From assembly GCF_037392515.1 (NCBI RefSeq), contig NC_090295.1:22236501-22300500 (forward strand): DNA of 64,000 nt, given 5' to 3'. The notes beneath the pieces are model-generated. The model saw nothing but the letters and a program-made list of their open reading frames with translations, was not told the DNA's origin and did not search any database. Of this stretch, positions 1 to 64,000 are shown piece after piece (within the stretch, counting starts at the first letter, position 1; each line of letters begins with the position of its first letter). The position numbers and the translations under genes are program-made. This DNA is from Haliotis asinina. Taxonomy: Eukaryota; Mollusca; Gastropoda; Lepetellida; Haliotidae.

Positions 1-1434
1 TGTATCTGACTAAGCCATTCAGTCTAGTGATCAGACAGTAATGCATGTTTGGGCTCTTGTCAATCTCCATGGCTTCCTCATGGTCTTCTAATCCTAACAC
101 CCCTACAAAATCATCGGGTTCACTTTCTTCTGACAGTAGTAACAAATCCACCTGTCTGTTTTTTTCTACATCCAGAACCTCACTGATGAACATTGGGTAT
201 AAGGTACCATCTTCAAAACCATACACATTGATGGACAACTGATTCACTTGTTCAAACCGAGGAATTTGTTTCAAGGACATAGGGAAAGTGAACCCTTCTA
301 AATTCAGTTGATTCAAATAGGGAAGGTAATGACTTTGTCTTTCTTTGTTGACTTTAGATGGGAACAATTTGGCAAGAATGGATAAGGGAAAACATAAATT
401 ATTATCCTCATTTTTAACATTGGTAATGCAGTAAGTATGCTTTGCCAGTGCTGGTGGTAATGGGATGTAAGTGCCTCCACTAAATGGAGCAAACTTGACC
501 ACAGTGAGTTTCAAAAGCACAATGGCGGACACATTTAAACCAGAATGAACCCCTTCATAATCATCTAAAGTTTGAAGCATTTTGTTCATAGCTTCCAAAT
601 ACTGCTCAATCAGATCGCTCCCTACTGTAGCTGTCTGCATTTCACTTCTAAAATAGGCTTCATGATAATTTGATGCACCATCATCACTTGGTTTTTCCAT
701 TTTAATGTGTAAACACAAACCCCATTTCACAGATTTTTTCTCATGTATTTCTGATTCTAGCGATGAAATGATATTGCCCTGTTCACTGACTAGAAATTCT
801 AATGCATCAGTTGCACCCCTACCTTTGAAGTCATATTCCCTAACATCACCCTGTAAAGCTTCAGTAGAACATGGCTTTGAATGATCTTTGGGTTGACTAG
901 GATGGTGGGAGGAAGCGGGAGGAGCAGTGGAAACAGGAGGTGAATCAGGGGGTGCTACAGACACTGTTGCTGGCTTAGACTTTTTCTTAGCCCTTCCTTT
1001 ACCATGTCCTATCATATCATGACCTGATTGACTTTTGTGCATACGCAAAGCCTTTGAGGTGGGAAAGGATTGATCACAGGTTGGACAGGTATGAGCAGAA
1101 ACATTATTTGAACATGAACCTACACAGGGATGGTTTTGATAATCAGTTTCATTTGAAAACTGCTTAAAGCAGTGTGGACATTGACGACCATAGACAACTC
1201 TCTGTTTACAGGTTTTGACATGTTGATTCAAATTATCTTTCCGATTAAAAGCCTTTTGACAAAATTGACATATAAATAAAGAACCTGTTCTACCACAATT
1301 CTGAAGATGACGTACTAAACTGGATTTATGTCTAAAGCGGACATTGCAATGACTACAAACGTACACTGGGCATGTGGTATGGTTTGACATTATGAGGTTA
1401 TTCACCAAGAATAGTATGCATAACAGCTCAGAAC
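1..1434 (-). CDS. Zinc-finger protein with polymerase-ORF-like region, 5' part, cut by the window edge
   Basis: An open frame runs without a stop from the ATG at 1388-1390 (minus) off the left edge, giving about 463 residues. Four zinc-knuckle units lie at residues 12-32, 41-61, 71-89 and 102-124; the first three end in Cys (C2HC) and the last is C2H2. A Pro/Ser/Lys-rich linker (about 125-180) follows. Residues about 330-463 include the motif NEDNNLCFPLSILA and later HYCLITRLNGLV. From memory, such segments open large invertebrate ORFs of Polinton/Maverick or adintovirus type, ahead of a family-B DNA polymerase; the polymerase itself would lie outside the window. The exon begins at 1434 after a strong acceptor (pyrimidine run, then ACACAG, AG at 1435-1436). 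That the frame is coding is very likely; the family assignment is tentative. It could also be a host zinc-finger gene. Confidence 0.6.
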
Positions 1435-1692
1435 CTGTGTAAAAGAAAAAATAGCATATGTAGCCAACACCCTATATACTACTATAGTGAAGTAGCGTAC
1501 AGTGCAATCTAGTGTTTATGGTTGTCTCATTGTTATACAGACGAAGGTCTAGTGTCATTGAACCCACGTTGCTCCTACCAAACTTTGTTAACTGGGTATA
1601 TGTAAAATATTTCAGGTGAAACAAAATAACACTCTTTCTTATCACTATTACCAGTAATGTCACATACTCTCTTTCAATGAACACATCCTTAC
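1435..1692 (-). other. Probable 5'UTR intron of the zinc-finger gene
   Basis: On the minus strand a donor (AAG, then GTAAGG; GT at 1692-1691) pairs with the acceptor at 1435-1436, giving a 258-nt intron in the 5' leader. The exon before it would run from about 1693 to a start site near 1795. Confidence 0.5.
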
Positions 1693-1821
1693 CTTACTGT
1701 TGTCAAATCGTCAACACAAATACCACTAAGGTCAGTTTGTCTTCTTCAAGTGTAGAGACAAGTCAGTCTTCAAGCGTGATGGGAGATGATGTGGTGTGAT
1801 AAGAAAGGACAAAGTTCGAAC

Positions 1822-1829
1822 CTTTTATA
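1822..1829 (-). promoter_or_regulatory. TATA box for the zinc-finger gene
   Basis: TATAAAAG on the minus strand, about 130 bp upstream of the leader-exon donor. Spacing fits a start site near 1795. Confidence 0.5.
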
Positions 1830-2246
1830 CCCTCACTTGCATAAGTCCACATGGTTTCGTGAGGATAAGGTATCCTGAGAAAGATACCCACCATAGAATA
1901 CGTTTCTTGAATCAAATTCTAAAGTTCAAGATGACTAGGTAAAACTGATTGTCACTGACGAACTACATCGTGATGATGAATTCAATAGAAAACCTATTTT
2001 CATATGTTCCATGTGCAAGATCTGAATAGATGTCATGACGAAACTAGCTCACACCCATCACGTGAGGATGAGTTAGTAAAATTGGATAATAACACAATTT
2101 GTAAACTCATGTCGAGTCATAAAAGAGGGTTGTGTTTTCTCAGATTATATAAACCTTTTGATGAATGGCACTGTCATGTGATACCTTATAGAAAATCATG
2201 AGTTTTCAGATTTATTTCTGTAATATCACGTGGATTAGTTTCAGGT

Positions 2247-2255
2247 TATATAAAA
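2247..2255 (+). promoter_or_regulatory. TATA box for the PC4-NADAR gene
   Basis: TATATAAAA lies 141 bp upstream of the ATG at 2388. A second TATATAAA is at 2146-2153. Together with the minus-strand TATA at 1822 these make the 1.8-2.4 kb interval a compact divergent promoter region. Confidence 0.4.
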
Positions 2256-2387
2256 CATGAGTTTGCAAGTTTTCAAAGCTTCCAGAAAGATTTCGAACAT
2301 CACATGATAAAAAATCTTGAGCATTAATAGAACCACTCACCACTTACAAGCACAACGTCTCTCTGGTTGTTGATCAAGTCTTCTTGC

Positions 2388-3296
2388 ATGATGTCTACTA
2401 CTGCTGCTGAAGCCGTCTATCAGTTTGCTGACAAACACTATCTAAGTATCAACTACTTCAATGGGGTAGTGTATGTGCATCTGTCCAACTGGAATTCGCA
2501 AGGTATGAAAAAGATCATCTCAATGACATCAGAGGTGTTCAAAGCATTCCTCGGCTCTTCAAAGGAGTACACGGCCACACTTGATGATTACGAGACAATC
2601 CCAAGACAGCTCCTCACCTGCTTCTCTAGCAGTGTCCCACTGCATGCTACAATTCCAATGACTGGACATGGACGGGCAACGTCACCCACTCCCATGAACA
2701 AACCGGGTACCATTATGTCACCACCACCGCCATATTCAGAACCAAGCCGTGTAAGCAGACCAACGCCCTATTCGCGTGGCGAGTCTTTATTCAGCAACAT
2801 GGGAACTGTTGAAGATGAACGCTGTGTGTACTTCTATTCGAGAAACAGTCCTTTCAGTCAACACTATCTTGTAAAGATGGAAGTGGATGGGAAAACCTTT
2901 AACTGTTCTGAGCAGTACTATATGTATTGCAAAGCTTTGACATTTGGAGATACATTTATTTCTGAGTGTATTTTGAATTCATCATCTCCATCTGAACAGA
3001 AACAGTTAGGTAAACGCGTGAAGAACTTTAATCCCACCGTCTGGCATACGATAAGTCCACAAGTGGTGGAAAGAGCCAATTATGCCAAATTCACTCAGTC
3101 TGAAGAACTTAAGTCTCTGTTGCTAAACACATACCCTAAGGTGTTAGTAGAGGCATCCCCATACGACAGAATATGGGGAGTTGGACTCTCCCTATCAGAT
3201 ACTAGGATTAGGAATGAATTAAGCTGGCGTGGTCACAATCTGCTGGGAAAGATCTTAATGGGTGTGAGGCAGCGTATTTCCAGTGATTATAATTAA
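2388..3296 (+). CDS. PC4-like / NADAR domain fusion protein
   Basis: Single-exon gene of 302 aa; the first ATG is at 2388 (the frame is open upstream only from a TTG codon). Residues about 12-68 look like a PC4 (transcriptional coactivator p15) single-strand DNA-binding fold: YLSINYFNGVVYVHLSNW, then a basic turn and ISMTSEVFKAFL. A Pro/Ser-rich linker (about 90-135) contains PPPPY, a possible WW-domain ligand. Residues about 146-295 are a NADAR (YbiA/DUF1768) domain: FYSRNSPFS, CSEQYYMYCKA, EQKQLGKRV, VEASPYDRIWGVGL and NLLGKILMGVR all fit the family. NADAR enzymes cleave N-glycosidic bonds in riboflavin-pathway intermediates or ADP-ribose derivatives. No signal peptide or membrane segment, so intracellular or nuclear. 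Its divergent partner is the zinc-finger ORF. The NADAR call is strong, the PC4 call moderate, the role unknown. Confidence 0.85.
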   Translation: MMSTTAAEAVYQFADKHYLSINYFNGVVYVHLSNWNSQGMKKIISMTSEVFKAFLGSSKEYTATLDDYETIPRQLLTCFSSSVPLHATIPMTGHGRATSPTPMNKPGTIMSPPPPYSEPSRVSRPTPYSRGESLFSNMGTVEDERCVYFYSRNSPFSQHYLVKMEVDGKTFNCSEQYYMYCKALTFGDTFISECILNSSSPSEQKQLGKRVKNFNPTVWHTISPQVVERANYAKFTQSEELKSLLLNTYPKVLVEASPYDRIWGVGLSLSDTRIRNELSWRGHNLLGKILMGVRQRISSDYN

Positions 3297-3440
3297 ATAT
3301 ATAGACTGAAGTACATAGATGGCAAATTCACATTTCTCCGTATTACAGTGTCAGCAGCAGGAGCACACAACTTAGGCAACGGACAACCTACGGACTGGTA
3401 ACCACCTGGTTCGCATTTCCTTTCTCATGGTGTGATATCA

Positions 3441-3446
3441 AATAAA
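3441..3446 (+). terminator. Polyadenylation signal of the PC4-NADAR gene
   Basis: AATAAA about 145 nt after the stop codon; plausible 3' end of a short 3'UTR. Confidence 0.5.
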
Positions 3447-3526
3447 GAAATTATCTTTGAACAGTGATGCTTGTGATTAATCTCAGTGTATGTGACATAA
3501 GAACCATTTTCCCTTACCCATACACA

Positions 3527-3712
3527 TAGACCCGTGAAGATCTGGGTTAGAATAGGTCTTCAGCAACCCATGCTTCGCACAAACTATCCACGTCGTGAGA
3601 GACGACTAAAGGGATTGTGTGGTCAGACTCGCTGACTTCGTCTCCCAGTTGCACATATCAATGCTCATGTTGTTGATCACTGGGGTACATCGTTACCATA
3701 TAGCTGGATTTG
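3527..3712 (+). repeat. SINE family 2, 5' and middle part
   Basis: Begins cccgtgaagatctgggttag, continues through the gcgactaa and ggtcagactcgctgac blocks to tgttgatcactgg and catatagctgga. The 3' tail is missing. Confidence 0.75.
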
Positions 3713-6160
3713 TAAACGTTTTGTTTGAAAACCATCTAGCTAACAATCTCTTGCCTGCAGAGAAGATTGAGCTATAGATTACAAGTTACAGCTTTGTCAT
3801 TCATTCAAACGTGATCGTACATAATACGGTAGCGGCTGACGTCTAGGCCAGAGGAATTCCAAATAACTTTGTTGACTGTAAGTAAACACTAAACTCATAA
3901 CACATGCTTTAAGTTTATTTGGCGATACATGTACTAATATCGGTTTTGCACAGTACTATTCTTACAAACCAGACTCAGTAAATTAACATTTCTGAACCAG
4001 TTACGAATTTAACTCAGTTGTGTAAAATGATAGACTGTAAAAGGGTGGGTGTAGGTTCGAATCTCCTGGTGAATGTACGGAACGTTTATCCTTTAGTCGT
4101 CCCAAGACCTATGCAATATCTTAATCATGACCCTCGGATACACAGCTCCAAGATGTGACAATGTATGTGCCTTGACAGGGAGCATGCGATCTCTGTTTAT
4201 ATTTACTTGCAAATAGCAGTTCACTATTTACAACCAACAAAACAGTAAACAATACTGTAACTGCGAGTCGTTATTATTTACCCTTTCAGTATTTATATAG
4301 CTAACTGGTTTGATTGACAAATTCAATGTCGCTCAATAAGAGGAGTGCACATGCTCAAAACATCGTCACGCGAAACACATGCACCAATCAAACATCAGAA
4401 ATATAGATCAACATGAAAGTCAAAACTTCATTAAGGAAGAACACATGTACACAAATCGCTTGAAACATGTGGGGAATTTAACAACTTATAAAGAACCTGT
4501 TCGAAATGTTACAGAAAGTTTTCTTTACTGTGAATATAACTAGATTAAACCATTTGTATTCACAGTATAATACAAATTGATCATTATAACAAATCTTACT
4601 ATACAAGTATATTTTCAAATGAAAATAAACAGATGTTTAGCTTTTAAGGACTGCACGATGCAGTTTCAACTTCTACATCGAAATACAGTGCGACAGAATG
4701 TGAACCATACAAGAAGCTATTTGATCCCAGCGTAACCTTTATACCCATAACAAGCGAACGTGTGTGTTATAAGCCTATTGAATTGCGGCACATATAAATT
4801 TATAATGTTGATACCTGATACATCTAGACAATTCATAGGAGAATAACATGTAGCCTAGTTACGCGAACTCTTTGCAAGATACGATTTCTTCCGAATGCTG
4901 AAAAGGTTTAACTTACCTCTAGTAATGTTGCTGGATTTGCGAATACCTCCGTTCATATAAATTGTTCCACAGATCCTTCCTTAAATCAACTGTGACACTA
5001 ATTTCGCAATTTTGAGTTTCATACAAAATAATGGATGTATGAACAGGGAAAAGATAAGACAGTGTTGATAATTTCTAATTTGATTTAAAATATAAATGGA
5101 ATGGTATGTTCAGAAAGAGAAATTTGATGCTTAGCATAAAAAATAAATAATCTCAAAGCCAAATGTTACAGGTGAAATCAACAGAACAGACACAACGCTT
5201 ATAATGCATGGATGTTTTTTGTCTTATATACTAAACCTATTGGCATTGCAAAATCCTGTTCGTAACATTTTTAACAAAGTCGTGATAGTCGTGATATTTG
5301 TTGTATAACGCTTACACGTGTCCGACAATACGACGAAAACTTGCGATACATTTATAGTTTATCGGTTGGTATAAAATGCGCTGGGTAGAGGTCGGTGTGC
5401 GATGAACGTTACAGCATATATAGCGTGAGATGTATTATGTTTTTTTCACTAGTTGACATCTGAGTGATTTCCACTGAAAGGATTCGTAAAACTACGTTAC
5501 CTACTTAGAATAAAAAGTTCGTGCTACCTGTGACCCTGAAAGCATCACGATATTTGATCAGTATGTTTGCATAACTCATACATGGTGCCAGAAACCTCAC
5601 TGTATATGTAGATTATAACTGATGTTTAAACCTGACATGATTACAAAAGTGTGGGGATGCTAAGTAAATGATACTTTCTCATGAAAGAAGGACTTTTCGT
5701 GATTTATAAGGGAAAAAACTGTTGATATATTCCAAAGGAAATATTGTACTAATCACTCTGTGAATGTGAAACCTATCCTGAAAAGTGATGTGAAAAATTG
5801 TGTTTAAAGACCGATTGTTCAGTGAAACTGGAAAGACGAACACTGAAATTATTACCAAAAAAAAACCAAAAAAAAAACCAAAAAAACCAAAAACAAGAAA
5901 GCATCTCTGACATGACAACAGCGGAGTGTGTATGCAAACACTCTTTTGTTCGACTTTATGTAAGTTTTATTTATTATTTGCTTTACTTTGAGTAATATGT
6001 TTTAAACGTGAGGACAAAGTTTGCCGCCACACTTAAGGGTGTTGAACTATATTTATTTATTTATGCAGTACAATTCCATGACATAGAGCATGAACCAGAA
6101 TATTCTTGTTAGACAAGTGATACATTTCTGCATGTATGATTAAAAACGATAATTAACTTA
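3713..6160. other. Intergenic DNA without a recognisable gene
   Basis: AT-rich sequence with stops in all frames. A tRNA B-box-like ggttcgaatctcc at about 4050 may be the end of an old SINE. A run of A tracts separated by CC lies at 5838-5900. I see no conserved coding frame. Confidence 0.6.
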
Positions 6161-6163
6161 CCT

Positions 6164-6661
6164 TCATGGAAAATATCGGTTCGTTCGTTGGATCTCTCGC
6201 TCTGCATTTCCTCTAATAATCTTTGTCCAAATTCCGTTGACTTCACAATGCGTAAAATAAAATATTTTGTCTTCTACAGTTAATCTTATTCTTAATACAT
6301 GTATACCCTGGTGGAGGTCTCCCTCAAACAGAGCGGGAAACTCGTCGTCAGGACAAAGAGTAAATTGGAGAAATGACTTACTTATTGTGTTTGAAATTGG
6401 TTTCAATAATAAATAAAAATAATTGTGGACTTCCAAAAAGTAAATCAATGCCTCCTTTAAACCAATTTTATCAAAATCGCACAGTTTAAATTCTTGTGAA
6501 GACTTATCCAAAAACATATAGTCAAATTTATCTCCGTCTGACTTAACCTTATAAAACTCAGCCAATGGTAAATGGAGTGTAGTAGATGCAGAATGAAGTT
6601 TACATCTACACTTCGCATATTTATCATGAAACAAAACTGGTAAAACGCAGTTTCGCAGCAA
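6164..6661 (-). CDS. Unrecognised 165-codon open frame
   Basis: Open from a TTG codon at 6661 to TGA at 6164-6166, with no ATG in the first 48 codons, so it is more likely an exon or a broken gene than a complete one. The predicted protein has mixed composition with aromatic, Asp and Lys-rich stretches (for example KFDYMFLDKSSQEFKLCDF and IIRGNAEREIQRTNRYF), looking like a globular domain. A donor-like AAG then GTAAGT lies 5 nt after the stop, and an acceptor-like TTTTACCAG lies at about 6636-6644. I do not recognise the family. Confidence 0.35.
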   Translation of the reverse strand: MLRNCVLPVLFHDKYAKCRCKLHSASTTLHLPLAEFYKVKSDGDKFDYMFLDKSSQEFKLCDFDKIGLKEALIYFLEVHNYFYLLLKPISNTISKSFLQFTLCPDDEFPALFEGDLHQGIHVLRIRLTVEDKIFYFTHCEVNGIWTKIIRGNAEREIQRTNRYFP

Positions 6662-6666
6662 ACCAT

Positions 6667-7530
6667 ATATGAATCATTTCAATAAAAATTTACAAGTCGT
6701 GCTAACTTCTTTATTGCAATTTCAAAACATTTTGATGACATATACCCATCATATGTTTTCAAAAAACATCACTAGTCATAGATAAATAAAAGTAAAACAA
6801 TTCGTCCGTCACGTTTTTAGTTGTGATATTTAAAAATCGTGATATGCTATTTTTTAACCTGCTTTGAAAAAGTTTAACCAGTCATGTTTTATTGATAAAA
6901 ATCGTGATATACTGCTATGAATACTGTTAGTCAACCTCGAACATCAAATACAGGCATCAACTGAAATAAACTTAGTCATTATTTACGCAACAACCAGACT
7001 AGAACAACTTGTGAGTATATTTAGCACAAGGCAAAGTTGAACGAACTATATCATATACGTTATGAAAGCATGTGATGACAGCATGAGGTGTGAATGCACC
7101 TGGCTGTGTTAAACAAGCACGACTAGGAGTGTAAAACAAACTGAATGATTAAAGCTGAATTTACCTCACTGTTCTAATAAACAAGTCTAGGTATGAGTAT
7201 GCAAGACGAAACAACCAGCATTATGACTTGAATTCGACTCACTGTCCGAGTAGTGTACTTTGTGTTTGAATTTTATGCACTACTCGGGAGTGAGATTATA
7301 ATATTGTGTATGCAACGCGAAGCGAGATAGGCGACCTACATTTTATCGTTTTGTAAACATGGTGTTTGAGCGTACACGGGAGAGATTGCCGCATGTGGTG
7401 AATACGTGCGATTAACCCTTTCACGGCATCGTTACATGACTCTTGTACGCATGTAAAACGGATTTTGAATTGAGCATGATTAAATGGAGTGTAACACAAC
7501 TTGTATTGCATATTTTACATGAAACAATGA
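6667..7530. other. Intergenic DNA
   Basis: No supported gene. Repeated short phrases of the type aaaatcgtgatat occur at about 6825-6915. Confidence 0.5.
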
Positions 7531-7669
7531 AAATCTATAAGAATTTGATATTTGTATAGAAGGAATGTGTATAGACAAATGCCGTGTTTATGGATTGAGA
7601 GTTAGCGCACCTGTATATACCTGAGGGGCAGCTGTAGGAATGTCGTTTCACCCCTATGGTTACTCCTAC

Positions 7670-7745
7670 GTTCCTTAAGGAATGTCTTTGACCTGCTCTA
7701 CGCTCCTTAAGGAATGTCTTGCGATCCTTAAGGAATTTCTTTTGA
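7670..7745. repeat. Short tandem units with CCTTAAGG palindrome
   Basis: Three units of the type tccttaaggaatgtctt, each holding the 8-bp palindrome CCTTAAGG, lead directly into the 84-bp array. Confidence 0.7.
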
Positions 7746-8180
7746 GCCTGTAGAAATTTCTTTTGTTGTAACAACTGAACCTATGGAATGCCATTCATAA
7801 TGTAATGAACCTACATTCTTTAAGGCTGAGCCTGTAGGAATTTCTTTTGTTGTAACAACTGAACCTATGGAATGTCATTCATAATGTAATGAACCTACAT
7901 TCTTTAAGGCTGAGCCTGTAGGAATTTCTTTTGTTGTAACAACTGAACCTATGGAATGCCATTCATAATGTAATGAACCTACATTCTTTAAGGCTGAGCC
8001 TGTAGAAATTTCTTTTGTTGTAACAACTGAACCTATGGAATGCCATTCATAATGTAATGAACCTACATTCTTTAAGGCTGAGCCTGTAGAAATTTCTTTT
8101 GTTGTACCCACTGAACCTATGGAATGTCATTCATAATGTAATGAACCTACATTCTTTAAGGCTGAGCCTGTAGGAATGTC
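7744..8180. repeat. 84-bp tandem repeat, about 5 copies
   Basis: The phrase gagcctgtag recurs at 7744, 7828, 7912, 7996, 8080 and 8164, exactly 84 bp apart. Units differ at only a few positions. Because 84 is a multiple of 3, one minus-strand frame stays open as a 28-residue repeat; I regard that as a by-product. Confidence 0.95.
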
Positions 8181-8586
8181 TTTTGTTTGGTTCTGGAATG
8201 CTATTGTTTGGTTCAGGAATGCTATTGTATGTGTATGGCTGATTAATTTCTCCCTACTACCATATGCTTATGTATAATGGTCTTTTTGTCTCAGAACTAA
8301 AAGAAGGAAATGAAAAAATAACTATTGGCTTCTCACAATACCCTATTCTCAAAATGTCTACCACACTATTTGCAACGTGTTTTTTGGGGTTTCCGGTTCC
8401 TGTTTCGATGCCATGCACAAAGTCCTCTTCTGTTAATAATTACCCTGTTTTAAGTTCTCGTGTTACTACAAATAGTAATGGAAACGAAATGACTATAACG
8501 TAAAGAAGATGCATTTGCTGAGAATACAGCTACGTGTGTTTTAAGAATGGACAGTTTCAGTTAAAAGGTACGCCAAGCAGCGTCTT

Positions 8587-8760
8587 GTGTGTGAGCCTAG
8601 CGTTAAAGAGTTAGTTGCCGAAGACCCGGGTTCAATTCCACATGGACACAATGGAGGAGGCCCATTTCTAGTCTTTCCCGCATTGATATTGCTGTAATAC
8701 GACTCGTATTGCTAAAAGCGTTCAAAAACCCAACTCCCTCCTACGATCACTCACTCACAC
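8587..8760 (+). repeat. SINE family 1, degenerate
   Basis: Box-B-like cccgggttcaattcc, then cccatttctagt, gatattgctg and an actcactcac end. Several internal substitutions. Confidence 0.7.
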
Positions 8761-9660
8761 TTTATTCGTCACCATTCGCTCCTCTCCGTAACCTTGGCTT
8801 ATGCGGGAATAACACGAGTTGGTCACGAATTGCTAAGAGTTATTGCTTCCAGATCGGTTTCATTCGGATATTGTAGTAAATATACGGGTCTTGAATATAC
8901 GTAAAAACATGGCGTCTTACGTCATTCACTCGAGATATTAAGTTGCCTTTGGGATGTTTCAAACGGTATGTCAACATTTGGGCAAATCGAGCGGAGAACA
9001 GAAACTATGTATCATACACGTTAGCAGAGTAAATTAGATATAACAGACTTAAGCTTGACCTCACCTAGACAGAATCTTACATGACGGAGTACCAAGTGCT
9101 CATTTTACCTCCTGTAAAATCTCAGAAAACCAGTAGCGAGACTAAACTCAAACCTCTCTGGGCAATCATGGTGAAAATTGCAGAAAATGGGTACCCGCTG
9201 GGATGAGTCATGCTATTAACCCTCTAGAGTATCACAGGTAGCTTGGGTCACCCTGGATAATAATAAATATCAGATCGTTCGCTTTGATATGGAGTCTGGA
9301 AAGGTGCATTTTAAATACTCTTGTTATTTTTACTTAATCCTGTAAACTTAGTTTTTAGAAAATGACTTCTTTTCAACACCGGTCTAAAATGTTGTCCAGT
9401 TTCTTTGCGTCATGTCAGCTTGATATGAGAGAAAAAGCAGAAGTGATGCAGGTCCCGGATGTTGGCCATGTTTTTAAATCCCACGAGCACAGGGCCGACA
9501 GGCCTACAAACATAATCAGAAGACCCGTGATTCGATGACCCTGTCATTGGTTTCTAACGTCCCAAGGGAAGTAACACTCCACTCCACTCAAAAACAAGAG
9601 CGATTAGTTCAAAGATTCTGAAAAGTATTTTATTCGTTTCATTATATACATCACATAGCT
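8761..9660. other. Intergenic DNA
   Basis: No supported gene or repeat structure. Confidence 0.5.
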
Positions 9661-9667
9661 TCCCTGT

Positions 9668-9932
9668 GGATTGGTTCACAGCACTTCCGGCAAACATTGG
9701 ATTGATTCACAGCACTTCCGGTAAACATTGGATTGGTTCACAGCACTTCCGGCAAACATTGGATTGGTTTACAGCACTTCCGGCAAACACTGGATTGGTT
9801 CACAGCACTTCCTGCAAACATTGGATTGGTTCACAGCACTTCCGGCAAACACTGGATTGGTTTACAGCACTTCCGGCAAACATTGGATTGGTTCACAGCA
9901 CTTCCGGCAAACATTGGATTGGTTCACAGCAC
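9668..9932. repeat. 31-bp minisatellite, about 8.5 copies
   Basis: Unit ggattggttcacagcacttc followed by cggcaaacatt, repeated with few changes. Since 31 is not a multiple of 3, all three forward frames stay open and give the same peptide phrases in rotation, which shows the open frames are artefacts. Confidence 0.95.
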
Positions 9933-9959
9933 GAATATCTAAAACAAAGAAGTAATTAA

Positions 9960-10435
9960 CTTTATGATCCGTGGTACACACGTTTGCGCCCACAATGTGT
10001 TTCCACGCGAAAGAGTGAGTCAATAAGCTGAAGTGGGATGAAGCAAGACAAACTGTCAAGTAATGAATATTGCTTTCCTTAGATGTACAAGGAACATGTG
10101 ATCGTAAGTGATGCCCAAGAAAATGCCCCCAGGTTATAATACGTGATTTACTTGCACCAAACAGCTCTTTGGTTTTGTCAGAAGAGTAAACCTCTGTCAA
10201 CTGCATTACTTTCAACGTTCATCCATCATGAAACTGAAGGATTGTGAACCGTGCTGAGTGGAACGGTGGAACGCTGAACGACCTTGCCCATGGCCATGCG
10301 CACTGGTGAATGAGTATTTTAGTTGTGATTGAGTGCCATTGGTGACTGAACGATTCCCTCATAAAGAAGTTGCTTTTTATTGCAATGCACCCAGTCTACG
10401 ATTTCTACTCAACAATATCGTTGATTTAATTAGCC
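9960..10435. other. Intergenic DNA
   Basis: No supported feature. Confidence 0.4.
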
Positions 10436-10439
10436 TTCA

Positions 10440-10620
10440 GCGGATCGTGGTGCTGCTAAGGGGCGCAATCTCGGGCCACCTTCTCCCTCATATCAGTATA
10501 GCTGAACACTCGGGTTCGATTCTCCATATGGTTACTATGTGTGAAACCCATTTCTGGTGTCCCCCGTCGTGATATTGCTAGAATACTGCTAAACGCGGGC
10601 ATATACTCACTCACTCACAG
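10440..10620 (+). repeat. SINE family 1
   Basis: Box-B-like cgggttcgattctcc, then cccatttctggtgtcccccg, gatattgctagaatactgct and actcactcac. Confidence 0.8.
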
Positions 10621-10624
10621 AATG

Positions 10625-11360
10625 TACGGGCTTGGGACACATATCTGAGACGTTACTCACAAGCCTGTGACGGCCAGTATTTGAACAGTGCCTAAAGACA
10701 TTACCAAGCTGAGGTTACCTATCTGTAGATAGTCCGACACCGTAACTGATTTGTCAACCGGAGCAATGTTAGAATGACGTATTCGAACGAAATTTCAAAT
10801 CAACATGCTTCAAGTGCAAAACTGATTTATTACAATGATCTGTGATCTATTTACATTAAGTATGTGATTTTGAGTTTCATAAGCTTCAATACAGCGTCTC
10901 AAGTCAGGCACACTCAGACTGGCAACCTCATGACGATTACTTTTGGAACGTATATACAAAGGGGCATCAGTCATGCCTCGTGAATCAGTACACATAGGAA
11001 CACGTGCTGTCCTCTTAATTGGAGTTCACTGACAACCTTGTTTCATAAAGGTGGTGTGCGGTCCTGTGCATGGGGCTCAGGTCCCAAATTAGTTGAAATT
11101 AAGCAACGTTGAGCTCGGACAGTCCTTGATGATGAATGATCCTGTTTGCCAGCTTCACTCTTGAGAGTTTCTAGGACTGCAGTTCTGCCGCACAGTGAAG
11201 CACATGTGATACATGTGGTCTCACCTTAGGCAAGTGAGTTCAAAATTGTCTCTGTTCACCAAGCAGAAAATGGGTATCTGGTGGAATACGTCACGTCATG
11301 GAGTTTTGTGCAATATAAGTGCACATATTGCTATTAAAGAGAGGTGTTGTTGTAATACTG
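10625..11360. other. Intergenic DNA
   Basis: No supported gene or repeat. Confidence 0.4.
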
Positions 11361-11377
11361 ACAGTTAATGATTCCGG

Positions 11378-11745
11378 TTTTGAATGCTTTGAATCCCATA
11401 TTGACAGCCCATGAATCCCAATTCGTATGTCATTGAATCACATCTTCCTGACAGTGAATGAATACCGTATTGATAGTTTATGAATCCCAGTCCATGAATC
11501 CCATCTTGACATCCTCTATGAATCCCATCTTGACTCTCTGTCTGAATCCCACCTTGACAGTTATTGTTGACAGTCCATGAATCCCATCTTTGACAGTGTC
11601 TGAATTCCATCTTGACAGTCCATGAATCCCATCATGGCAGTAAATATCCCCCCCCCCCTCCACACACACACACACACCTTTACACTACATGAGTCCCACC
11701 TTGACACTACATGAAACTCATCTGGACAGTCTATGAATCCCACAG
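11378..11745. repeat. Degenerate minisatellite downstream of the TLR gene
   Basis: About 14 imperfect units of the type catgaatcccatcttgacag with variable spacing (roughly 18-36 bp). A short C-run then (CA)n at about 11649-11678 interrupts it. Confidence 0.85.
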
Positions 11746-11891
11746 ATTGCTGAAACAAAGTCCTTGCGACTCGCCCCTCTGTCTAATCACATGCCAGCTG
11801 AGGGTCACCTGATTTGAGAGAAACTGTGTGTTGGTAAAACACCTTGTTCAACAGTGGGAGTTCGGGAAGAGGTTCCTTCGTTGGTAAAAGA

Positions 11892-14800
11892 TTAGCTCAC
11901 ATTACTGACCATTCCACGTTTGAGATTCTCCCAGAACACCTCATTGCCCTCTTCATCGTCGGTGTATTCAACATAGGACTCGTGTGCGATGATATCCCAG
12001 ATGCTTCGAGGAAGGTACTTCGCAGGGATGTACTCGAGCATGACAACCAGCAGAGTCTTCCGTTCCGTGTAGATGCTCTCTATATTAGCCATCTCCAACT
12101 CGTACTTACACCAGGGGCTTCTCAAGAAGTTCCTGGACAACATCACAACCGTCTTCCTGCTCATTCGAATGGCGTTCAGGATGTTGGCAGCAATGTCTTC
12201 CCCAGGAAGGAAGTCACGGTGATGGATGCATAGCCTGAGGCCTTCTCTGTCCTCCAGTCTATGCCTCATGTCTTCAGTGACAATACGTCTGTCTTCATCC
12301 GCATAGGAGATGAAAGCATCATACTCAAACCCTTCATCGCTTTCAGTATTCAGCCTTTTGTATTTGCTTCTGGTCAGGTAATACAGATACCTAAGCTTCC
12401 AGCGGTACCTGTAGACCACACCAGCTACACCCAAAGACATGGCAATCATGACAATACTGAGGGTTCCTATCATAACACCCACATAGGACGCACAGGATTT
12501 ATCAAGTCTCAGTGTCATGTCTCTGATTGTGTGTATGTTCAGGACAGCGGCCTTGTCGTCGGTTGTTGTGCAGAAATAATGTTGGCCTTCACGGAGGTGA
12601 CCAGACATCCACTTCAAGGACGGTAGACTGTCACAGTTACATTTCAGAGGGTTCCCTTTAAGTAGCAGGGTCACGTCTTGGACGGAAGCAGCGTCAAGTT
12701 GAGAGCGGAGAGTTGGGGGTACTTCTTCAAACAGATTATATGAAACATCCAACAAGGTAAGATTCCGCATGTGACTGACGTCGGCGTCCCATTTTCTCAT
12801 TAAGTTGTAACTTAGGTTCAGGTGAACCATCTCAGTCATATTCTTAAACACATTTGGGGGAAGATGACTGATTTTGTTGTTGGCCATGCTGAGATGTTCC
12901 AGTGTGAGGAGATTGTTGATACTGTTGTCCTTAAGTGAATATCCTAGAAAATTAGAACTGATATTCAAAACTGTTAATGAAGGGAAATTCTTGCCAAAAT
13001 TATCTCCGATATAATCACAATAGTTGTAAGAAAGGTCAACATACTTTAATGCATTGAGGCCTAGTACTGGACCTTCCCAACGTGTGAAAAAATTATGGGA
13101 CATGTCCAGGAACTTCACCTTATTGGGTCCAAATTGTGATCTCGGAATGATATAATTCATTTTGTTGTTGCTGACGTTCAAGAATTCTTCGTTTGGTGGA
13201 ACATACACAGTGAAATTTCCTGGCCACCCAGAATAGTTTACATAATTTTGAGGAAGTGGCGTTCCCTGAGTCATAAATGTCAAAAACAAGGGAGGCAATT
13301 CTTGTATTTGCGCGCTGACGCTTGGGGAAAGTGCCAGAAGTGTGTCAGGGTCTTTCTTGGACTTTTCCTGGTTTTGTGTCGTACCCTTGTGGCACGATTC
13401 TTTACTTTTCCACTGATCTGGAACTGTGCAGGAGTAAGAGTCTGGATCAAAAATACCATCTTGAATCATTGTGACTAAGGTGGACTGGTACCTTCTCTCA
13501 CCCACAGAGAAAGGGTTAACATGAGACTGGTGCTGCAAGGACGTGTCGGCCCAGACGAGGTTAACGAACTTCGACAGGGCTAACAAATATAATCCAAAGA
13601 TAAAGTTATTGCGTTTAGCTGAAATGACTTTGAGACTTGATGGTAAATCCAATACGGTTTTCTGGTCTAGAAGCTCAATCTGATTCTCATCAGCATGAAG
13701 TTCCTGGAGCTTGCTACCCTTTAGGTAGTGGACATCTTGAGGATAGACCACCACACCAGCGCCACGACGTCTGTGAATTCTGTTCAATTTCAGGACCTTG
13801 AGTGAAGTGTTAACTACACCTTGCATGCCATGGGCCAATGTACCGAAAGTCAGATCCACGTTGGCCGACAAGTCCAGCGTATGGATCTCTCGGAGAGGGA
13901 CAAAGGTAAAGGGTTGTATTTTCGTGATTTCACAGTTGGTGAGATCAAGGAATCTGATCTTGGGAAGATTAATGAACGTGGTGTTCGAGAGCGTATTGAT
14001 AGCACATGTTCCCCCCGATCCACTCATCACTAAGGTAGTGAGATTGTTAAGGTTCTTAAATCCAACACCAAACACCGGATTGTCCAGCCCGTCAACGCGG
14101 AGTACTTTCAGCGAGGTTAGATCAGAGAAAGTTTCGTCCGGGTATTTCATTATCTGCCTACCAACACGGGAATTGTTGTGGAGCAACAGCACTTCAAGTT
14201 TTTTCTGATATTTGAACAACCCTGGTGGAAAAGTTTGGTTGTCAAGTTGGAGAAAGTTGCCGTGCAGGTCAAGTGTCGTAAGATCAGGTAGGTTTACTAG
14301 AGTCTTGCTATTCAAGGCGTTTAGTTTGTTGAAGGATGCGTCAATATAGCGTAGTTTTGAATAACGCTTTAAGCTCGTCTCCTTCAGAACTGCTATGTCG
14401 TTGTGAGATAGCTCCAAGTCGATAAGATTACGAGGAAGGTATTCAGGAACGAAAGCGAGGTTTCTTCCTGTGCAATTAGCGGTTATCTCCCCTTGTTGTT
14501 GGTAACACGTGCACGGGTGACAATTCTGTAGCCCGTATAGCAATGGAGCTGATAAGACGACCCACGCCAGAGGCAGTAAGTCATGTCTGAAAAATAAAAG
14601 GACAATGATAAAGCCGGAAATAATGAGTCGAGACTCGATTATCAAGTGAAACAGATTTCGTTTGGCTTAAAAGTAAAATAATTGATGAGAACTATGAATC
14701 ACTGAATCTGTGACGACACTGGCATGAAAAAAGCAATCTCATCCTGCTCTCTGAATAACATTCGACACTATCAATTTTGCAACCCCGTAAAGAGTGAGTG

Positions 14801-15462
14801 AGTTTAGTTTTACGCTGCTTTTAGCAATATTCCGCAATATCACGGCGGAGAACACCAGAAATGGGCTTCACGCATCGCACCCATGTGAGGAATTGAAAAC
14901 GGGTCTTCGGCGTGACGAGCGCGTCATTTAACCACTAGACTACCTTACAGTCTCACCTTGCAAAAAACAAGGGAATAAAGATCACTGGCAAATTAGCAAA
15001 GAAATATAACGTCAATCTCAGACCCCCGCAATGAAAACCTAAAGTATAAAACGTAGCTATGGACAAAGAAAAACAAACGCTGGCTTAAAGATGAATGTAA
15101 TTGACAATGAAACTACCAAACCTTTAGCCCACCGATCCTTCGATGTGGGTTCGAATCTGTAGTTTACCGAGAAAATGTGTTACATTTGACCACTTTCTAA
15201 TGGCATTGCACATCATGTATGAAAAGCTTTCGGGTACATGATCTACACTCAAGGGTTGTCAGACTTCAGTTTTTGTAGACGTGCTATAGTTCACATAGCT
15301 GACTGATGAGGTGCGTGGCTCTGAGAGTATGGTTTCGAATATCTGATGGGACTCAACCATAAAGCAGTACCAGAATCTCTACTTTAAAGAAAAAGTCTAA
15401 ACCCAAATATAACCTCGGTTACATGTACTCTGAAATATAACAACGAAACCTTACCTGAACAT
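11892..15462 (-). CDS. Toll-like receptor, two coding exons
   Basis: CDS is complement of 15455-15462 plus 11892-14586 (intron 14587-15454), 900 aa. Exon 1 gives only ATG TTC AG before GTAAGG; exon 2 follows TTTTATTTTTCAG. The splice creates a clean signal peptide (MFRHDLLPLAWVVLSAPLLY). Without the splice the exon 2 frame has no ATG before a stop, so the two-exon model is preferred. Residues about 25-45 form a Cys-rich N-terminal LRR cap, followed by leucine-rich repeats with a non-LRR insert around 370-470. One C-terminal LRR cap (CNC...) is at about 648-702, a membrane segment at about 704-727, and a TIR domain at 756-900 with YDAFISY (box 1), RDFLPGE (BB loop, box 2) and FW (box 3). A single Cys cap suggests a vertebrate-type (sccTLR) layout. 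It would act in innate sensing through MyD88-type adaptors; the ligand cannot be read from sequence. Confidence 0.95.
14789..14952 (-). repeat. SINE family 1 inside TLR intron 1
   Basis: Reads gagtgagtgagtttagtttt then acgctgcttttagcaatatt, cacgcatcgcacccatgtg and taaccactagacta, i.e. inverted relative to the plus-strand copies. Confidence 0.9.
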
Positions 15463-15739
15463 GGCGATTTTACAACCAGTACCCTGCGTCCTGCGCTCTC
15501 GGATAGGCTTTCTGGTGTGTCCCCCAGTCTACCCGTTGTCTCGTTATCAGTTGAACCTTCCCGGAAAACATTCAAAGCCAGCATAATGAAAAAAGCAAAC
15601 AAAAAGGCATGGCGTAATCCGCCTCGACTATTGTCAGATGTGGCAGTCCTAACTCGCCTGTACTGTGTGATTATCTTCCTAATTGCGATGCAACCACACA
15701 CGATCTGCTCAAGTATTAGGGATTCTTTCGTGTTTTGAT

Positions 15740-16300
15740 ATAGTTACGTTTTATTCATAATTCTGTATGCGTTGTTGTAGGGGCTCCACCATATAGTAGC
15801 GACCGCAACCGCCGCTGGGGCGCTAGTGTCACTATTTTTAGAATTGCATATGATTTTGGGGTCACGGACAGGCCGACGTTTAAGGTCCAAATACTCATAT
15901 TTTGAAGAAATGTGAAATGTATGTGATGTTTCTTGGTGGTAATCCAGCGCACGTAGTTTGCAAAAGTAACATCTGTCAACGAAAGATGAAGAAACATTGA
16001 TAAACTTTGCTCTTTTTTAAACGTATGTCAAACATTGTAAAAAAATATTTTCTTGAAGTATGGGCAAATAAGCTCAATATAATCACTGATTTACATGCAC
16101 GCAAAGTTTGGTAATTTTAAGAAGCATATAACTTAATGAAATGAGACCTTAAACTTCCCCCGTGACATTGCTGCGAATGATATACCATTAACACCCAAGT
16201 GTTTAAAGAAATTAATATCTGTCAGTATTTTACGGTACGAATGATTGATTTATTATTTTGTAACATGAATCGATTTATATGTGTTTGCAGGCCCTCTCTG
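15740..16300. other. Upstream flank of the TLR gene
   Basis: No gene seen. The leader and promoter of the TLR gene should lie at about 15463-15750, but I cannot place a TATA box with confidence. Confidence 0.4.
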
Positions 16301-16378
16301 TAAAGTGACTTGGGCTATTATGGTATGTGTCCCTCGCCGTCATATTGCTGGAATATTGCTAATAGCTGCGTAAAACTA
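16300..16378 (+). repeat. SINE family 1, 3' part
   Basis: Contains gtgtccctcgccgtcatatt, gctggaatattgct and gcgtaaaactatactcac; its tail runs into the long ACTC array. Confidence 0.85.
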
Positions 16379-16647
16379 TACTCACTCACTCACTCACTCA
16401 CTCACTCACTCACTCACTCACTCACTCACTCACTCACTCACTCACTCACTCACTCACTCACTCACTCACTCACTCACTCACTCACTCACTCACTCACTCA
16501 CTCACTCACTCACTCACTCACTCACTCACTCACTCACTCACTCACTCACTCACTCACTCACTCACTCACTCACTCACTCACTCACTCACTCACTCACTCA
16601 CTCACTCACTCACTCACTCACTCACTCACTCACTCACTCACTCACTC
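16379..16647. repeat. (ACTC)n microsatellite, about 67 uninterrupted units
   Basis: About 269 bp of perfect tetranucleotide directly continuous with a SINE tail, so it most likely arose by expansion of that tail. The open frame it creates (Leu-Thr-His-Ser repeats) is not a gene. Confidence 0.97.
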
Positions 16648-16869
16648 CGTTATGTGATATATCGGTTGTTGGGCTGTTGGTAAGTGACCCGCTGGTCGAT
16701 AGGGACATTTCCAAATCGCAATACTGAATCACTGTCCACGGAGAAATATCTGATATCGGATAAATTTCAGAGCTTGTATGAATATCTTGACGATCGGGAT
16801 ATTTGTAACCTAGAAGCGCAGGGATGCGCTTACAACACGGATCCTCACAAGGAGAACAAGGAAAACCTT

Positions 16870-16995
16870 TTGTTGATTTTTTATTTTATTTTCATGTTGT
16901 TGTTTTTTGTTTTGTTTTTTTTTTTTTTTGTTTTTTTTTTGGGGGGGGGGTTTAGGGTTTTTTAGGGTGGGGTGGGGTGGGATGGGGTGGAGGAA
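16870..16995 (+). repeat. T-rich then G-rich low-complexity tract
   Basis: A T-rich stretch passes directly into a run of ten or more G, then tttaggg, ttttttaggg and four ggggt/gggat units. At least four G-runs of three or more lie close together on the plus strand, so a G-quadruplex could form. Confidence 0.8.
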
Positions 16996-17130
16996 TCAAG
17001 AGCTTAAAGGTCCGAGAGTATGACGGGCATTTGTGGAACAGCACATTTTTCGTGGCAGTCACAGTCAGGCTGGTAAAGCTCATCATCAGCTCAGAGCCCT
17101 TGCCCCTTCTACACCCAGCTCAGACGGCAA

Positions 17131-17646
17131 ATGGGACTTCTCCCAGGAAACTCTGCCCAGTCGAACCCACCAAGAACTTTCCGGAGAATATGTAGACTCC
17201 CCAACGATGCAGCCTTCTGCATTACCCAGAGTGTCAAGGACTGTGCTCCCGGTGGAGAACCCGAACACTCTCCTGATCTACGGCAAGAGATCAGGGGGTA
17301 CCAAACCAAGAGCACCCAGGACAATGGGGAGTCTGACGACAGTTTACTTGGGATACACGCGAAACATTTCAAAGGCGAAGGCCGCATATTTAGCATGCTT
17401 TTCCCGAATCTTGCCAATCACGCTGCTGTCAAAAGGGGAAGAAAATTCATGGACTTTATCAAAACGAACAAGATCAGGTCTGTTGGTCATTATGTGGGAA
17501 TTTCACAAATCAAAGCATTCTTAACGCTGTTTTTACCAGAATCTTCATACCTAAAACCAAGTTTACCTTATGGTGTATTCGACTTACTAGAGATAAAGAA
17601 TACCCCGTTAAGTGATTGTGTGTTGAGACAGCTTTTGCTCACTTAA
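17131..17646 (+). pseudogene. Unassigned open frame, possible mobile-element remnant
   Basis: A 171-codon frame from ATG at 17131 to TAA at 17644-17646. The opposite strand and another forward frame are also open across part of it (17033-17524 plus, 17109-17417 minus), so coding in this frame is uncertain. GC content is higher than in the flanks. The local peptide does not match a family I know. Confidence 0.25.
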
Positions 17647-17718
17647 CATATGACACGTCAATAAATCATGTTAAGAGGTCGTGGGAAAATATATAGCACC
17701 CTTACCGTGTATACTTTA

Positions 17719-17898
17719 CAATCCTCCCCACGTGGTTACCACACTGCGGTTCGACACTGGAGGCAGTTCGGACACCACAACTAAGAGGATTAACTCCATA
17801 ACGTTGTTCTAAATGACTATCGGCGCCATAGGTGGCCTTTTGTTTTGAACCTCAAATCACCATGATTTACTGTTTTTCTTGAAACGAAACTATAAAAG
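17719..17898 (+). promoter_or_regulatory. Conserved promoter module of poly(His-Gly) gene A
   Basis: TATAAAAG at 17891-17898, 66 bp before the ATG, in the context acgaaactataaaagg. A block near 17719 (ttacaatcctccccacgtgg then ttaccacac) matches gene C upstream (28346 on), and caccatgat lies about 30 bp upstream of the TATA in both. This upstream similarity extends about 240 bp before the ATG. Confidence 0.75.
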
Positions 17899-17956
17899 GT
17901 CAGCAACGACCCAACAGTATCATTGGCCCTAATTCCTTGAAGACGTCAATACTAGC

Positions 17957-18890
17957 ATGAAGAACATTACAGTGATACTATGTCTTGCACTTGGTAAGTC
18001 TTGTATTCGTAATATTAATATTTATATACTCATTTTTCATTTCTAATAGTTCAGTGGAATGATCTACAATGGAATCTTGACATCACAAGTCTCCCTAATA
18101 TGACTTCCATACAAGTACCGGTGCAAGCCTTGGCGTCCTTTTAGCGGAGACTTGCATATCGTAGTTTCGCGTCACAGATTCGCCCTGATTATTTTATTTT
18201 ATTTGTAAACATTATTTGTTGAGAAATATCTAAGACCAACATTTCTCCGGGATTTGCTCCCACATCAAACAAACAAAACTGAAATACTGTCTAGAGACGC
18301 ACCTAAATCACCTCACCCCAGTTTCCATTAGTTTGATAATGTGGTACTATATATCACATGGATAATCTGGCAGCATAGATCACCTTTCATGGGTGTGAAT
18401 GATTTGAACTTTGATCTGCTTTCTGCCTAAAAAGGAATGGTAGGTGAGGGAAGGAGTGCAGAATTCACACTGCCATCAAAGAATTCTGTCAACTGCATCT
18501 CCTTACTCGAGTTGAGTCTTTTGCAAATGGAACAGTGACAGCTATAAACAATGTATTATTTCAGCTGCAGTTGTCTTTGTGACTCTAAGTGAAGGCCACG
18601 GTCACGGTCACGGACATGGTCACGGTCATGGACACGGACATGGACACGGTCATGGTCATGGACACGGACATGGTCATGGACATGGACACGGTCATGGTCA
18701 TGGACACGGACATGGACACGGTCATGGTCACGGACATGGTCATGGACACGGACATGGTCACGGTCATGGTCATGGACACGGTCATGGTCACGGACATGGT
18801 CATGGACACGGACATGGTCACGGTCATGGTCATGGACACGGACATGGTCACGGTCATGGTCACGGTCACGGTCATGGTCACCACGGGTGA
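17957..18890 (+). CDS. Secreted poly(His-Gly) protein, copy A
   Basis: CDS joins 17957-17993 and 18565-18890 (GTAAGT donor, TTTCAG acceptor), 120 aa. Exon 1 codes MKNITVILCLAL; the junction codon and exon 2 continue AAVVFVTLSEG, a typical signal peptide. The rest is (HG)47 followed by HHG and TGA. After the opening GGC, every Gly codon in the array is GGT or GGA and every His codon CAT or CAC, so codon variation is synonymous throughout. A 60-bp block (18721-18780) is repeated identically at 18781-18840. If cleaved after VTLS the mature N-terminus is E-G-H, a Cu/Ni-binding ATCUN pattern (inference). Expected properties: secreted, metal-binding, pH-sensitive. An alternative acceptor 6 nt downstream would drop two residues. 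Confidence 0.85.
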
Positions 18891-19288
18891 AATAGAGAAA
18901 GGGCTTTCAAGCCATGTGAGTGTATGAAATGATTTTTCGGCATTCCTTCAGCTGTCAGTCAATAGGTCTCAGCTAAATAGCTTTGTATACTTCCAATTCC
19001 AAAGAGATTATTCGCCGTGTGCATGTAATTTCTGAAGTAATTCAGCCAATGATTTCGTAACCCATCTGTGGGCCAGTAGTTATGAATAGAGGGCATAAAT
19101 TAGACAAGTTCATCAAATGGAAAACGTTCCAATTATATGAATTGTTCATGGTGCTCGATTCCTTCTGTGTGGTGATGTTCAGATTGCCAGCCATTATAAT
19201 TATTGATAATTTACAGAAGTATATTCAAACAAATGGTTGAGACCCCATGACAATGCTGAAATGTTTTTGTTTGTTTGTTTTGTTTCAG

Positions 19289-19370
19289 ACAAAGGGTGAC
19301 ACTTTGGTCCTAGTTATATTGGGAAACTGAGGGAATTATTTGTGAAATAAAATGTTAAAAGATAAAGAAA
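19289..19370 (+). other. Terminal 3'UTR exon of copy A
   Basis: Follows the acceptor TTTGTTTTGTTTCAG; AATAAA at 19346-19351. It aligns with corresponding exons of copies B and C (shared gggaa, gggaatt and late ataaaatg/ttaaaatg blocks). A donor-like CAT then GTGAGT at about 18915 would complete the intron. Confidence 0.55.
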
Positions 19371-19399
19371 GTGTCGTTTGTCTTCTGTTAATATACTGT

Positions 19400-20740
19400 G
19401 AGCTCATACTGACACAAAGCTTACTGCTTCTACAGAGAATGTTAGTTGTATTCCCACCTGTCAAGCTTTAAGACCCTCGAAGTTGTGGAATATCAGAGTG
19501 GTAAAGAAACACCCAGGGCGGACACTCTCCATCATCCACTTCCATATGGTTCTACGATACTTTTCAATCTATATCTTGTCTCGAGTACAGTCAAAGTAAA
19601 CTTAGTTACACACGTATACTGAGTGTCTAACAAGCCCAAGTAGGAGGTCGCGTCTGGTGCCTTTTGAGACTGATCAATCAGAACACAGCTTACCAAATCG
19701 CTAAAGTTGATACCTTTGGGACTTTTACCTTGAAAAGGTTTGATCCCGAACCTTTCCGAATGTTATTTTCCGTACGATCGCTTCCGGGAGATGCACATGA
19801 AGCATCACTGTTTAAACAGTCGCTGAAAATAGCTTTTCGCCAATATTCAAGGGTGGCAGCTTAAGGAAATATAAGCTAATGGCATGTCAACGGAAAGCTA
19901 AAATCGTATATACTGTGGATTTTCGTTTGTTGAGAGATCAATGCCAGTGACTGGGGAATTTTGCAAGTCCCACCGAAAGAGTAGCTGTTGTCTGATTGGT
20001 TAAATCTGTTCGGCTGTCTCGCATTTGATTGGACATAGATTGCACAAAGGGTACCCCACGCGAGCTGCTACTAGGCTTTGTTAGCCTCAGTGTAGGACTG
20101 TAACGAATAATATAGAAACTAAGTTTACTTAGACTGGTCTTCAGTACACTCGAGTCTCGTGTCCACCCGTAGATCCCCCATACCATACTTTAAAATGAGG
20201 TACTCGTAGGTCCCATTAATGGGTACAACAAGGACTGCTGGGCTCGCAGTTAATGTAATGTGTTTGAGTTGTGTATTCATGTACACGCATGCACGTCGTT
20301 ATATGAGGAAATTTTTCTAAAATGCGACTTTAAACTCCATTTCACGTTGTCTCACCGCAAGGCATAAACCGATAAACCTTGTCAGTATCGTAATCGATGT
20401 CGTGTTCATGTTCGTTATCGTCAGAATGTTTTGTATTGTGGATTTCCCCTCTCAAAAACACTTGAAATATTTTTTTCATGTTGATCCTTGAAGCAAATAC
20501 AAATATATATCATGAACCGGATGTAGAAAGCTTATTTGCAAAGATATCAGTGGTTAAAGTAATGTTTTTTGCTGTTGATTTAGGGACTAACTTAGACGTT
20601 CTGTTATCAGAACAAGTTTTACGTATCAGTTTTAGTTAATCAGTATAGTGATTTTCATCAAAGTTTGAACTCTGTGAAAACCCCGTTTCATACGTAAGAG
20701 GATTTTGGAACTGAAGTAGATCAAATTGATCTTCAGATTC
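19400..20740. other. Intergenic DNA
   Basis: No supported gene. A 66-codon frame at 19664-19864 lacks family features. Confidence 0.4.
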
Positions 20741-20742
20741 AA

Positions 20743-20778
20743 TGGTGGTGGGGGGGGGGGGGGGGGGGAACAATGGGG
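20743..20778 (+). repeat. Poly-G tract
   Basis: ggtggt then a run of about 19 G, followed after a short gap by six more G. Confidence 0.9.
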
Positions 20779-21059
20779 GGTTTAATTTCCGCTGCATATG
20801 GTGGGTTGTACAAGAGAAGCCGAATAATATTCTCCGAAATCTATGGTCATTTCTTGGCTTCTCGGACATCGGCTGACAGCGTACACTGTATGAAAAGAAA
20901 TAGTCAGTTTAATCCCAGTCTGTTGGCATGTCATCATGAAATTGCGTATAATATTTTTGTGTAAGTTGCCCTTGCACACATGATAAATCGGAATTCGCAT
21001 AGCACTCATTATCAATCAACAGTGTGATACCAAAAGCCGAAGTGGGTGTTGCTGTGGGG

Positions 21060-21187
21060 CTGGTGTGGTGTGCGTGTGTGTCCGTTCGTACGTGCGCGCG
21101 CAAGTGCGTGCGTACGTGCTTGTGTGTGTGTGTGTCTGTGTGTGTGTGTGTGTGTGCGTGCGTGCGTGCGCGCGCGCGCGCGCGCTC
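21060..21187. repeat. Alternating purine-pyrimidine tract (GT/GC)n
   Basis: Long tgtg and gtgc/gcgc stretches ending in about 20 nt of pure gcgc. Nearly all positions alternate purine and pyrimidine, the classic Z-DNA-forming pattern. Confidence 0.9.
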
Positions 21188-21549
21188 TCGAACCCAACAA
21201 AACGAATATAAACTGGAATACCACAGACCATTACTCGGCAGTGTGAAGTTGTCTCAAGCTCATTGAGGGAGTGCTTCGTTAGAGGTTTGGGTGAGAGAGT
21301 ACAGTTTGAGTAAGTGAGTGTTTTTTGTCCGCATGCTCTCGCACCGACAAATTGAATATGAACTGGAATAGCACTGATCCTTGCTCAAAAGTGTGACGTC
21401 ACTCCTCGAGCGGATGTTTGAATGAATGTTTGAGTCCGTGGTTGCGTGTTTGGGTAGCTTAGTATTCAGCCATACTTGATCTTGCAATCAAAATTGTCAC
21501 TGTGTGCATGTAATGACTGGAAATATGATACATGTTACATTTGTCGTGA

Positions 21550-21682
21550 AGACCAGCAATATCACGGCGGGAGACACGAGAAAATGAAGGTTCACACATT
21601 GCACTACATGCATGTAGGGATTCGAACCCGGGTATTCGGTGTGAGGAGCGAACGTTTTACCTACACAACCTATCGGATTCTC
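21550..21682 (-). repeat. SINE family 1, inverted and partial
   Basis: Contains agcaatatcacggcgggaga, ttcacacattgcac and gattcgaacccgggtattcg. Confidence 0.75.
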
Positions 21683-21919
21683 ACACACAACAAACACTAC
21701 TATGGAATAACCATTTTGTGTTCGTTTCATTCGTTGACACATCAAACATAGGCGTGTATTTCCTTTCGCCAGGACGTTTAGTCAAGGGAGGTAAGTCCAA
21801 TGTTAGTCAAGTCAAAATGTGACAAACCTCAAAAAACTTCGTACAGAAATGATTTTAGTGTTTCACTATGTTTTAGTAATAACTAATGAGCACAAAAAGT
21901 CCTCCCTTGAAATCTGATG

Positions 21920-22385
21920 CTAAGTCCTACTTTTGGGGGTAAGAATTTGAAAAATTGACATTTTCAGTGAATAATTTTTAAAATCTCATTTGACACAAAA
22001 ATTTACCTTCTTATGTATATTTTTAAAGAGAACACAAAGTACTGCCAATAAATGGGTTGGAAAAGTCAAATAATGTTATGCGAAGTCGGGTGAAAAACGA
22101 AAAGTTGAATTTTTCAGAGAATAATTTTTAAAACGTCTTATTAGACACAAATGTACTTTGTATGTATATTTTAACAAACAACACGTGGTACTACTAATAA
22201 ATGTTCTGGTAAGATCAAATAACGCTTTATTTAGTCCTGTTTTGGAGTTTAAAAAGGTAAATAATTGAATTTTTCATTTTAACAAATTTTATATTGAGAC
22301 TCACATAAACTTTTTTATGTATATTTTGAAAGAGGACAGAAGGAACTACTAATACTCGGGCTGGAAAAAGCATATAATTTGAACA
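21920..22385. repeat. Diverged tandem repeat, three units of about 150-165 bp
   Basis: Each unit holds a ttga(c/a)(a)tttttca core (near 21955, 22105, 22267), then gacaca/gactca, ttatgtatattt and a ctacta/ctgccaat block. The units are strongly diverged and AT-rich. Confidence 0.75.
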
Positions 22386-22399
22386 AAATCATACATAAA

Positions 22400-22975
22400 A
22401 GACCTCCCTGTGCATGTATTTCTATTTGCTAGGGTGAAATAAACACGACTGCAGAAACAAAATTAGTTCCTCTTTTTTGTCTCAACAAAGTTATGATTTC
22501 TCTGAAAGGGAACTATCTCCTATCAGTATGGAAGAGCTGTTCTATGGCAGTCTAAATTATTTGGGGGGTGGGCGGGGATGGTGGTGGACGGGGGCGTTCT
22601 GGGGGATGGAGGTATTCGAAGATAAGTCTCTTACAATTGAAATTACAATCCATATCTCAAATACTAATTAACATGCAGATTGATCTGCATTGTTTTTTTC
22701 GGAAGCATAGCACTTAGCCCCTACATCTGAAATTTGACATAATTTAGTAATAACTGAGCAAGATATAAATTAACATATCAGGTGGCTTGAACTGTTGTGG
22801 TGGTGACCATGAACACCAAGGCCTCTCACTAGGGTGACAGAGATCCCCTTGGCCTCACAGTCTGAATATTTGAAGTATTTCATTTTTAAAATTACCGATA
22901 TTTTTAAAGGCAGTAAAAAGGACACGACTGGTCATACTTAACATTTAAAACCTTCCTAGGGCTGTTTACAAGCAG
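22400..22975. other. Intergenic DNA
   Basis: No supported gene; a G-rich stretch occurs at 22561-22610. Confidence 0.4.
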
Positions 22976-22977
22976 CC

Positions 22978-23172
22978 CAGTAACCATGAAGATCTAGGTT
23001 AGAATTGATCTTCAATAACGCATGCTTGTCGTAAGAGGCGACATAACAGGATCGGGTGGTCAGGCTCCCTGACGTTATTTGCATCTCAACTGCATGGATC
23101 AGTCTCATGCTGTTGATCACCGGATTGTTTTGACTGACCGCCACCACGTAGCTGAGTGCAGCGTACAAGTTA
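22978..23172 (+). repeat. SINE family 2
   Basis: Recognised by aaccatgaagatctaggtta, ggatcgggtggtcaggctcc, catgctgttgatcaccggat and gctgagtgcagcgtac. Confidence 0.85.
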
Positions 23173-23754
23173 ATGGTTTTTTCCACTTTTAAGAAAAAGA
23201 TTGGTTTGTTTTTCATTACAAATATGTGCCATAAGTCTAATTTATGTGAATCAATCGAAAGGGTTTTTTTTCAAGTAAATTCCAGCCCGCTTTTTAAAAG
23301 TTTCTGAGATTTCAAATCTGATAAATGATTTCTAGCTATACTATCAATAGTTGCTAGGGTTCACTCAATTCTGCTCACTTAACATAAAGTTGCCATTTCA
23401 AGATAATAGAGAACAAGTTATTTCACCTTTTGAAATTGTTTCCAAATTGGCAGCATAGGAAATATAATAATTATTGTTATCATATTTTCTGATCTTTGTT
23501 CTGGTATATGTTTCTTCAAGTTCTATTAAATCTTGATCCGGAATATCCCATTTATCACCATGGTGCGTAGTCTTACACGACCGCGGTGGAAATGGCTCTG
23601 TTGGCTTTTTATGGGAGCAGAATCACCTTCGCCCTCATCACCATCTCTTTCAGTTGACATGACTTAGCTGTCTTTTTAATCATCTATCTATTAAGCTAAC
23701 TATAGGCTCTTCTGGTTAGAGTACAATATATCATAGACACTTTTCTTCCCATTC

Positions 23755-23840
23755 TGCGAGCCCATTTTCTGGTAACCCCCGCCGTGATATTGCTGGAATA
23801 TTGCTAAAAGCGGCGTAAAACTAAAACTCACCCACTCCCA
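23755..23840 (+). repeat. SINE family 1, 3' part
   Basis: gcgagcccattttctggtaa, gatattgctggaatattgct and gcggcgtaaaactaaaactc. Confidence 0.85.
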
Positions 23841-25125
23841 TTCTGCTACTTCAATCTATTGTAAGCAAATGGGAGATAACTCAGTTTCTCGTTTTCTTTG
23901 TGCTGGAGTGACAGAAATCCAAGCTCAAATGTCATGTTGTATCTTTTTTCAATTATAATTTTCATTATTTACTGTTATATACGCTTCAGTTGTCTGTTTT
24001 TCAATATTTTATAGAATTTTCTGGATTTATTTTGAGGTAGAAAAAACAGTTGAAAAATACCATTTTCACAATTTTGCACCAAAACGCCACTTTGCATCAA
24101 CATCCAAAGGAAGGACTCTTTATATATTGTTTACAACTATTGTAAATGATACAAACACAAAAGCATTTCTGTACCAACATCCTTTTAGGTTCAGTGATTT
24201 TTTTTCACTAATTTACTGGACTATGTGGCCAAGATGTTTGTTGAAAAGCACAACAATGACCACGACAACGAACACAGATCTGTCGACGACCACTACAACG
24301 AACTTGACAATGACCATGATGCTAACACTGCAACGACTTCGACTGTGGTATGCGTAGCAATTCAGTGTTCATTGTTGACATGTCAGTTGAAGAGTTACGC
24401 CCCCTGGGCGTGCCAGGATCCCATGATCGTTGGTCTGGACACTTTAGGATTAAGATTTGTTGGCGAGATCGGATGGTTAAAATTCTGACCTTGTCTTTTG
24501 TGTATTTACGTCTCTGATGTTGAAATGTTGCCCCCTTTGCATACGGACTCGTTATTAGTCTAGAATATCATAATTTTTATTAATAGTACATTTCTATGGT
24601 GTTATTTCCATATGGTAGCATGCTCAAACTGCTTGTTATGCGCGAAAAGATTCATAGTCACATGACCCATCCTACGAGTACCCCTGGATGATCAGGGAAG
24701 AGAGGCAATTTTGAACAAACCTACTCGCCCAAGGTGAGACATGTATCATAAGTGCTTCGTTGTGAGGCAGGACCGGTCATAGAAACTCTCAGGAGTCAAG
24801 CTGCCAAACAATGTCACCCATCAAGGGACACTCCGTGCCCAACGCTGCCCAGTCACCTGAATTGCTACAGTGTAAAGCAACATTCGGGCAGTTCCAGGTC
24901 GTCCTGGAATCGAAGAAGATTCCAAATGGTTTGGGTGCTGTGCCCAGGAGGAATCTGAACCATCATTCTATCCATGGAAAGCTTGTGCTGCCTTTTTCTA
25001 TATAGCCGTGCTTGACATTCAGGTACGAAATGTAAGATGTCACCATAGCGTCCCACAGAGCATACGTGCATGCCTTGTGTCGGCATGGAAATAGTGTACA
25101 CACATGTATTAACCAATGAAAACAT
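23841..25125. other. Intergenic DNA
   Basis: Nothing firm. An Asn/Asp/His-rich frame at 24225-24350 is noted among the rejected items. Confidence 0.4.
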
Positions 25126-25134
25126 ACACTCATG

Positions 25135-25211
25135 TGAATATCATTGTTTTATTATTTCAGATTATAAATCCCAGTTTCCGAAATGACTCCAGCCACATCT
25201 TTACGCGTACC
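25135..25211 (-). other. Terminal 3'UTR exon of copy B
   Basis: On the minus strand the acceptor GTTCTTCTTCAG precedes a block similar to the terminal exons of copies A and C, with AATAAA at 25153-25148. Confidence 0.5.
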
Positions 25212-25384
25212 CTGAAGAAGAACATCGTCATTATTTTTTATCAGTTTGTTTAGCTATGTTTTTGTTTGTACCTCAGGTCGAATGGAGTTAAGCATAAATG
25301 GGAATTAGTGAATTTCTGTTATATTCACCGTGTTCAAGAACATAGTCAGCTAAGCCCTGTTATTTGTGTGAATGAGGGATACAT

Positions 25385-25620
25385 CGTGGGGTTTTTTTTG
25401 TTTAACTCCGCATTCAGCAATATTCCAGTTATATGGTGGCGGTCTGTAAATAATCGAGTCTGGAACGGTGATCAACAGCATGAGCATCGATCTACGCAAT
25501 TGGGACACGATGAGATGTCAGCGAACCTGACCACCCAATCCCTTTAGTCGCCCGTTATGAAACGGATGGGTTACTTAAGATCGATTGTAACCAGGACCTA
25601 CACGGGTCCGGCCAGTATTA
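25385..25620 (-). repeat. SINE family 2 within the 3'UTR intron of copy B
   Basis: Inverted: ccgcattcagcaatattcca, gatcaacagcatgagcatcg and cctgaccacccaatcccttt are recognisable. Confidence 0.85.
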
Positions 25621-25826
25621 GTCAGGTTGATGGTTGATATTATCAGCAATGCCGCACACCATTAGGGCACGATGACACGCAATTCAAGTACGTGAGCCAG
25701 TCTGACGCTGTTGTCTCTTTCATTCAAATTACCTGTAAGCACTTTTATCTACAAAATTACATATTTTAACACTTTTTACGGTGTTATTGGTGAATATCGA
25801 TGGCTTTTCAGTACCTCCTCCATGTT

Positions 25827-26956
25827 TCAGCCATGGTGTCCATGTCCGTGACCGTGCCCATGACCGTGACCGTGACCGTGACCGTGACCGTGCCCATGAC
25901 CGTGACCATGTCCGTGCCCGTGTCCGTGACCGTGCCCATGTCCTTGTCCGTGACCGTGACCGTGACCGTGACCGTGCCCATGACCGTGACCATGGCCGTG
26001 ACCGTGCCCGTGCCCGTGCCCGTGCCCGTGTCCGTGACCATGACCATGGCCGTGACCGTGACTGTGACCATGAGCTTCACTAAGAGTCACGAAAACAACT
26101 GCAACTAAAATAACACAATATTTATAGCATTACAATGTCCACTGGCCTAATAATGATCTTCAAAAACTTAGCTTCAACTAATGTCAGATAGTAGAGCAAT
26201 ATGATTTGTGTCTTGGACACTGCCATACAGGTGTGTTCTTGTTGGTAGAGTATAGAACAATTTTAAGAAATTAAACCCTTGATTAGAATAATCGCTTACA
26301 GAAAATTTAAACGATATTACTGGTAACTGTTCACAACTTATACACAACTTGTACACAACGCCCACAATATGCATTATCAGCATTATTTGGTGGGTTTGGT
26401 TTTGCAACGCTTCTTCAACAGTAAATCAGTGTCCGTTCAATGAGGGTGGGAAAACCCCAAGTAATATGTTTCCTAACCATGTACCTACAAAAGTGGGGGC
26501 GCTCGGGCAGTCTAGTGGTTAAAGAGTTCACTTGACCCACCTAAGTCCACATCGGTACAATGAGTGGAGTCCATTTCTGGTGTCCCTCGCCGTGATGTTG
26601 CTGGAATATTGCTAAAGGCGGCGTAAAACCATACTCACTCACTCACCTACAATACTGGCGAAGGTAACAGCCCGGATATGGTGCTGGCAAGGAAATGCAC
26701 ATAATCGGGGAGTTCCGAACTAACGATATCACCGAATCCACCTAAGGGACGCAACTCTGCATAGTTGCTTGGCCAACACATGCCCTGTCAGTTGAAGCAG
26801 AAAGTAAAAATATCTTAAAGGGGCTAAGTAGTATACCTCAATGTGTGATGGCCAGTGAATGTAACGAAACGGAATAATCCCTAACTATATTACCAAAACG
26901 CCAGAAAGCTTCAACTCACCAAGTGCTAAACATAGCATCACTGTAATGCTCTTCAT
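25827..26956 (-). CDS. Secreted poly(His-Gly) protein, copy B
   Basis: CDS is complement of 26920-26956 plus 25827-26104 (GTGAGT donor, TTATTTTAG acceptor), 104 aa. Exon 1 codes MKSITVMLCLAL, then VAVVFVTLSEA in exon 2, a signal peptide like copy A, followed by HGHSHG and a His-Gly array to HHG and TGA. Two positions break the alternation: Ser in the third dipeptide and one Gln (HGQGHG). Gly codons here include GGG and GGC as well as GGT/GGA, so the array has its own substitution history. A mature N-terminus E-A-H would again be an ATCUN pattern. It lies on the opposite strand between A and C. A donor-like GAG then GTACTG lies 15 nt after the stop. Confidence 0.85.
26491..26646 (+). repeat. 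SINE family 1, antisense in intron 1 of copy B
   Basis: gcagtctagtggttaaagag, ccatttctggtgtccctcgc and gcggcgtaaaaccatactca. Confidence 0.9.
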
Positions 26957-27014
26957 CTTCGTGTTGACGTCTTGAAGTAGAACGTACTGATGACACGCTT
27001 GCGTCTCAGATTTC

Positions 27015-27022
27015 CTTTTATA
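27015..27022 (-). promoter_or_regulatory. TATA box of poly(His-Gly) gene B
   Basis: TATAAAAG on the minus strand 66 bp before the ATG, preceded by tttgtttgtacaaaac as in copy C (tttgtttgtacgaaac). Confidence 0.75.
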
Positions 27023-27179
27023 GTTTTGTACAAACAAAAATAGCAAATCACAGTGAGTTTTTATCTAAGTTATAAGACGCCCACGGTGTCGTTGGTCAGT
27101 TGGAAAGACGTTGTGGAGTTAATCGGCTTATGTAGTAGTGAGCCTGCTGATAACTTAGTTAATCCGCCAACTTGCAGGA

Positions 27180-28340
27180 TCCTAACATATGCACGATAGG
27201 GGCGCTGTTTAGTTTGTTATGCGCCCCAAACACGATTTATTTACACATATTTGTTGCAGGTTCTTTGTTTTGATAAAGAGAAAACCATTTTAGCCAACAG
27301 GCAGTTCGAGACGAAATTATTCCTCCAATAAGCAGAACGAATCGAAATGCAAATGATGTATCGTTTGTAGTTTCTTGGGGTAGAACAACCTTCATTTACT
27401 AAAGTGGATGTTTTTGTTTCAGAAAAAAACTACTATTAAAAAATGTAATTCTTGAACAGGCTTTACTTTAATGTATTTGAAAAAAACAAAACAAAAAAAC
27501 TTGACAGTAAAAGGACAGTAAAACCAACTAGAATATCACAGATACGAATATAAAACTACTATGTGACTCTAAACCAGCGTAATTACAGAAACAATACAAT
27601 ATATAAATAGGCTACACGCTGCCAACAGTTGAAGGTAGATCACATTACAGGGACCATGGCGACTTACAGAAATTTTAGCCTGAGTGGCCCCTAGCTGGGT
27701 TCACGCCATCCCTCCAGAGGTTACTAAGTATTGACAATCTAGCCAATCTGAATTATGATATATAATGCCATGTATACTACAGTTACGTATGAATTTTAAG
27801 TAAGTTTTGGGATTTACGTACCCTCCTGTATACGTAGAACCATGACGGTACATTTATATTCATTGTACTCGAGTTAAGGATTAGGATTTTTACTGGACAT
27901 TTCTGTTCGGGAATCTATGACCCCAGAAAAGAGGAACAAAACTTTTCTTGATACAAACAAGCCAAGTATTTCAGGCTTAACACTGAAGAATATCCATTGC
28001 CGAAATTATATGTGTACTGTATGTTCGGAAGGAATGTAGAGTGTAAGTAAAATTTATTTTTATTTCAAGAAACTCATAACAAAATCAATATTTGTTCTCT
28101 CCGTCTTAATTGTGCATTTATAGTATTTTAGATATTGTATTTTACATCGTTAATTTTCCAGTCGTGTAACATGACGAGAAATTAATAAATATCAACTCGA
28201 TCAAGACATACGTTTGTTTAAATCACAGAGGTTGTCGGTTTATGTGGTTTCACAGTGATACAAATGGCATAACGTGTCACCTTTTCATTCAGTGTACATG
28301 TTCAGGGCTGATATGAAATATAACAGAGCTCTTACAGTGA
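27180..28340. other. Intergenic DNA between copies B and C
   Basis: AT-rich with A-tracts; no gene supported. Confidence 0.4.
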
Positions 28341-28345
28341 ATACA

Positions 28346-28562
28346 TTACGATCCTGCACACGTGGTCACCACATAAATAAATCTCACACCTACAACGAGG
28401 ATTATCTGCACAACTCACTGACCATCAACTCAGTGGGTGTTGTCCTAGTTTGATTACCTCATAAACGTCATTCTTATTGATTGTCAATCAACACCATGGG
28501 TGTCTTTTCGTCTTAAAAACTCACCATGATCTTGTACTTTTGTTTGTACGAAACTATAAAAG
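28346..28562 (+). promoter_or_regulatory. Conserved promoter module of poly(His-Gly) gene C
   Basis: TATAAAAG at 28555-28562, 72 bp before the ATG, in acgaaactataaaaga. The block ttacgatcctgcacacgtgg then tcaccacat matches gene A upstream. Confidence 0.75.
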
Positions 28563-28626
28563 ACAATCTGCGACCCAAGCGTACCATCAGTATAATAGTA
28601 GTCTAATTCAAGACGTCCATACCAAC

Positions 28627-29494
28627 ATGAACAACATAACACTGATACTATGCCTTGCACTTGGTGAGTGAATGGGTTTTGTCGTACTGGTATTATTGCT
28701 CGGTAATACTGGTAATATTGGTAATATTGGTAATATTGGTAATATTGTTTCGTTTCGTGAACTCCAGTGGTAGTATAGTTTTTCTTCGTTTCGTTAACTT
28801 CTCTACCACACCACAGTGACACATAATACTTTAAGATACTTCTTCTACACGCATGTAAGTGACAATTTGTCTTTCTTTAGGTACGTATATGGGTCGTGTT
28901 GTACATTCCATGTTGTTCTTTTTTTCGTTTCGTATCTATGCGTCTCTTCGATTTCGTTTACCATCAGTGGACATATATGCATATGTTCCCATGTAAATAT
29001 AATTGGCTAAGTTTGAGGCATAATCATTCTTCGTGCAGAGTTATCTCCCTTTAGAGTATCAGAGTCATGCATTATCGTGGTTCAAACACCTCAATCCAAG
29101 AAGTTCTATTCCTCCTTTCTGTATTGAAATCAACTTCAAATCAAATTGCTGTCATAACTTCAGTCACTGCATTTAATCCCAAAAATGTGTTACTTTAGCT
29201 GCAGTTATCTTCGTGACTCTGAGTGAGGGTCATGGACACGGTCACGGTCATGGACACGGTCATGGACACGGTCACGGTCATGGACACGGTCATGGACACG
29301 GTCACGGTCATGGACACGGTCACGGTCATGGACACGGTCATGGACACGGACACGGTCATGGACACGGTCACGGTCACGGTCATGGACACGGTCACGGTCA
29401 CGGTCATGGACACGGTCATGGTCACGGTCACGGTCACGGTCACGGTCACGGTCACGGACATGGACATGGTCATGGACACGGTCACCACGGTTAA
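28627..29494 (+). CDS. Secreted poly(His-Gly) protein, copy C
   Basis: CDS joins 28627-28663 and 29199-29494 (GTGAGT donor, TACTTTAG acceptor), 110 aa. Signal peptide MNNITLILCLAL then AAVIFVTLSEG; the remainder is about 42 His-Gly dipeptides ending HHG and TAA. Gly codons are GGT/GGA and His codons CAT/CAC, with no amino-acid change anywhere in the array. The intron starts with five ggtaatatt-type 9-bp units and carries ttcgtttcgttaactt phrases that reappear, expanded, upstream of copy D. An AAAG then GTATGG donor lies just after the stop. Confidence 0.87.
28690..28746 (+). repeat. 9-bp repeats in intron 1 of copy C
   Basis: ggtaatact then ggtaatattggtaatatt-type units, about five in a row. 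Confidence 0.85.
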
Positions 29495-30027
29495 AAGAAT
29501 GGAAAGGTATGGTAATGTAGTGTATTGTCACTATACTCAATGTAAATATAAATGTGTTTCCAACAGTCAGAACTACTGATCCCGAATACATTTGATTGTC
29601 GGTAGTGGATTACTGAAACGATGACCAGGCCACATGTTCGCTAGATAGCGTGTTCTGGTGCCTATATAGCTTGATGTGTTGCTAACTATATCAGCCACTG
29701 GTTTATCCAACGCTGTGCTCTTGCTGCAAGACATTGCTAGATGAGGCGCAAAACATCATCATTCTTTCACAATATACCCCTTGGATTTCACTCTATCATT
29801 ATGTCTGAAAAGGTTTAAAGTTTAATGCAAACCGCAGTACGATGGCTACCATTTGTTGAGGTAGTGGTCAAAGCGTTCGCTCATTCACAGTTGATCCAGT
29901 AAACACTCGACTACATGATTCTCCGTCATATAGGTGTACCACTACTACTGGTAATGATATGCTGAAAATTTCTATAGCGTTTGATCCAATCACTGTGTGG
30001 GTGCTCTAAGTCAGTCATCAGTAGTTC

Positions 30028-30190
30028 ACTCCGCTGTCAGTAGCCTAGTGGTTAAAGCGTTCGCTCTTCATGTCAAAGGCTCGGATTCGATTTCCCACAT
30101 GGGAACAATGTGTAAAACCGTTTCTGGTGTCCCTTTGTTAACATAGCTGGAGTATTGCTGAAAGCGGCGTAAAAGCATACTCACTCACTT
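30028..30190 (+). repeat. SINE family 1 in the 3'UTR intron of copy C
   Basis: gtagcctagtggttaaagcg, tcggattcgatttcccacat and gcggcgtaaaagcatactca. Confidence 0.9.
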
Positions 30191-30299
30191 CAGTGGAAAT
30201 GAGCTACATGCAAACTTGAATGAGGTATAGAAACACATATAAGCAAATGTGAAGCGACGTTATAATAAGGCTGACGATTTGTTGTGTTTTGTTTTTCAG

Positions 30300-30375
30300 A
30301 TGTGGTGTGAATCTCTGGTCGACGCTGTTTGGGAACTTGCGGGAATTCATTTTGAATTAAAATGTAATGATATTC
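30300..30375 (+). other. Terminal 3'UTR exon of copy C
   Basis: Follows GTTTTGTTTTTCAG; shares with the copy A exon the order ggtgtga/gggtgac, ctctggtc/ctttggtc, tgggaac/tgggaaac, gggaattc and a late taaaatg. The poly(A) signal is the variant ATTAAA at 30356-30361. Confidence 0.55.
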
Positions 30376-30725
30376 AGAAGAGTGTTTGTTTCGTTGACAA
30401 ATACACATATCGTGGTTCCATGCAAACGGTACACTTGGCAAGCATGCGCAGTGGAGCCGAAAGAAGTCACCACTCGAAGGAACAGTGAATATGCTTGTGA
30501 ATTATGGGATGGTTGTACCGTGTAACAAAGGAAACGTTGAGAAACTCCAGTTAGAAGCTGCCAGAATAGTTACGGGTCTTCCGAGAGATACCTCACGACA
30601 ATTTCTATACAAATGTAAGACAAGAAAATTTTACCAAAATGTTTTCCTTACGCTTTCATGTATAGCGATGATTTGATAGCGTTCAATAACCATGAACCAA
30701 CCAATTACCTTCCACTGATTTACCG

Positions 30726-30872
30726 GGCCTGAGGTAGCCTAGTGGTTGCTCGTCACGCTGGCGGTCCGGGTTCGATTAACCTCATAGGTAAATGTGTGAA
30801 ACCTCCCGCCATGATATTGCTTGAATATTGCTAAAGGGGGCGTGAAATTCAACTCACCCACTCACTCCACTG
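30726..30872 (+). repeat. SINE family 1
   Basis: gaggtagcctagtggttgct, ggtccgggttcgattaacct, catgatattgcttgaatatt and caactcacccactcac. Confidence 0.9.
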
Positions 30873-31316
30873 ACTTACCCAGATGAACCTGAAATTAAGG
30901 AAGATTCGAACTAACGATGTATCCGGACACGTCTAAGGGACGCAACTCAGCATAATTGCCTGGACAACGCATGTTCCATGTACCCAGATGAACTTTGAAA
31001 TAAGGAAACAAGTGAGACCGCTTTAACTATTTCTTATTTAGATCAATGCATAAAGACCATTCAAAGTGACAAAAAATATCTCCACGGGTCTGTATGACAA
31101 AGGGGATGGTTTCAAATGCCCAGTAGTGTTTGCAACCAAATTCCGATGTTTGTCACGTGGTTAGAAAAATACAAGTGAAACACTTTCCTTTCATATCGGG
31201 CAATAATTCCAACAGTACAAGCCTTTGGCGATTACATTTCTTTTCAGGTGCAAGAGAGCTTACTCCTTTTACCAAGATTTAATAGAGCGACACTTGCCCA
31301 GGGCCTAGATTTTCGA

Positions 31317-31393
31317 AGCTCTCGTAGCTCTAAGATAGTCGTAAGTGCCATACTTTAATAATACCTTACGACTATCTTAGTGCTAAGAGAGCT
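31317..31393. repeat. 29-bp inverted repeat (hairpin, MITE-like)
   Basis: Left arm 31317-31345 (agctctcgtagctctaagat...) pairs with right arm 31365-31393 with 27 of 29 positions complementary; spacer 19 bp. Similar palindromes built on ctaagatagtcgtaag are, from memory, dispersed in mollusc genomes. Confidence 0.85.
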
Positions 31394-31399
31394 TGAAAA

Positions 31400-33270
31400 A
31401 AGGTTACAACATTCCAGGCCTCAGTAAGGTTTTCTAAATTACTTTTTTTCATATTCTGGTACCATGTGTTTCCAAATTATTTCAGGTGGTACAGTTGACT
31501 GGATTTTGTATTTGCTTTATGACGGGTGCCACCGGTGGGGCAGGATACGGTCTCCTTTTCGCGAACACCTGGTATCATCAATATTTCACAGTGATTCATA
31601 AACACATGCTCTGTCATCGTATCGCATGGTGACAATCACTGTATTGTCTGGTCCAGACTATAATTGTTTACAAATGACATCGTACAGCTACCATACTGCT
31701 GAGACAAATATATGCTCACACTTGTACACTAGACTCTGCTTTAGACACTGTTTTCCCATGAATGTGAAAACGGTTTTGTCGCTTTTTTTGCATTTGTCAC
31801 TTTTAGCTACATTTGTCGGACTTTGATTTATATTTCTCACAACTTGTTCACTTAAACCATACTGCTTCACTGTTCCTTTGAGGTTTTAAAAAAATCACAA
31901 GCTCCAATTGTACACATTAATACATTTTCCAAAAAAATACGTTGTTCTCTCATAACAATGACCAATAACAATTAGTACGACATGCATGGTACTGTAAATA
32001 ATACATCCAATGTAATGAGATATAATATATCACCAGTTACTGAGAAGTTATAAATGTTAGACTGAATCTGAATGCCTGATTGTGGCAACAGGGAAGATTT
32101 ATTCTAGACATATTTGTAGCTTTATCTCAGAGGAATGTTTGAAGAAAACGTGTCAAGACAGAAACATTACTGAAGAGAAATTCTGGTCAAGATTGTTTCA
32201 TAGGTCTAACATGTTTGGGAACCTGTAAGAATGGCTAATGAATGTATGCACAGTCAGTCTCATGATATGGAGTATAGGTTATTCCAAATGCTGTTACAAA
32301 TTTTCTCTTGGCTTTACTGTGAGTCTCATTTCATCTCTCTGGTCTTAGGGTAAACTTTAACAATTTACTGGTGATACTAAGTCGAGCTGAGGGAGGGAAA
32401 TCATCGGGTTTCGATAATATTCCAGTTGATATTTTTCGTCATTACCCCTATCCCTTAGTCTGGAGATGACGACCCGAGAGACCCTTTGTCTTATCGCTGC
32501 ATCACACTTGATAGTGCATCATTTCGTTACAATCAATCATTTGTCGTTGATTGGTTGATATAGGATCTCAGTGTTGTGTATCCATTTCCTGTTGTAGTTA
32601 CAGAAGTTGTTTTTGGCGATTTCGTGTATAAATGCAAACAGAACATTTTACAAGTTGGCAGTTAACTGGTAGTTAAAGTAACATCTTACGCAAGTAATGA
32701 CGTACTTTCAAGCTGAATTTTGCCAGTGAATTTCATGTGAATTGTAATATATCTCTCTATGTGAGAAAAACACTAGCGCCGCTTAGAAACTTGTCGTTTC
32801 GTCGCTTGTCCTTTAACTGAAAGAATTAAATTTTACTTTTACTGTAAAGATTTTACTGAAGATGAGTCTCATGTTTTGTTGTAATGTCCTTGCATGCTGA
32901 TGAACAATTGCAACTTGCACTTATCTGTTTAGTACCATGTTAAGGCGATACGTGAATGAATAGCTCTTTATCTCTTGGATAATTACTATCTTAGGCCTTA
33001 AATATCAGCGTTAGTCCAAGATAACGGCCGTTATTGAACAGGCGTGAAATCCGATATCATCAAAGGTTTGTTTACGCATTCTGTGAACAGTAAAGAACAT
33101 TTTATTCTCTAAAATCCCACCTACGGTCATACATAAGAATGCACTGATGCAGTTTAATATAATTATACAGTCGAAATGACAGATACTAGAGTAGTTAAAT
33201 GAATTATTATTATAGCACAATTCCTTTTCAATTTTGTCAGTATATGCTCTAAACTTGCGACATAAATTTG
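31400..33270. other. Intergenic DNA
   Basis: No supported gene or repeat. Confidence 0.4.
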
Positions 33271-33299
33271 GTGTTCTCTGTTTCAGTAAAGGCCTGCGG

Positions 33300-33435
33300 G
33301 TATTTCATGAAATCCCTGAGCTAATATTTCAGTAATATTATGAAATCCATGGGAATTTCAGGGAATCCATGAAATCCTTGGGAGTCACAGTGGTTTCACG
33401 AAATCACATATATAGGGATTACGTGAAATCTCTGG
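33300..33435. repeat. Degenerate tttcatgaaatcc repeats
   Basis: At least six imperfect copies of a (t)ttcatgaaatcc motif. The core tttcatgaaa is itself palindromic. Confidence 0.7.
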
Positions 33436-33642
33436 TTTCCCTGTATTATGCTCTTGTTGGGTGATTGCTATCATTTAAAAACACAATTCTGAGCACATAT
33501 ATAAATACATGTATATTTCAAAATACGAACACTAATATTACAAGGAGAATCCGTTTGTAAAATGCGTTTATCTCCTTGTGCAGCTCACTACATCGCTGGG
33601 ACCTCCGAAATGCCAGCATTCCGTCTCATACTCCAAAGGGAT

Positions 33643-33722
33643 GGGAGGGTAGCCTAGGTCTTTGCTCTTCACGCCGAGGGTATATATTGCTAATAAAGGT
33701 ATAAAATCAACTCACTCACTTT
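33643..33722 (+). repeat. SINE family 1, internally deleted
   Basis: gagggtagcctagg, ttcacgccgagggtatat, then taaaatcaactcactcac. Confidence 0.65.
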
Positions 33723-33892
33723 CGAAGCTTTCCGCCTAATACAAAGTCCAAAATAAAGTCTGGACTCTAACTGGTACTGAATCTCCGTGCTCACTGGGGC
33801 TAATTCAACGTAAACGGAGTTAGAGACGCCATTTAATTTGAATTAACTGAGTGCAGCGTAAAACTAAACTCACTCACTCTTGTGAAAGGCAT

Positions 33893-34065
33893 CTAGCGGG
33901 ATCGAGTGGTCAGGCTCGCTGCCTTGGTTGATGTCACGTCATTGCAACCCAAAGACGTATAGTTCGATGCTGAAGTCGTTGTTCACTGGAGTGTTTGGTC
34001 CAGAATCCATTGTTTACAAACCACTGCCATATAGCCGAGATATCATTGAGTGCGGCGTTCACCGG
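33893..34065 (+). repeat. SINE family 2, 5'-truncated
   Basis: gggatcgagtggtcaggctc, ttggtccagaatccattgtt and gccgagatatcattgagtgc. Confidence 0.8.
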
Positions 34066-34069
34066 CACA

Positions 34070-34560
34070 ATGACATTTGTAACTTCACCAAACTGGGACT
34101 TTGTCGTGCACAAAGAGAACTGGAGCTTTCTCTCGTGTGGTTACATTGTTGTGGAATATCTCGTTTTGTTAACTTTAGTGATAATATATGTTATTCATCG
34201 TTCCGTTAACTTCAGTGGTCAAGCAATGGCGTGTTACTTCGCCAAATTGGGACTTTGTCTTGCACTGCGAGAGCTAAAGCTGTGTTGCCTATTGGTAACA
34301 TTTTTGGGGATTATTTCCTTCGTTATCTTCAATGACAACATGTTTTTTCTTCGTTTCGTTAACTTCACTGGCACGGTGAGACTTTGTCGTGCACAAAGAG
34401 AATTGGAACTTTTTTATAGTATTGGTAATATGGTTAGGGATTTTGTAGTTTCGTTAACTTCAGTGGTGATATTGTATTTCAGCGTTTCGTTAACTGCACT
34501 GGCACAATGGCATGTGATGCTTCCCCATAGTGGGACTTTCCCTTGGACTAAGAGAGTTAA
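34070..34560 (+). repeat. Diverged tandem repeat upstream of copy D
   Basis: Units carry a gttaacttcagtgg-type phrase (34168, 34205, 34358, 34453, 34489) and a ggactttgtcgtgcacaaag-type phrase (near 34097, 34250, 34379). The first phrase also occurs in intron 1 of copy C, tying this array to the gene family. Confidence 0.75.
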
Positions 34561-34610
34561 AACTTTCTGACGCATTGGTAATACGTGAAGATCGTTGCTT
34601 CATTCCATTT

Positions 34611-34775
34611 GCAGTGGTTTTCATGGCCATTAGTGACGGTAATGGCCAAGGTAATGGTCAAGCAAATGGCCAAACACACAGCCCAAATAGTAGCAAGACA
34701 GGAGAAGATGGTGAACTCGGATATTGACACTATCATGGGGACGGGCATGATCACGGTCACGGTGAAGGGCGCTAG
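34611..34775 (+). pseudogene. Decayed poly(His-Gly) gene, copy D (exon 2 remnant)
   Basis: In one frame the segment reads AVVFMAISDGNGQGNGQ, then an Asn/Gln/Thr/Ser stretch, GELGY, a TGA at 34725-34727, and in the same frame HYHGDGHDHGHGEGR before TAG at 34773. AVVFMAISDG matches AVVFVTLSEG of copies A-C. Most His codons of the first half are replaced by Asn or Gln. The acceptor AG present in the other copies ahead of (c)tgcag is missing (cattccattt), and no exon 1 with a signal peptide was found upstream. Either a pseudogene or a strongly diverged paralogue with a stop. Confidence 0.7.
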
Positions 34776-34782
34776 GACTAAG

Positions 34783-34937
34783 TGAGTCAATGAGTATAGT
34801 TTTAAGCCGCTCTTAACAATATTCCAGCAGTATCACGACGGGGGACACCAAAGGGGGTTTCACACATTGTGCCGATGTGGGGAATCGAATCGGCGTGACG
34901 AGCGAGCGGTTTAACCACTAGGCTACCCAGCCCCGTC
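34783..34937 (-). repeat. SINE family 1 directly after copy D
   Basis: Inverted: gccgctcttaacaatattcc, tcacacattgtgccgatgtg and taaccactaggctaccca. Confidence 0.9.
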
Positions 34938-35217
34938 ATACTTTGGACAAAGAAAAGCTATCGGTGTAAATCAACGTTGCCAAACTTTATAACAAAAATG
35001 GGACTTCAAATACCGAAGTCTAACCTGCGCTTGACGCTGGAGAGCCATCGGGACTGTGCCCAAAGTTCGAGTGTCGGTGCTCACACTCTCAATCACTCTG
35101 TTTGCATGACCCGATAGTGAACATGATTTAGCTTGACATTTGCTGCTCTAGTTGCGGGATTAATAATTATCCATTCGCACTGATATGATTTCGCGCAATA
35201 ATTCTACCCGAAAGTGT

Positions 35218-35360
35218 AACCAGGCCATCTGGAACACAAACTTGTTGTAAGAGGCGACTAACAGGATCGGGTGATCAGGCTCGCTGACGTGGTTCACACA
35301 TGTCATCGTACCCAATTTGCGTAGATCGATGCTCATGCTGTTGATCACTGGATTTTCTGG
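35218..35360 (+). repeat. SINE family 2, middle part
   Basis: ttgtaagaggcgactaacag, gatcgggtgatcaggctcgc and gatcgatgctcatgctgttg. Confidence 0.85.
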
Positions 35361-35633
35361 TAGAGGCTAGATTATTTAGAAACGAGCCAAAGTGAAAATG
35401 GTGGAAGTAGAAAAAAACAGCAAAGAAAAACAAACAAAAAAAACCCCATAAAAAACACATTATTAATCATTTCCACACCAACACAAAGCCTTCCAATCTT
35501 TGAGATTCGTACTCTAGGTTTAGTAACGATGCAGTTTACATTTGGACCCTGTTGGTCGTGCTAAAACTCAAGCATTAATACTCTCGAGGGTGAAAAACAG
35601 CCAACACGTGACGTTTGTCTCAATTTGGTATAG

Positions 35634-35790
35634 AGTGAGTGAGTGAGTGAGTGAGTGAGTGAGTGAGTATGGTTTATATGCTGCTTTTAGAAGTATTCCA
35701 GCAGACGTGGGTTTCAAACTTTTTAACATTGTGGTCTTCGGCGTGAAGAGCGAATTTTAACGCTTCCACCTCTAGGCTACCCCACCGCGT
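35634..35790 (-). repeat. SINE family 1 with (GTGA)n tail
   Basis: About nine gtga units, then atgctgcttttagaagtatt, a deletion, and gtggtcttcggcgtgaagag to ctaggctaccccaccg. Confidence 0.85.
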
Positions 35791-35917
35791 AATGTAGCGG
35801 AATATTGTTTTCGTGTCTCTTGATTTCTACTTGTGTTTGGAACTATCCTCGAAAATCAAGTGTTGTGTGTGTCATAACAGATACACTGCATAATTAGGTA
35901 TTAAAAACAACAAATTT

Positions 35918-36006
35918 AGTTTCACGCCGCTTTTATATATTGTTCAGTAATATCAATATATCACGTCGAGGACACTAGAAATTGGCTTCGCATCGGTTCT
36001 TTAACA
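35918..36006 (-). repeat. SINE family 1, fragment
   Basis: ttcacgccgctttta, ttcagtaatatc and ggacactagaaattggcttc. Confidence 0.65.
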
Positions 36007-36338
36007 TGGGGTCCTAATGTTCTAATACCTTGAGAGGGATATATTAATTGTCCCTTTGTTCATTCAAATATTTTAATCAGGAGCAAGTGGAAAAGTGCAT
36101 GCCAACTGCGGTAAGTTGTCAAATTATTGGTTCGACACATTTGAAATCACCTGAACCTTACACAGTATTAAAAAGATAATATAGAATTAGCAACTGTCAA
36201 TTTAACAAAAACTCTAATTAAAATAATCCAGGATGTGTGGTAATCTTGAACTAAACATAAAGAGCTGACGAGCTCGAATCGAAAGTTCCGTGAACATTTC
36301 AAGATTGGTGTTTAGAGTTGTGTCCCTTGACAACTTTT

Positions 36339-36378
36339 ACCCAATCAGACTTCGACTTTACCTTCGCTGCCCACGTGC
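36339..36378 (+). promoter_or_regulatory. LSG1 upstream CCAAT and E-box motifs
   Basis: CCAATCA at 36341-36347 and CACGTG at 36372-36377, 110-150 bp before the start codon; no TATA box. Such a TATA-less, E-box/CCAAT layout is usual for housekeeping ribosome-biogenesis genes. Function here is inferred. Confidence 0.4.
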
Positions 36379-36488
36379 ACAAATGTGTTTCCTGAAGGTT
36401 TTGTTGTGTTGTGAAATACGTGTTTTAAATAACATTACGACTTAGAGAAGTGACATAACTGTTTGACAGTATTTGACGGTGGGCGACT

Positions 36489-39400
36489 ATGGGTAGAAAG
36501 AAGAACAAGGGCAGTGCCATAGGCAGAGGCATTATCAAAGACAGGTTCGGCGCGGCCAAGAGAACTGACAACAGCTTCGTAAGTTTATCCGCGAGGAATG
36601 AAAATACGTCGATTGAAACTGTAGTCTCATATCACAACAATATTGAACAGGACTTTGAATACTGTGTCATGATGTTATTGAATACAGCATCATGCTGGTA
36701 TTGAATACAGGTTCATGGTGGTATTAAATACAGTGTCATGGTGAGGTTGAATAGTGTCATTATGGTATTGAAAACAGTGTCATGGTGGAATTGAACGCAG
36801 TGTCATGGTGGTATTGAATACAACCTTGAACTAAAAGAGCACAATTCTCTTCTGCAATACACCTATGCCAGTGTGAGGTGTTGTAGAATTCATGTACATT
36901 TCCAGAGGTAAATTTTATTTTTACAAGTTTTTGTAAACTTGAAATCGTGACAATTGAAAAATGGAAGCTTTATATTTTAACAGTCAGTCATTTAATCTTG
37001 TCACCTGCTTAGCTTCCAAGTTCCAACTTGTTTTTGTTGATGATTCTGTCCAAATCACTTGTCAGAATGGTTATAAATTGTTTTGTTACAAATTCTGTCA
37101 TGCGAAGTTCCTTTTGTCATAATTCAAACTCATATTTAACTACGAGTAGTATGTAGTTTTGATTTTCTAACTTCACAAATATACAAACCATAATCTAATT
37201 GATTCTCGAACTTTAACCTGCGTCGTCACAAGCATTAGCCAAGCGAAGAATAAATGGCATAAGTTTGTTTTCACCGTGTTTCTACTGGTAGTAAAATATG
37301 TATTTGATTGATGGACTGACATAGCTTATAACAATTTCACTCCTGGAAGTGAAGTGAGTGTCGATTTAATAATGTGTAGAATATTCGACCATAACATTGC
37401 TCATGAGGAAGAATCGTTTTGTTACAACATGTATCATGCAAAATATTTTTGGTCATCAATCATTTACTTCAACAAGTAAGTAGTTTTGATTTTTTAACTT
37501 AATGAAAACAAATCTAAATAGCATTTTCTATCTTTGAAGCACTGTAGGGGTCGAGCCATCCAATTTATGATATACTACAGGTTTCCACAATGCTCACTTC
37601 TCACCCATTTGGCACGACCTGCGGGGTGCTGTGGAAATCTGTCACTGATTCTGTGCATCATGACACCATCACTGGACCTCTAGGTGTTGGAGCAGTTGAT
37701 GGCAACACAGTGAATTGGCATGTCTTTGCTGATATCTAGAAACAAGCAAAATGACGAATAAGATTAACTACAGGTCATTCAAATGTAATGGTTAAAAGAG
37801 TACAAAAAGATATATTCGTTCTTTAACAGTTACACACAAGTGAACTGAATGATGGCTACGACTGGGGAAGACTGAACCTACAGTCTGTGACAGAACAGTC
37901 TCACCTGGATGAATTCCTTAGCACAGCACAGATGGCAGGAACAGAGTTTACTGCAGGTATTACCACCACATTTTCAGGACTCATTTTGCAGCACCTACAC
38001 AGTCCTCTGAATCCATTCCTGCTTTTGGACATGGGATAAGGATTGTTTGTATGAAAGGATACCTGGCCAGGATGAACTGCATCCTGATGTTGAATCGTTG
38101 AAGTAGCAAGTGAAAGTGTAGATCAGTGTTGAGCGTTTTGTTACATTTGGAGGAAGGTTAAGGCTGTCAGGATGTTTCAAGAAGCCCTTATTCTTGTATT
38201 GTTTTTTGAATTTGTGAAATATAAGTCTTGCCTTACTGAGTTGATACAGTTGACTTTCCCCTTCTTGTGAGTGTATATTTTTTTCAATATTAAAGTAAAA
38301 TATTGTAAAACTTTTTTCCAAACGTTTTTTGTCTGCAGAAAAGCTGAACATTAAGTTTGTGGACCCCCAAAGAGCTGCAACTCTGTCAGCGGATGAGAAA
38401 AAGAAGATTCGACAAGCTCAAGATGAACACAAAAGCTTTCTGAGAATTCCACGAAGGTTAGGCAACCAACTATTCAGATTAATGTTTCAATCACTCACCC
38501 ACCCACCGCCATGCCAAAAGATATTAAACTTGAAATTGGTCCCTGCCTCGTGCACGGCAACATAAAACCAGGTTAGGGCTGGGTTCATACGTCTGGGATA
38601 GAATAGGCCTCCATCAACCCATGCCATTCCCAATTGTGTCACCCGTGAAGGTCCTTGGGTAGAATTGACCTTCAGCAACCCATTCTGCCACATGACAGGA
38701 ATATTGCTGGAGTGCGGTGTAGTACTAAGCTCACTCACTCACTCATATTGGGCAAGCAGCCACCCACACACATGGATGCACTTTGTCATATCAGCAGGAT
38801 ATTCTAAAGTGCAACATTAAACCCTGTGTCATTTCACCTCATCTTTTTCATCCTCTCCCTTTTCCTCTCCCCCTACCCTAACCCGTGAAGGTCCCCGGGT
38901 AGAATAGGCCTTCCGCAATCCATGCTTGCCTTAAAAGGTCACAATGCTGGTCGTAGGAGGCGACTAACAGGATCGGGTGGTCACACTCACTGATTCGGTT
39001 GACACATCATTGGTTCCCATTTGCGCAGATCGATGCTCATGTTGTTGATCACTGGATTGTCTGGTCCAGACTCGATTACAGACTGCCACCATATGGCTGG
39101 AATGTTGCTGAGTGTGGCATAAACTCACTCATTCACATGCAAACAAGAAACGGATGTCTTTTCAATGTTAGCCATCATTCTGTAACAAGGGAGGTAAACA
39201 TGGACACACACTTAAATAAATCCATGGCAGATAATACAGATGCCGTGATACTTCGATGCATAAGGGGTTCATAAACTTGGTTACATTCTTACAAATTCAT
39301 CAGCAAAAGGGCTGACTTAGTTTGTTAGTTCTTCACATTTTGTTTTTTTACCCATAAGTGTTCTACAGTATCTCATTACAGACAAGTATTGTCATGTTTA

Positions 39401-42400
39401 GGTCCTCCGTTTCTCATTTTAAACAATATTAAGTGTCATTACATATAGTTGATAAATCAACAAATTTGGTTTCAACAAAACCATCAGAACATTTAACCAT
39501 TCCAGAAATTGTGGGAAGTATGCAAAGCAGTCACCATGTTGTTAACAAACTGGATGTTGATTTCATACAATATTTGTCCAGATAACTGTATATATGTTGT
39601 CTTGTTACAGGCCTAAGTGGGATGAGAACACTACTGCCGAGCAGCTGGACCTGCGAGAGAGAGATGCCTTTTTGGAATGGAGGAGAAATCTTGCAAGGTC
39701 AGCAAAACAAAATATGAAATTAATGTGTCACGAATTTAATGGGAGTGCGAGGGTGTAGTCTAAAATGCATCCCAAAATTAATGCAAGCTCTGGAATCTAA
39801 AATGAGACACAGTGAATCTTTGATGTTTAATTTCTTTTCACACTTGTTACATACCACATAGCCTGAATAAAGCTTTTTAAGCAATGAATGGAAACAAGAC
39901 GATGATGTTTTGATTTCACTGCCATATTTGAGCATGTGATTGCTTGCTACTGCTTGTCTTATAACTACATTTATAAACGTAATCTGACTTGAAAAACAAA
40001 GGTGAGCAAACGTCAAGAAATAACACTGCTTGGTTGGAGAAAGTCCGGTGTGGCTGATGTGCTTGAGTGTCTTCGAACTATGACCAGTGATTGTAACCAG
40101 TGATAATTGCATGTGATTTGAGATACTTTTGATGAGGAAGTGACCTCTATTGGTTTAACGTGTAGTGTCAACGCATCTGCTATTGTTACATACTTGTAAT
40201 TTGCTGATGAATAGAGTCAAGGGATATCAGTTAGTGTCATGGAAAAAATTGCTCGTTCATCATTCTGCATTCTGTGCCATTATGATGAATGCTAAGCTGA
40301 AGGCTATAAAGATGGTCAGAGGTTTGGGTTTATTAAGTTCTCAACAGTAGACATGGTCAGGCTGAAATGGGTCGTTATGATAATGCAAGAAGAGTGCAGA
40401 CGCATTTTTGGCATTAATGAAATGTTTGCATTACTTACATGATTCACAAACATTTGTGAGAAAATTTAACCATAGATATACATATGTAAGCATTGGTATG
40501 AGATGACATGACTATCTAGGCTATCCATTGTTGCCATATACTACAGAGCAGGTAATTGTACCACAGGGTGACCTTGGATGTAACTCCTATATATTAGCAT
40601 TGGGAATGGCTTGGTTGAGACCTGTGAAGGTTATGGTTAGAAATGGTCTTCAGACCCCCACTGGTGGCAAATGGAATGGGGTAGTCAGGATTGCTGACTT
40701 GGTTGACAGATCGATGGTGATGTTGTTGATCGCTGGATAGGGTTGTCCAGACTCAGTTATTTAGAGGCCAACAGGATATAGCTGGATAGCTCATTAACTG
40801 CTGAGTGCAGTGTTAAATAACAAATAAACTTCATGCAGCAGTGTATGTGGACTGATGGTAATGATGGCAATCACTGGAATGTCTGATACAGATTCAGTTC
40901 TTTGTAGACTGCTGTCATGTAGGTGGAGTCGCTAATCACATCCATGCTCCAAATGAGGCCCACAAAACAATAGTGCTGACCAGGTCCCTGCTCCGCATCT
41001 GTAGCGCTACAACTGTTGTATTTCAGTGTTACTGTCTACGAGGGAGCAGTTCTATGAGGAAAGTTCCAAGATCTTCGGCTTACAGAAGCTTTGTGAAACA
41101 GAGCCTTTGGCCCCATTCATCAAAGTGATTGTAGTGCTATTTCAGTCTTCAGTCTCAGTTGAAGACTGAAGTATGCAAGTTTCGATCATCTACAATTGTT
41201 TTGTGGAATGGGGATCAGGTATTGTCATCCTAAGTTGCCCAGAAATCAAAGGTGCCATGGTTTGCAATGTAGAGTGGTGTCCCTTAGATCGGTCATCATG
41301 GTCATATGTTGGGTATGGGTGCACACTCTGGATTTTGTTTACGATCTGTGGTATGTTAGCAGCTTGTTTAGATGATGCATCAGCAACTTGTTACATATTG
41401 TGATGCATTATTGAATAGGCATTCAAAGCAATGTTCCTCTTTGTTGCAGTCTTCAAGAAGTGGAGCACATTGTGATGACGCCATATGAGAAAAACCTGGA
41501 TTTCTGGCGACAACTGTGGCGTGTTATAGAAAGGAGGTATGTAGTGTGTGACACAGATGTATGTAACATATTGTTTAAAGAGGAAATGAAATGTTTTACA
41601 TTGAGAAGGTGGTTTGTGTTATTGAGAGGAGGTATGCCTCCCAATAGCTTGTTGCCCCTATTTCTCACTGGCTTAACATCCACTGGCCAGTAAATAAAAA
41701 TTATTTGAAAAAATAGACTTGTCATGCTTTCATGCTTCCCACGCTGTTATTTTGTCATCCATCTGTTGTGGGTCTGTTTTCCCCAAACCATACCTTCATC
41801 CACCCCCTTCCTCTGCACCCTTCTCCTCTACACTAAGCTTTGACCCCCTTCCTCTGCCCCCTTTCTCTACCCCCTACCCCTTCTTCTGCCCCTTTCATCT
41901 ACTCCCTACCCCCTCCCTTTACCGCTACCCCCTTTCATTACCACCTTCCTCTGCTCCCATCCTCTCCCCTCTACCCCCTTCCTATACACAGTCCCTCTCA
42001 CTTTTCCTCTCCCCCTACCCCCTTCCTAAAGACAGTTCCTCTACCCCCAAACCCCCTACCCTCTTCCTATACCCAATTCCTCTCCCCTTTCATCTACCCC
42101 CTACACACTTCCTATACCCAATTCCTCTCCCCTTTCATCTACCCCCTCTACACCCTTCCTATACCCGATTCCTCTCCCCTTTCATCTACCCCCCTAGTCC
42201 CTTCCTGTACCCATTTCCTCTCCAATTTCATCTACCCCCTACACCCTTCCTACACCCAATTCCTCTCCCCTTTCATCTAACCCCTACACCCTTGCTACAC
42301 CCAATTCCTCTCCACTTTCATCTACCCCCTACACCCTTCCTATACCCAATTCCTCTCCTATTTCATCTACCCCCTACACCCTTCCTACTCTCAATTCCTC

Positions 42401-45400
42401 TCCCCTTTCATCTACCCCTTACACCCTTCCTATACCCAATTCCTCTCCCATAACGTTGCTTGTGCAGCTATTGTCAGTAACATCTTTACACCAGAGATGT
42501 CCCTTTGTCTACTAAGTTATAGCCCTGGTGTTATGTAATTGTTACATAATTGTAGCTTGTGTATTTGTCAGGTTCATGATTTGACAGCACAAAGTGATCA
42601 GTTCCCAGGCTGAGTCTCTTTTTGGAAGGATGTGTTTGACTTGTGGATGACAAACTTAGTGTCTGTCTTTGTTTGAATTTGGATAAAGTTATGATCTGGT
42701 TCTATTAAGAACAATATTTCAGCAAGAAGTAGTCTGTGGTAAGAAGTAGGATTTTATACACTGAAACATGCTTTTTACCATTTTGAAATGTTAAGAGATC
42801 ATTCGTATGCAGGGTTTCATTCAAATCTATGACTTTGCTAAGTGTTGGGTTGTTTCTTTCAGAGCAGTTACTTGAATCTTTTCATCCATCAGTCCACATG
42901 ATCAAAGAGTCATTCCAGGCTCTAGAAGAAGTTATCAAAACATGCAGTTTCGCAGGACCTTCATATTGCCTGCTTGGACCCTAAAACTAATAACTGGAGT
43001 ATAGGAAAAACCCTGCATATAATATAATGGAGATTACAGTTGGGAAGAGATCTGCCTGTCACCCCTACTTCATATGTATTCAGTTTATTTGGATTATTTT
43101 GAGGGGTTATGGTTTAGGAATAAGTTTATAGGTATAGAATCATAAAAGAAACCCCTAGGGTTATGGGCAGAAATGCCGTACTTTTGTTAGGTTCAGATTG
43201 GGATTCACCAGCACACAAACCAGAGGTCTAGCCCACTCAATCCCCTAGGTTTCCACGAAATGGAAATTGGACAACTGGTTTTCTAGACAGCTTTCTAAAT
43301 GGCATTTTGCATTCCTGGAAACTTGAGGTCCAGTGATAGTATGAAGAAAGATTGTTAGCATATTGGTCACTGACTGGATCATGTTGACTTTGATTTCAGT
43401 GATGTTGTTGTCCAGATCGTTGATGCAAGGAACCCACTGTTGTTCCGATGTGAGGACATTGAAAGCTATGTGAGGGAGGTGGACAGTACGAAGATCAATC
43501 TGCTGTTAGTGAACAAGGCTGACTACTTGACGGAGGAGCAACGGTAAGAAGCTGTAACAAGAACTCATCAAGGTGTTTCTGGTGATTGAAGTCAGTTATA
43601 GGGTAGTAGAAAAGTTCACTCTTCATGCCATTGACCTGATATTATTCCTCACTATTACTCGTACACATTAACAGTGAAGGTCTGTGTTAAGATACTGGCC
43701 TCAGTAACCCATGTTTGTAGTAACATTCGACTAACAGGATTGGGTGGTCAGGCTGACCAATGTGGCAAATCAATGCTCATGTTGTTGATCACTGGATTGT
43801 CTTGTCCAGACTCCATTATTTAGAGACAGCTGCCATGTTGCTGCAATATTGAGTACAGCATAAAACTAAACACACTCACTCACAATTACACATTGGGCAG
43901 TGGGATACCCTAGTGGTTCAAGTGTTTGCTCATTACACTGACGGGATTGGGTGGTCACAAAGATCATATACGACTAAACCCGTGAAGGTCCTGGGGTAGA
44001 ATGGGCCTTCAGCAACCTATGCTTGCCATGAAAGGCAACTATGCTTGTCGACAAACGGGATGGGGTGGTCAGGCTCACTGACTTGACACAGGTCATCGGT
44101 TCCCAGTTGTGTAGATCGATGCTCATGTTGTTGATCACTGGATTGTCTGGTCCAGATTTGATTATTTACAGGCTGCCTCCGTATAGCTGTAATATTGCTA
44201 TTGTGTGGCGTAAAACTCAACTCACTCGCTCACTCATTACACCGAAGAACCCGTTTTTTTGTGTTTTCAGCCATGATATTGTTGAAAGCAGCATAAAAAT
44301 CATACTCACTCACTCAAGCCTCAAATATTTGGATCTTGATCAACTCGTGTTGATATGAATGATACCAGTAGACAGGATGGAGAGATTCTATTTTTCATCA
44401 AAAATCATTCTTTGTTAGTTTTCAGTGAAAACCGTGCATCGCTACTAGCATTGAGGCATCATCAAGTTCAGGGCATTGTACAAAATCTAAAGTTAAGAAC
44501 GAACACTCAGAGGAGATCCTAGGAAGTATCATATGATCACACACAAGTGATGTCTTCTGTGGAAGCCAAATCTTGAATTTGAAGCCAAATTCATGTTTGT
44601 GTCCCTTGTCGCGATGTTCTGGAAATTCCTGATCGACCCAACTGAACCTTCATATTACAGGAATTTTTACTGATCCCTCTAATAGAAATTCTTTCATCTG
44701 AAATATTTTGATTGTGTTGCAACACAACTCCCTTGCAGTCACAATTGTGCTTTCATTTATTTTGCCTCAGTAGAAGAGATAAAATCTGTGTTCATTTAGA
44801 TTCTTAACTACCTATATGTGTTTTTTGTAGATATGTGTTTTTGAATTTAAGAACCTCATACTAACATGGTCAGTTTGTTAAAAATTTCAATTCTGTGTGG
44901 GAAACTTCTACCTTGAAAACATGGAAGTTTTACCTTCTTACTGTGTTTAGTTTATTTTGCTCCAATCTGTAATAAATACGTAAAGATGATGTTCTAAACG
45001 TTTTCCTACCGAACCTGGTAAATCAGTAATCCAAGAAGAAAATTAGCCTGTCTTACAGTGTTAACTCTTCTCACCAAAGACCCGGATTCAATTCTCCACT
45101 ATGTGTGAAGCCCATTTCTTGTGTCTGCTGCCATGATATTGCTGGAATGTTGAAGTGGCATAAAACTAAACTTGTTCACCTAAACTTTTAAATATTGTGT
45201 GGGATCAGTGAATTTGCTTTAGCCTGTGCATTAAATAGTGGTAAAACTTGAACTGGATTTTCTTTTTAGGCAACATTGGGTGAATTATTTCACATCCCAG
45301 GATGTGCGAGTTGTGTTCTGGTCAGCCTTACATGAAGCCAACAGACAGAAGGAAGAAGCCAAACAAGAAGAAGAGGGTGGTGTAGATGTGGACAGTGATG

Positions 45401-48400
45401 ATGGTGATAATGACGACAATGATCCGGAGATAATGGAGTGTGAAAACACAGTTTGTGAGAACAGCTCTGGAACACATAGCAGACTAAGTGACACCTCAAA
45501 TGTAGACACAGACCAAACAAATCCAGAACGTCTTCACAGTGAGGCAGGAAGTCCTAGTGAAAAAGTGGACAGTAGTGAGGGAGATAACACATCTGGTGGT
45601 GATGTTTCCCGGTTTAATTCTGCCAGAATTGTCAGTGGTCCGGACTTACTGGAGGTATTAAGGAACCTTCACTCAGGAGTCAAGTATAAGGCTAACGTCA
45701 CAACCATAGGCATGGTGAGAAGCTATCTGCAGTCATTGCTTTGCAGAAAGTGGTCAGAGGTTGGGGTTTAGTTTAAATTGTCTCACTAAGAAACCATTGA
45801 AGGTCAGGGTTAGAATTGGTCTTAAGTAACCCATACTTGTCTCAAGAGGTGACTTATGGGATCAGATGGTCAGACTTGCTCCATTGGTTGACAAGTGCAA
45901 ATTGTATCACAGTAGCTTAGATCCATGCTTTTGTTGTTGATCACAAGTTTGCCTGGCAGACTCTATTATTTACAGACTGCTGCCATATAGTTGGAGTATT
46001 GCTGAGTGCAACAAGCAAACAAAAGAATGTGGTGAAATGTGACCTTGTATTTGGGATAAGAGATTCTTGTACTTTTGATGGGTTGAGTCCCATCCAGGAT
46101 TTGAACCCAGATCCTCAGAGTCTGGCACCTAATTGCCAGCACACAAAGTCATCCACTTAACTCACATGGTCATTGCGGCTTCGACAAAAATTAAAAGTCT
46201 GACTACTGGTAGTTTAGACTACAGTCTTTGTGGACCCTCTTACTAGTGTTGATTGGCAAGGTTTCTTAGGCTGAAAGGCTATGATGCAATGCTGTTTAGA
46301 AAGGATTAGGTGGGACAAACGTTTGCTCATCACACTGAAAACCCGAGTTCAAATCCCCACATGGGCAAAATATGTGAATCTCATTTCTGGTGTCCCCCTG
46401 CAATGATATTACTAATAATAATATTGCTAAAGGAGGCGTGAAACCATACTCTCTCACTCATGATCAAGACAAAAGCAAACATGATGGTGATCATAGAAAT
46501 ATTTTAAAACCTTTTCAATCCAGTCATTTGGATTGTTTTGACATTCGGTTGTATTTTCTGTCAACAGATTGGCTACCCCAATGTTGGCAAGAGTTCTACA
46601 ATTAACACCATCCTACAGATGAAGAAGGTACCAGTGTCCGCTACTCCTGGCCGAACAAAGCACTTCCAGGTCAGTCATGTTACGTACTTAAAAATGTCTT
46701 CAACGATGCATCTTCATCGTAAGAGGCAACTGTAGGGATCAAAGATTCAAACAATCATTATGCCCCAACTAGATAGATTCTTAGTTATTTTAGCAATAAC
46801 TAGGTCGTTTGGTCCAAACTGATTATTAACTAACCATCGTTATAATATGAACAGCAGACAGCAGACCAGGAAAAGTGGGAGACATTCACTATTGACATGG
46901 CCTGTGAAGGTCAGGGGTTGGATAGTTATAGGCCTTCAGCAACCAATGCTTGCCATAAATGGTGACTTTGCTTTTCGTAAGAGTCGACTGATGGGATTGG
47001 GTGGGCAGGCTTGCTGACTTGTTGACACATGTCATCAGTTCTCAGTGGAGCAGATCGTTGTTCATGCTTTTGATCACTGGATTGTCTGGTCCAGACTCAA
47101 TTATTTACAGACTGCCGCGATATAGCTGTAATATTGCGGTGTAAGACTAAACTCACTCACTATTAACATACATCCAGACAATGTTATTTTGGATATGTGC
47201 GAGATAGCTTGAAACTGACTTCCAAATCACCCCCTATACTCTGATGGTAAATTATAAAAATACAAGGGAGAACTAAAACTTGTCTTTCAATCCCTTCTGT
47301 AGAATGTGGGGGCAGTGGGGTAGCCTAGTGATGTAAGTGTTCGCTTGTCATGCTGAAGACCTGAGTTGGATTCCCTGAATGGGTACAATGTTTGAAGCCC
47401 ATTTCTGATGTCCCTTGCCTTGATATTGCTGGAATATTGCTGAAAGAGGTGTAAAACTAAACTCACACTTTAGAATTGTCTGCAGAGAGCAACTGTAAAG
47501 GAACGTGTTCTTAGTTTGGCAGACGGCAGACCATCATTGCATGGTTTGAATGTGGATTGCCAAACAGAAGTCCAGCAAAAGTAGGAAAGTTTTCAGTCAA
47601 GGAGTATGGTGTATCCACATACCAACAGACAGTAGTATTTTAATGTGTATAACTGCCTACCAAATCTACTGTTTCCTACCCCAACCTGTTTTGCCCATAC
47701 GTATTTCAAGGCTACCTGTTGCAGACGCTCTTTGTCGACCCAACGTTGATGCTGTGCGACTGTCCAGGACTAGTGTTTCCATCGTTTGTGTCCACCAAGG
47801 CTGACCTTGTGGTCAATGGCATCCTGCCCATCGACCAGATGCGGGACCACATACCACCAGTTTCTCTCATATCCTTCACAGGTTTTGTTTCCTTTTGGAA
47901 ATCAGATGGTCATGTAATACTGGACTAGAAATCAATTATTGTAATTGGGTTTAAAATTGGTCTTCAGCAACTTATTTTTTTTGTAGAAAGCAACCAAGCA
48001 ACAGGCTTAATGACAAGGTTGAAACATGTCATTGTATCCCAATTTTGTAGATTGATGCTCATGCTTTTGATCACTGGATTGTCTGGTCCAGACTATTTAC
48101 CAATCACCAACATTTTGTTGGAATATTGCTGAGTGTGGCTTTAAATAACAAACCTACCAACTAATTCTTGTATGTGTGAAAAATTAGATGTACGCATTTC
48201 AGTAAAAAATGAGTACTTAGTGTTAACTTTGGTGTCAGATTGTTTTCTTGATGAATGTAGATTTGTAATTGTCAAGGACGTGTTCTTCCACATTGTTTAC
48301 CTTAACACTGCCACATCTGTGAGCGAATACCACGAAAGACTCTGGAGATGATGTACAGCATCAATATTCCTCTTCCTGAATCAGAAGATATAGATGAAAA

Positions 48401-51400
48401 CGCCCATCCAACAGCCCATGAACTCCTAAATGCGTATGGATGTAAGTATACTATTGTTGCTCTCAGACTGAATGCAAGACTGTCATTAATAACCTTGGCA
48501 GTGTTAAGGATTCTTGTATAGAATTAGTTGCCAGTTGATAAGAGTAAAGAGTCTGAATCATTTGGGTGTAGCTTTGTACCTTGATGTGGGATGAGGTCAC
48601 CTAGTAGTTAAGGGGTTTGCTCATCATGCTGAGGACCTGGGTTTGATTCCCCGCATGGGCACAATGTGTGAAGCCCATTTTTGGTGTCCCTTGCTGAGAT
48701 GTGGCTTGAATATTGCTAAAACTAAAACTGCATTGTAAAACTAAACTCACACTGTACCTTGACCTGGTACCTTTTCTACCATGTGCATAGTCTCACCGTA
48801 TCATAGTGTACAGTATGTCACAATTATTTTATCCTTCGTTTGTGGGGTGATAGGGTAGCCTGATTGTTAAGGCATTAGTTTATCACACCTAAGACCTGGG
48901 TTTGATTATGGAATAGTTACAATGTGTAAAACTCATGTCTGCTGTCCCCAAGTGTGATATTGCTGGAGTATTGCCAAGAGTAAAACCAAATTTGCTCACT
49001 CATTCATTGGTGAAAGTCAGACACACCATCTGCCTTGTCCAATGCTGATTTTGTTGCTTTATGAAGATACATCATGGCTGCTTCAAATGAACTACAAATT
49101 AGCATCAGGTTTTACAACAAGTTTTTGAAGTACAAAAAATGTGTTTTCTTTTCCTCCAGTGATGCGCGGCTACATGACCTCAAATGGCCTCCCTGACTGC
49201 CCAAGATCGGCAAGATACATCCTGAAGGATTATGTCCATGTACGTTTTAATTTGATTCCTAGTAATAGTCTGGATCTGCTGTAGGTCAGCAGAAAATTTC
49301 TGTAAAATTGTGAAGCATTCATTAGTCATCAATTATCTTCATCACAGTATTAATTAATGATATTGAAAGTTGGGTCTGCTGTACTGATATCAGGGCATTC
49401 ATGATTTATGTTAAACATGGTGATATATGGGTAAACAAGGCCTGGTCACAAACTGCGCATCTAATAAAAATCTTGAGGATATATTTTCATGGACATTTAT
49501 CAGTTATCTGCCCCGTATTAGCCCAGATATTGCAGAAGCTGGGGATTTAACAATATTGGAAATAGGTTGTTAATTTGCTGAAAGTGAAATCAACAAATCA
49601 ACATTATTTTGTGCGGGGACATGAAATATTAATGTAAAACTTTCACTCATCACTCTGAGACCCAGGTTCAATTTTACACTAATGAATAGAGAAGCCTATT
49701 TCTCAGTTCCCCTTCTCATGAATCTTTCTAAAAGCAGTGGAAAACCATTTTTGTGTACAAAATGCATTTTACTTGAAGGTTGGGGATGTATACAGGGACA
49801 ATAGGATGATGTCACTGAAGATGAACTTGTTTGTTAACTTATGTTGTGTTTCTGCAGGGGAAGCTTCTATACTGTCATCCTCCACCAGGTGTTGATGCGG
49901 AACACTTCCAAACCACACCCGTACTGCAGAAAGGAGGAGTCCCCCATCCTGGGGGGCAGGAAGAGGAACCGGATCTCTCGCTGAAGGTGACATATGTGAC
50001 TCTTCTTATCAGGGCCAGTTAGGTAGCCCATTGGTTAAAGTGTTTGCTCATCAGCTCGAATTGGTTCAATTTCCCACGTGGGTACATTGTATGAAACCCA
50101 TCTCTGGTGTACTTGCGATATTGCTGGAGTGTTGCTAAAAAGAACATACCCACTCTGTCACTCTTATAAACCTTTTGTCAGCCATGGAAATTTGTGATGT
50201 GCAGATAGCTTGAGAATACAATATTTTGTGTGGGATAATAGCAATACTCGATGAGTTGTGACATTTGATGGCTGTAATTCAGAACAAGATATGATGGTTC
50301 CATTTCTAGTCAAACTGGAACTGAAAGAAGCTGACAGAAAATGTAGACACAATTAACAGTTCACAGGACGTCCTGTAAACCAGATGAGAAATCGTCCCTG
50401 AAAATTCTCTTGATTGATCTTGATATCACTGAAACTTTTATGGATGACAGTAGATAAGTTTGTCCATGCAATGTTATCTGAAGGTGAAGTGGCAGTTTCC
50501 TGTCTCATCATATTCAGTGAACACTATTTGTGTGTCTCAATTTGTATCCTAGACTTCATTCCCAAACTGTTTCGATGCCTGTAGACTTTGGATGAATTTC
50601 ACATACCTCCAGCTGCAGGTTTCCAAGTTATCAGAAGTGTGTCTCAATTTGTATCTTAGACTTCATTCCCAAACTGTTTCGATGCCTGTAGACTTTGGAT
50701 GAATTTCACATACCTCCAGCTGCAGGTTTCCAAGTTATCAGCATTACATTTCTTCTTTTTATATTTTGTCTCTTTTTGGCAAAAGTGTATTTAACCGACA
50801 AAACACTCTTTGTCTATAGATCCTAATTGTAATAAATTTTCTTAGATTTTGTAGAATTTCCAGTGCAATCGTATTGGCATAGACCGAAGCTAAAACTTGT
50901 AGCTACTATGATAAAATCGTAGAGATTGGCATCTCTGACCAAGGAATATGTTTCTAACTTTTTCAGGCCAAAGCTCCACACACTACATCTCTAGATAGGG
51001 AGTTCTTTGCCAAGGTTGGTGTCATTTTTTGTTCCATGAACGTTCAGATTTCATAATTGTGAGATGAAAAACATTTGAATGGACATAGTTTTCTTAATTC
51101 TGTCTGGGTATATGGAATAAGCCTTGATAATTAATATTGTTGAGTGGAATATAGTGGCTCTAAGACTTATTGATTGACCCATCAACATTCATAGATGATT
51201 TGTGCGCGATAAGGTAGGAAAAAACAAAAACGTACCAGGTATGCACAACAGCAATGGTGTATGGTCTTAGAATCATTTACGGATGTATTTATCTGAAAAA
51301 GTATTGCTTATTGTTTATTGACCTGTTTACCTGAGTAGCAATATTGCTGTGCATATATGAAACGAAACACGACATTACTTACACACTGTTAAATTCCATT

Positions 51401-53956
51401 CAGTACTCTAACTTTTCCCAGTATATTTATACTGAAAAGGCATACATACTCATGTTGAAAATCATCTGGAGCCCTGATATACACACAGCCACCATACAGC
51501 TGAAATATTGCTGATTGCAGCATGAGATCACACTCAATCCCCGTCGATGCTTGAAAAGTTTAAACAAAAGGCCATTTGACTGATAGTTATACTACTGAAA
51601 ATGTCATCCCGAACAAAGGACATTGTTTTTCAATCCACTACACCTTTGAAGACTGAGTTAGATTTAGTCTTCAGCCACCCATGCTTGTTGTCAGGTGTGA
51701 CTAGTGGATCGGGTGGTCAGACTCACTGACACATGACGTCATTGTATCCCAGATCAATGTTCATGCTGTTGACCACTGGTTTGTCTGGTCCAGACTCAAT
51801 TGTTTACAGACCGCCATTAAACAAGACAGCCTGTGATTCTGGTATTGAGTCGTGTGTAAGCACTAGTTTTACATTGCTAAAAGGGGTACACATCTGAGAC
51901 CTGTATTGCTACAGGCTTGACAGGTCATGATCCTATAATCCAATCTTGAGAATATCCCAGATGGAAATGATCTTCAACCACCCATGCCTGTACTAAGAGG
52001 GAACTGACTGGTGGTCAGGCTTCCTGACCAGGTTGATGCATGTCCTCATATCCCATATGCTTATGATCACTGAATTATCTGGTTCGAGCTCAGTTATTTA
52101 CAGACAATCAGGATGTAGATGTAAAATTGGAAGAGCAAAGACAGCAGAAAAATAATTGAACGCATCTCACTCACTCTATCTCAGTGTCAGTCCTGATACC
52201 ACATAGCTGGAATACTGTTTAGTGCGGCATAAAACTAAACTCATTCACTCACACAGACAGTTATGACTGGCTAACAGGCCTAAATAATTAGTGAGTGATG
52301 ACATTTTTCAACCAAGTCAGCAAGCCTGATCCCGTTTTGTTGCCTTTTATGGCAAGCATGGGTAGCTGAAGGCCTGTTCTGCACCAGACCAACATGGGTT
52401 GCCGAAATATGGAGCTATTTAAAGGTCACATGCAATGTTAAACACAACTTTGCAGATTCTGGTACCTATCGGTATGCACTTACCGAAACAAATCATAAAA
52501 AATGCCAATTCAACCTATAAAGTTGAAAAAAAACGTGATGAAAAAAAGCCCGCGAAATCGGAGTTCAAACGTTTCTCTAAATTCCCCCTAGCGCTGGGGG
52601 GAAAACTGTTTTCAACAGCTGTGCTGCGCTGCGTCCATAACGTATGCGCAGTGAATAGGTTCACGGAGCTTGAAACAGTATGTATGCCCAGCGTCTGAGG
52701 TCGTGAGCAGTAGTCTAATCTTGGTTGTGTACACAAACAAGTAAATAATCTACTCGTTACGTAAAACAGCTTGTTGATTGTGGTAAGCAGTCTCTGTCAC
52801 AGAGAAAGCTCAGTGTCTGGTTTATTCACACCTATATGTCTGTCTGCCTGTCTGCTAAAGACAACATGCAATACACAGCTTCAATCATGGACCACGTGCA
52901 ATTTGGACTTAACACCTATCAGACTATACGACATAAAGAAAATAAGTTGATTTATGACTTGTGCACCCGAGTCCCGTGTCTGCCACATTATGTAATTAGG
53001 TACGTGTTATACACATGACATGTTTTTATGTCTGTGGGTTGCAAACAAACTACATTCATTTTTTTTCGGATGATTGGATCTGACGGAAACTGGTGCAAAC
53101 TTGTCATTTTCAAGTCCTGCTTTGTACTTGGACGAATGACAGATTCCAGCCAACGCAGTAGTTTACCATCTCTACTGAGATGATTTTTGATTGGATCGAG
53201 CGCAAATTCAGAGAACATGTATTTTCCAAACCCAACATCTCTATATACATTCTTCATGGATAACAACTTCTTTTCGTGTATATGATTTTGTTTGACAACA
53301 GTATATGAATCCATACTGAAACGATGCATCAAGTACACAAAAAGAAGTTGTTATCCATAATGAATCTTACTTGTCTTGTGACTCACCATACTTCTAAAAT
53401 GCCCATCAAACAGATCATCTTTCTGTACACACAATGAACCCTCAGCCTATCCGCAAATGAAACAGCCAATCGGAAGCCGTCGTTACACTTGAGTGCATAT
53501 CCACCCGCTATGACTGGGTTCGGTCTCCCGAGGGCTTCGGTTCGGGGGACGTAAGCCCAAGTACAAAATATTGCACTTTTGAATCGCGATTGTACGCTTA
53601 TAATCTTATTTGTTTTTTTAAAAGCAGCAATGTATATTGTATGTCATGAATAAGTGATAAATGTGTTTTAATTATGTTCGATTTTTTGGTTGCATGTGAC
53701 CTTTAATAAAATAAGATGACTAATGCAAGCTGCCATATTTCCTTTTCAGGCCAAAATGTCAGCCCACTCGAAAGGGACCCATGGAGTGTCGAAGTTCGTC
53801 CGATCTGAAGGGCTCCAACATGTTTCTGCTGAGTCATCACAGAGCTCCACCCCTCACAGTAGTCAGACTTCAGTTAATGTGAAACCGTGGAAACGACACA
53901 ATAACAAAAACAAGAAAGAAAAACTTCGAAGAATACATTCTGATTACGACAAATGA
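36489..53956 (+). CDS. LSG1: LSG1, large 60S subunit nuclear-export/maturation GTPase
   Basis: Fourteen coding exons: 36489-36578, 37830-37956, 38339-38456, 39611-39697, 41450-41536, 43400-43543, 45270-45714, 46568-46669, 47725-47868, 48315-48441, 49160-49239, 49858-49986, 50967-51014, 53750-53956; 644 aa with all phases consistent (human LSG1 is about 658). The protein opens MGRKKNKGSAIGRGIIKDRF. GTPase motifs are in circularly permuted order: DARNP (178-182) and NKAD (G4, 208-211) come before GYPNVGKSS (G1, 368-376) and DCPG (G3, 412-415), typical of the YlqF/YawG (Lsg1) family. An acidic insert fills much of exon 7. The C-terminus is basic (NNKNKKEKLRR). Lsg1 acts in the cytoplasm on pre-60S particles and triggers release of the export adaptor Nmd3. 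All introns are GT-AG except intron 9 (AT-AC). The least certain part is the end of exon 12. Confidence 0.95.
36660..36823 (+). repeat. Minisatellite in LSG1 intron 1
   Basis: Six to seven imperfect units of about 23-27 bp of the type gtcatggtggtattgaatac. Confidence 0.85.
38585..38738 (+). repeat. SINE family 2, two joined fragments in LSG1 intron 3
   Basis: Two gtctggg/gtccttgg-type heads with agaatagg...ttca(g)caaccca, then aggaatattgctggagtgcg and actcactcactc. Confidence 0.7.
38881..39138 (+). repeat. SINE family 2, near full length
   Basis: acccgtgaaggtccccgggt, gactaacaggatcgggtggt, gatcgatgctcatgttgttg, gtccagactcgattacagac and gcataaactcactcattcac. It serves as a good family reference in this window. 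Confidence 0.92.
40612..40830 (+). repeat. SINE family 2 in LSG1 intron 4
   Basis: gttgagacctgtgaaggtta, tggtcttcag, ttgttgatcgctggatag and gctgagtgcagtgttaaata. Confidence 0.8.
41143..41172. repeat. Short perfect hairpin in LSG1 intron 4
   Basis: ttcagtcttca and tgaagactgaa form an 11-bp stem with an 8-nt loop. Confidence 0.7.
41745..42452 (+). repeat. Pyrimidine-rich minisatellite, about 45-bp units, LSG1 intron 5
   Basis: About 700 bp almost entirely C and T on the plus strand. In the second half the phrase aattcctctcccctttcatc recurs roughly every 45-48 bp. The forward frame is open for 244 codons only because stop codons need purines. Confidence 0.9.
43664..43885 (+). repeat. SINE family 2 in LSG1 intron 6
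   Basis: cagtgaaggtctgtgttaag, attgggtggtcaggctgacc, ctcatgttgttgatcactgg and gcataaaactaaacacactc. Confidence 0.85.
43900..43950 (+). repeat. SINE family 1, 5' fragment
   Basis: gcagtgggataccctagtgg then ttcaagtgtttgctcattac; broken off before the box-B region by the next SINE. Confidence 0.6.
43976..44235 (+). repeat. SINE family 2, near full length
   Basis: aacccgtgaaggtcctgggg, ggatggggtggtcaggctca, gttgttgatcactggattgt and gtgtggcgtaaaactcaact. Confidence 0.92.
44236..44317 (+). repeat. SINE family 1, partial, abutting the previous SINE
   Basis: attacaccgaagaacccg, ttcagccatgatattgttga and gcataaaaatcatactcact. Confidence 0.7.
45030..45180 (+). repeat. SINE family 1
   Basis: agacccggattcaattctcc, gaagcccatttcttgtgtct and catgatattgctggaatgtt. 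Confidence 0.85.
45786..46025 (+). repeat. SINE family 2 in LSG1 intron 7
   Basis: accattgaaggtcagggtta, ggatcagatggtcagacttg and ttgttgttgatcacaag. Confidence 0.8.
46290..46463 (+). repeat. SINE family 1 in LSG1 intron 7
   Basis: gtttgctcatcacactgaaa, gttcaaatccccacatgggc and catttctggtgtccccctgc. Confidence 0.85.
46899..47163 (+). repeat. SINE family 2 in LSG1 intron 8
   Basis: gcctgtgaaggtcaggggtt, ggattgggtgggcaggcttg, gatcactggattgtctggtc and gtaagactaaactcactcac. Confidence 0.88.
47302..47473 (+). repeat. SINE family 1, near full length
   Basis: ggggcagtggggtagcctag, cgcttgtcatgctgaagacc, catttctgatgtcccttgcc and gatattgctggaatattgct. Confidence 0.9.
47869..48314 (+). other. U12-type AT-AC intron of LSG1 (intron 9)
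   Basis: The intron starts ATATCCTTC immediately after the Leu codon CTC and ends CTGCCAC before ATC TGT GAG. ATATCCTT is the U12 5' splice-site consensus. CCTTAAC (48300-48306) matches the U12 branch site, about 10 nt before the AC. Joining gives VSL-ICERIPRK, in frame and matching the conserved LSG1 sequence, whereas no nearby GT-AG pair gives a sensible junction. Confidence 0.92.
47935..48155 (+). repeat. SINE family 2 inside the U12 intron
   Basis: aattggtcttcagcaactta, gatgctcatgcttttgatca and tggaatattgctgagtgtgg; fairly diverged. Confidence 0.75.
48590..48758 (+). repeat. SINE family 1 in LSG1 intron 10
   Basis: ggtcacctagtagttaaggg, ctgggtttgattccccgcat and gaagcccatttttggtgtcc. Confidence 0.9.
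48843..49008 (+). repeat. SINE family 1 in LSG1 intron 10, second copy
   Basis: tgatagggtagcctgattgt, gacctgggtttgattatgga and gatattgctggagtattgcc. Confidence 0.88.
49640..49755 (+). repeat. SINE family 1, degenerate
   Basis: cactcatcactctgagaccc, gttcaattttacac and aagcctatttctcagttccc. Confidence 0.6.
50012..50165 (+). repeat. SINE family 1 in LSG1 intron 12
   Basis: gttaggtagcccattggtta, ttcaatttcccacgtgggta and catctctggtgtacttgcga. Confidence 0.85.
50531..50742 (+). repeat. 108-bp tandem duplication in LSG1 intron 12
   Basis: 50531-50638 and 50639-50742 are the same sequence starting tgtgtctcaatttgtatc; I see one difference (cct/ctt at the same place), so the duplication is recent. 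Confidence 0.95.
51640..51815 (+). repeat. SINE family 2 in LSG1 intron 13
   Basis: gtggatcgggtggtcagact, gttgaccactggtttgtctg and gtttacagaccgcc. Confidence 0.85.
51938..52120 (+). repeat. SINE family 2 in LSG1 intron 13, second copy
   Basis: atcttcaaccacccatgcct, gactggtggtcaggcttcct and atttacagacaatcagga; diverged. Confidence 0.75.
52185..52260 (+). repeat. SINE tail fragment
   Basis: gataccacatagctggaata, gtgcggcataaaactaaact and cattcactcacac. Confidence 0.75.
52423..53702. mobile_element. 1.28-kb TIR element flanked by TTAA, in LSG1 intron 13
   Basis: Left end AGGTCACATGCAA and right end TTGCATGTGACCT are perfect 13-bp inverted repeats, each bordered by TTAA (52419-52422 and 53703-53706). 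This is the pattern of piggyBac-type insertions with TTAA target duplication. No transposase is seen inside; short open frames (for example 52435-52698) do not look like one. An internal inverted repeat lies at 53249-53274 and 53340-53365. Best read as a non-autonomous DNA transposon. Confidence 0.75.
53249..53365. repeat. Internal inverted repeat within the TTAA element
   Basis: attcttcatggataacaact(tctttt) pairs with aaaagaagttgttatccata(atgaat), about 24 of 26 positions, with a loop of about 65 nt. Confidence 0.8.
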
Positions 53957-54693
53957 AATTCTTGTCAGATCTTAAACTTGACTTCATGATATCATATTCA
54001 TGTCTTTCATTTTGAGTATAACACTATTTTACATTACAGAAATGTAAGTGAGTGGTATGAAACATTACATGGTAAGGTGAAGAGAAGTAGGCTCTGATCT
54101 TGCAGAACCTACTTAAGAACCATTCACAGTCTATGTGTGATGATGATATTTATGAAGACAAAATCATTGAACCACCCATTATATTTAGGTGGAAAAGGAT
54201 GACCTCTCACCTCCCCAGAATAAAATGGGTGACCCCTCCTTAAATTTCTCGTGTCCCCCAAGCCATAAATTATGAACAGTCCCTCTGGAGTGGATACTGG
54301 TTACTGTTATAGGTGGAAAATTGGTGACTATAAGAATCATTCAGTTGTTAACTGGTTTTTAAAGCAGCAACACTGACAGGGTGAACTTAAACATCTCAAT
54401 TTGGGACCAGTAAACGGATGGATTAAATTTTCCAAAATTTTTTTAGGGACTGTTCATAGTTCAGGGCTTCAGGGGATGATAATGATGATTTTAAGGAGGG
54501 TTCACCCATTTTGTTCAGGGGAGGTAATTGGGATCATCAGTTTGTACATGCAAGAGGGTAGGTGGTGACTACCGGTACATAAATTTTGGCTTGGGGGCTG
54601 ATGATGACTTAAGTAATGAATGGTCCCCCATTCCTTGCTTGGAAAAATGTGTTGTTTATAATTTTGTTGAAGGTGATGTTGAAAGTGTTAAAA

Positions 54694-54699
54694 AATAAA
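54694..54699 (+). terminator. Likely LSG1 polyadenylation signal
   Basis: AATAAA about 740 nt after the stop codon; the first clear signal in a continuous 3'UTR-like region. Confidence 0.5.
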
Positions 54700-55369
54700 T
54701 GAAATCTAGAAGACATTTAGTATTGTTGTGATGATGTGGTAACAAAGAAAGAAGCAAGAAAGCCAAACAGTGGAAGGAATTTATTTCCTGATTATTTGAG
54801 GACAAATTATGCAAACACAACAAAGAGAAGATAAATACATGTAGGCCAAATTATGGGAGCAATTTATTGCAGCCAAGAGATCTGTCAAAGAGCTTGTTTC
54901 AAAGACAAAACAGGTTGCAAAAATCTGATAATCCATTTTCACAATTCAGGGGTTTTGAAGTCACGACTCACCAATTTTAAGTACAGTCTACTTCTTTTGA
55001 GTAAGTGGATGTTTTCTTCAAAATTAATTATATTTTCTTTAACTTTTGGTATGACACTGTCATATGATAAGAGTTCTGATATGTTTCTGGTGCCATTAAA
55101 CTTGAACGTCAAAGAAATCCCCAATACTGACATTTTCTGATAACCTGGGTCCTATTCTCAGTGTTGACACATAGTTGATCTTATGGTCAAAATTTGAAAT
55201 TTCTTCTTAGGAATACAAGGGACAAGATGATTTAGTTGCCAGATGTTGAAGTCACGATCGTCTAGGGTATGTCACAATGGCTTCACAGTGTCTTCACTTA
55301 CTCCAGATGCTGAGTGACATGGCTGACCGCTCACATCTTCAAGGCCTGACACACACATACCATTAATCT

Positions 55370-55720
55370 TTGTCATACGTGTCTGTGTCACTTTCACTGT
55401 CTGAACTCTCAATTATGCTCGCTTCATCATTATCTACATCTGAATCATCAAGGAGGGTCACCAGTTCTCAGTGATACGGCTCAACATTTGATCATACTAA
55501 ATAATTTGTTCAATTTCATTCAAGAACTTCCAGTCATGTGTTTCTGGTGCATACTGAACATGAATTGACGTGAGAGCATAGCTGCAAACACTTGATTTAA
55601 AGTTTGTTCGTTTGACTATCCAAGCCAGCGAAAGGAGACATTCAACCATGACTGGCAGTTTCCTTTCATTTACTGACTAGATTGTGTACAACTAATCAAG
55701 GTGGACTGTCACATAGATTC
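55370..55720 (-). pseudogene. Remnant coding sequence with acidic tail, arm 1
   Basis: On the minus strand, from about 55700 a frame reads RKLPVMVECLLSLAWIVKR on to HVQYAPETHDWKFLNEIEQ, then a TAG. The frame goes on as YDQMLSRITE and shifts to a frame ending in an acidic Ser/Asp/Glu tail (DDSDVDNDEASIIESSDSES and further) with TAA at about 55367. Acidic-tail composition this strong is unlikely by chance. Stop plus frameshift indicate a pseudogene. Identity not recognised. Confidence 0.5.
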
Positions 55721-55792
55721 TGTTGGCTGCAGTACCAAAGGCTCTGATTTTTGTTGTGTCCTGTGTCCGCGATGGTCACTGAAGAACCATAA

Positions 55793-56010
55793 TGTGTGGA
55801 TCTGGTTTAGAACTGGCTTCCTGCAAAACTGAATCGTTGCAATAGGTGACTAAGCGATCAGATGGTCGGGTTTGCTGACTTGGTTGAATCCCTGAATCAT
55901 TGAATCCCTGTGGTCTATCCCAGCTGGATTGTCTGTTCCACACTCGATTATAAAATTTCTGTCAGTGTATAATAATGTGGAGTGCTGCTTTGAACAGTGA
56001 ACCAAACCAC
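55793..56010 (+). repeat. SINE family 2 inserted in the inverted-duplication spacer
   Basis: agaactggcttcctgcaaaa, gatcagatggtcgggtttgc and ctggattgtctgttccacac. Confidence 0.75.
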
Positions 56011-56014
56011 GGCT

Positions 56015-56430
56015 TACATGTCTGACAGATTAAATGTGTTGGGCTGGTTACCAAGGGAGTATGTTACGCTTTAAAGACTAGCAATCCCCACTGAATCATG
56101 CACAACAAAAACAGATCTTGATGTCTGATTCTTAGCGTAACTGTCATCAACCTGGCCACTCCTTGTGAGTTGATCACCTCTTGACACATCTCCAACATCC
56201 TAGAAGCCAGGATGATTAGGATTTGATGGTCTGTGATCTTCATATTTCCAATCTTCCAAATCCACAGTTCATGAATTAAAATGTGACAGGTTTCCATGTC
56301 TCAAACTGAAGAGTATCTGAGTTTGCTTAAGGTTATCGTCTCGCACAATTAAAGAACTCCCCAACCTCATTTCCGACTGATCAAGTCTCGGAACAACAGG
56401 ATTTTCAAACCTTACGTTAGAACGTCAGTT
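56015..56430 (-). pseudogene. Possible upstream part of the same decayed coding sequence
   Basis: One minus-strand frame reads NPVVPRLDQSEMRLGSSLIV on through LSHFNS, stop, TVDLEDWKYEDHRPSNPNHP, stop, and further protein-like pieces, with four stops in about 145 codons. It sits just upstream of the arm 1 remnant with a SINE between. Weak evidence on its own. Confidence 0.25.
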
Positions 56431-56559
56431 GGGTTGAGCTGCTTTAAATGTGATTCCATCACAGCTTGTCAGCTTAATGTGAGAAAAAAGCCAACAATGA
56501 TGCAGGTCACAGACACTGACTGGGACAAAGCCACAGTAGAGGTATATAACCAAACACAT

Positions 56560-57130
56560 AATCAGGGGATGCCAGGATTCAAACTCACTGCCATAGGAAC
56601 AAAAGGTCTCTGGTGTGCCAAGGGACACAACTGCATAGTAAAAGCTCCCTTATCAGACCGATGATGGCTCTCACATACTGATGTAATCATGACAGAGTTC
56701 CTTGTACCTCCTGTTCAGCCTCACACTGTAGTATGCCACATTGTCAGGACATGATCCAAACTCAGCATTTCAGGTTGCGTATAGTTTTGCTTCAATTCAT
56801 GCAAGGTTTTGCCCTGCTTTGGGACAGAGCTGCAGAGCCCCTGCCCTTCAACAGACAGATGTCTCACATATTTATGTGATCATGTCAGAGTTCACCATCT
56901 TGTGCCACATTGTCAGGAGATGGTCCAAACTCAGTATTTGAGACTGTGCAGTTTTGCTGCTTTACCACCTAAAAGGTTTCTGGTCTGCTTCAGGACACAA
57001 CTGAAGAGGAAACTGCAGGCTCCCACCCTTTAACAGACTGATGATATCTCTCACATACATATTTGATCAGGTGCTTGGCCAAACTAATTTGTGGCTGTGA
57101 ACAGTTTTGCTGCTTCAACAGCTGAAAGGT
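56560..57130. repeat. Diverged tandem repeat, about three units of 180-195 bp
   Basis: The phrase agac(c/a/t)gatg..tctcacata recurs at about 56656, 56852 and 57034; each unit also has ccacattgtcagga-type and gttttgctgctt-type phrases. Confidence 0.8.
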
Positions 57131-57411
57131 GGACATATATAGTCAAATACAGGGTACAACAACAGAAAAAGACCCTGCATTAACTTCAGTGCAGCTGCTT
57201 TCTAACTTGCAAGGATGTGCTTAGTACTTCTATTAGTACACACTTTCCCCCTCCTAAAGAACGCAGCTGTGAAAATGTCAACCACTGAAAATGGTGCAGT
57301 AGTCAGTAGCCATTCTTTCAACATTTGGGTGTTTCACAGATACTGCACAAAACGTTCCTGGAAGTGTGTGCACACCTTATACACCAGAGTGGACATAAGA
57401 CATTCAATTCA

Positions 57412-57570
57412 GTAGATGACGAGTATGGTTTTACATCACATTTAGCAATATCAGCGGACAGGGGACACCAGAAATCAGCTTCACACATTGTACCCACATG
57501 GGGAATCAAACCCAGGTCTTCCGTGTGATGAGCTGCTTCTGTAACCATTAGGCTAGCCCACTGCCCCTCA
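57412..57570 (-). repeat. SINE family 1, inverted
   Basis: acgagtatggttttacatca, cttcacacattgtacccaca and gtaaccattaggctagccca. Confidence 0.9.
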
Positions 57571-57589
57571 ATTCAGTAAAAGAATGTTC

Positions 57590-57840
57590 TGACAGCAAAT
57601 CCTCCAGCACCTCACTGGTTTCCACCAGCCAAGAGAACATCGGACAAAAAGATCCAGCAAACAAACTCTGTATCAGTTTTTGGAGGAATGCTCCCCCACC
57701 AGCTTCGGTTTCAATATGCACCAGAAAGACAAATTTGGAAGTTATATGATGGATTATCCTACATTTGTGATCAAATGCCAAGCCGCATCATTAAGAACTG
57801 ATGAGTAACCCTGATGATTCAATTGTAAATAAAGAGAAGT
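57590..57840 (+). pseudogene. Remnant coding sequence, arm 2
   Basis: Plus-strand counterpart of the arm 1 remnant: RFQYAPERQIWKLYDGLSYI then CDQMPSRIIKN, followed by homologous but stop-containing tail sequence. More decayed than arm 1. Confidence 0.45.
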
Positions 57841-58869
57841 GAGGATTAAAGACAGGTCTTACCAGTTTCTGTTACACTTCCACTGTGTGGAGATTAATGT
57901 CATATGCTTGCCCTTCCTTGACGATGCAGCTGGACAGACATGTCACTAAATATCCAGAGAAAATGAAGACACTGAATTCCTTAAATTCCATTTTTGGGCA
58001 CACAAAAGAAAAATCAGACTTAACAGCAGGCAACATATGTGTAAGTCTGTAAATATTCAATATCATCTGGAACTGCAGTTTGGATAGTGATAATATATTT
58101 TAAATCAAAAATAAATTCTCAACAGGCCAGCTTTTCCTAAGCTTTTCCGAGTTGCCTCCCTTGTGTCAACATTTAAACAATGACCCTATTCACAATTTGT
58201 GACATATCTTTTGAAAAAGCTTTCACAGAATAGTTGAAAAAGACTATCAATTTCAAACATATTTATGTTTTAGAAAATATAATGTATGCATTGTTTTGTG
58301 AATTAAAGGGATTTGAAAAAAGTGTGATTATGATTTCCATACACAGGTGTAACTGCACTGGGGAAAAAACATCAGAACTCTTACTTTGAAGGACACCAAA
58401 TATTAAAAGGAAAACATTATTAGTTTCTAACAAAACATCCACTTACTTAAAAGAAGTATATTGCACATAAACTGCTGAGTCATGACCTCAGAACCCCAAA
58501 ATGTGAAAATGGTCTATCAGACTTTTTCAAGACAACCATTGTTTTATGAATCAAGCATGAACTTTTACAGACCTCCTGGGTGAAATAAATCGCTCCCATC
58601 TCTTGGACTAATAAAACACTCTCTACTACAGACACTTCGACTTCTGAGATCTAAGTCCAACTAGACCCAAGGTTTGTGATCTTATTTAGGTCCTGAACAA
58701 AAATTTGAACAAAAATTTAAAAAAACAAACAAAAAAAACCCCCACCATTTAAATTTACGATACCAAATAAGACTTCCACATGAATGATGAAAAACGAGGT
58801 CTTGCGGATCTGTTTACAAATTTCAAAATAAAGAAATTATGTGCATGGTCTAACAATTCCATTAATTTT

Positions 58870-58985
58870 GAGTGAGTGTGCTTTCATGCCACTTTTAGCA
58901 ACATTCAAGGACACCAGAAATGGCATTCACACAAGGTACCCATCTGGAGAATCAAACCCATGACAGCTAGGTACCCAACTGCAAT
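58870..58985 (-). repeat. SINE family 1, inverted and truncated
   Basis: gagtgagtgtgctttcatgc, aaggacaccagaaatggcat and catctggagaatcaaaccca. Confidence 0.75.
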
Positions 58986-58989
58986 TTGT

Positions 58990-59630
58990 AACACAATGGT
59001 GAATGTTTTTCATCCTAAAATGAGTCAAAACATATAACTATGAATCTACTACTTTTAAAAAAAAAGATTCAGAATGAGTAATCAAGTCAATGACTATTCA
59101 AAACATACCAATCTCAGACCTAGTCGGACCTAGACCTTGACAAACATTCTCAGTTGCATACTCAGATCTATCACAGAAAGAGTTGGGCTGATGACAACAA
59201 TCCAATGGAGGTGATGAAACTAAGTGGTGCTGAGCAAAATGTATTTTCTCAATATCTGTCATTCTGCCATGGGACACTGCAAAGCTGATAGTGCTTTGGC
59301 TCATGCTGGGGTAAACTAAAGGGAAAAATGTGTACTGCTCTTCAAATTAGCAAAAGTTTCATCGACCTTAACATTAAATTGATGTCTCTGTATCACTGTT
59401 GACAAACATTAATACATTAACATAATATATTCACACCAATAAATTAAAATAATTAGCTTTTCAATGCTGTTTCCTCCACTTAGCCATGTTCATGGTGTGG
59501 TGGTTCTATCATAAGGAGAAAGATCAAATAAGAATGATGTATTTTTAAATAATAACAAGGTTTTGTACTTACCTTGGTCTACACTGTGCTCACAACTTGT
59601 GTTACCTGCCCACCTGGATTTCATGCTTGA
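58990..59630. other. Region with one exon-like minus segment
   Basis: On the minus strand 59305-59109 is open (MSQSTISFAVSHGRM...), preceded by CCCTTTAGTTTACCCCAG and followed by a GTATGT donor. The peptide is unrecognised and there are no partner exons, so I do not call a gene. Confidence 0.25.
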
Positions 59631-59636
59631 AAATTC

Positions 59637-59755
59637 AAGCCAATTGTGCAGATCAAAGTGCATGATCACTGGATTGTCTGGTCCAGACTTGAATATTTAC
59701 AGACTGCTGCCATATAGCTAGGATACTGCTGAGGGCAGCATTAAACAACCAACCA
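59637..59755 (+). repeat. SINE family 2, 3' part
   Basis: gcatgatcactggattgtct, gaatatttacagactgctgc and gctgagggcagcattaaaca. Confidence 0.8.
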
Positions 59756-59939
59756 GTTAACACCAATCACCTTCCCAACTATGCAGTTTATAATGTTCTA
59801 AATGATCGCAGAACATATTAAGGGAATGATTAAGGTGCGCCAGATAATCAGTCAACTGACTGATCTCGCTTGCATCAGTGATCATTGATAGGTTCTGTAG
59901 ACTAATCAATAATTTCAAAAATAAAATATTAAATTGAAG

Positions 59940-60105
59940 GTGAGTGAGTGAGTTCAATTTTACGCCACTTTCAGCAGTATTTCAGCAATATCATGACAGG
60001 GGACACCAGTAATGGGTAACAGACATTGTATCCAAACTGGGAGATGAACCTTGGTCTTTTCTATGACAAGCAAACACTTTAACCACTAGGATACCACCCC
60101 AAGGC
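59940..60105 (-). repeat. SINE family 1, inverted
   Basis: gtgagtgagtgagttcaatt, acgccactttcagcagtatt and taaccactaggataccaccc. Confidence 0.9.
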
Positions 60106-60109
60106 AACA

Positions 60110-62740
60110 AACATTTGTACTACTAACTTTTCCCACAGTAGATACATTCTGGGCTTAAAGTTAACACATGATACATATAGTATAGACCAAGGTAAGATAA
60201 AACAAAATATTTTTCTTTTGACATTAGTTGTAAAAAGCCATTACACAAATTTCACTGGCTACATGAGAAATGGAAAAAAATATTCAAAAATTAGAAAATG
60301 AAAAAACACTGCAGCAACTCTGGAAATGGAGTATTATTCCTCAGAAGCGTACGGATTTCCCCAAAAATAAAAGAACTGGCCACAGATCAGTAGACACCCA
60401 TGGTTGTCAGATGTCATGCTAATAATTACACACACATTTCTCACATCATAAACGTCAAACAGTCTCAATAATCATACACACAAATATGACATAGATGAAA
60501 CAATACACACTAGATTAATATATACATTACGTAACTTTGTTCACAAGATTTTTTTTTAAAGATTCTTTTTTGTTTTAAAATTATCAAAACGGGCAATTAT
60601 AATTACTTGTGTGTAACTGATACTGACACCTTCTTGGTATTTTCCAAATAATACAGGGTTCGTGCAGAATTTCAAGACCAAAATTTAAGGCTTTTAAAGG
60701 CTTTTTCAAGGTTTTTCTTGGCAAAATTAAGGCCAATAAGAAAAGCAGTTATATAACTGAACATAAAGAAAATAATAACAAACACAACTTCTATGCACTG
60801 TTATAGTCTGTTTGTCTAGCATGTGTCCCCATGAATTGCTACATATGGGAAAGAGGGTGATTCTCCATGAGAATCATGATCACCCTATCTAGCCATATAT
60901 AATGTATGGCCACTAGACTGCATCTGACCTGTATCAATGAACTCTGTGAACTTGTTCTAAGTATCCATGGGATATATTTACATTGACCCGACTATGCTTG
61001 ACATGAAGGGCAACACTTGTGAATATTCACACCGAATGCTGAATTTAATCAATTAATTCTACACGATTGTCAGTGTCTGCTGTGAAGATAAGATAGCCCA
61101 GAAGCCCAATCCACAAACTGTTCACAGCACTATGTCATTCATAAGCCTATGAAAAATTATGGAGTTGTGATATGACCAAACGCTACAAACGCTTTGTGGA
61201 TGGGTACCTGGCATCATGACAAACCAATGTGAGCATTACTTCTGAACCCAGTATTGTGGGAAATGATTTTAAGCACTGGACAAAATGATAAGCTGAACAA
61301 TACATTTGATGGCTTAGAGCTGCGTGATAGATAACCAGGTTCCAGCCCTGGTCAATAGAACTATCTGGATACATGCTAAGTCAACTGCAACTCCATACAA
61401 AATATCTCAATCATGCAGTGTGAAGCAAGAATGGAACCATTTTTAGCCATTTTTGACTAGTCTACTTAAGCCAGTAAGCCTAAAAGCTTATATAAGCATT
61501 CATAACTATTCACCTCTACCCATGACCTAGGGATGCCAACCCTATTTTGGTCTTAAGTGTAATACTGGAAGTCAAAATGTGTAATGTAGACCTTGTGTTA
61601 CAGTCACTTCAATAGAGTGCACGTTCCCACAAAAGGAATATTCTAGACAGAAATACACGTCTACAAACATTTCGAAACTACATTCTTAAAAGATTATTGG
61701 TCATCTGATACAAAATACTTTAATTGCTTAAAATTAATTGGAATGAGTGCGATTCTAAGAATGCGATTTCCATCGGTTTAAGGCCATTTCTTAAACAATA
61801 CATCAGTGTGTTACGAAACACTTACTTCTGAAATTTTATCCAATCATTTTCCTAAAACCAGTAGAAATGCATAATTTTTGTATATTATGTGTAATGGCAT
61901 AATTAATCAGTCAAAATCATACTAACTATGCCATAACTAAATAATAACTACAACGTAAGGGTAAATAGCATCTCTGCATGACCTGCTATAAGACTTGTAC
62001 CTTTACCTAACCAAGAATCCTGACAAACCAATAAAATCTAGTAAATTATGTCTAGTAAAATGTGAAATGAGGTAATTATTTCTTCATGATTATCAATTTT
62101 CATTATTTCTTAATTACAAATTTACTGATATGCTGTAACGATATAAGAAACTTACAAACAGTGACTTTTGTGTTTTATTATAAATTTCTAGCAGCCATGT
62201 TTGGAAATTCAGAATTATCTTTCCTTCAAAATAGTGCCAAATCAAATTCACCTCTGAGTCTGTTTACTTTTTGACAAGGTCCTGACATGAAAATTTCCAC
62301 AAAATGGGCATGATTTGCCATCCAGCTTGCAGGAATTACACGAGGAATTACAGATGATGAGGTCAACACCAGTGGAACCAGTTTTAGCAAGTATTGACTG
62401 GTCTGCTGTCTACTTTAACCAGTAGGCTGAAAGATGTGAAACGCCAACACAATCCAATATAAAACCAGTTTTACACAAGCAGTACTGATACTAAGTTTCT
62501 AGACTATGACTGTCGAAGAGGAAATACTTATCTAATTCGAGTAGAATATCTGATTTCAATGAGAGTGCAATAATCAGTTCTGACATACAACATAAAGAAA
62601 TTTCATCTGTGTGTACATATAAACATCCAATTCTGGGTCATCTCAAAAGGAACCTTTGCCCAAATTTTACAGTATACGGAAAAATGGTGAAAGACATTTT
62701 GTGTAGTCTATTAGTGTACAGATAAAACTACAAATAGTTA
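60110..62740. other. Intergenic DNA without a supported gene
   Basis: AT-rich. At 60655-60735 a stretch of aaggcttttaaaggcttttt-type phrases looks like a dispersed low-complexity repeat. Nothing else stands out. Confidence 0.4.
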
Positions 62741-62754
62741 GAATAAAAGTGATT

Positions 62755-63090
62755 ACCACTATCCATTGAGAACGACCAACACTGTTTGGATCATCCAAAA
62801 AACAACCAACTGTTACTATCCAAGTAAGTATTGTTATCCACTGAGAACAACCAATGATATTTAGATTAACCTGGTCCAGGACAACCGTTACTCAATAAGT
62901 GATTACCTTTACCCACTAAGAACAACCAACTTCATCTGGATTACCCGTCAAGGACAACCAACTTCATCTGGATTACCCGTCAAGGACAACCAACTTCATC
63001 TGGATTACCCGTCAAGGACAACCAACTTCATCTGGATTACCCGTCAAGGACAACCAACTTCATCTCGATTACCCGTCAAGGACAACCAAC
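62755..63090. repeat. 32-bp minisatellite with diverged edge
   Basis: From 62921 about five near-identical units ccaacttcatctggattacc cgtcaaggacaa, 32 bp apart (ttcatctgg at 62931, 62963, 62995 and so on). The 62755-62920 part holds older, diverged units. Confidence 0.93.
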
Positions 63091-63271
63091 ACTCCAGGTT
63101 AGTCATTAGACAGAAAAAAAAAAAACAATGATAAAACTTTGTGCATAGTATGTCAAAAAAAACAACCCATCTGAATAACAATGCTCACCACTGGCCAGTA
63201 GTCTTTGGGTGTCGTCATACTTGACAAATTCCTGTGCTTACAAAAACAATTGAATTTAACCTAAAGTTGTC

Positions 63272-63440
63272 AGTTTGATGGAGTGTATGGCCTTACGCCG
63301 CTTTTAGCAATATTCCAGCAATGCCACAGTGGGCACACCTGAAATGGGCTTCACACATTGCACCCATGTGGGAAAGCGAACCTGGGTCTTCGGCATGACG
63401 AACAAACACATTAACCACCAGGTTACCCCACCGCCCCATT
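63272..63440 (-). repeat. SINE family 1, inverted, near full length
   Basis: gccttacgccgcttttagca, atattccagcaatgccacag, cttcacacattgcacccatg and aaccaccaggttaccccacc. Confidence 0.92.
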
Positions 63441-63444
63441 CAGT

Positions 63445-64000
63445 TAGAAATAATGTTATAACGTCAAGCAATTTAACACATCCAGTTCAACACAACTGAC
63501 CAATGATATAAGAGTTTGCAGTGACAGGACTCTGAGTACAACACAACCAAGGGGACATCAAAGTTCCATGTGACTGCTGACTACCAGCAAACATGAACAA
63601 GCCACCTGGAAATATCTCTCAGGAATGTTGGCATTGGAGGAAATATATTCACAAAAAGGATGGAAACACGTTCCTACAAATATACACCTAAACAATACAG
63701 GAATATAATAACAATGGAGGAATCACAATATGGTGAATATGGTGACACTGTGGCTGTGACTGACTAACATTCAGTCCTTGAATATATATATATAATTTAC
63801 ATGGTAACAAATAAACCCATTTGAACAGAAAATAGTCCCCATGAGTTTGAAGATTCCTGAACCTGGAAAAGTCTAGACTTACTTCAACCTGGGTTTAGAG
63901 ACTGCAGGGAGGGCTGGGCAGAAGAGAATATAATCCAGTTTAGGGACTGTGAAACTGACAACGGGGATGATACAGCACCTGTATTTTATAGTTTGATAAT
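63445..64000. other. Right end of the window
   Basis: No gene recognised; a short (AT)n tract at 63783-63796. Confidence 0.4.

Follow-up and report, generated by a model that had tools for sequence, protein, structure and literature searches.

Shepherins and holotricin-3 are secreted proteins made of Gly/His repeats, MTP of Glycera is a His/Gly protein of annelid jaws, and the poly-His-poly-Gly (pHpG) peptides of vipers consist of a His block and a Gly block and do not alternate. According to the parts of the articles consulted, the annelid protein Nai11527 carries a signal peptide, contains much Gly (29%) and His (16%) in its partial sequence of about 53 kDa, and is tied to zinc in the jaw tip (PMC13120676); in Glycera jaws, His is associated with copper (PMC6477608). 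Likewise in the parts consulted, the phase separation of the squid beak proteins (HBPs) requires the tyrosine of their GHGxY repeats (PMC6884462), the HGHGHGHG loop of plant IRT1 binds zinc at nanomolar Kd while disordered, and still at 64 nM without its Asp (PMC12203963), and the viper pHpG peptides act as inhibitors of MMP-1, whose zinc they disturb (PMC12108757).

The window studied here, a stretch of 64,000 nucleotides of Haliotis asinina DNA, contains three genes (A, B and C) that encode a signal peptide followed by a His–Gly array, and one relic (D). Their features are as follows.

17891..17898, + strand: TATA box of gene A (TATAAAAG), 66 bp upstream of the ATG
17957..17993, + strand: first coding exon of gene A (37 nt), MKNITVILCLAL and one further nt; donor GTAAGT
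18565..18890, + strand: gene A exon 2, signal peptide remainder, (HG)n array, HHG, TGA
19289..19370 (end approximate), + strand: gene A putative 3′ UTR exon, AATAAA at 19346-19351; donor provisional
25827..26104, − strand: gene B exon 2, signal peptide remainder, HGHS(HG)n containing a single Gln, then HHG and TGA
26920..26956, − strand: first coding exon of gene B (37 nt), MKSITVMLCLAL and one further nt; donor GTGAGT
27015..27022, − strand: TATA box of gene B (TATAAAAG), 66 bp upstream of the ATG
28555..28562, + strand: TATA box of gene C (TATAAAAG), 72 bp upstream of the ATG
28627..28663, + strand: first coding exon of gene C (37 nt), MNNITLILCLAL and one further nt; donor GTGAGT
29199..29494, + strand: gene C exon 2, signal peptide remainder, (HG)n array, HHG, TAA
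30300..30380 (end approximate), + strand: gene C putative 3′ UTR exon, ATTAAA at 30356-30361
34615 to about 34785, + strand: D, decayed exon-2 relic, VVFMAISDGNGQGNGQ..., stop, then HYHGDGHDHGHGEGR

Each of the three genes has a TATA box, a 37-nt coding exon 1, a phase-1 intron within the signal peptide (called by eye from the sequence) and an exon 2 that codes for His and Gly up to a terminal HHG, giving proteins of 120 (A), 104 (B) and 110 (C) residues. Re-derivation of the exons with their GT–AG boundaries returned the coordinates given in an earlier note, and the cluster of signal peptide plus His–Gly array genes that it described is real. B and C lie head to head, with 1671 bp between their ATGs. 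The shared GT–AG boundaries at one phase-1 position, the alignment of 140 bp of promoter and exon 1 (72–74% identity among A, B and C) and that of the final 63–64 bp (84–86%) indicate more than a chance likeness. The introns (571, 815 and 535 bp, respectively) can be aligned in short pieces only; the putative 3′ UTR exons of A and C are 71.6% alike over 109 bp. Within the window, A, B and C are the only places that match the first-exon consensus when up to 13 substitutions are allowed. D is, as had been proposed, a decayed copy, with a broken, His-poor second exon; an exon-1 pattern search of the 1.6 kb upstream gave no convincing first exon. A candidate with its ATG at 34340 is open, but it has no TATA box and lies inside a locally repeated stretch, and was dismissed.

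After the presumed signal peptide, the chains have 97 (A), 81 (B) and 87 (C) residues. Mature A contains 48 Gly and 49 His in strict alternation except for the final HHG. The earlier description of these chains as nothing but alternating His and Gly thus suits A and C but not B, which has in addition one Ser and one Gln. The residues before the first His of the array, the presumed place of cleavage, are S/V/C-E-G/A/C in A, B, C and two relatives outside the window, E and F. Mature E and F, like A and C, are His and Gly only, and none of the five has a Tyr, a Cys or a hydrophobic residue. In a simple pKa model, A, B and C are nearly uncharged at seawater pH, and the charge shifts strongly from pH 5 to pH 8.

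The family extends beyond the window copies that the earlier note described: about 80 more lie outside. Elsewhere on the same chromosome (C16), the same architecture is found in E and F and in two tandem arrays holding two further genes, G and H, which stand head to head about 0.7 kb apart. G has 51 copies in the arrays, 50 of them full-length; H has 28, with a full-length second exon in 27, of which 26 are joined to exon 1. This makes 77 full-length array copies (50 G and 27 H). The defining features (a first coding exon of 37 nt, a phase-1 intron that interrupts the signal peptide, an array of His and Gly, and a final HHG) are present in A, B, C, E, F and 50/51 array copies of G; the exceptions are one truncated G, one truncated H and a solo G exon 2 at C16:43872067, beside which no first exon was found. 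One G copy has a single Tyr; the H type contains six Lys, and the model puts its charge at about +6 for pH 8.1. Pieces of A, G and H found no match in the 51 kb that separate the arrays, and L041 gave none either. It should be noted that one search, in which 150 of 10,397 candidates were scored, did not recover F although other searches did, so that weak family members may be missing.

The two arrays represent a clear amplification of copies in which one array has lost a partner gene that the other retains. In array 1, G is full-length in 22/22 copies, whereas H is dead: about 130 bp including the acceptor are missing, and the TATA box is altered in 21/21 copies seen. Between one G from each array, exon 1 is identical at 37/37 positions, exon 2 at 187/194, the intron at 199/250 and the upstream region at 384/443, the differences being 16 synonymous versus one nonsynonymous. 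The 110 bp before the G ATG (95/109) are no better conserved than the sequence farther upstream, and within array 2 the variation of G exon 1 matches that of the intron (0.56% and 0.53%); both points weigh against the reading proposed below.

The poly(HG) genes are under purifying selection. Counted against the commonest codon for His or for Gly, the synonymous:nonsynonymous changes are 41:0 in A, 28:2 in B, 30:0 in C, 45:0 in E and 40:0 in F. Since the arrays contain higher-order units of 18–48 bp, these changes are not all independent. In the single control, a His–Gly minisatellite on C5, 0/18 changes fall at third positions. Four matches outside C16 were inspected, others such as C6:18.45 Mb being left out. 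Those on C5 (L006), C9 (L040) and C2 (L039) proved to be repeats whose frames stay open over long distances (Gly-Leu/His, HGVG and HD/HG, respectively), with no family signal sequence seen beside the array; that on C12 (L038) has a frame of the SHSHNCHGH type.

We propose, with a probability of about 45%, that the family provides a bulk, disordered, metal-binding secreted polymer used in a metal-crosslinked secretion or hard part. The gene structure suggests expression, and the TATA promoters together with the 77 full-length array copies make the family look as if it is made in bulk. Removal of the signal peptide next to the array would release a chain of about 81–97 residues, nearly half His or more and probably disordered. 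At about four His per Zn2+ or Cu2+, one A chain could take about a dozen ions, and the extracellular chains would then most likely serve as a metal-binding polymer of high capacity. Metal binding by the HG chains is very likely, because the plant (HG)4 loop, in the part of the article consulted, binds zinc at nanomolar affinity while disordered (PMC12203963). The zinc-linked, His/Gly-rich annelid jaw protein (PMC13120676) is a further analogy in favour of the proposal. The earlier suggestion of a metal-binding or pH-responsive material thus holds for metals by analogy with that loop; a pH response is favoured by the pKa model but not by the lack of Tyr. In the passages of the Haliotis shell protein literature retrieved by term there is no His–Gly protein, which argues mildly against a role in the shell. 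More tentatively, the ~80 gene copies on this one chromosome may encode the simplest natural metal-binding polymer, a strict His–Gly copolymer with shorter Gly-richer and Lys-bearing partners made from shared divergent promoters; together with Zn or Cu it would set as an extracellular material or barrier, held by His–metal bonds alone, without Tyr, DOPA or Cys. If expressed as the genes suggest, it would offer a natural two-residue polymer for testing what His–metal bonding achieves by itself, be it in secreted materials or in withholding metal.

The main rival, which we regard as doubtful, is that these are antimicrobial or antifungal secreted peptides that withhold Zn or Cu from microbes. 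Shepherins, holotricin-3 and tenecin-3 are Gly/His-rich antimicrobial peptides of plants and insects, and the small size, signal peptide, high tandem copy number, head-to-head pairing of G and H and Lys-borne charge of H would suit such a function, as would one weak database match named holotricin-3-like. On the other hand, G is conserved between the arrays and not diversifying, A, B and C are nearly uncharged in the model, and a TLR gene nearby, by which the genome is placed near Haliotis, is no proof. It is improbable that the chains carry or buffer copper, zinc or haem-like ligands in haemolymph or tissue (haemocyanin copper, for example), functionally parallel to vertebrate histidine-rich glycoprotein or Plasmodium HRP2: their high His content and presumed secretion would fit, but the genes encode no folded domain that could serve retention or uptake. 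Still less probable is a gland-stored metalloproteinase inhibitor, for which the action of viper pHpG on the zinc of MMP-1 speaks, in the part of the article consulted (PMC12108757), and the different layout of His and Gly speaks against. Finally, although His/Gly-like minisatellites with long open frames exist on C2, C5 and C9 of the same genome, we reject as extremely improbable that these are functionless minisatellites open by chance, given the promoter, splice sites and 37-nt exon 1 common to family members and the nearly synonymous-only change in the codon test against C5.

The poly(HG) secreted protein family is apparently undescribed so far: no description was found in the literature on it or on molluscs within reach (most subscription journals lay outside), and a term check of the parts consulted of PMC6425005 and PMC9658076 yielded nothing useful. 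A Pfam scan of A, B, F, G and H (C and E left out) gave nothing at cut-off, the only matches below it being TrAA12 (28.7 bits for A where 30.9 are required), New_glue and DUF2946. The protein database searched includes the annotated proteins of three Haliotis species, and A would score C, B and F; haliotid proteins are absent among the matches of A or H, which weighs against the proposed reading. Haliotid counterparts in that database are either absent, unannotated or outside the length range, and on the sequences compared the family appears so far in this haliotid genome only. Five of the ten weak matches of A are named, one as holotricin-3-like (from a plant) and none as an annelid protein; the eight matches among PDB sequences are compositional as far as their names tell. 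If the family is expressed as its genes suggest, low-complexity secreted genes of molluscs have perhaps been overlooked by gene prediction.

Compared with the known systems, the family shares Gly/His repeats with the plant glycine-rich proteins of PF07172, which 4/10 weak A matches carry. This likeness is compositional, and membership was rejected, as A, B, F, G and H have no Pfam match at the gathering score. With the viper peptides, zinc chelating in the part of the article consulted (PMC12108757), it has His and Gly in common. Squid HBP-1 and HBP-2 also come from a mollusc, with GHG repeats and His; they are extracellular and use His as a pH switch, in the part consulted (PMC6884462). Unlike them, mature A, B, C, E and F have no Tyr and no hydrophobic residue; without Tyr-bearing GHGxY repeats they are not of the HBP type, and coacervation as in the squid beak does not follow. 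Of the annelid jaw His/Gly proteins, which include Nvjp-1 and Nai11527, the latter differs in composition from mature A, in which 48 Gly and 49 His of 97 residues alternate. The plant IRT1 loop has the same dipeptide repeat; in the part of its description consulted, that loop is intracellular and has four His, whereas the chains of this family would be secreted and carry 40–49 His.

The three intact poly(His-Gly) genes of the window (A, B and C), whose positions in the earlier note are confirmed by coordinates, each carry TATAAAAG 66–72 bp upstream of the ATG. Coding exon 1 is 37 nt long, 12 full codons and one further base, and is followed by a phase-1 GT–AG intron within the signal-peptide coding sequence (571, 815 and 535 bp in A, B and C, respectively). 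Exon 2 encodes the remainder of the putative signal peptide and then His-Gly up to a final HHG, giving proteins of 120, 104 and 110 aa. The description of the sequence after the signal peptide as His and Gly only holds for A and C but not for B, which contains one serine and one glutamine. A and C also have in common a putative 3′ UTR exon (71.6% over 109 bp) that contains a polyadenylation signal, and B and C are oriented head to head, with 1671 bp between their ATGs. The fourth copy, D (window 34615 to about 34785), is indeed decayed, with a signal-sequence tail and a degenerate GNGQ array interrupted by a stop. An open first-exon candidate for D at 34340 was rejected, having no TATA box.

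Two further genes with the structure of A–C were found elsewhere on the same contig (C16, of which the window covers 22236501-22300500) in searches of the Haliotis asinina genome (1.143 Gb in 159 contigs):

C16:22223063, minus strand: gene E (118 aa, 237-bp intron), some 13 kb to the left of the window
C16:13536252, plus strand: gene F (107 aa, 113-bp intron)

Protein searches with A and F also gave weaker matches off C16; the four examined were rejected as family members, being repeats or other frames without the family signal sequence. In one search with a His-Gly query 150 of 10 397 candidates were scored and F was missed, so family members may be missing from the count.

Counted codon by codon with the final HHG excluded, differences from the most frequent His or Gly codon are almost entirely synonymous (synonymous:nonsynonymous 41:0 in A, 28:2 in B, 30:0 in C, 45:0 in E and 40:0 in F); the two nonsynonymous codons of B are AGT and CAA. 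When changes are instead counted by hexamer position (B and E being assigned by hand), 43/43 in A, 30/30 in C, 29/30 in B and 45/47 in E fall at third positions, compared with 0/18 in a His-Gly minisatellite on contig C5, the single control for this test. These changes are not all independent, because the arrays contain higher-order units. A 140 bp query covering the promoter and exon 1 of A matched only A, B and C in the genome (all three candidates scored), and the introns of these genes can be aligned only as short pieces.

Two tandem arrays on C16 contain two other genes of this type, G and H:

C16:43.458-43.520 Mb: array 1, tandem units of about 2.85 kb
C16:43.5715-43.657 Mb: array 2, tandem units of about 3.06 kb

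In the unit read, G (product MQFSNFAALLGLALAAVLGLASGHGHGG...HHG) and H (product MHFLKVAVLLVAVLAAVFGTSMAKGHGGGHG...KGHHG) are arranged head to head on opposite strands. When the genome was searched with the H (E 0.01) and G (E 1e-5) proteins, no match lay off C16. Array 1 holds 22 copies of G and array 2 holds 29. Of these 51 copies, 50 are full length (22/22 in array 1); a GTGAGT donor is present in every one, and a TATA box in 49 of the 50 checked for it. An additional G exon 2 is located at C16:43872067, where a pattern search gave no exon 1. Array 2 contains 27 full-length H second exons and one truncated, and exon 1 could be joined to exon 2 for 26 full-length copies. In array 1 H lacks about 130 bp that include the acceptor and the beginning of exon 2; the same deletion is common to the array-1 units, and the H TATA box is altered in 21/21 copies there versus 0/28 in array 2. 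Either H was already dead when array 1 was amplified, or gene conversion spread the deletion. The two arrays offer a natural experiment on the dependence of G on H. A 13-bp satellite (TCACTATGAGGTA, about 350 copies, locus L036 1306-5987) lies to the left of array 1.

Comparison of one G gene from each array gave identity at 37/37 positions of exon 1, 187/194 of exon 2, 199/250 of the intron and 92/100 of the first 100 bp 3′ of the stop. The coding differences are 16 synonymous, an approximate count that depends on gap placement in the His-Gly array, and one nonsynonymous; the array-2 copy compared has a Gly-to-Ser change that only a minority of copies show. In G, the proximal promoter is no better conserved than its surroundings, since the 110 bp before the ATG are identical at 95/109 positions and the sequence farther upstream at 384/443. 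Within arrays (21 copies from array 1 and 29 from array 2), exon 2 is invariant in each over its first 35 nt, compared with upstream variation of 1.5% and 1.1%. Exon 1 of array-2 G is as variable (0.56%) as its intron is (0.53%), a comparison that lends selection no further support.

A search of 5.8 billion proteins with A gave ten matches, five of them named and none of these as a mollusc protein; the architecture of A throughout was absent from all eight inspected. H gave no matches in the same proteins. On that statistic, C, B and F would be scored by A at E 5e-36, 8e-34 and 6e-12, with G and H not listed, and H would score G at only E 0.45, so distant members could escape such a search. 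Haliotid proteins are present in the database; the family is unannotated in those proteomes, absent from them or outside the length range. No Pfam model reached the cut-off for the family proteins scanned. Secreted metal-binding proteins rich in Gly and His are a known kind; the poly(His-Gly) family itself was not found in the open-access literature searched, in which the string HGHGHGHG appears in four papers, none of them about a mollusc by title.

The window also contains two features with recognizable domains:

11892-14666, minus strand: Toll-like receptor gene with LRR and TIR domains (83% and 72% to toll-like receptor 4 of Haliotis rubra and H. cracherodii, in keeping with an abalone or a close relative)
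2331-3296, plus strand: NADAR-domain open frame (PF08719, E 1.9e-47)

A Pro/Ser/Leu-rich open frame of 251 aa (41698-42453, plus strand) spans a 45-bp minisatellite (41963-42449) and had no match in the Pfam scan; the tetranucleotide ACTC forms 67 pure copies at 16380-16647. Elsewhere in the genome, locus L040 (G000:C9:3134401-3136600) is a minisatellite with an open frame on each strand (462 aa of HGVG repeats on one, 407 aa of LHHALHHV repeats on the other), and the repeat at L039 (G000:C2:99595601-99597600) has minus-strand HG/HD dipeptide frames of 411 and 414 aa, its plus strand reading as RG dipeptides. A repeat at G000:C6:18451147-18457405 that matches the His-Gly query, and whose open frames reach 2119 aa, is a satellite or a giant repetitive protein.

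The mature parts of the family proteins contain 25–56% histidine. In PMC12203963, an IRT1 loop with HGHGHGHG binds zinc with nanomolar affinity via its four histidines while remaining disordered, and its affinity is still 64 nM without its Asp. By analogy, metal binding is expected of 40–49 alternating histidines, and such chains very likely bind metal. Our tentative reading, with a probability of roughly 0.45, is that the family would provide a secreted, metal-binding polymer made in bulk and used as a material; an antimicrobial role through metal withholding is the less likely alternative. In a simple pKa model A, B and C carry about +39 to +48 charges at pH 5 and are near neutral at pH 8.1. 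The term-matched passages of PMC6003135, PMC4944945 and PMC1676022 contain no His-Gly shell protein, the sole ‘histidine’ in those of PMC6003135 occurring in a cited title on perlinhibin. An annelid jaw protein rich in His and Gly is associated with Zn, according to PMC13120676. In squid-beak HBPs, according to PMC6884462, histidine acts as a pH switch and phase separation requires tyrosine; the poly(His-Gly) chains, in contrast, have no tyrosine, and any material that they form would therefore need metal to set.
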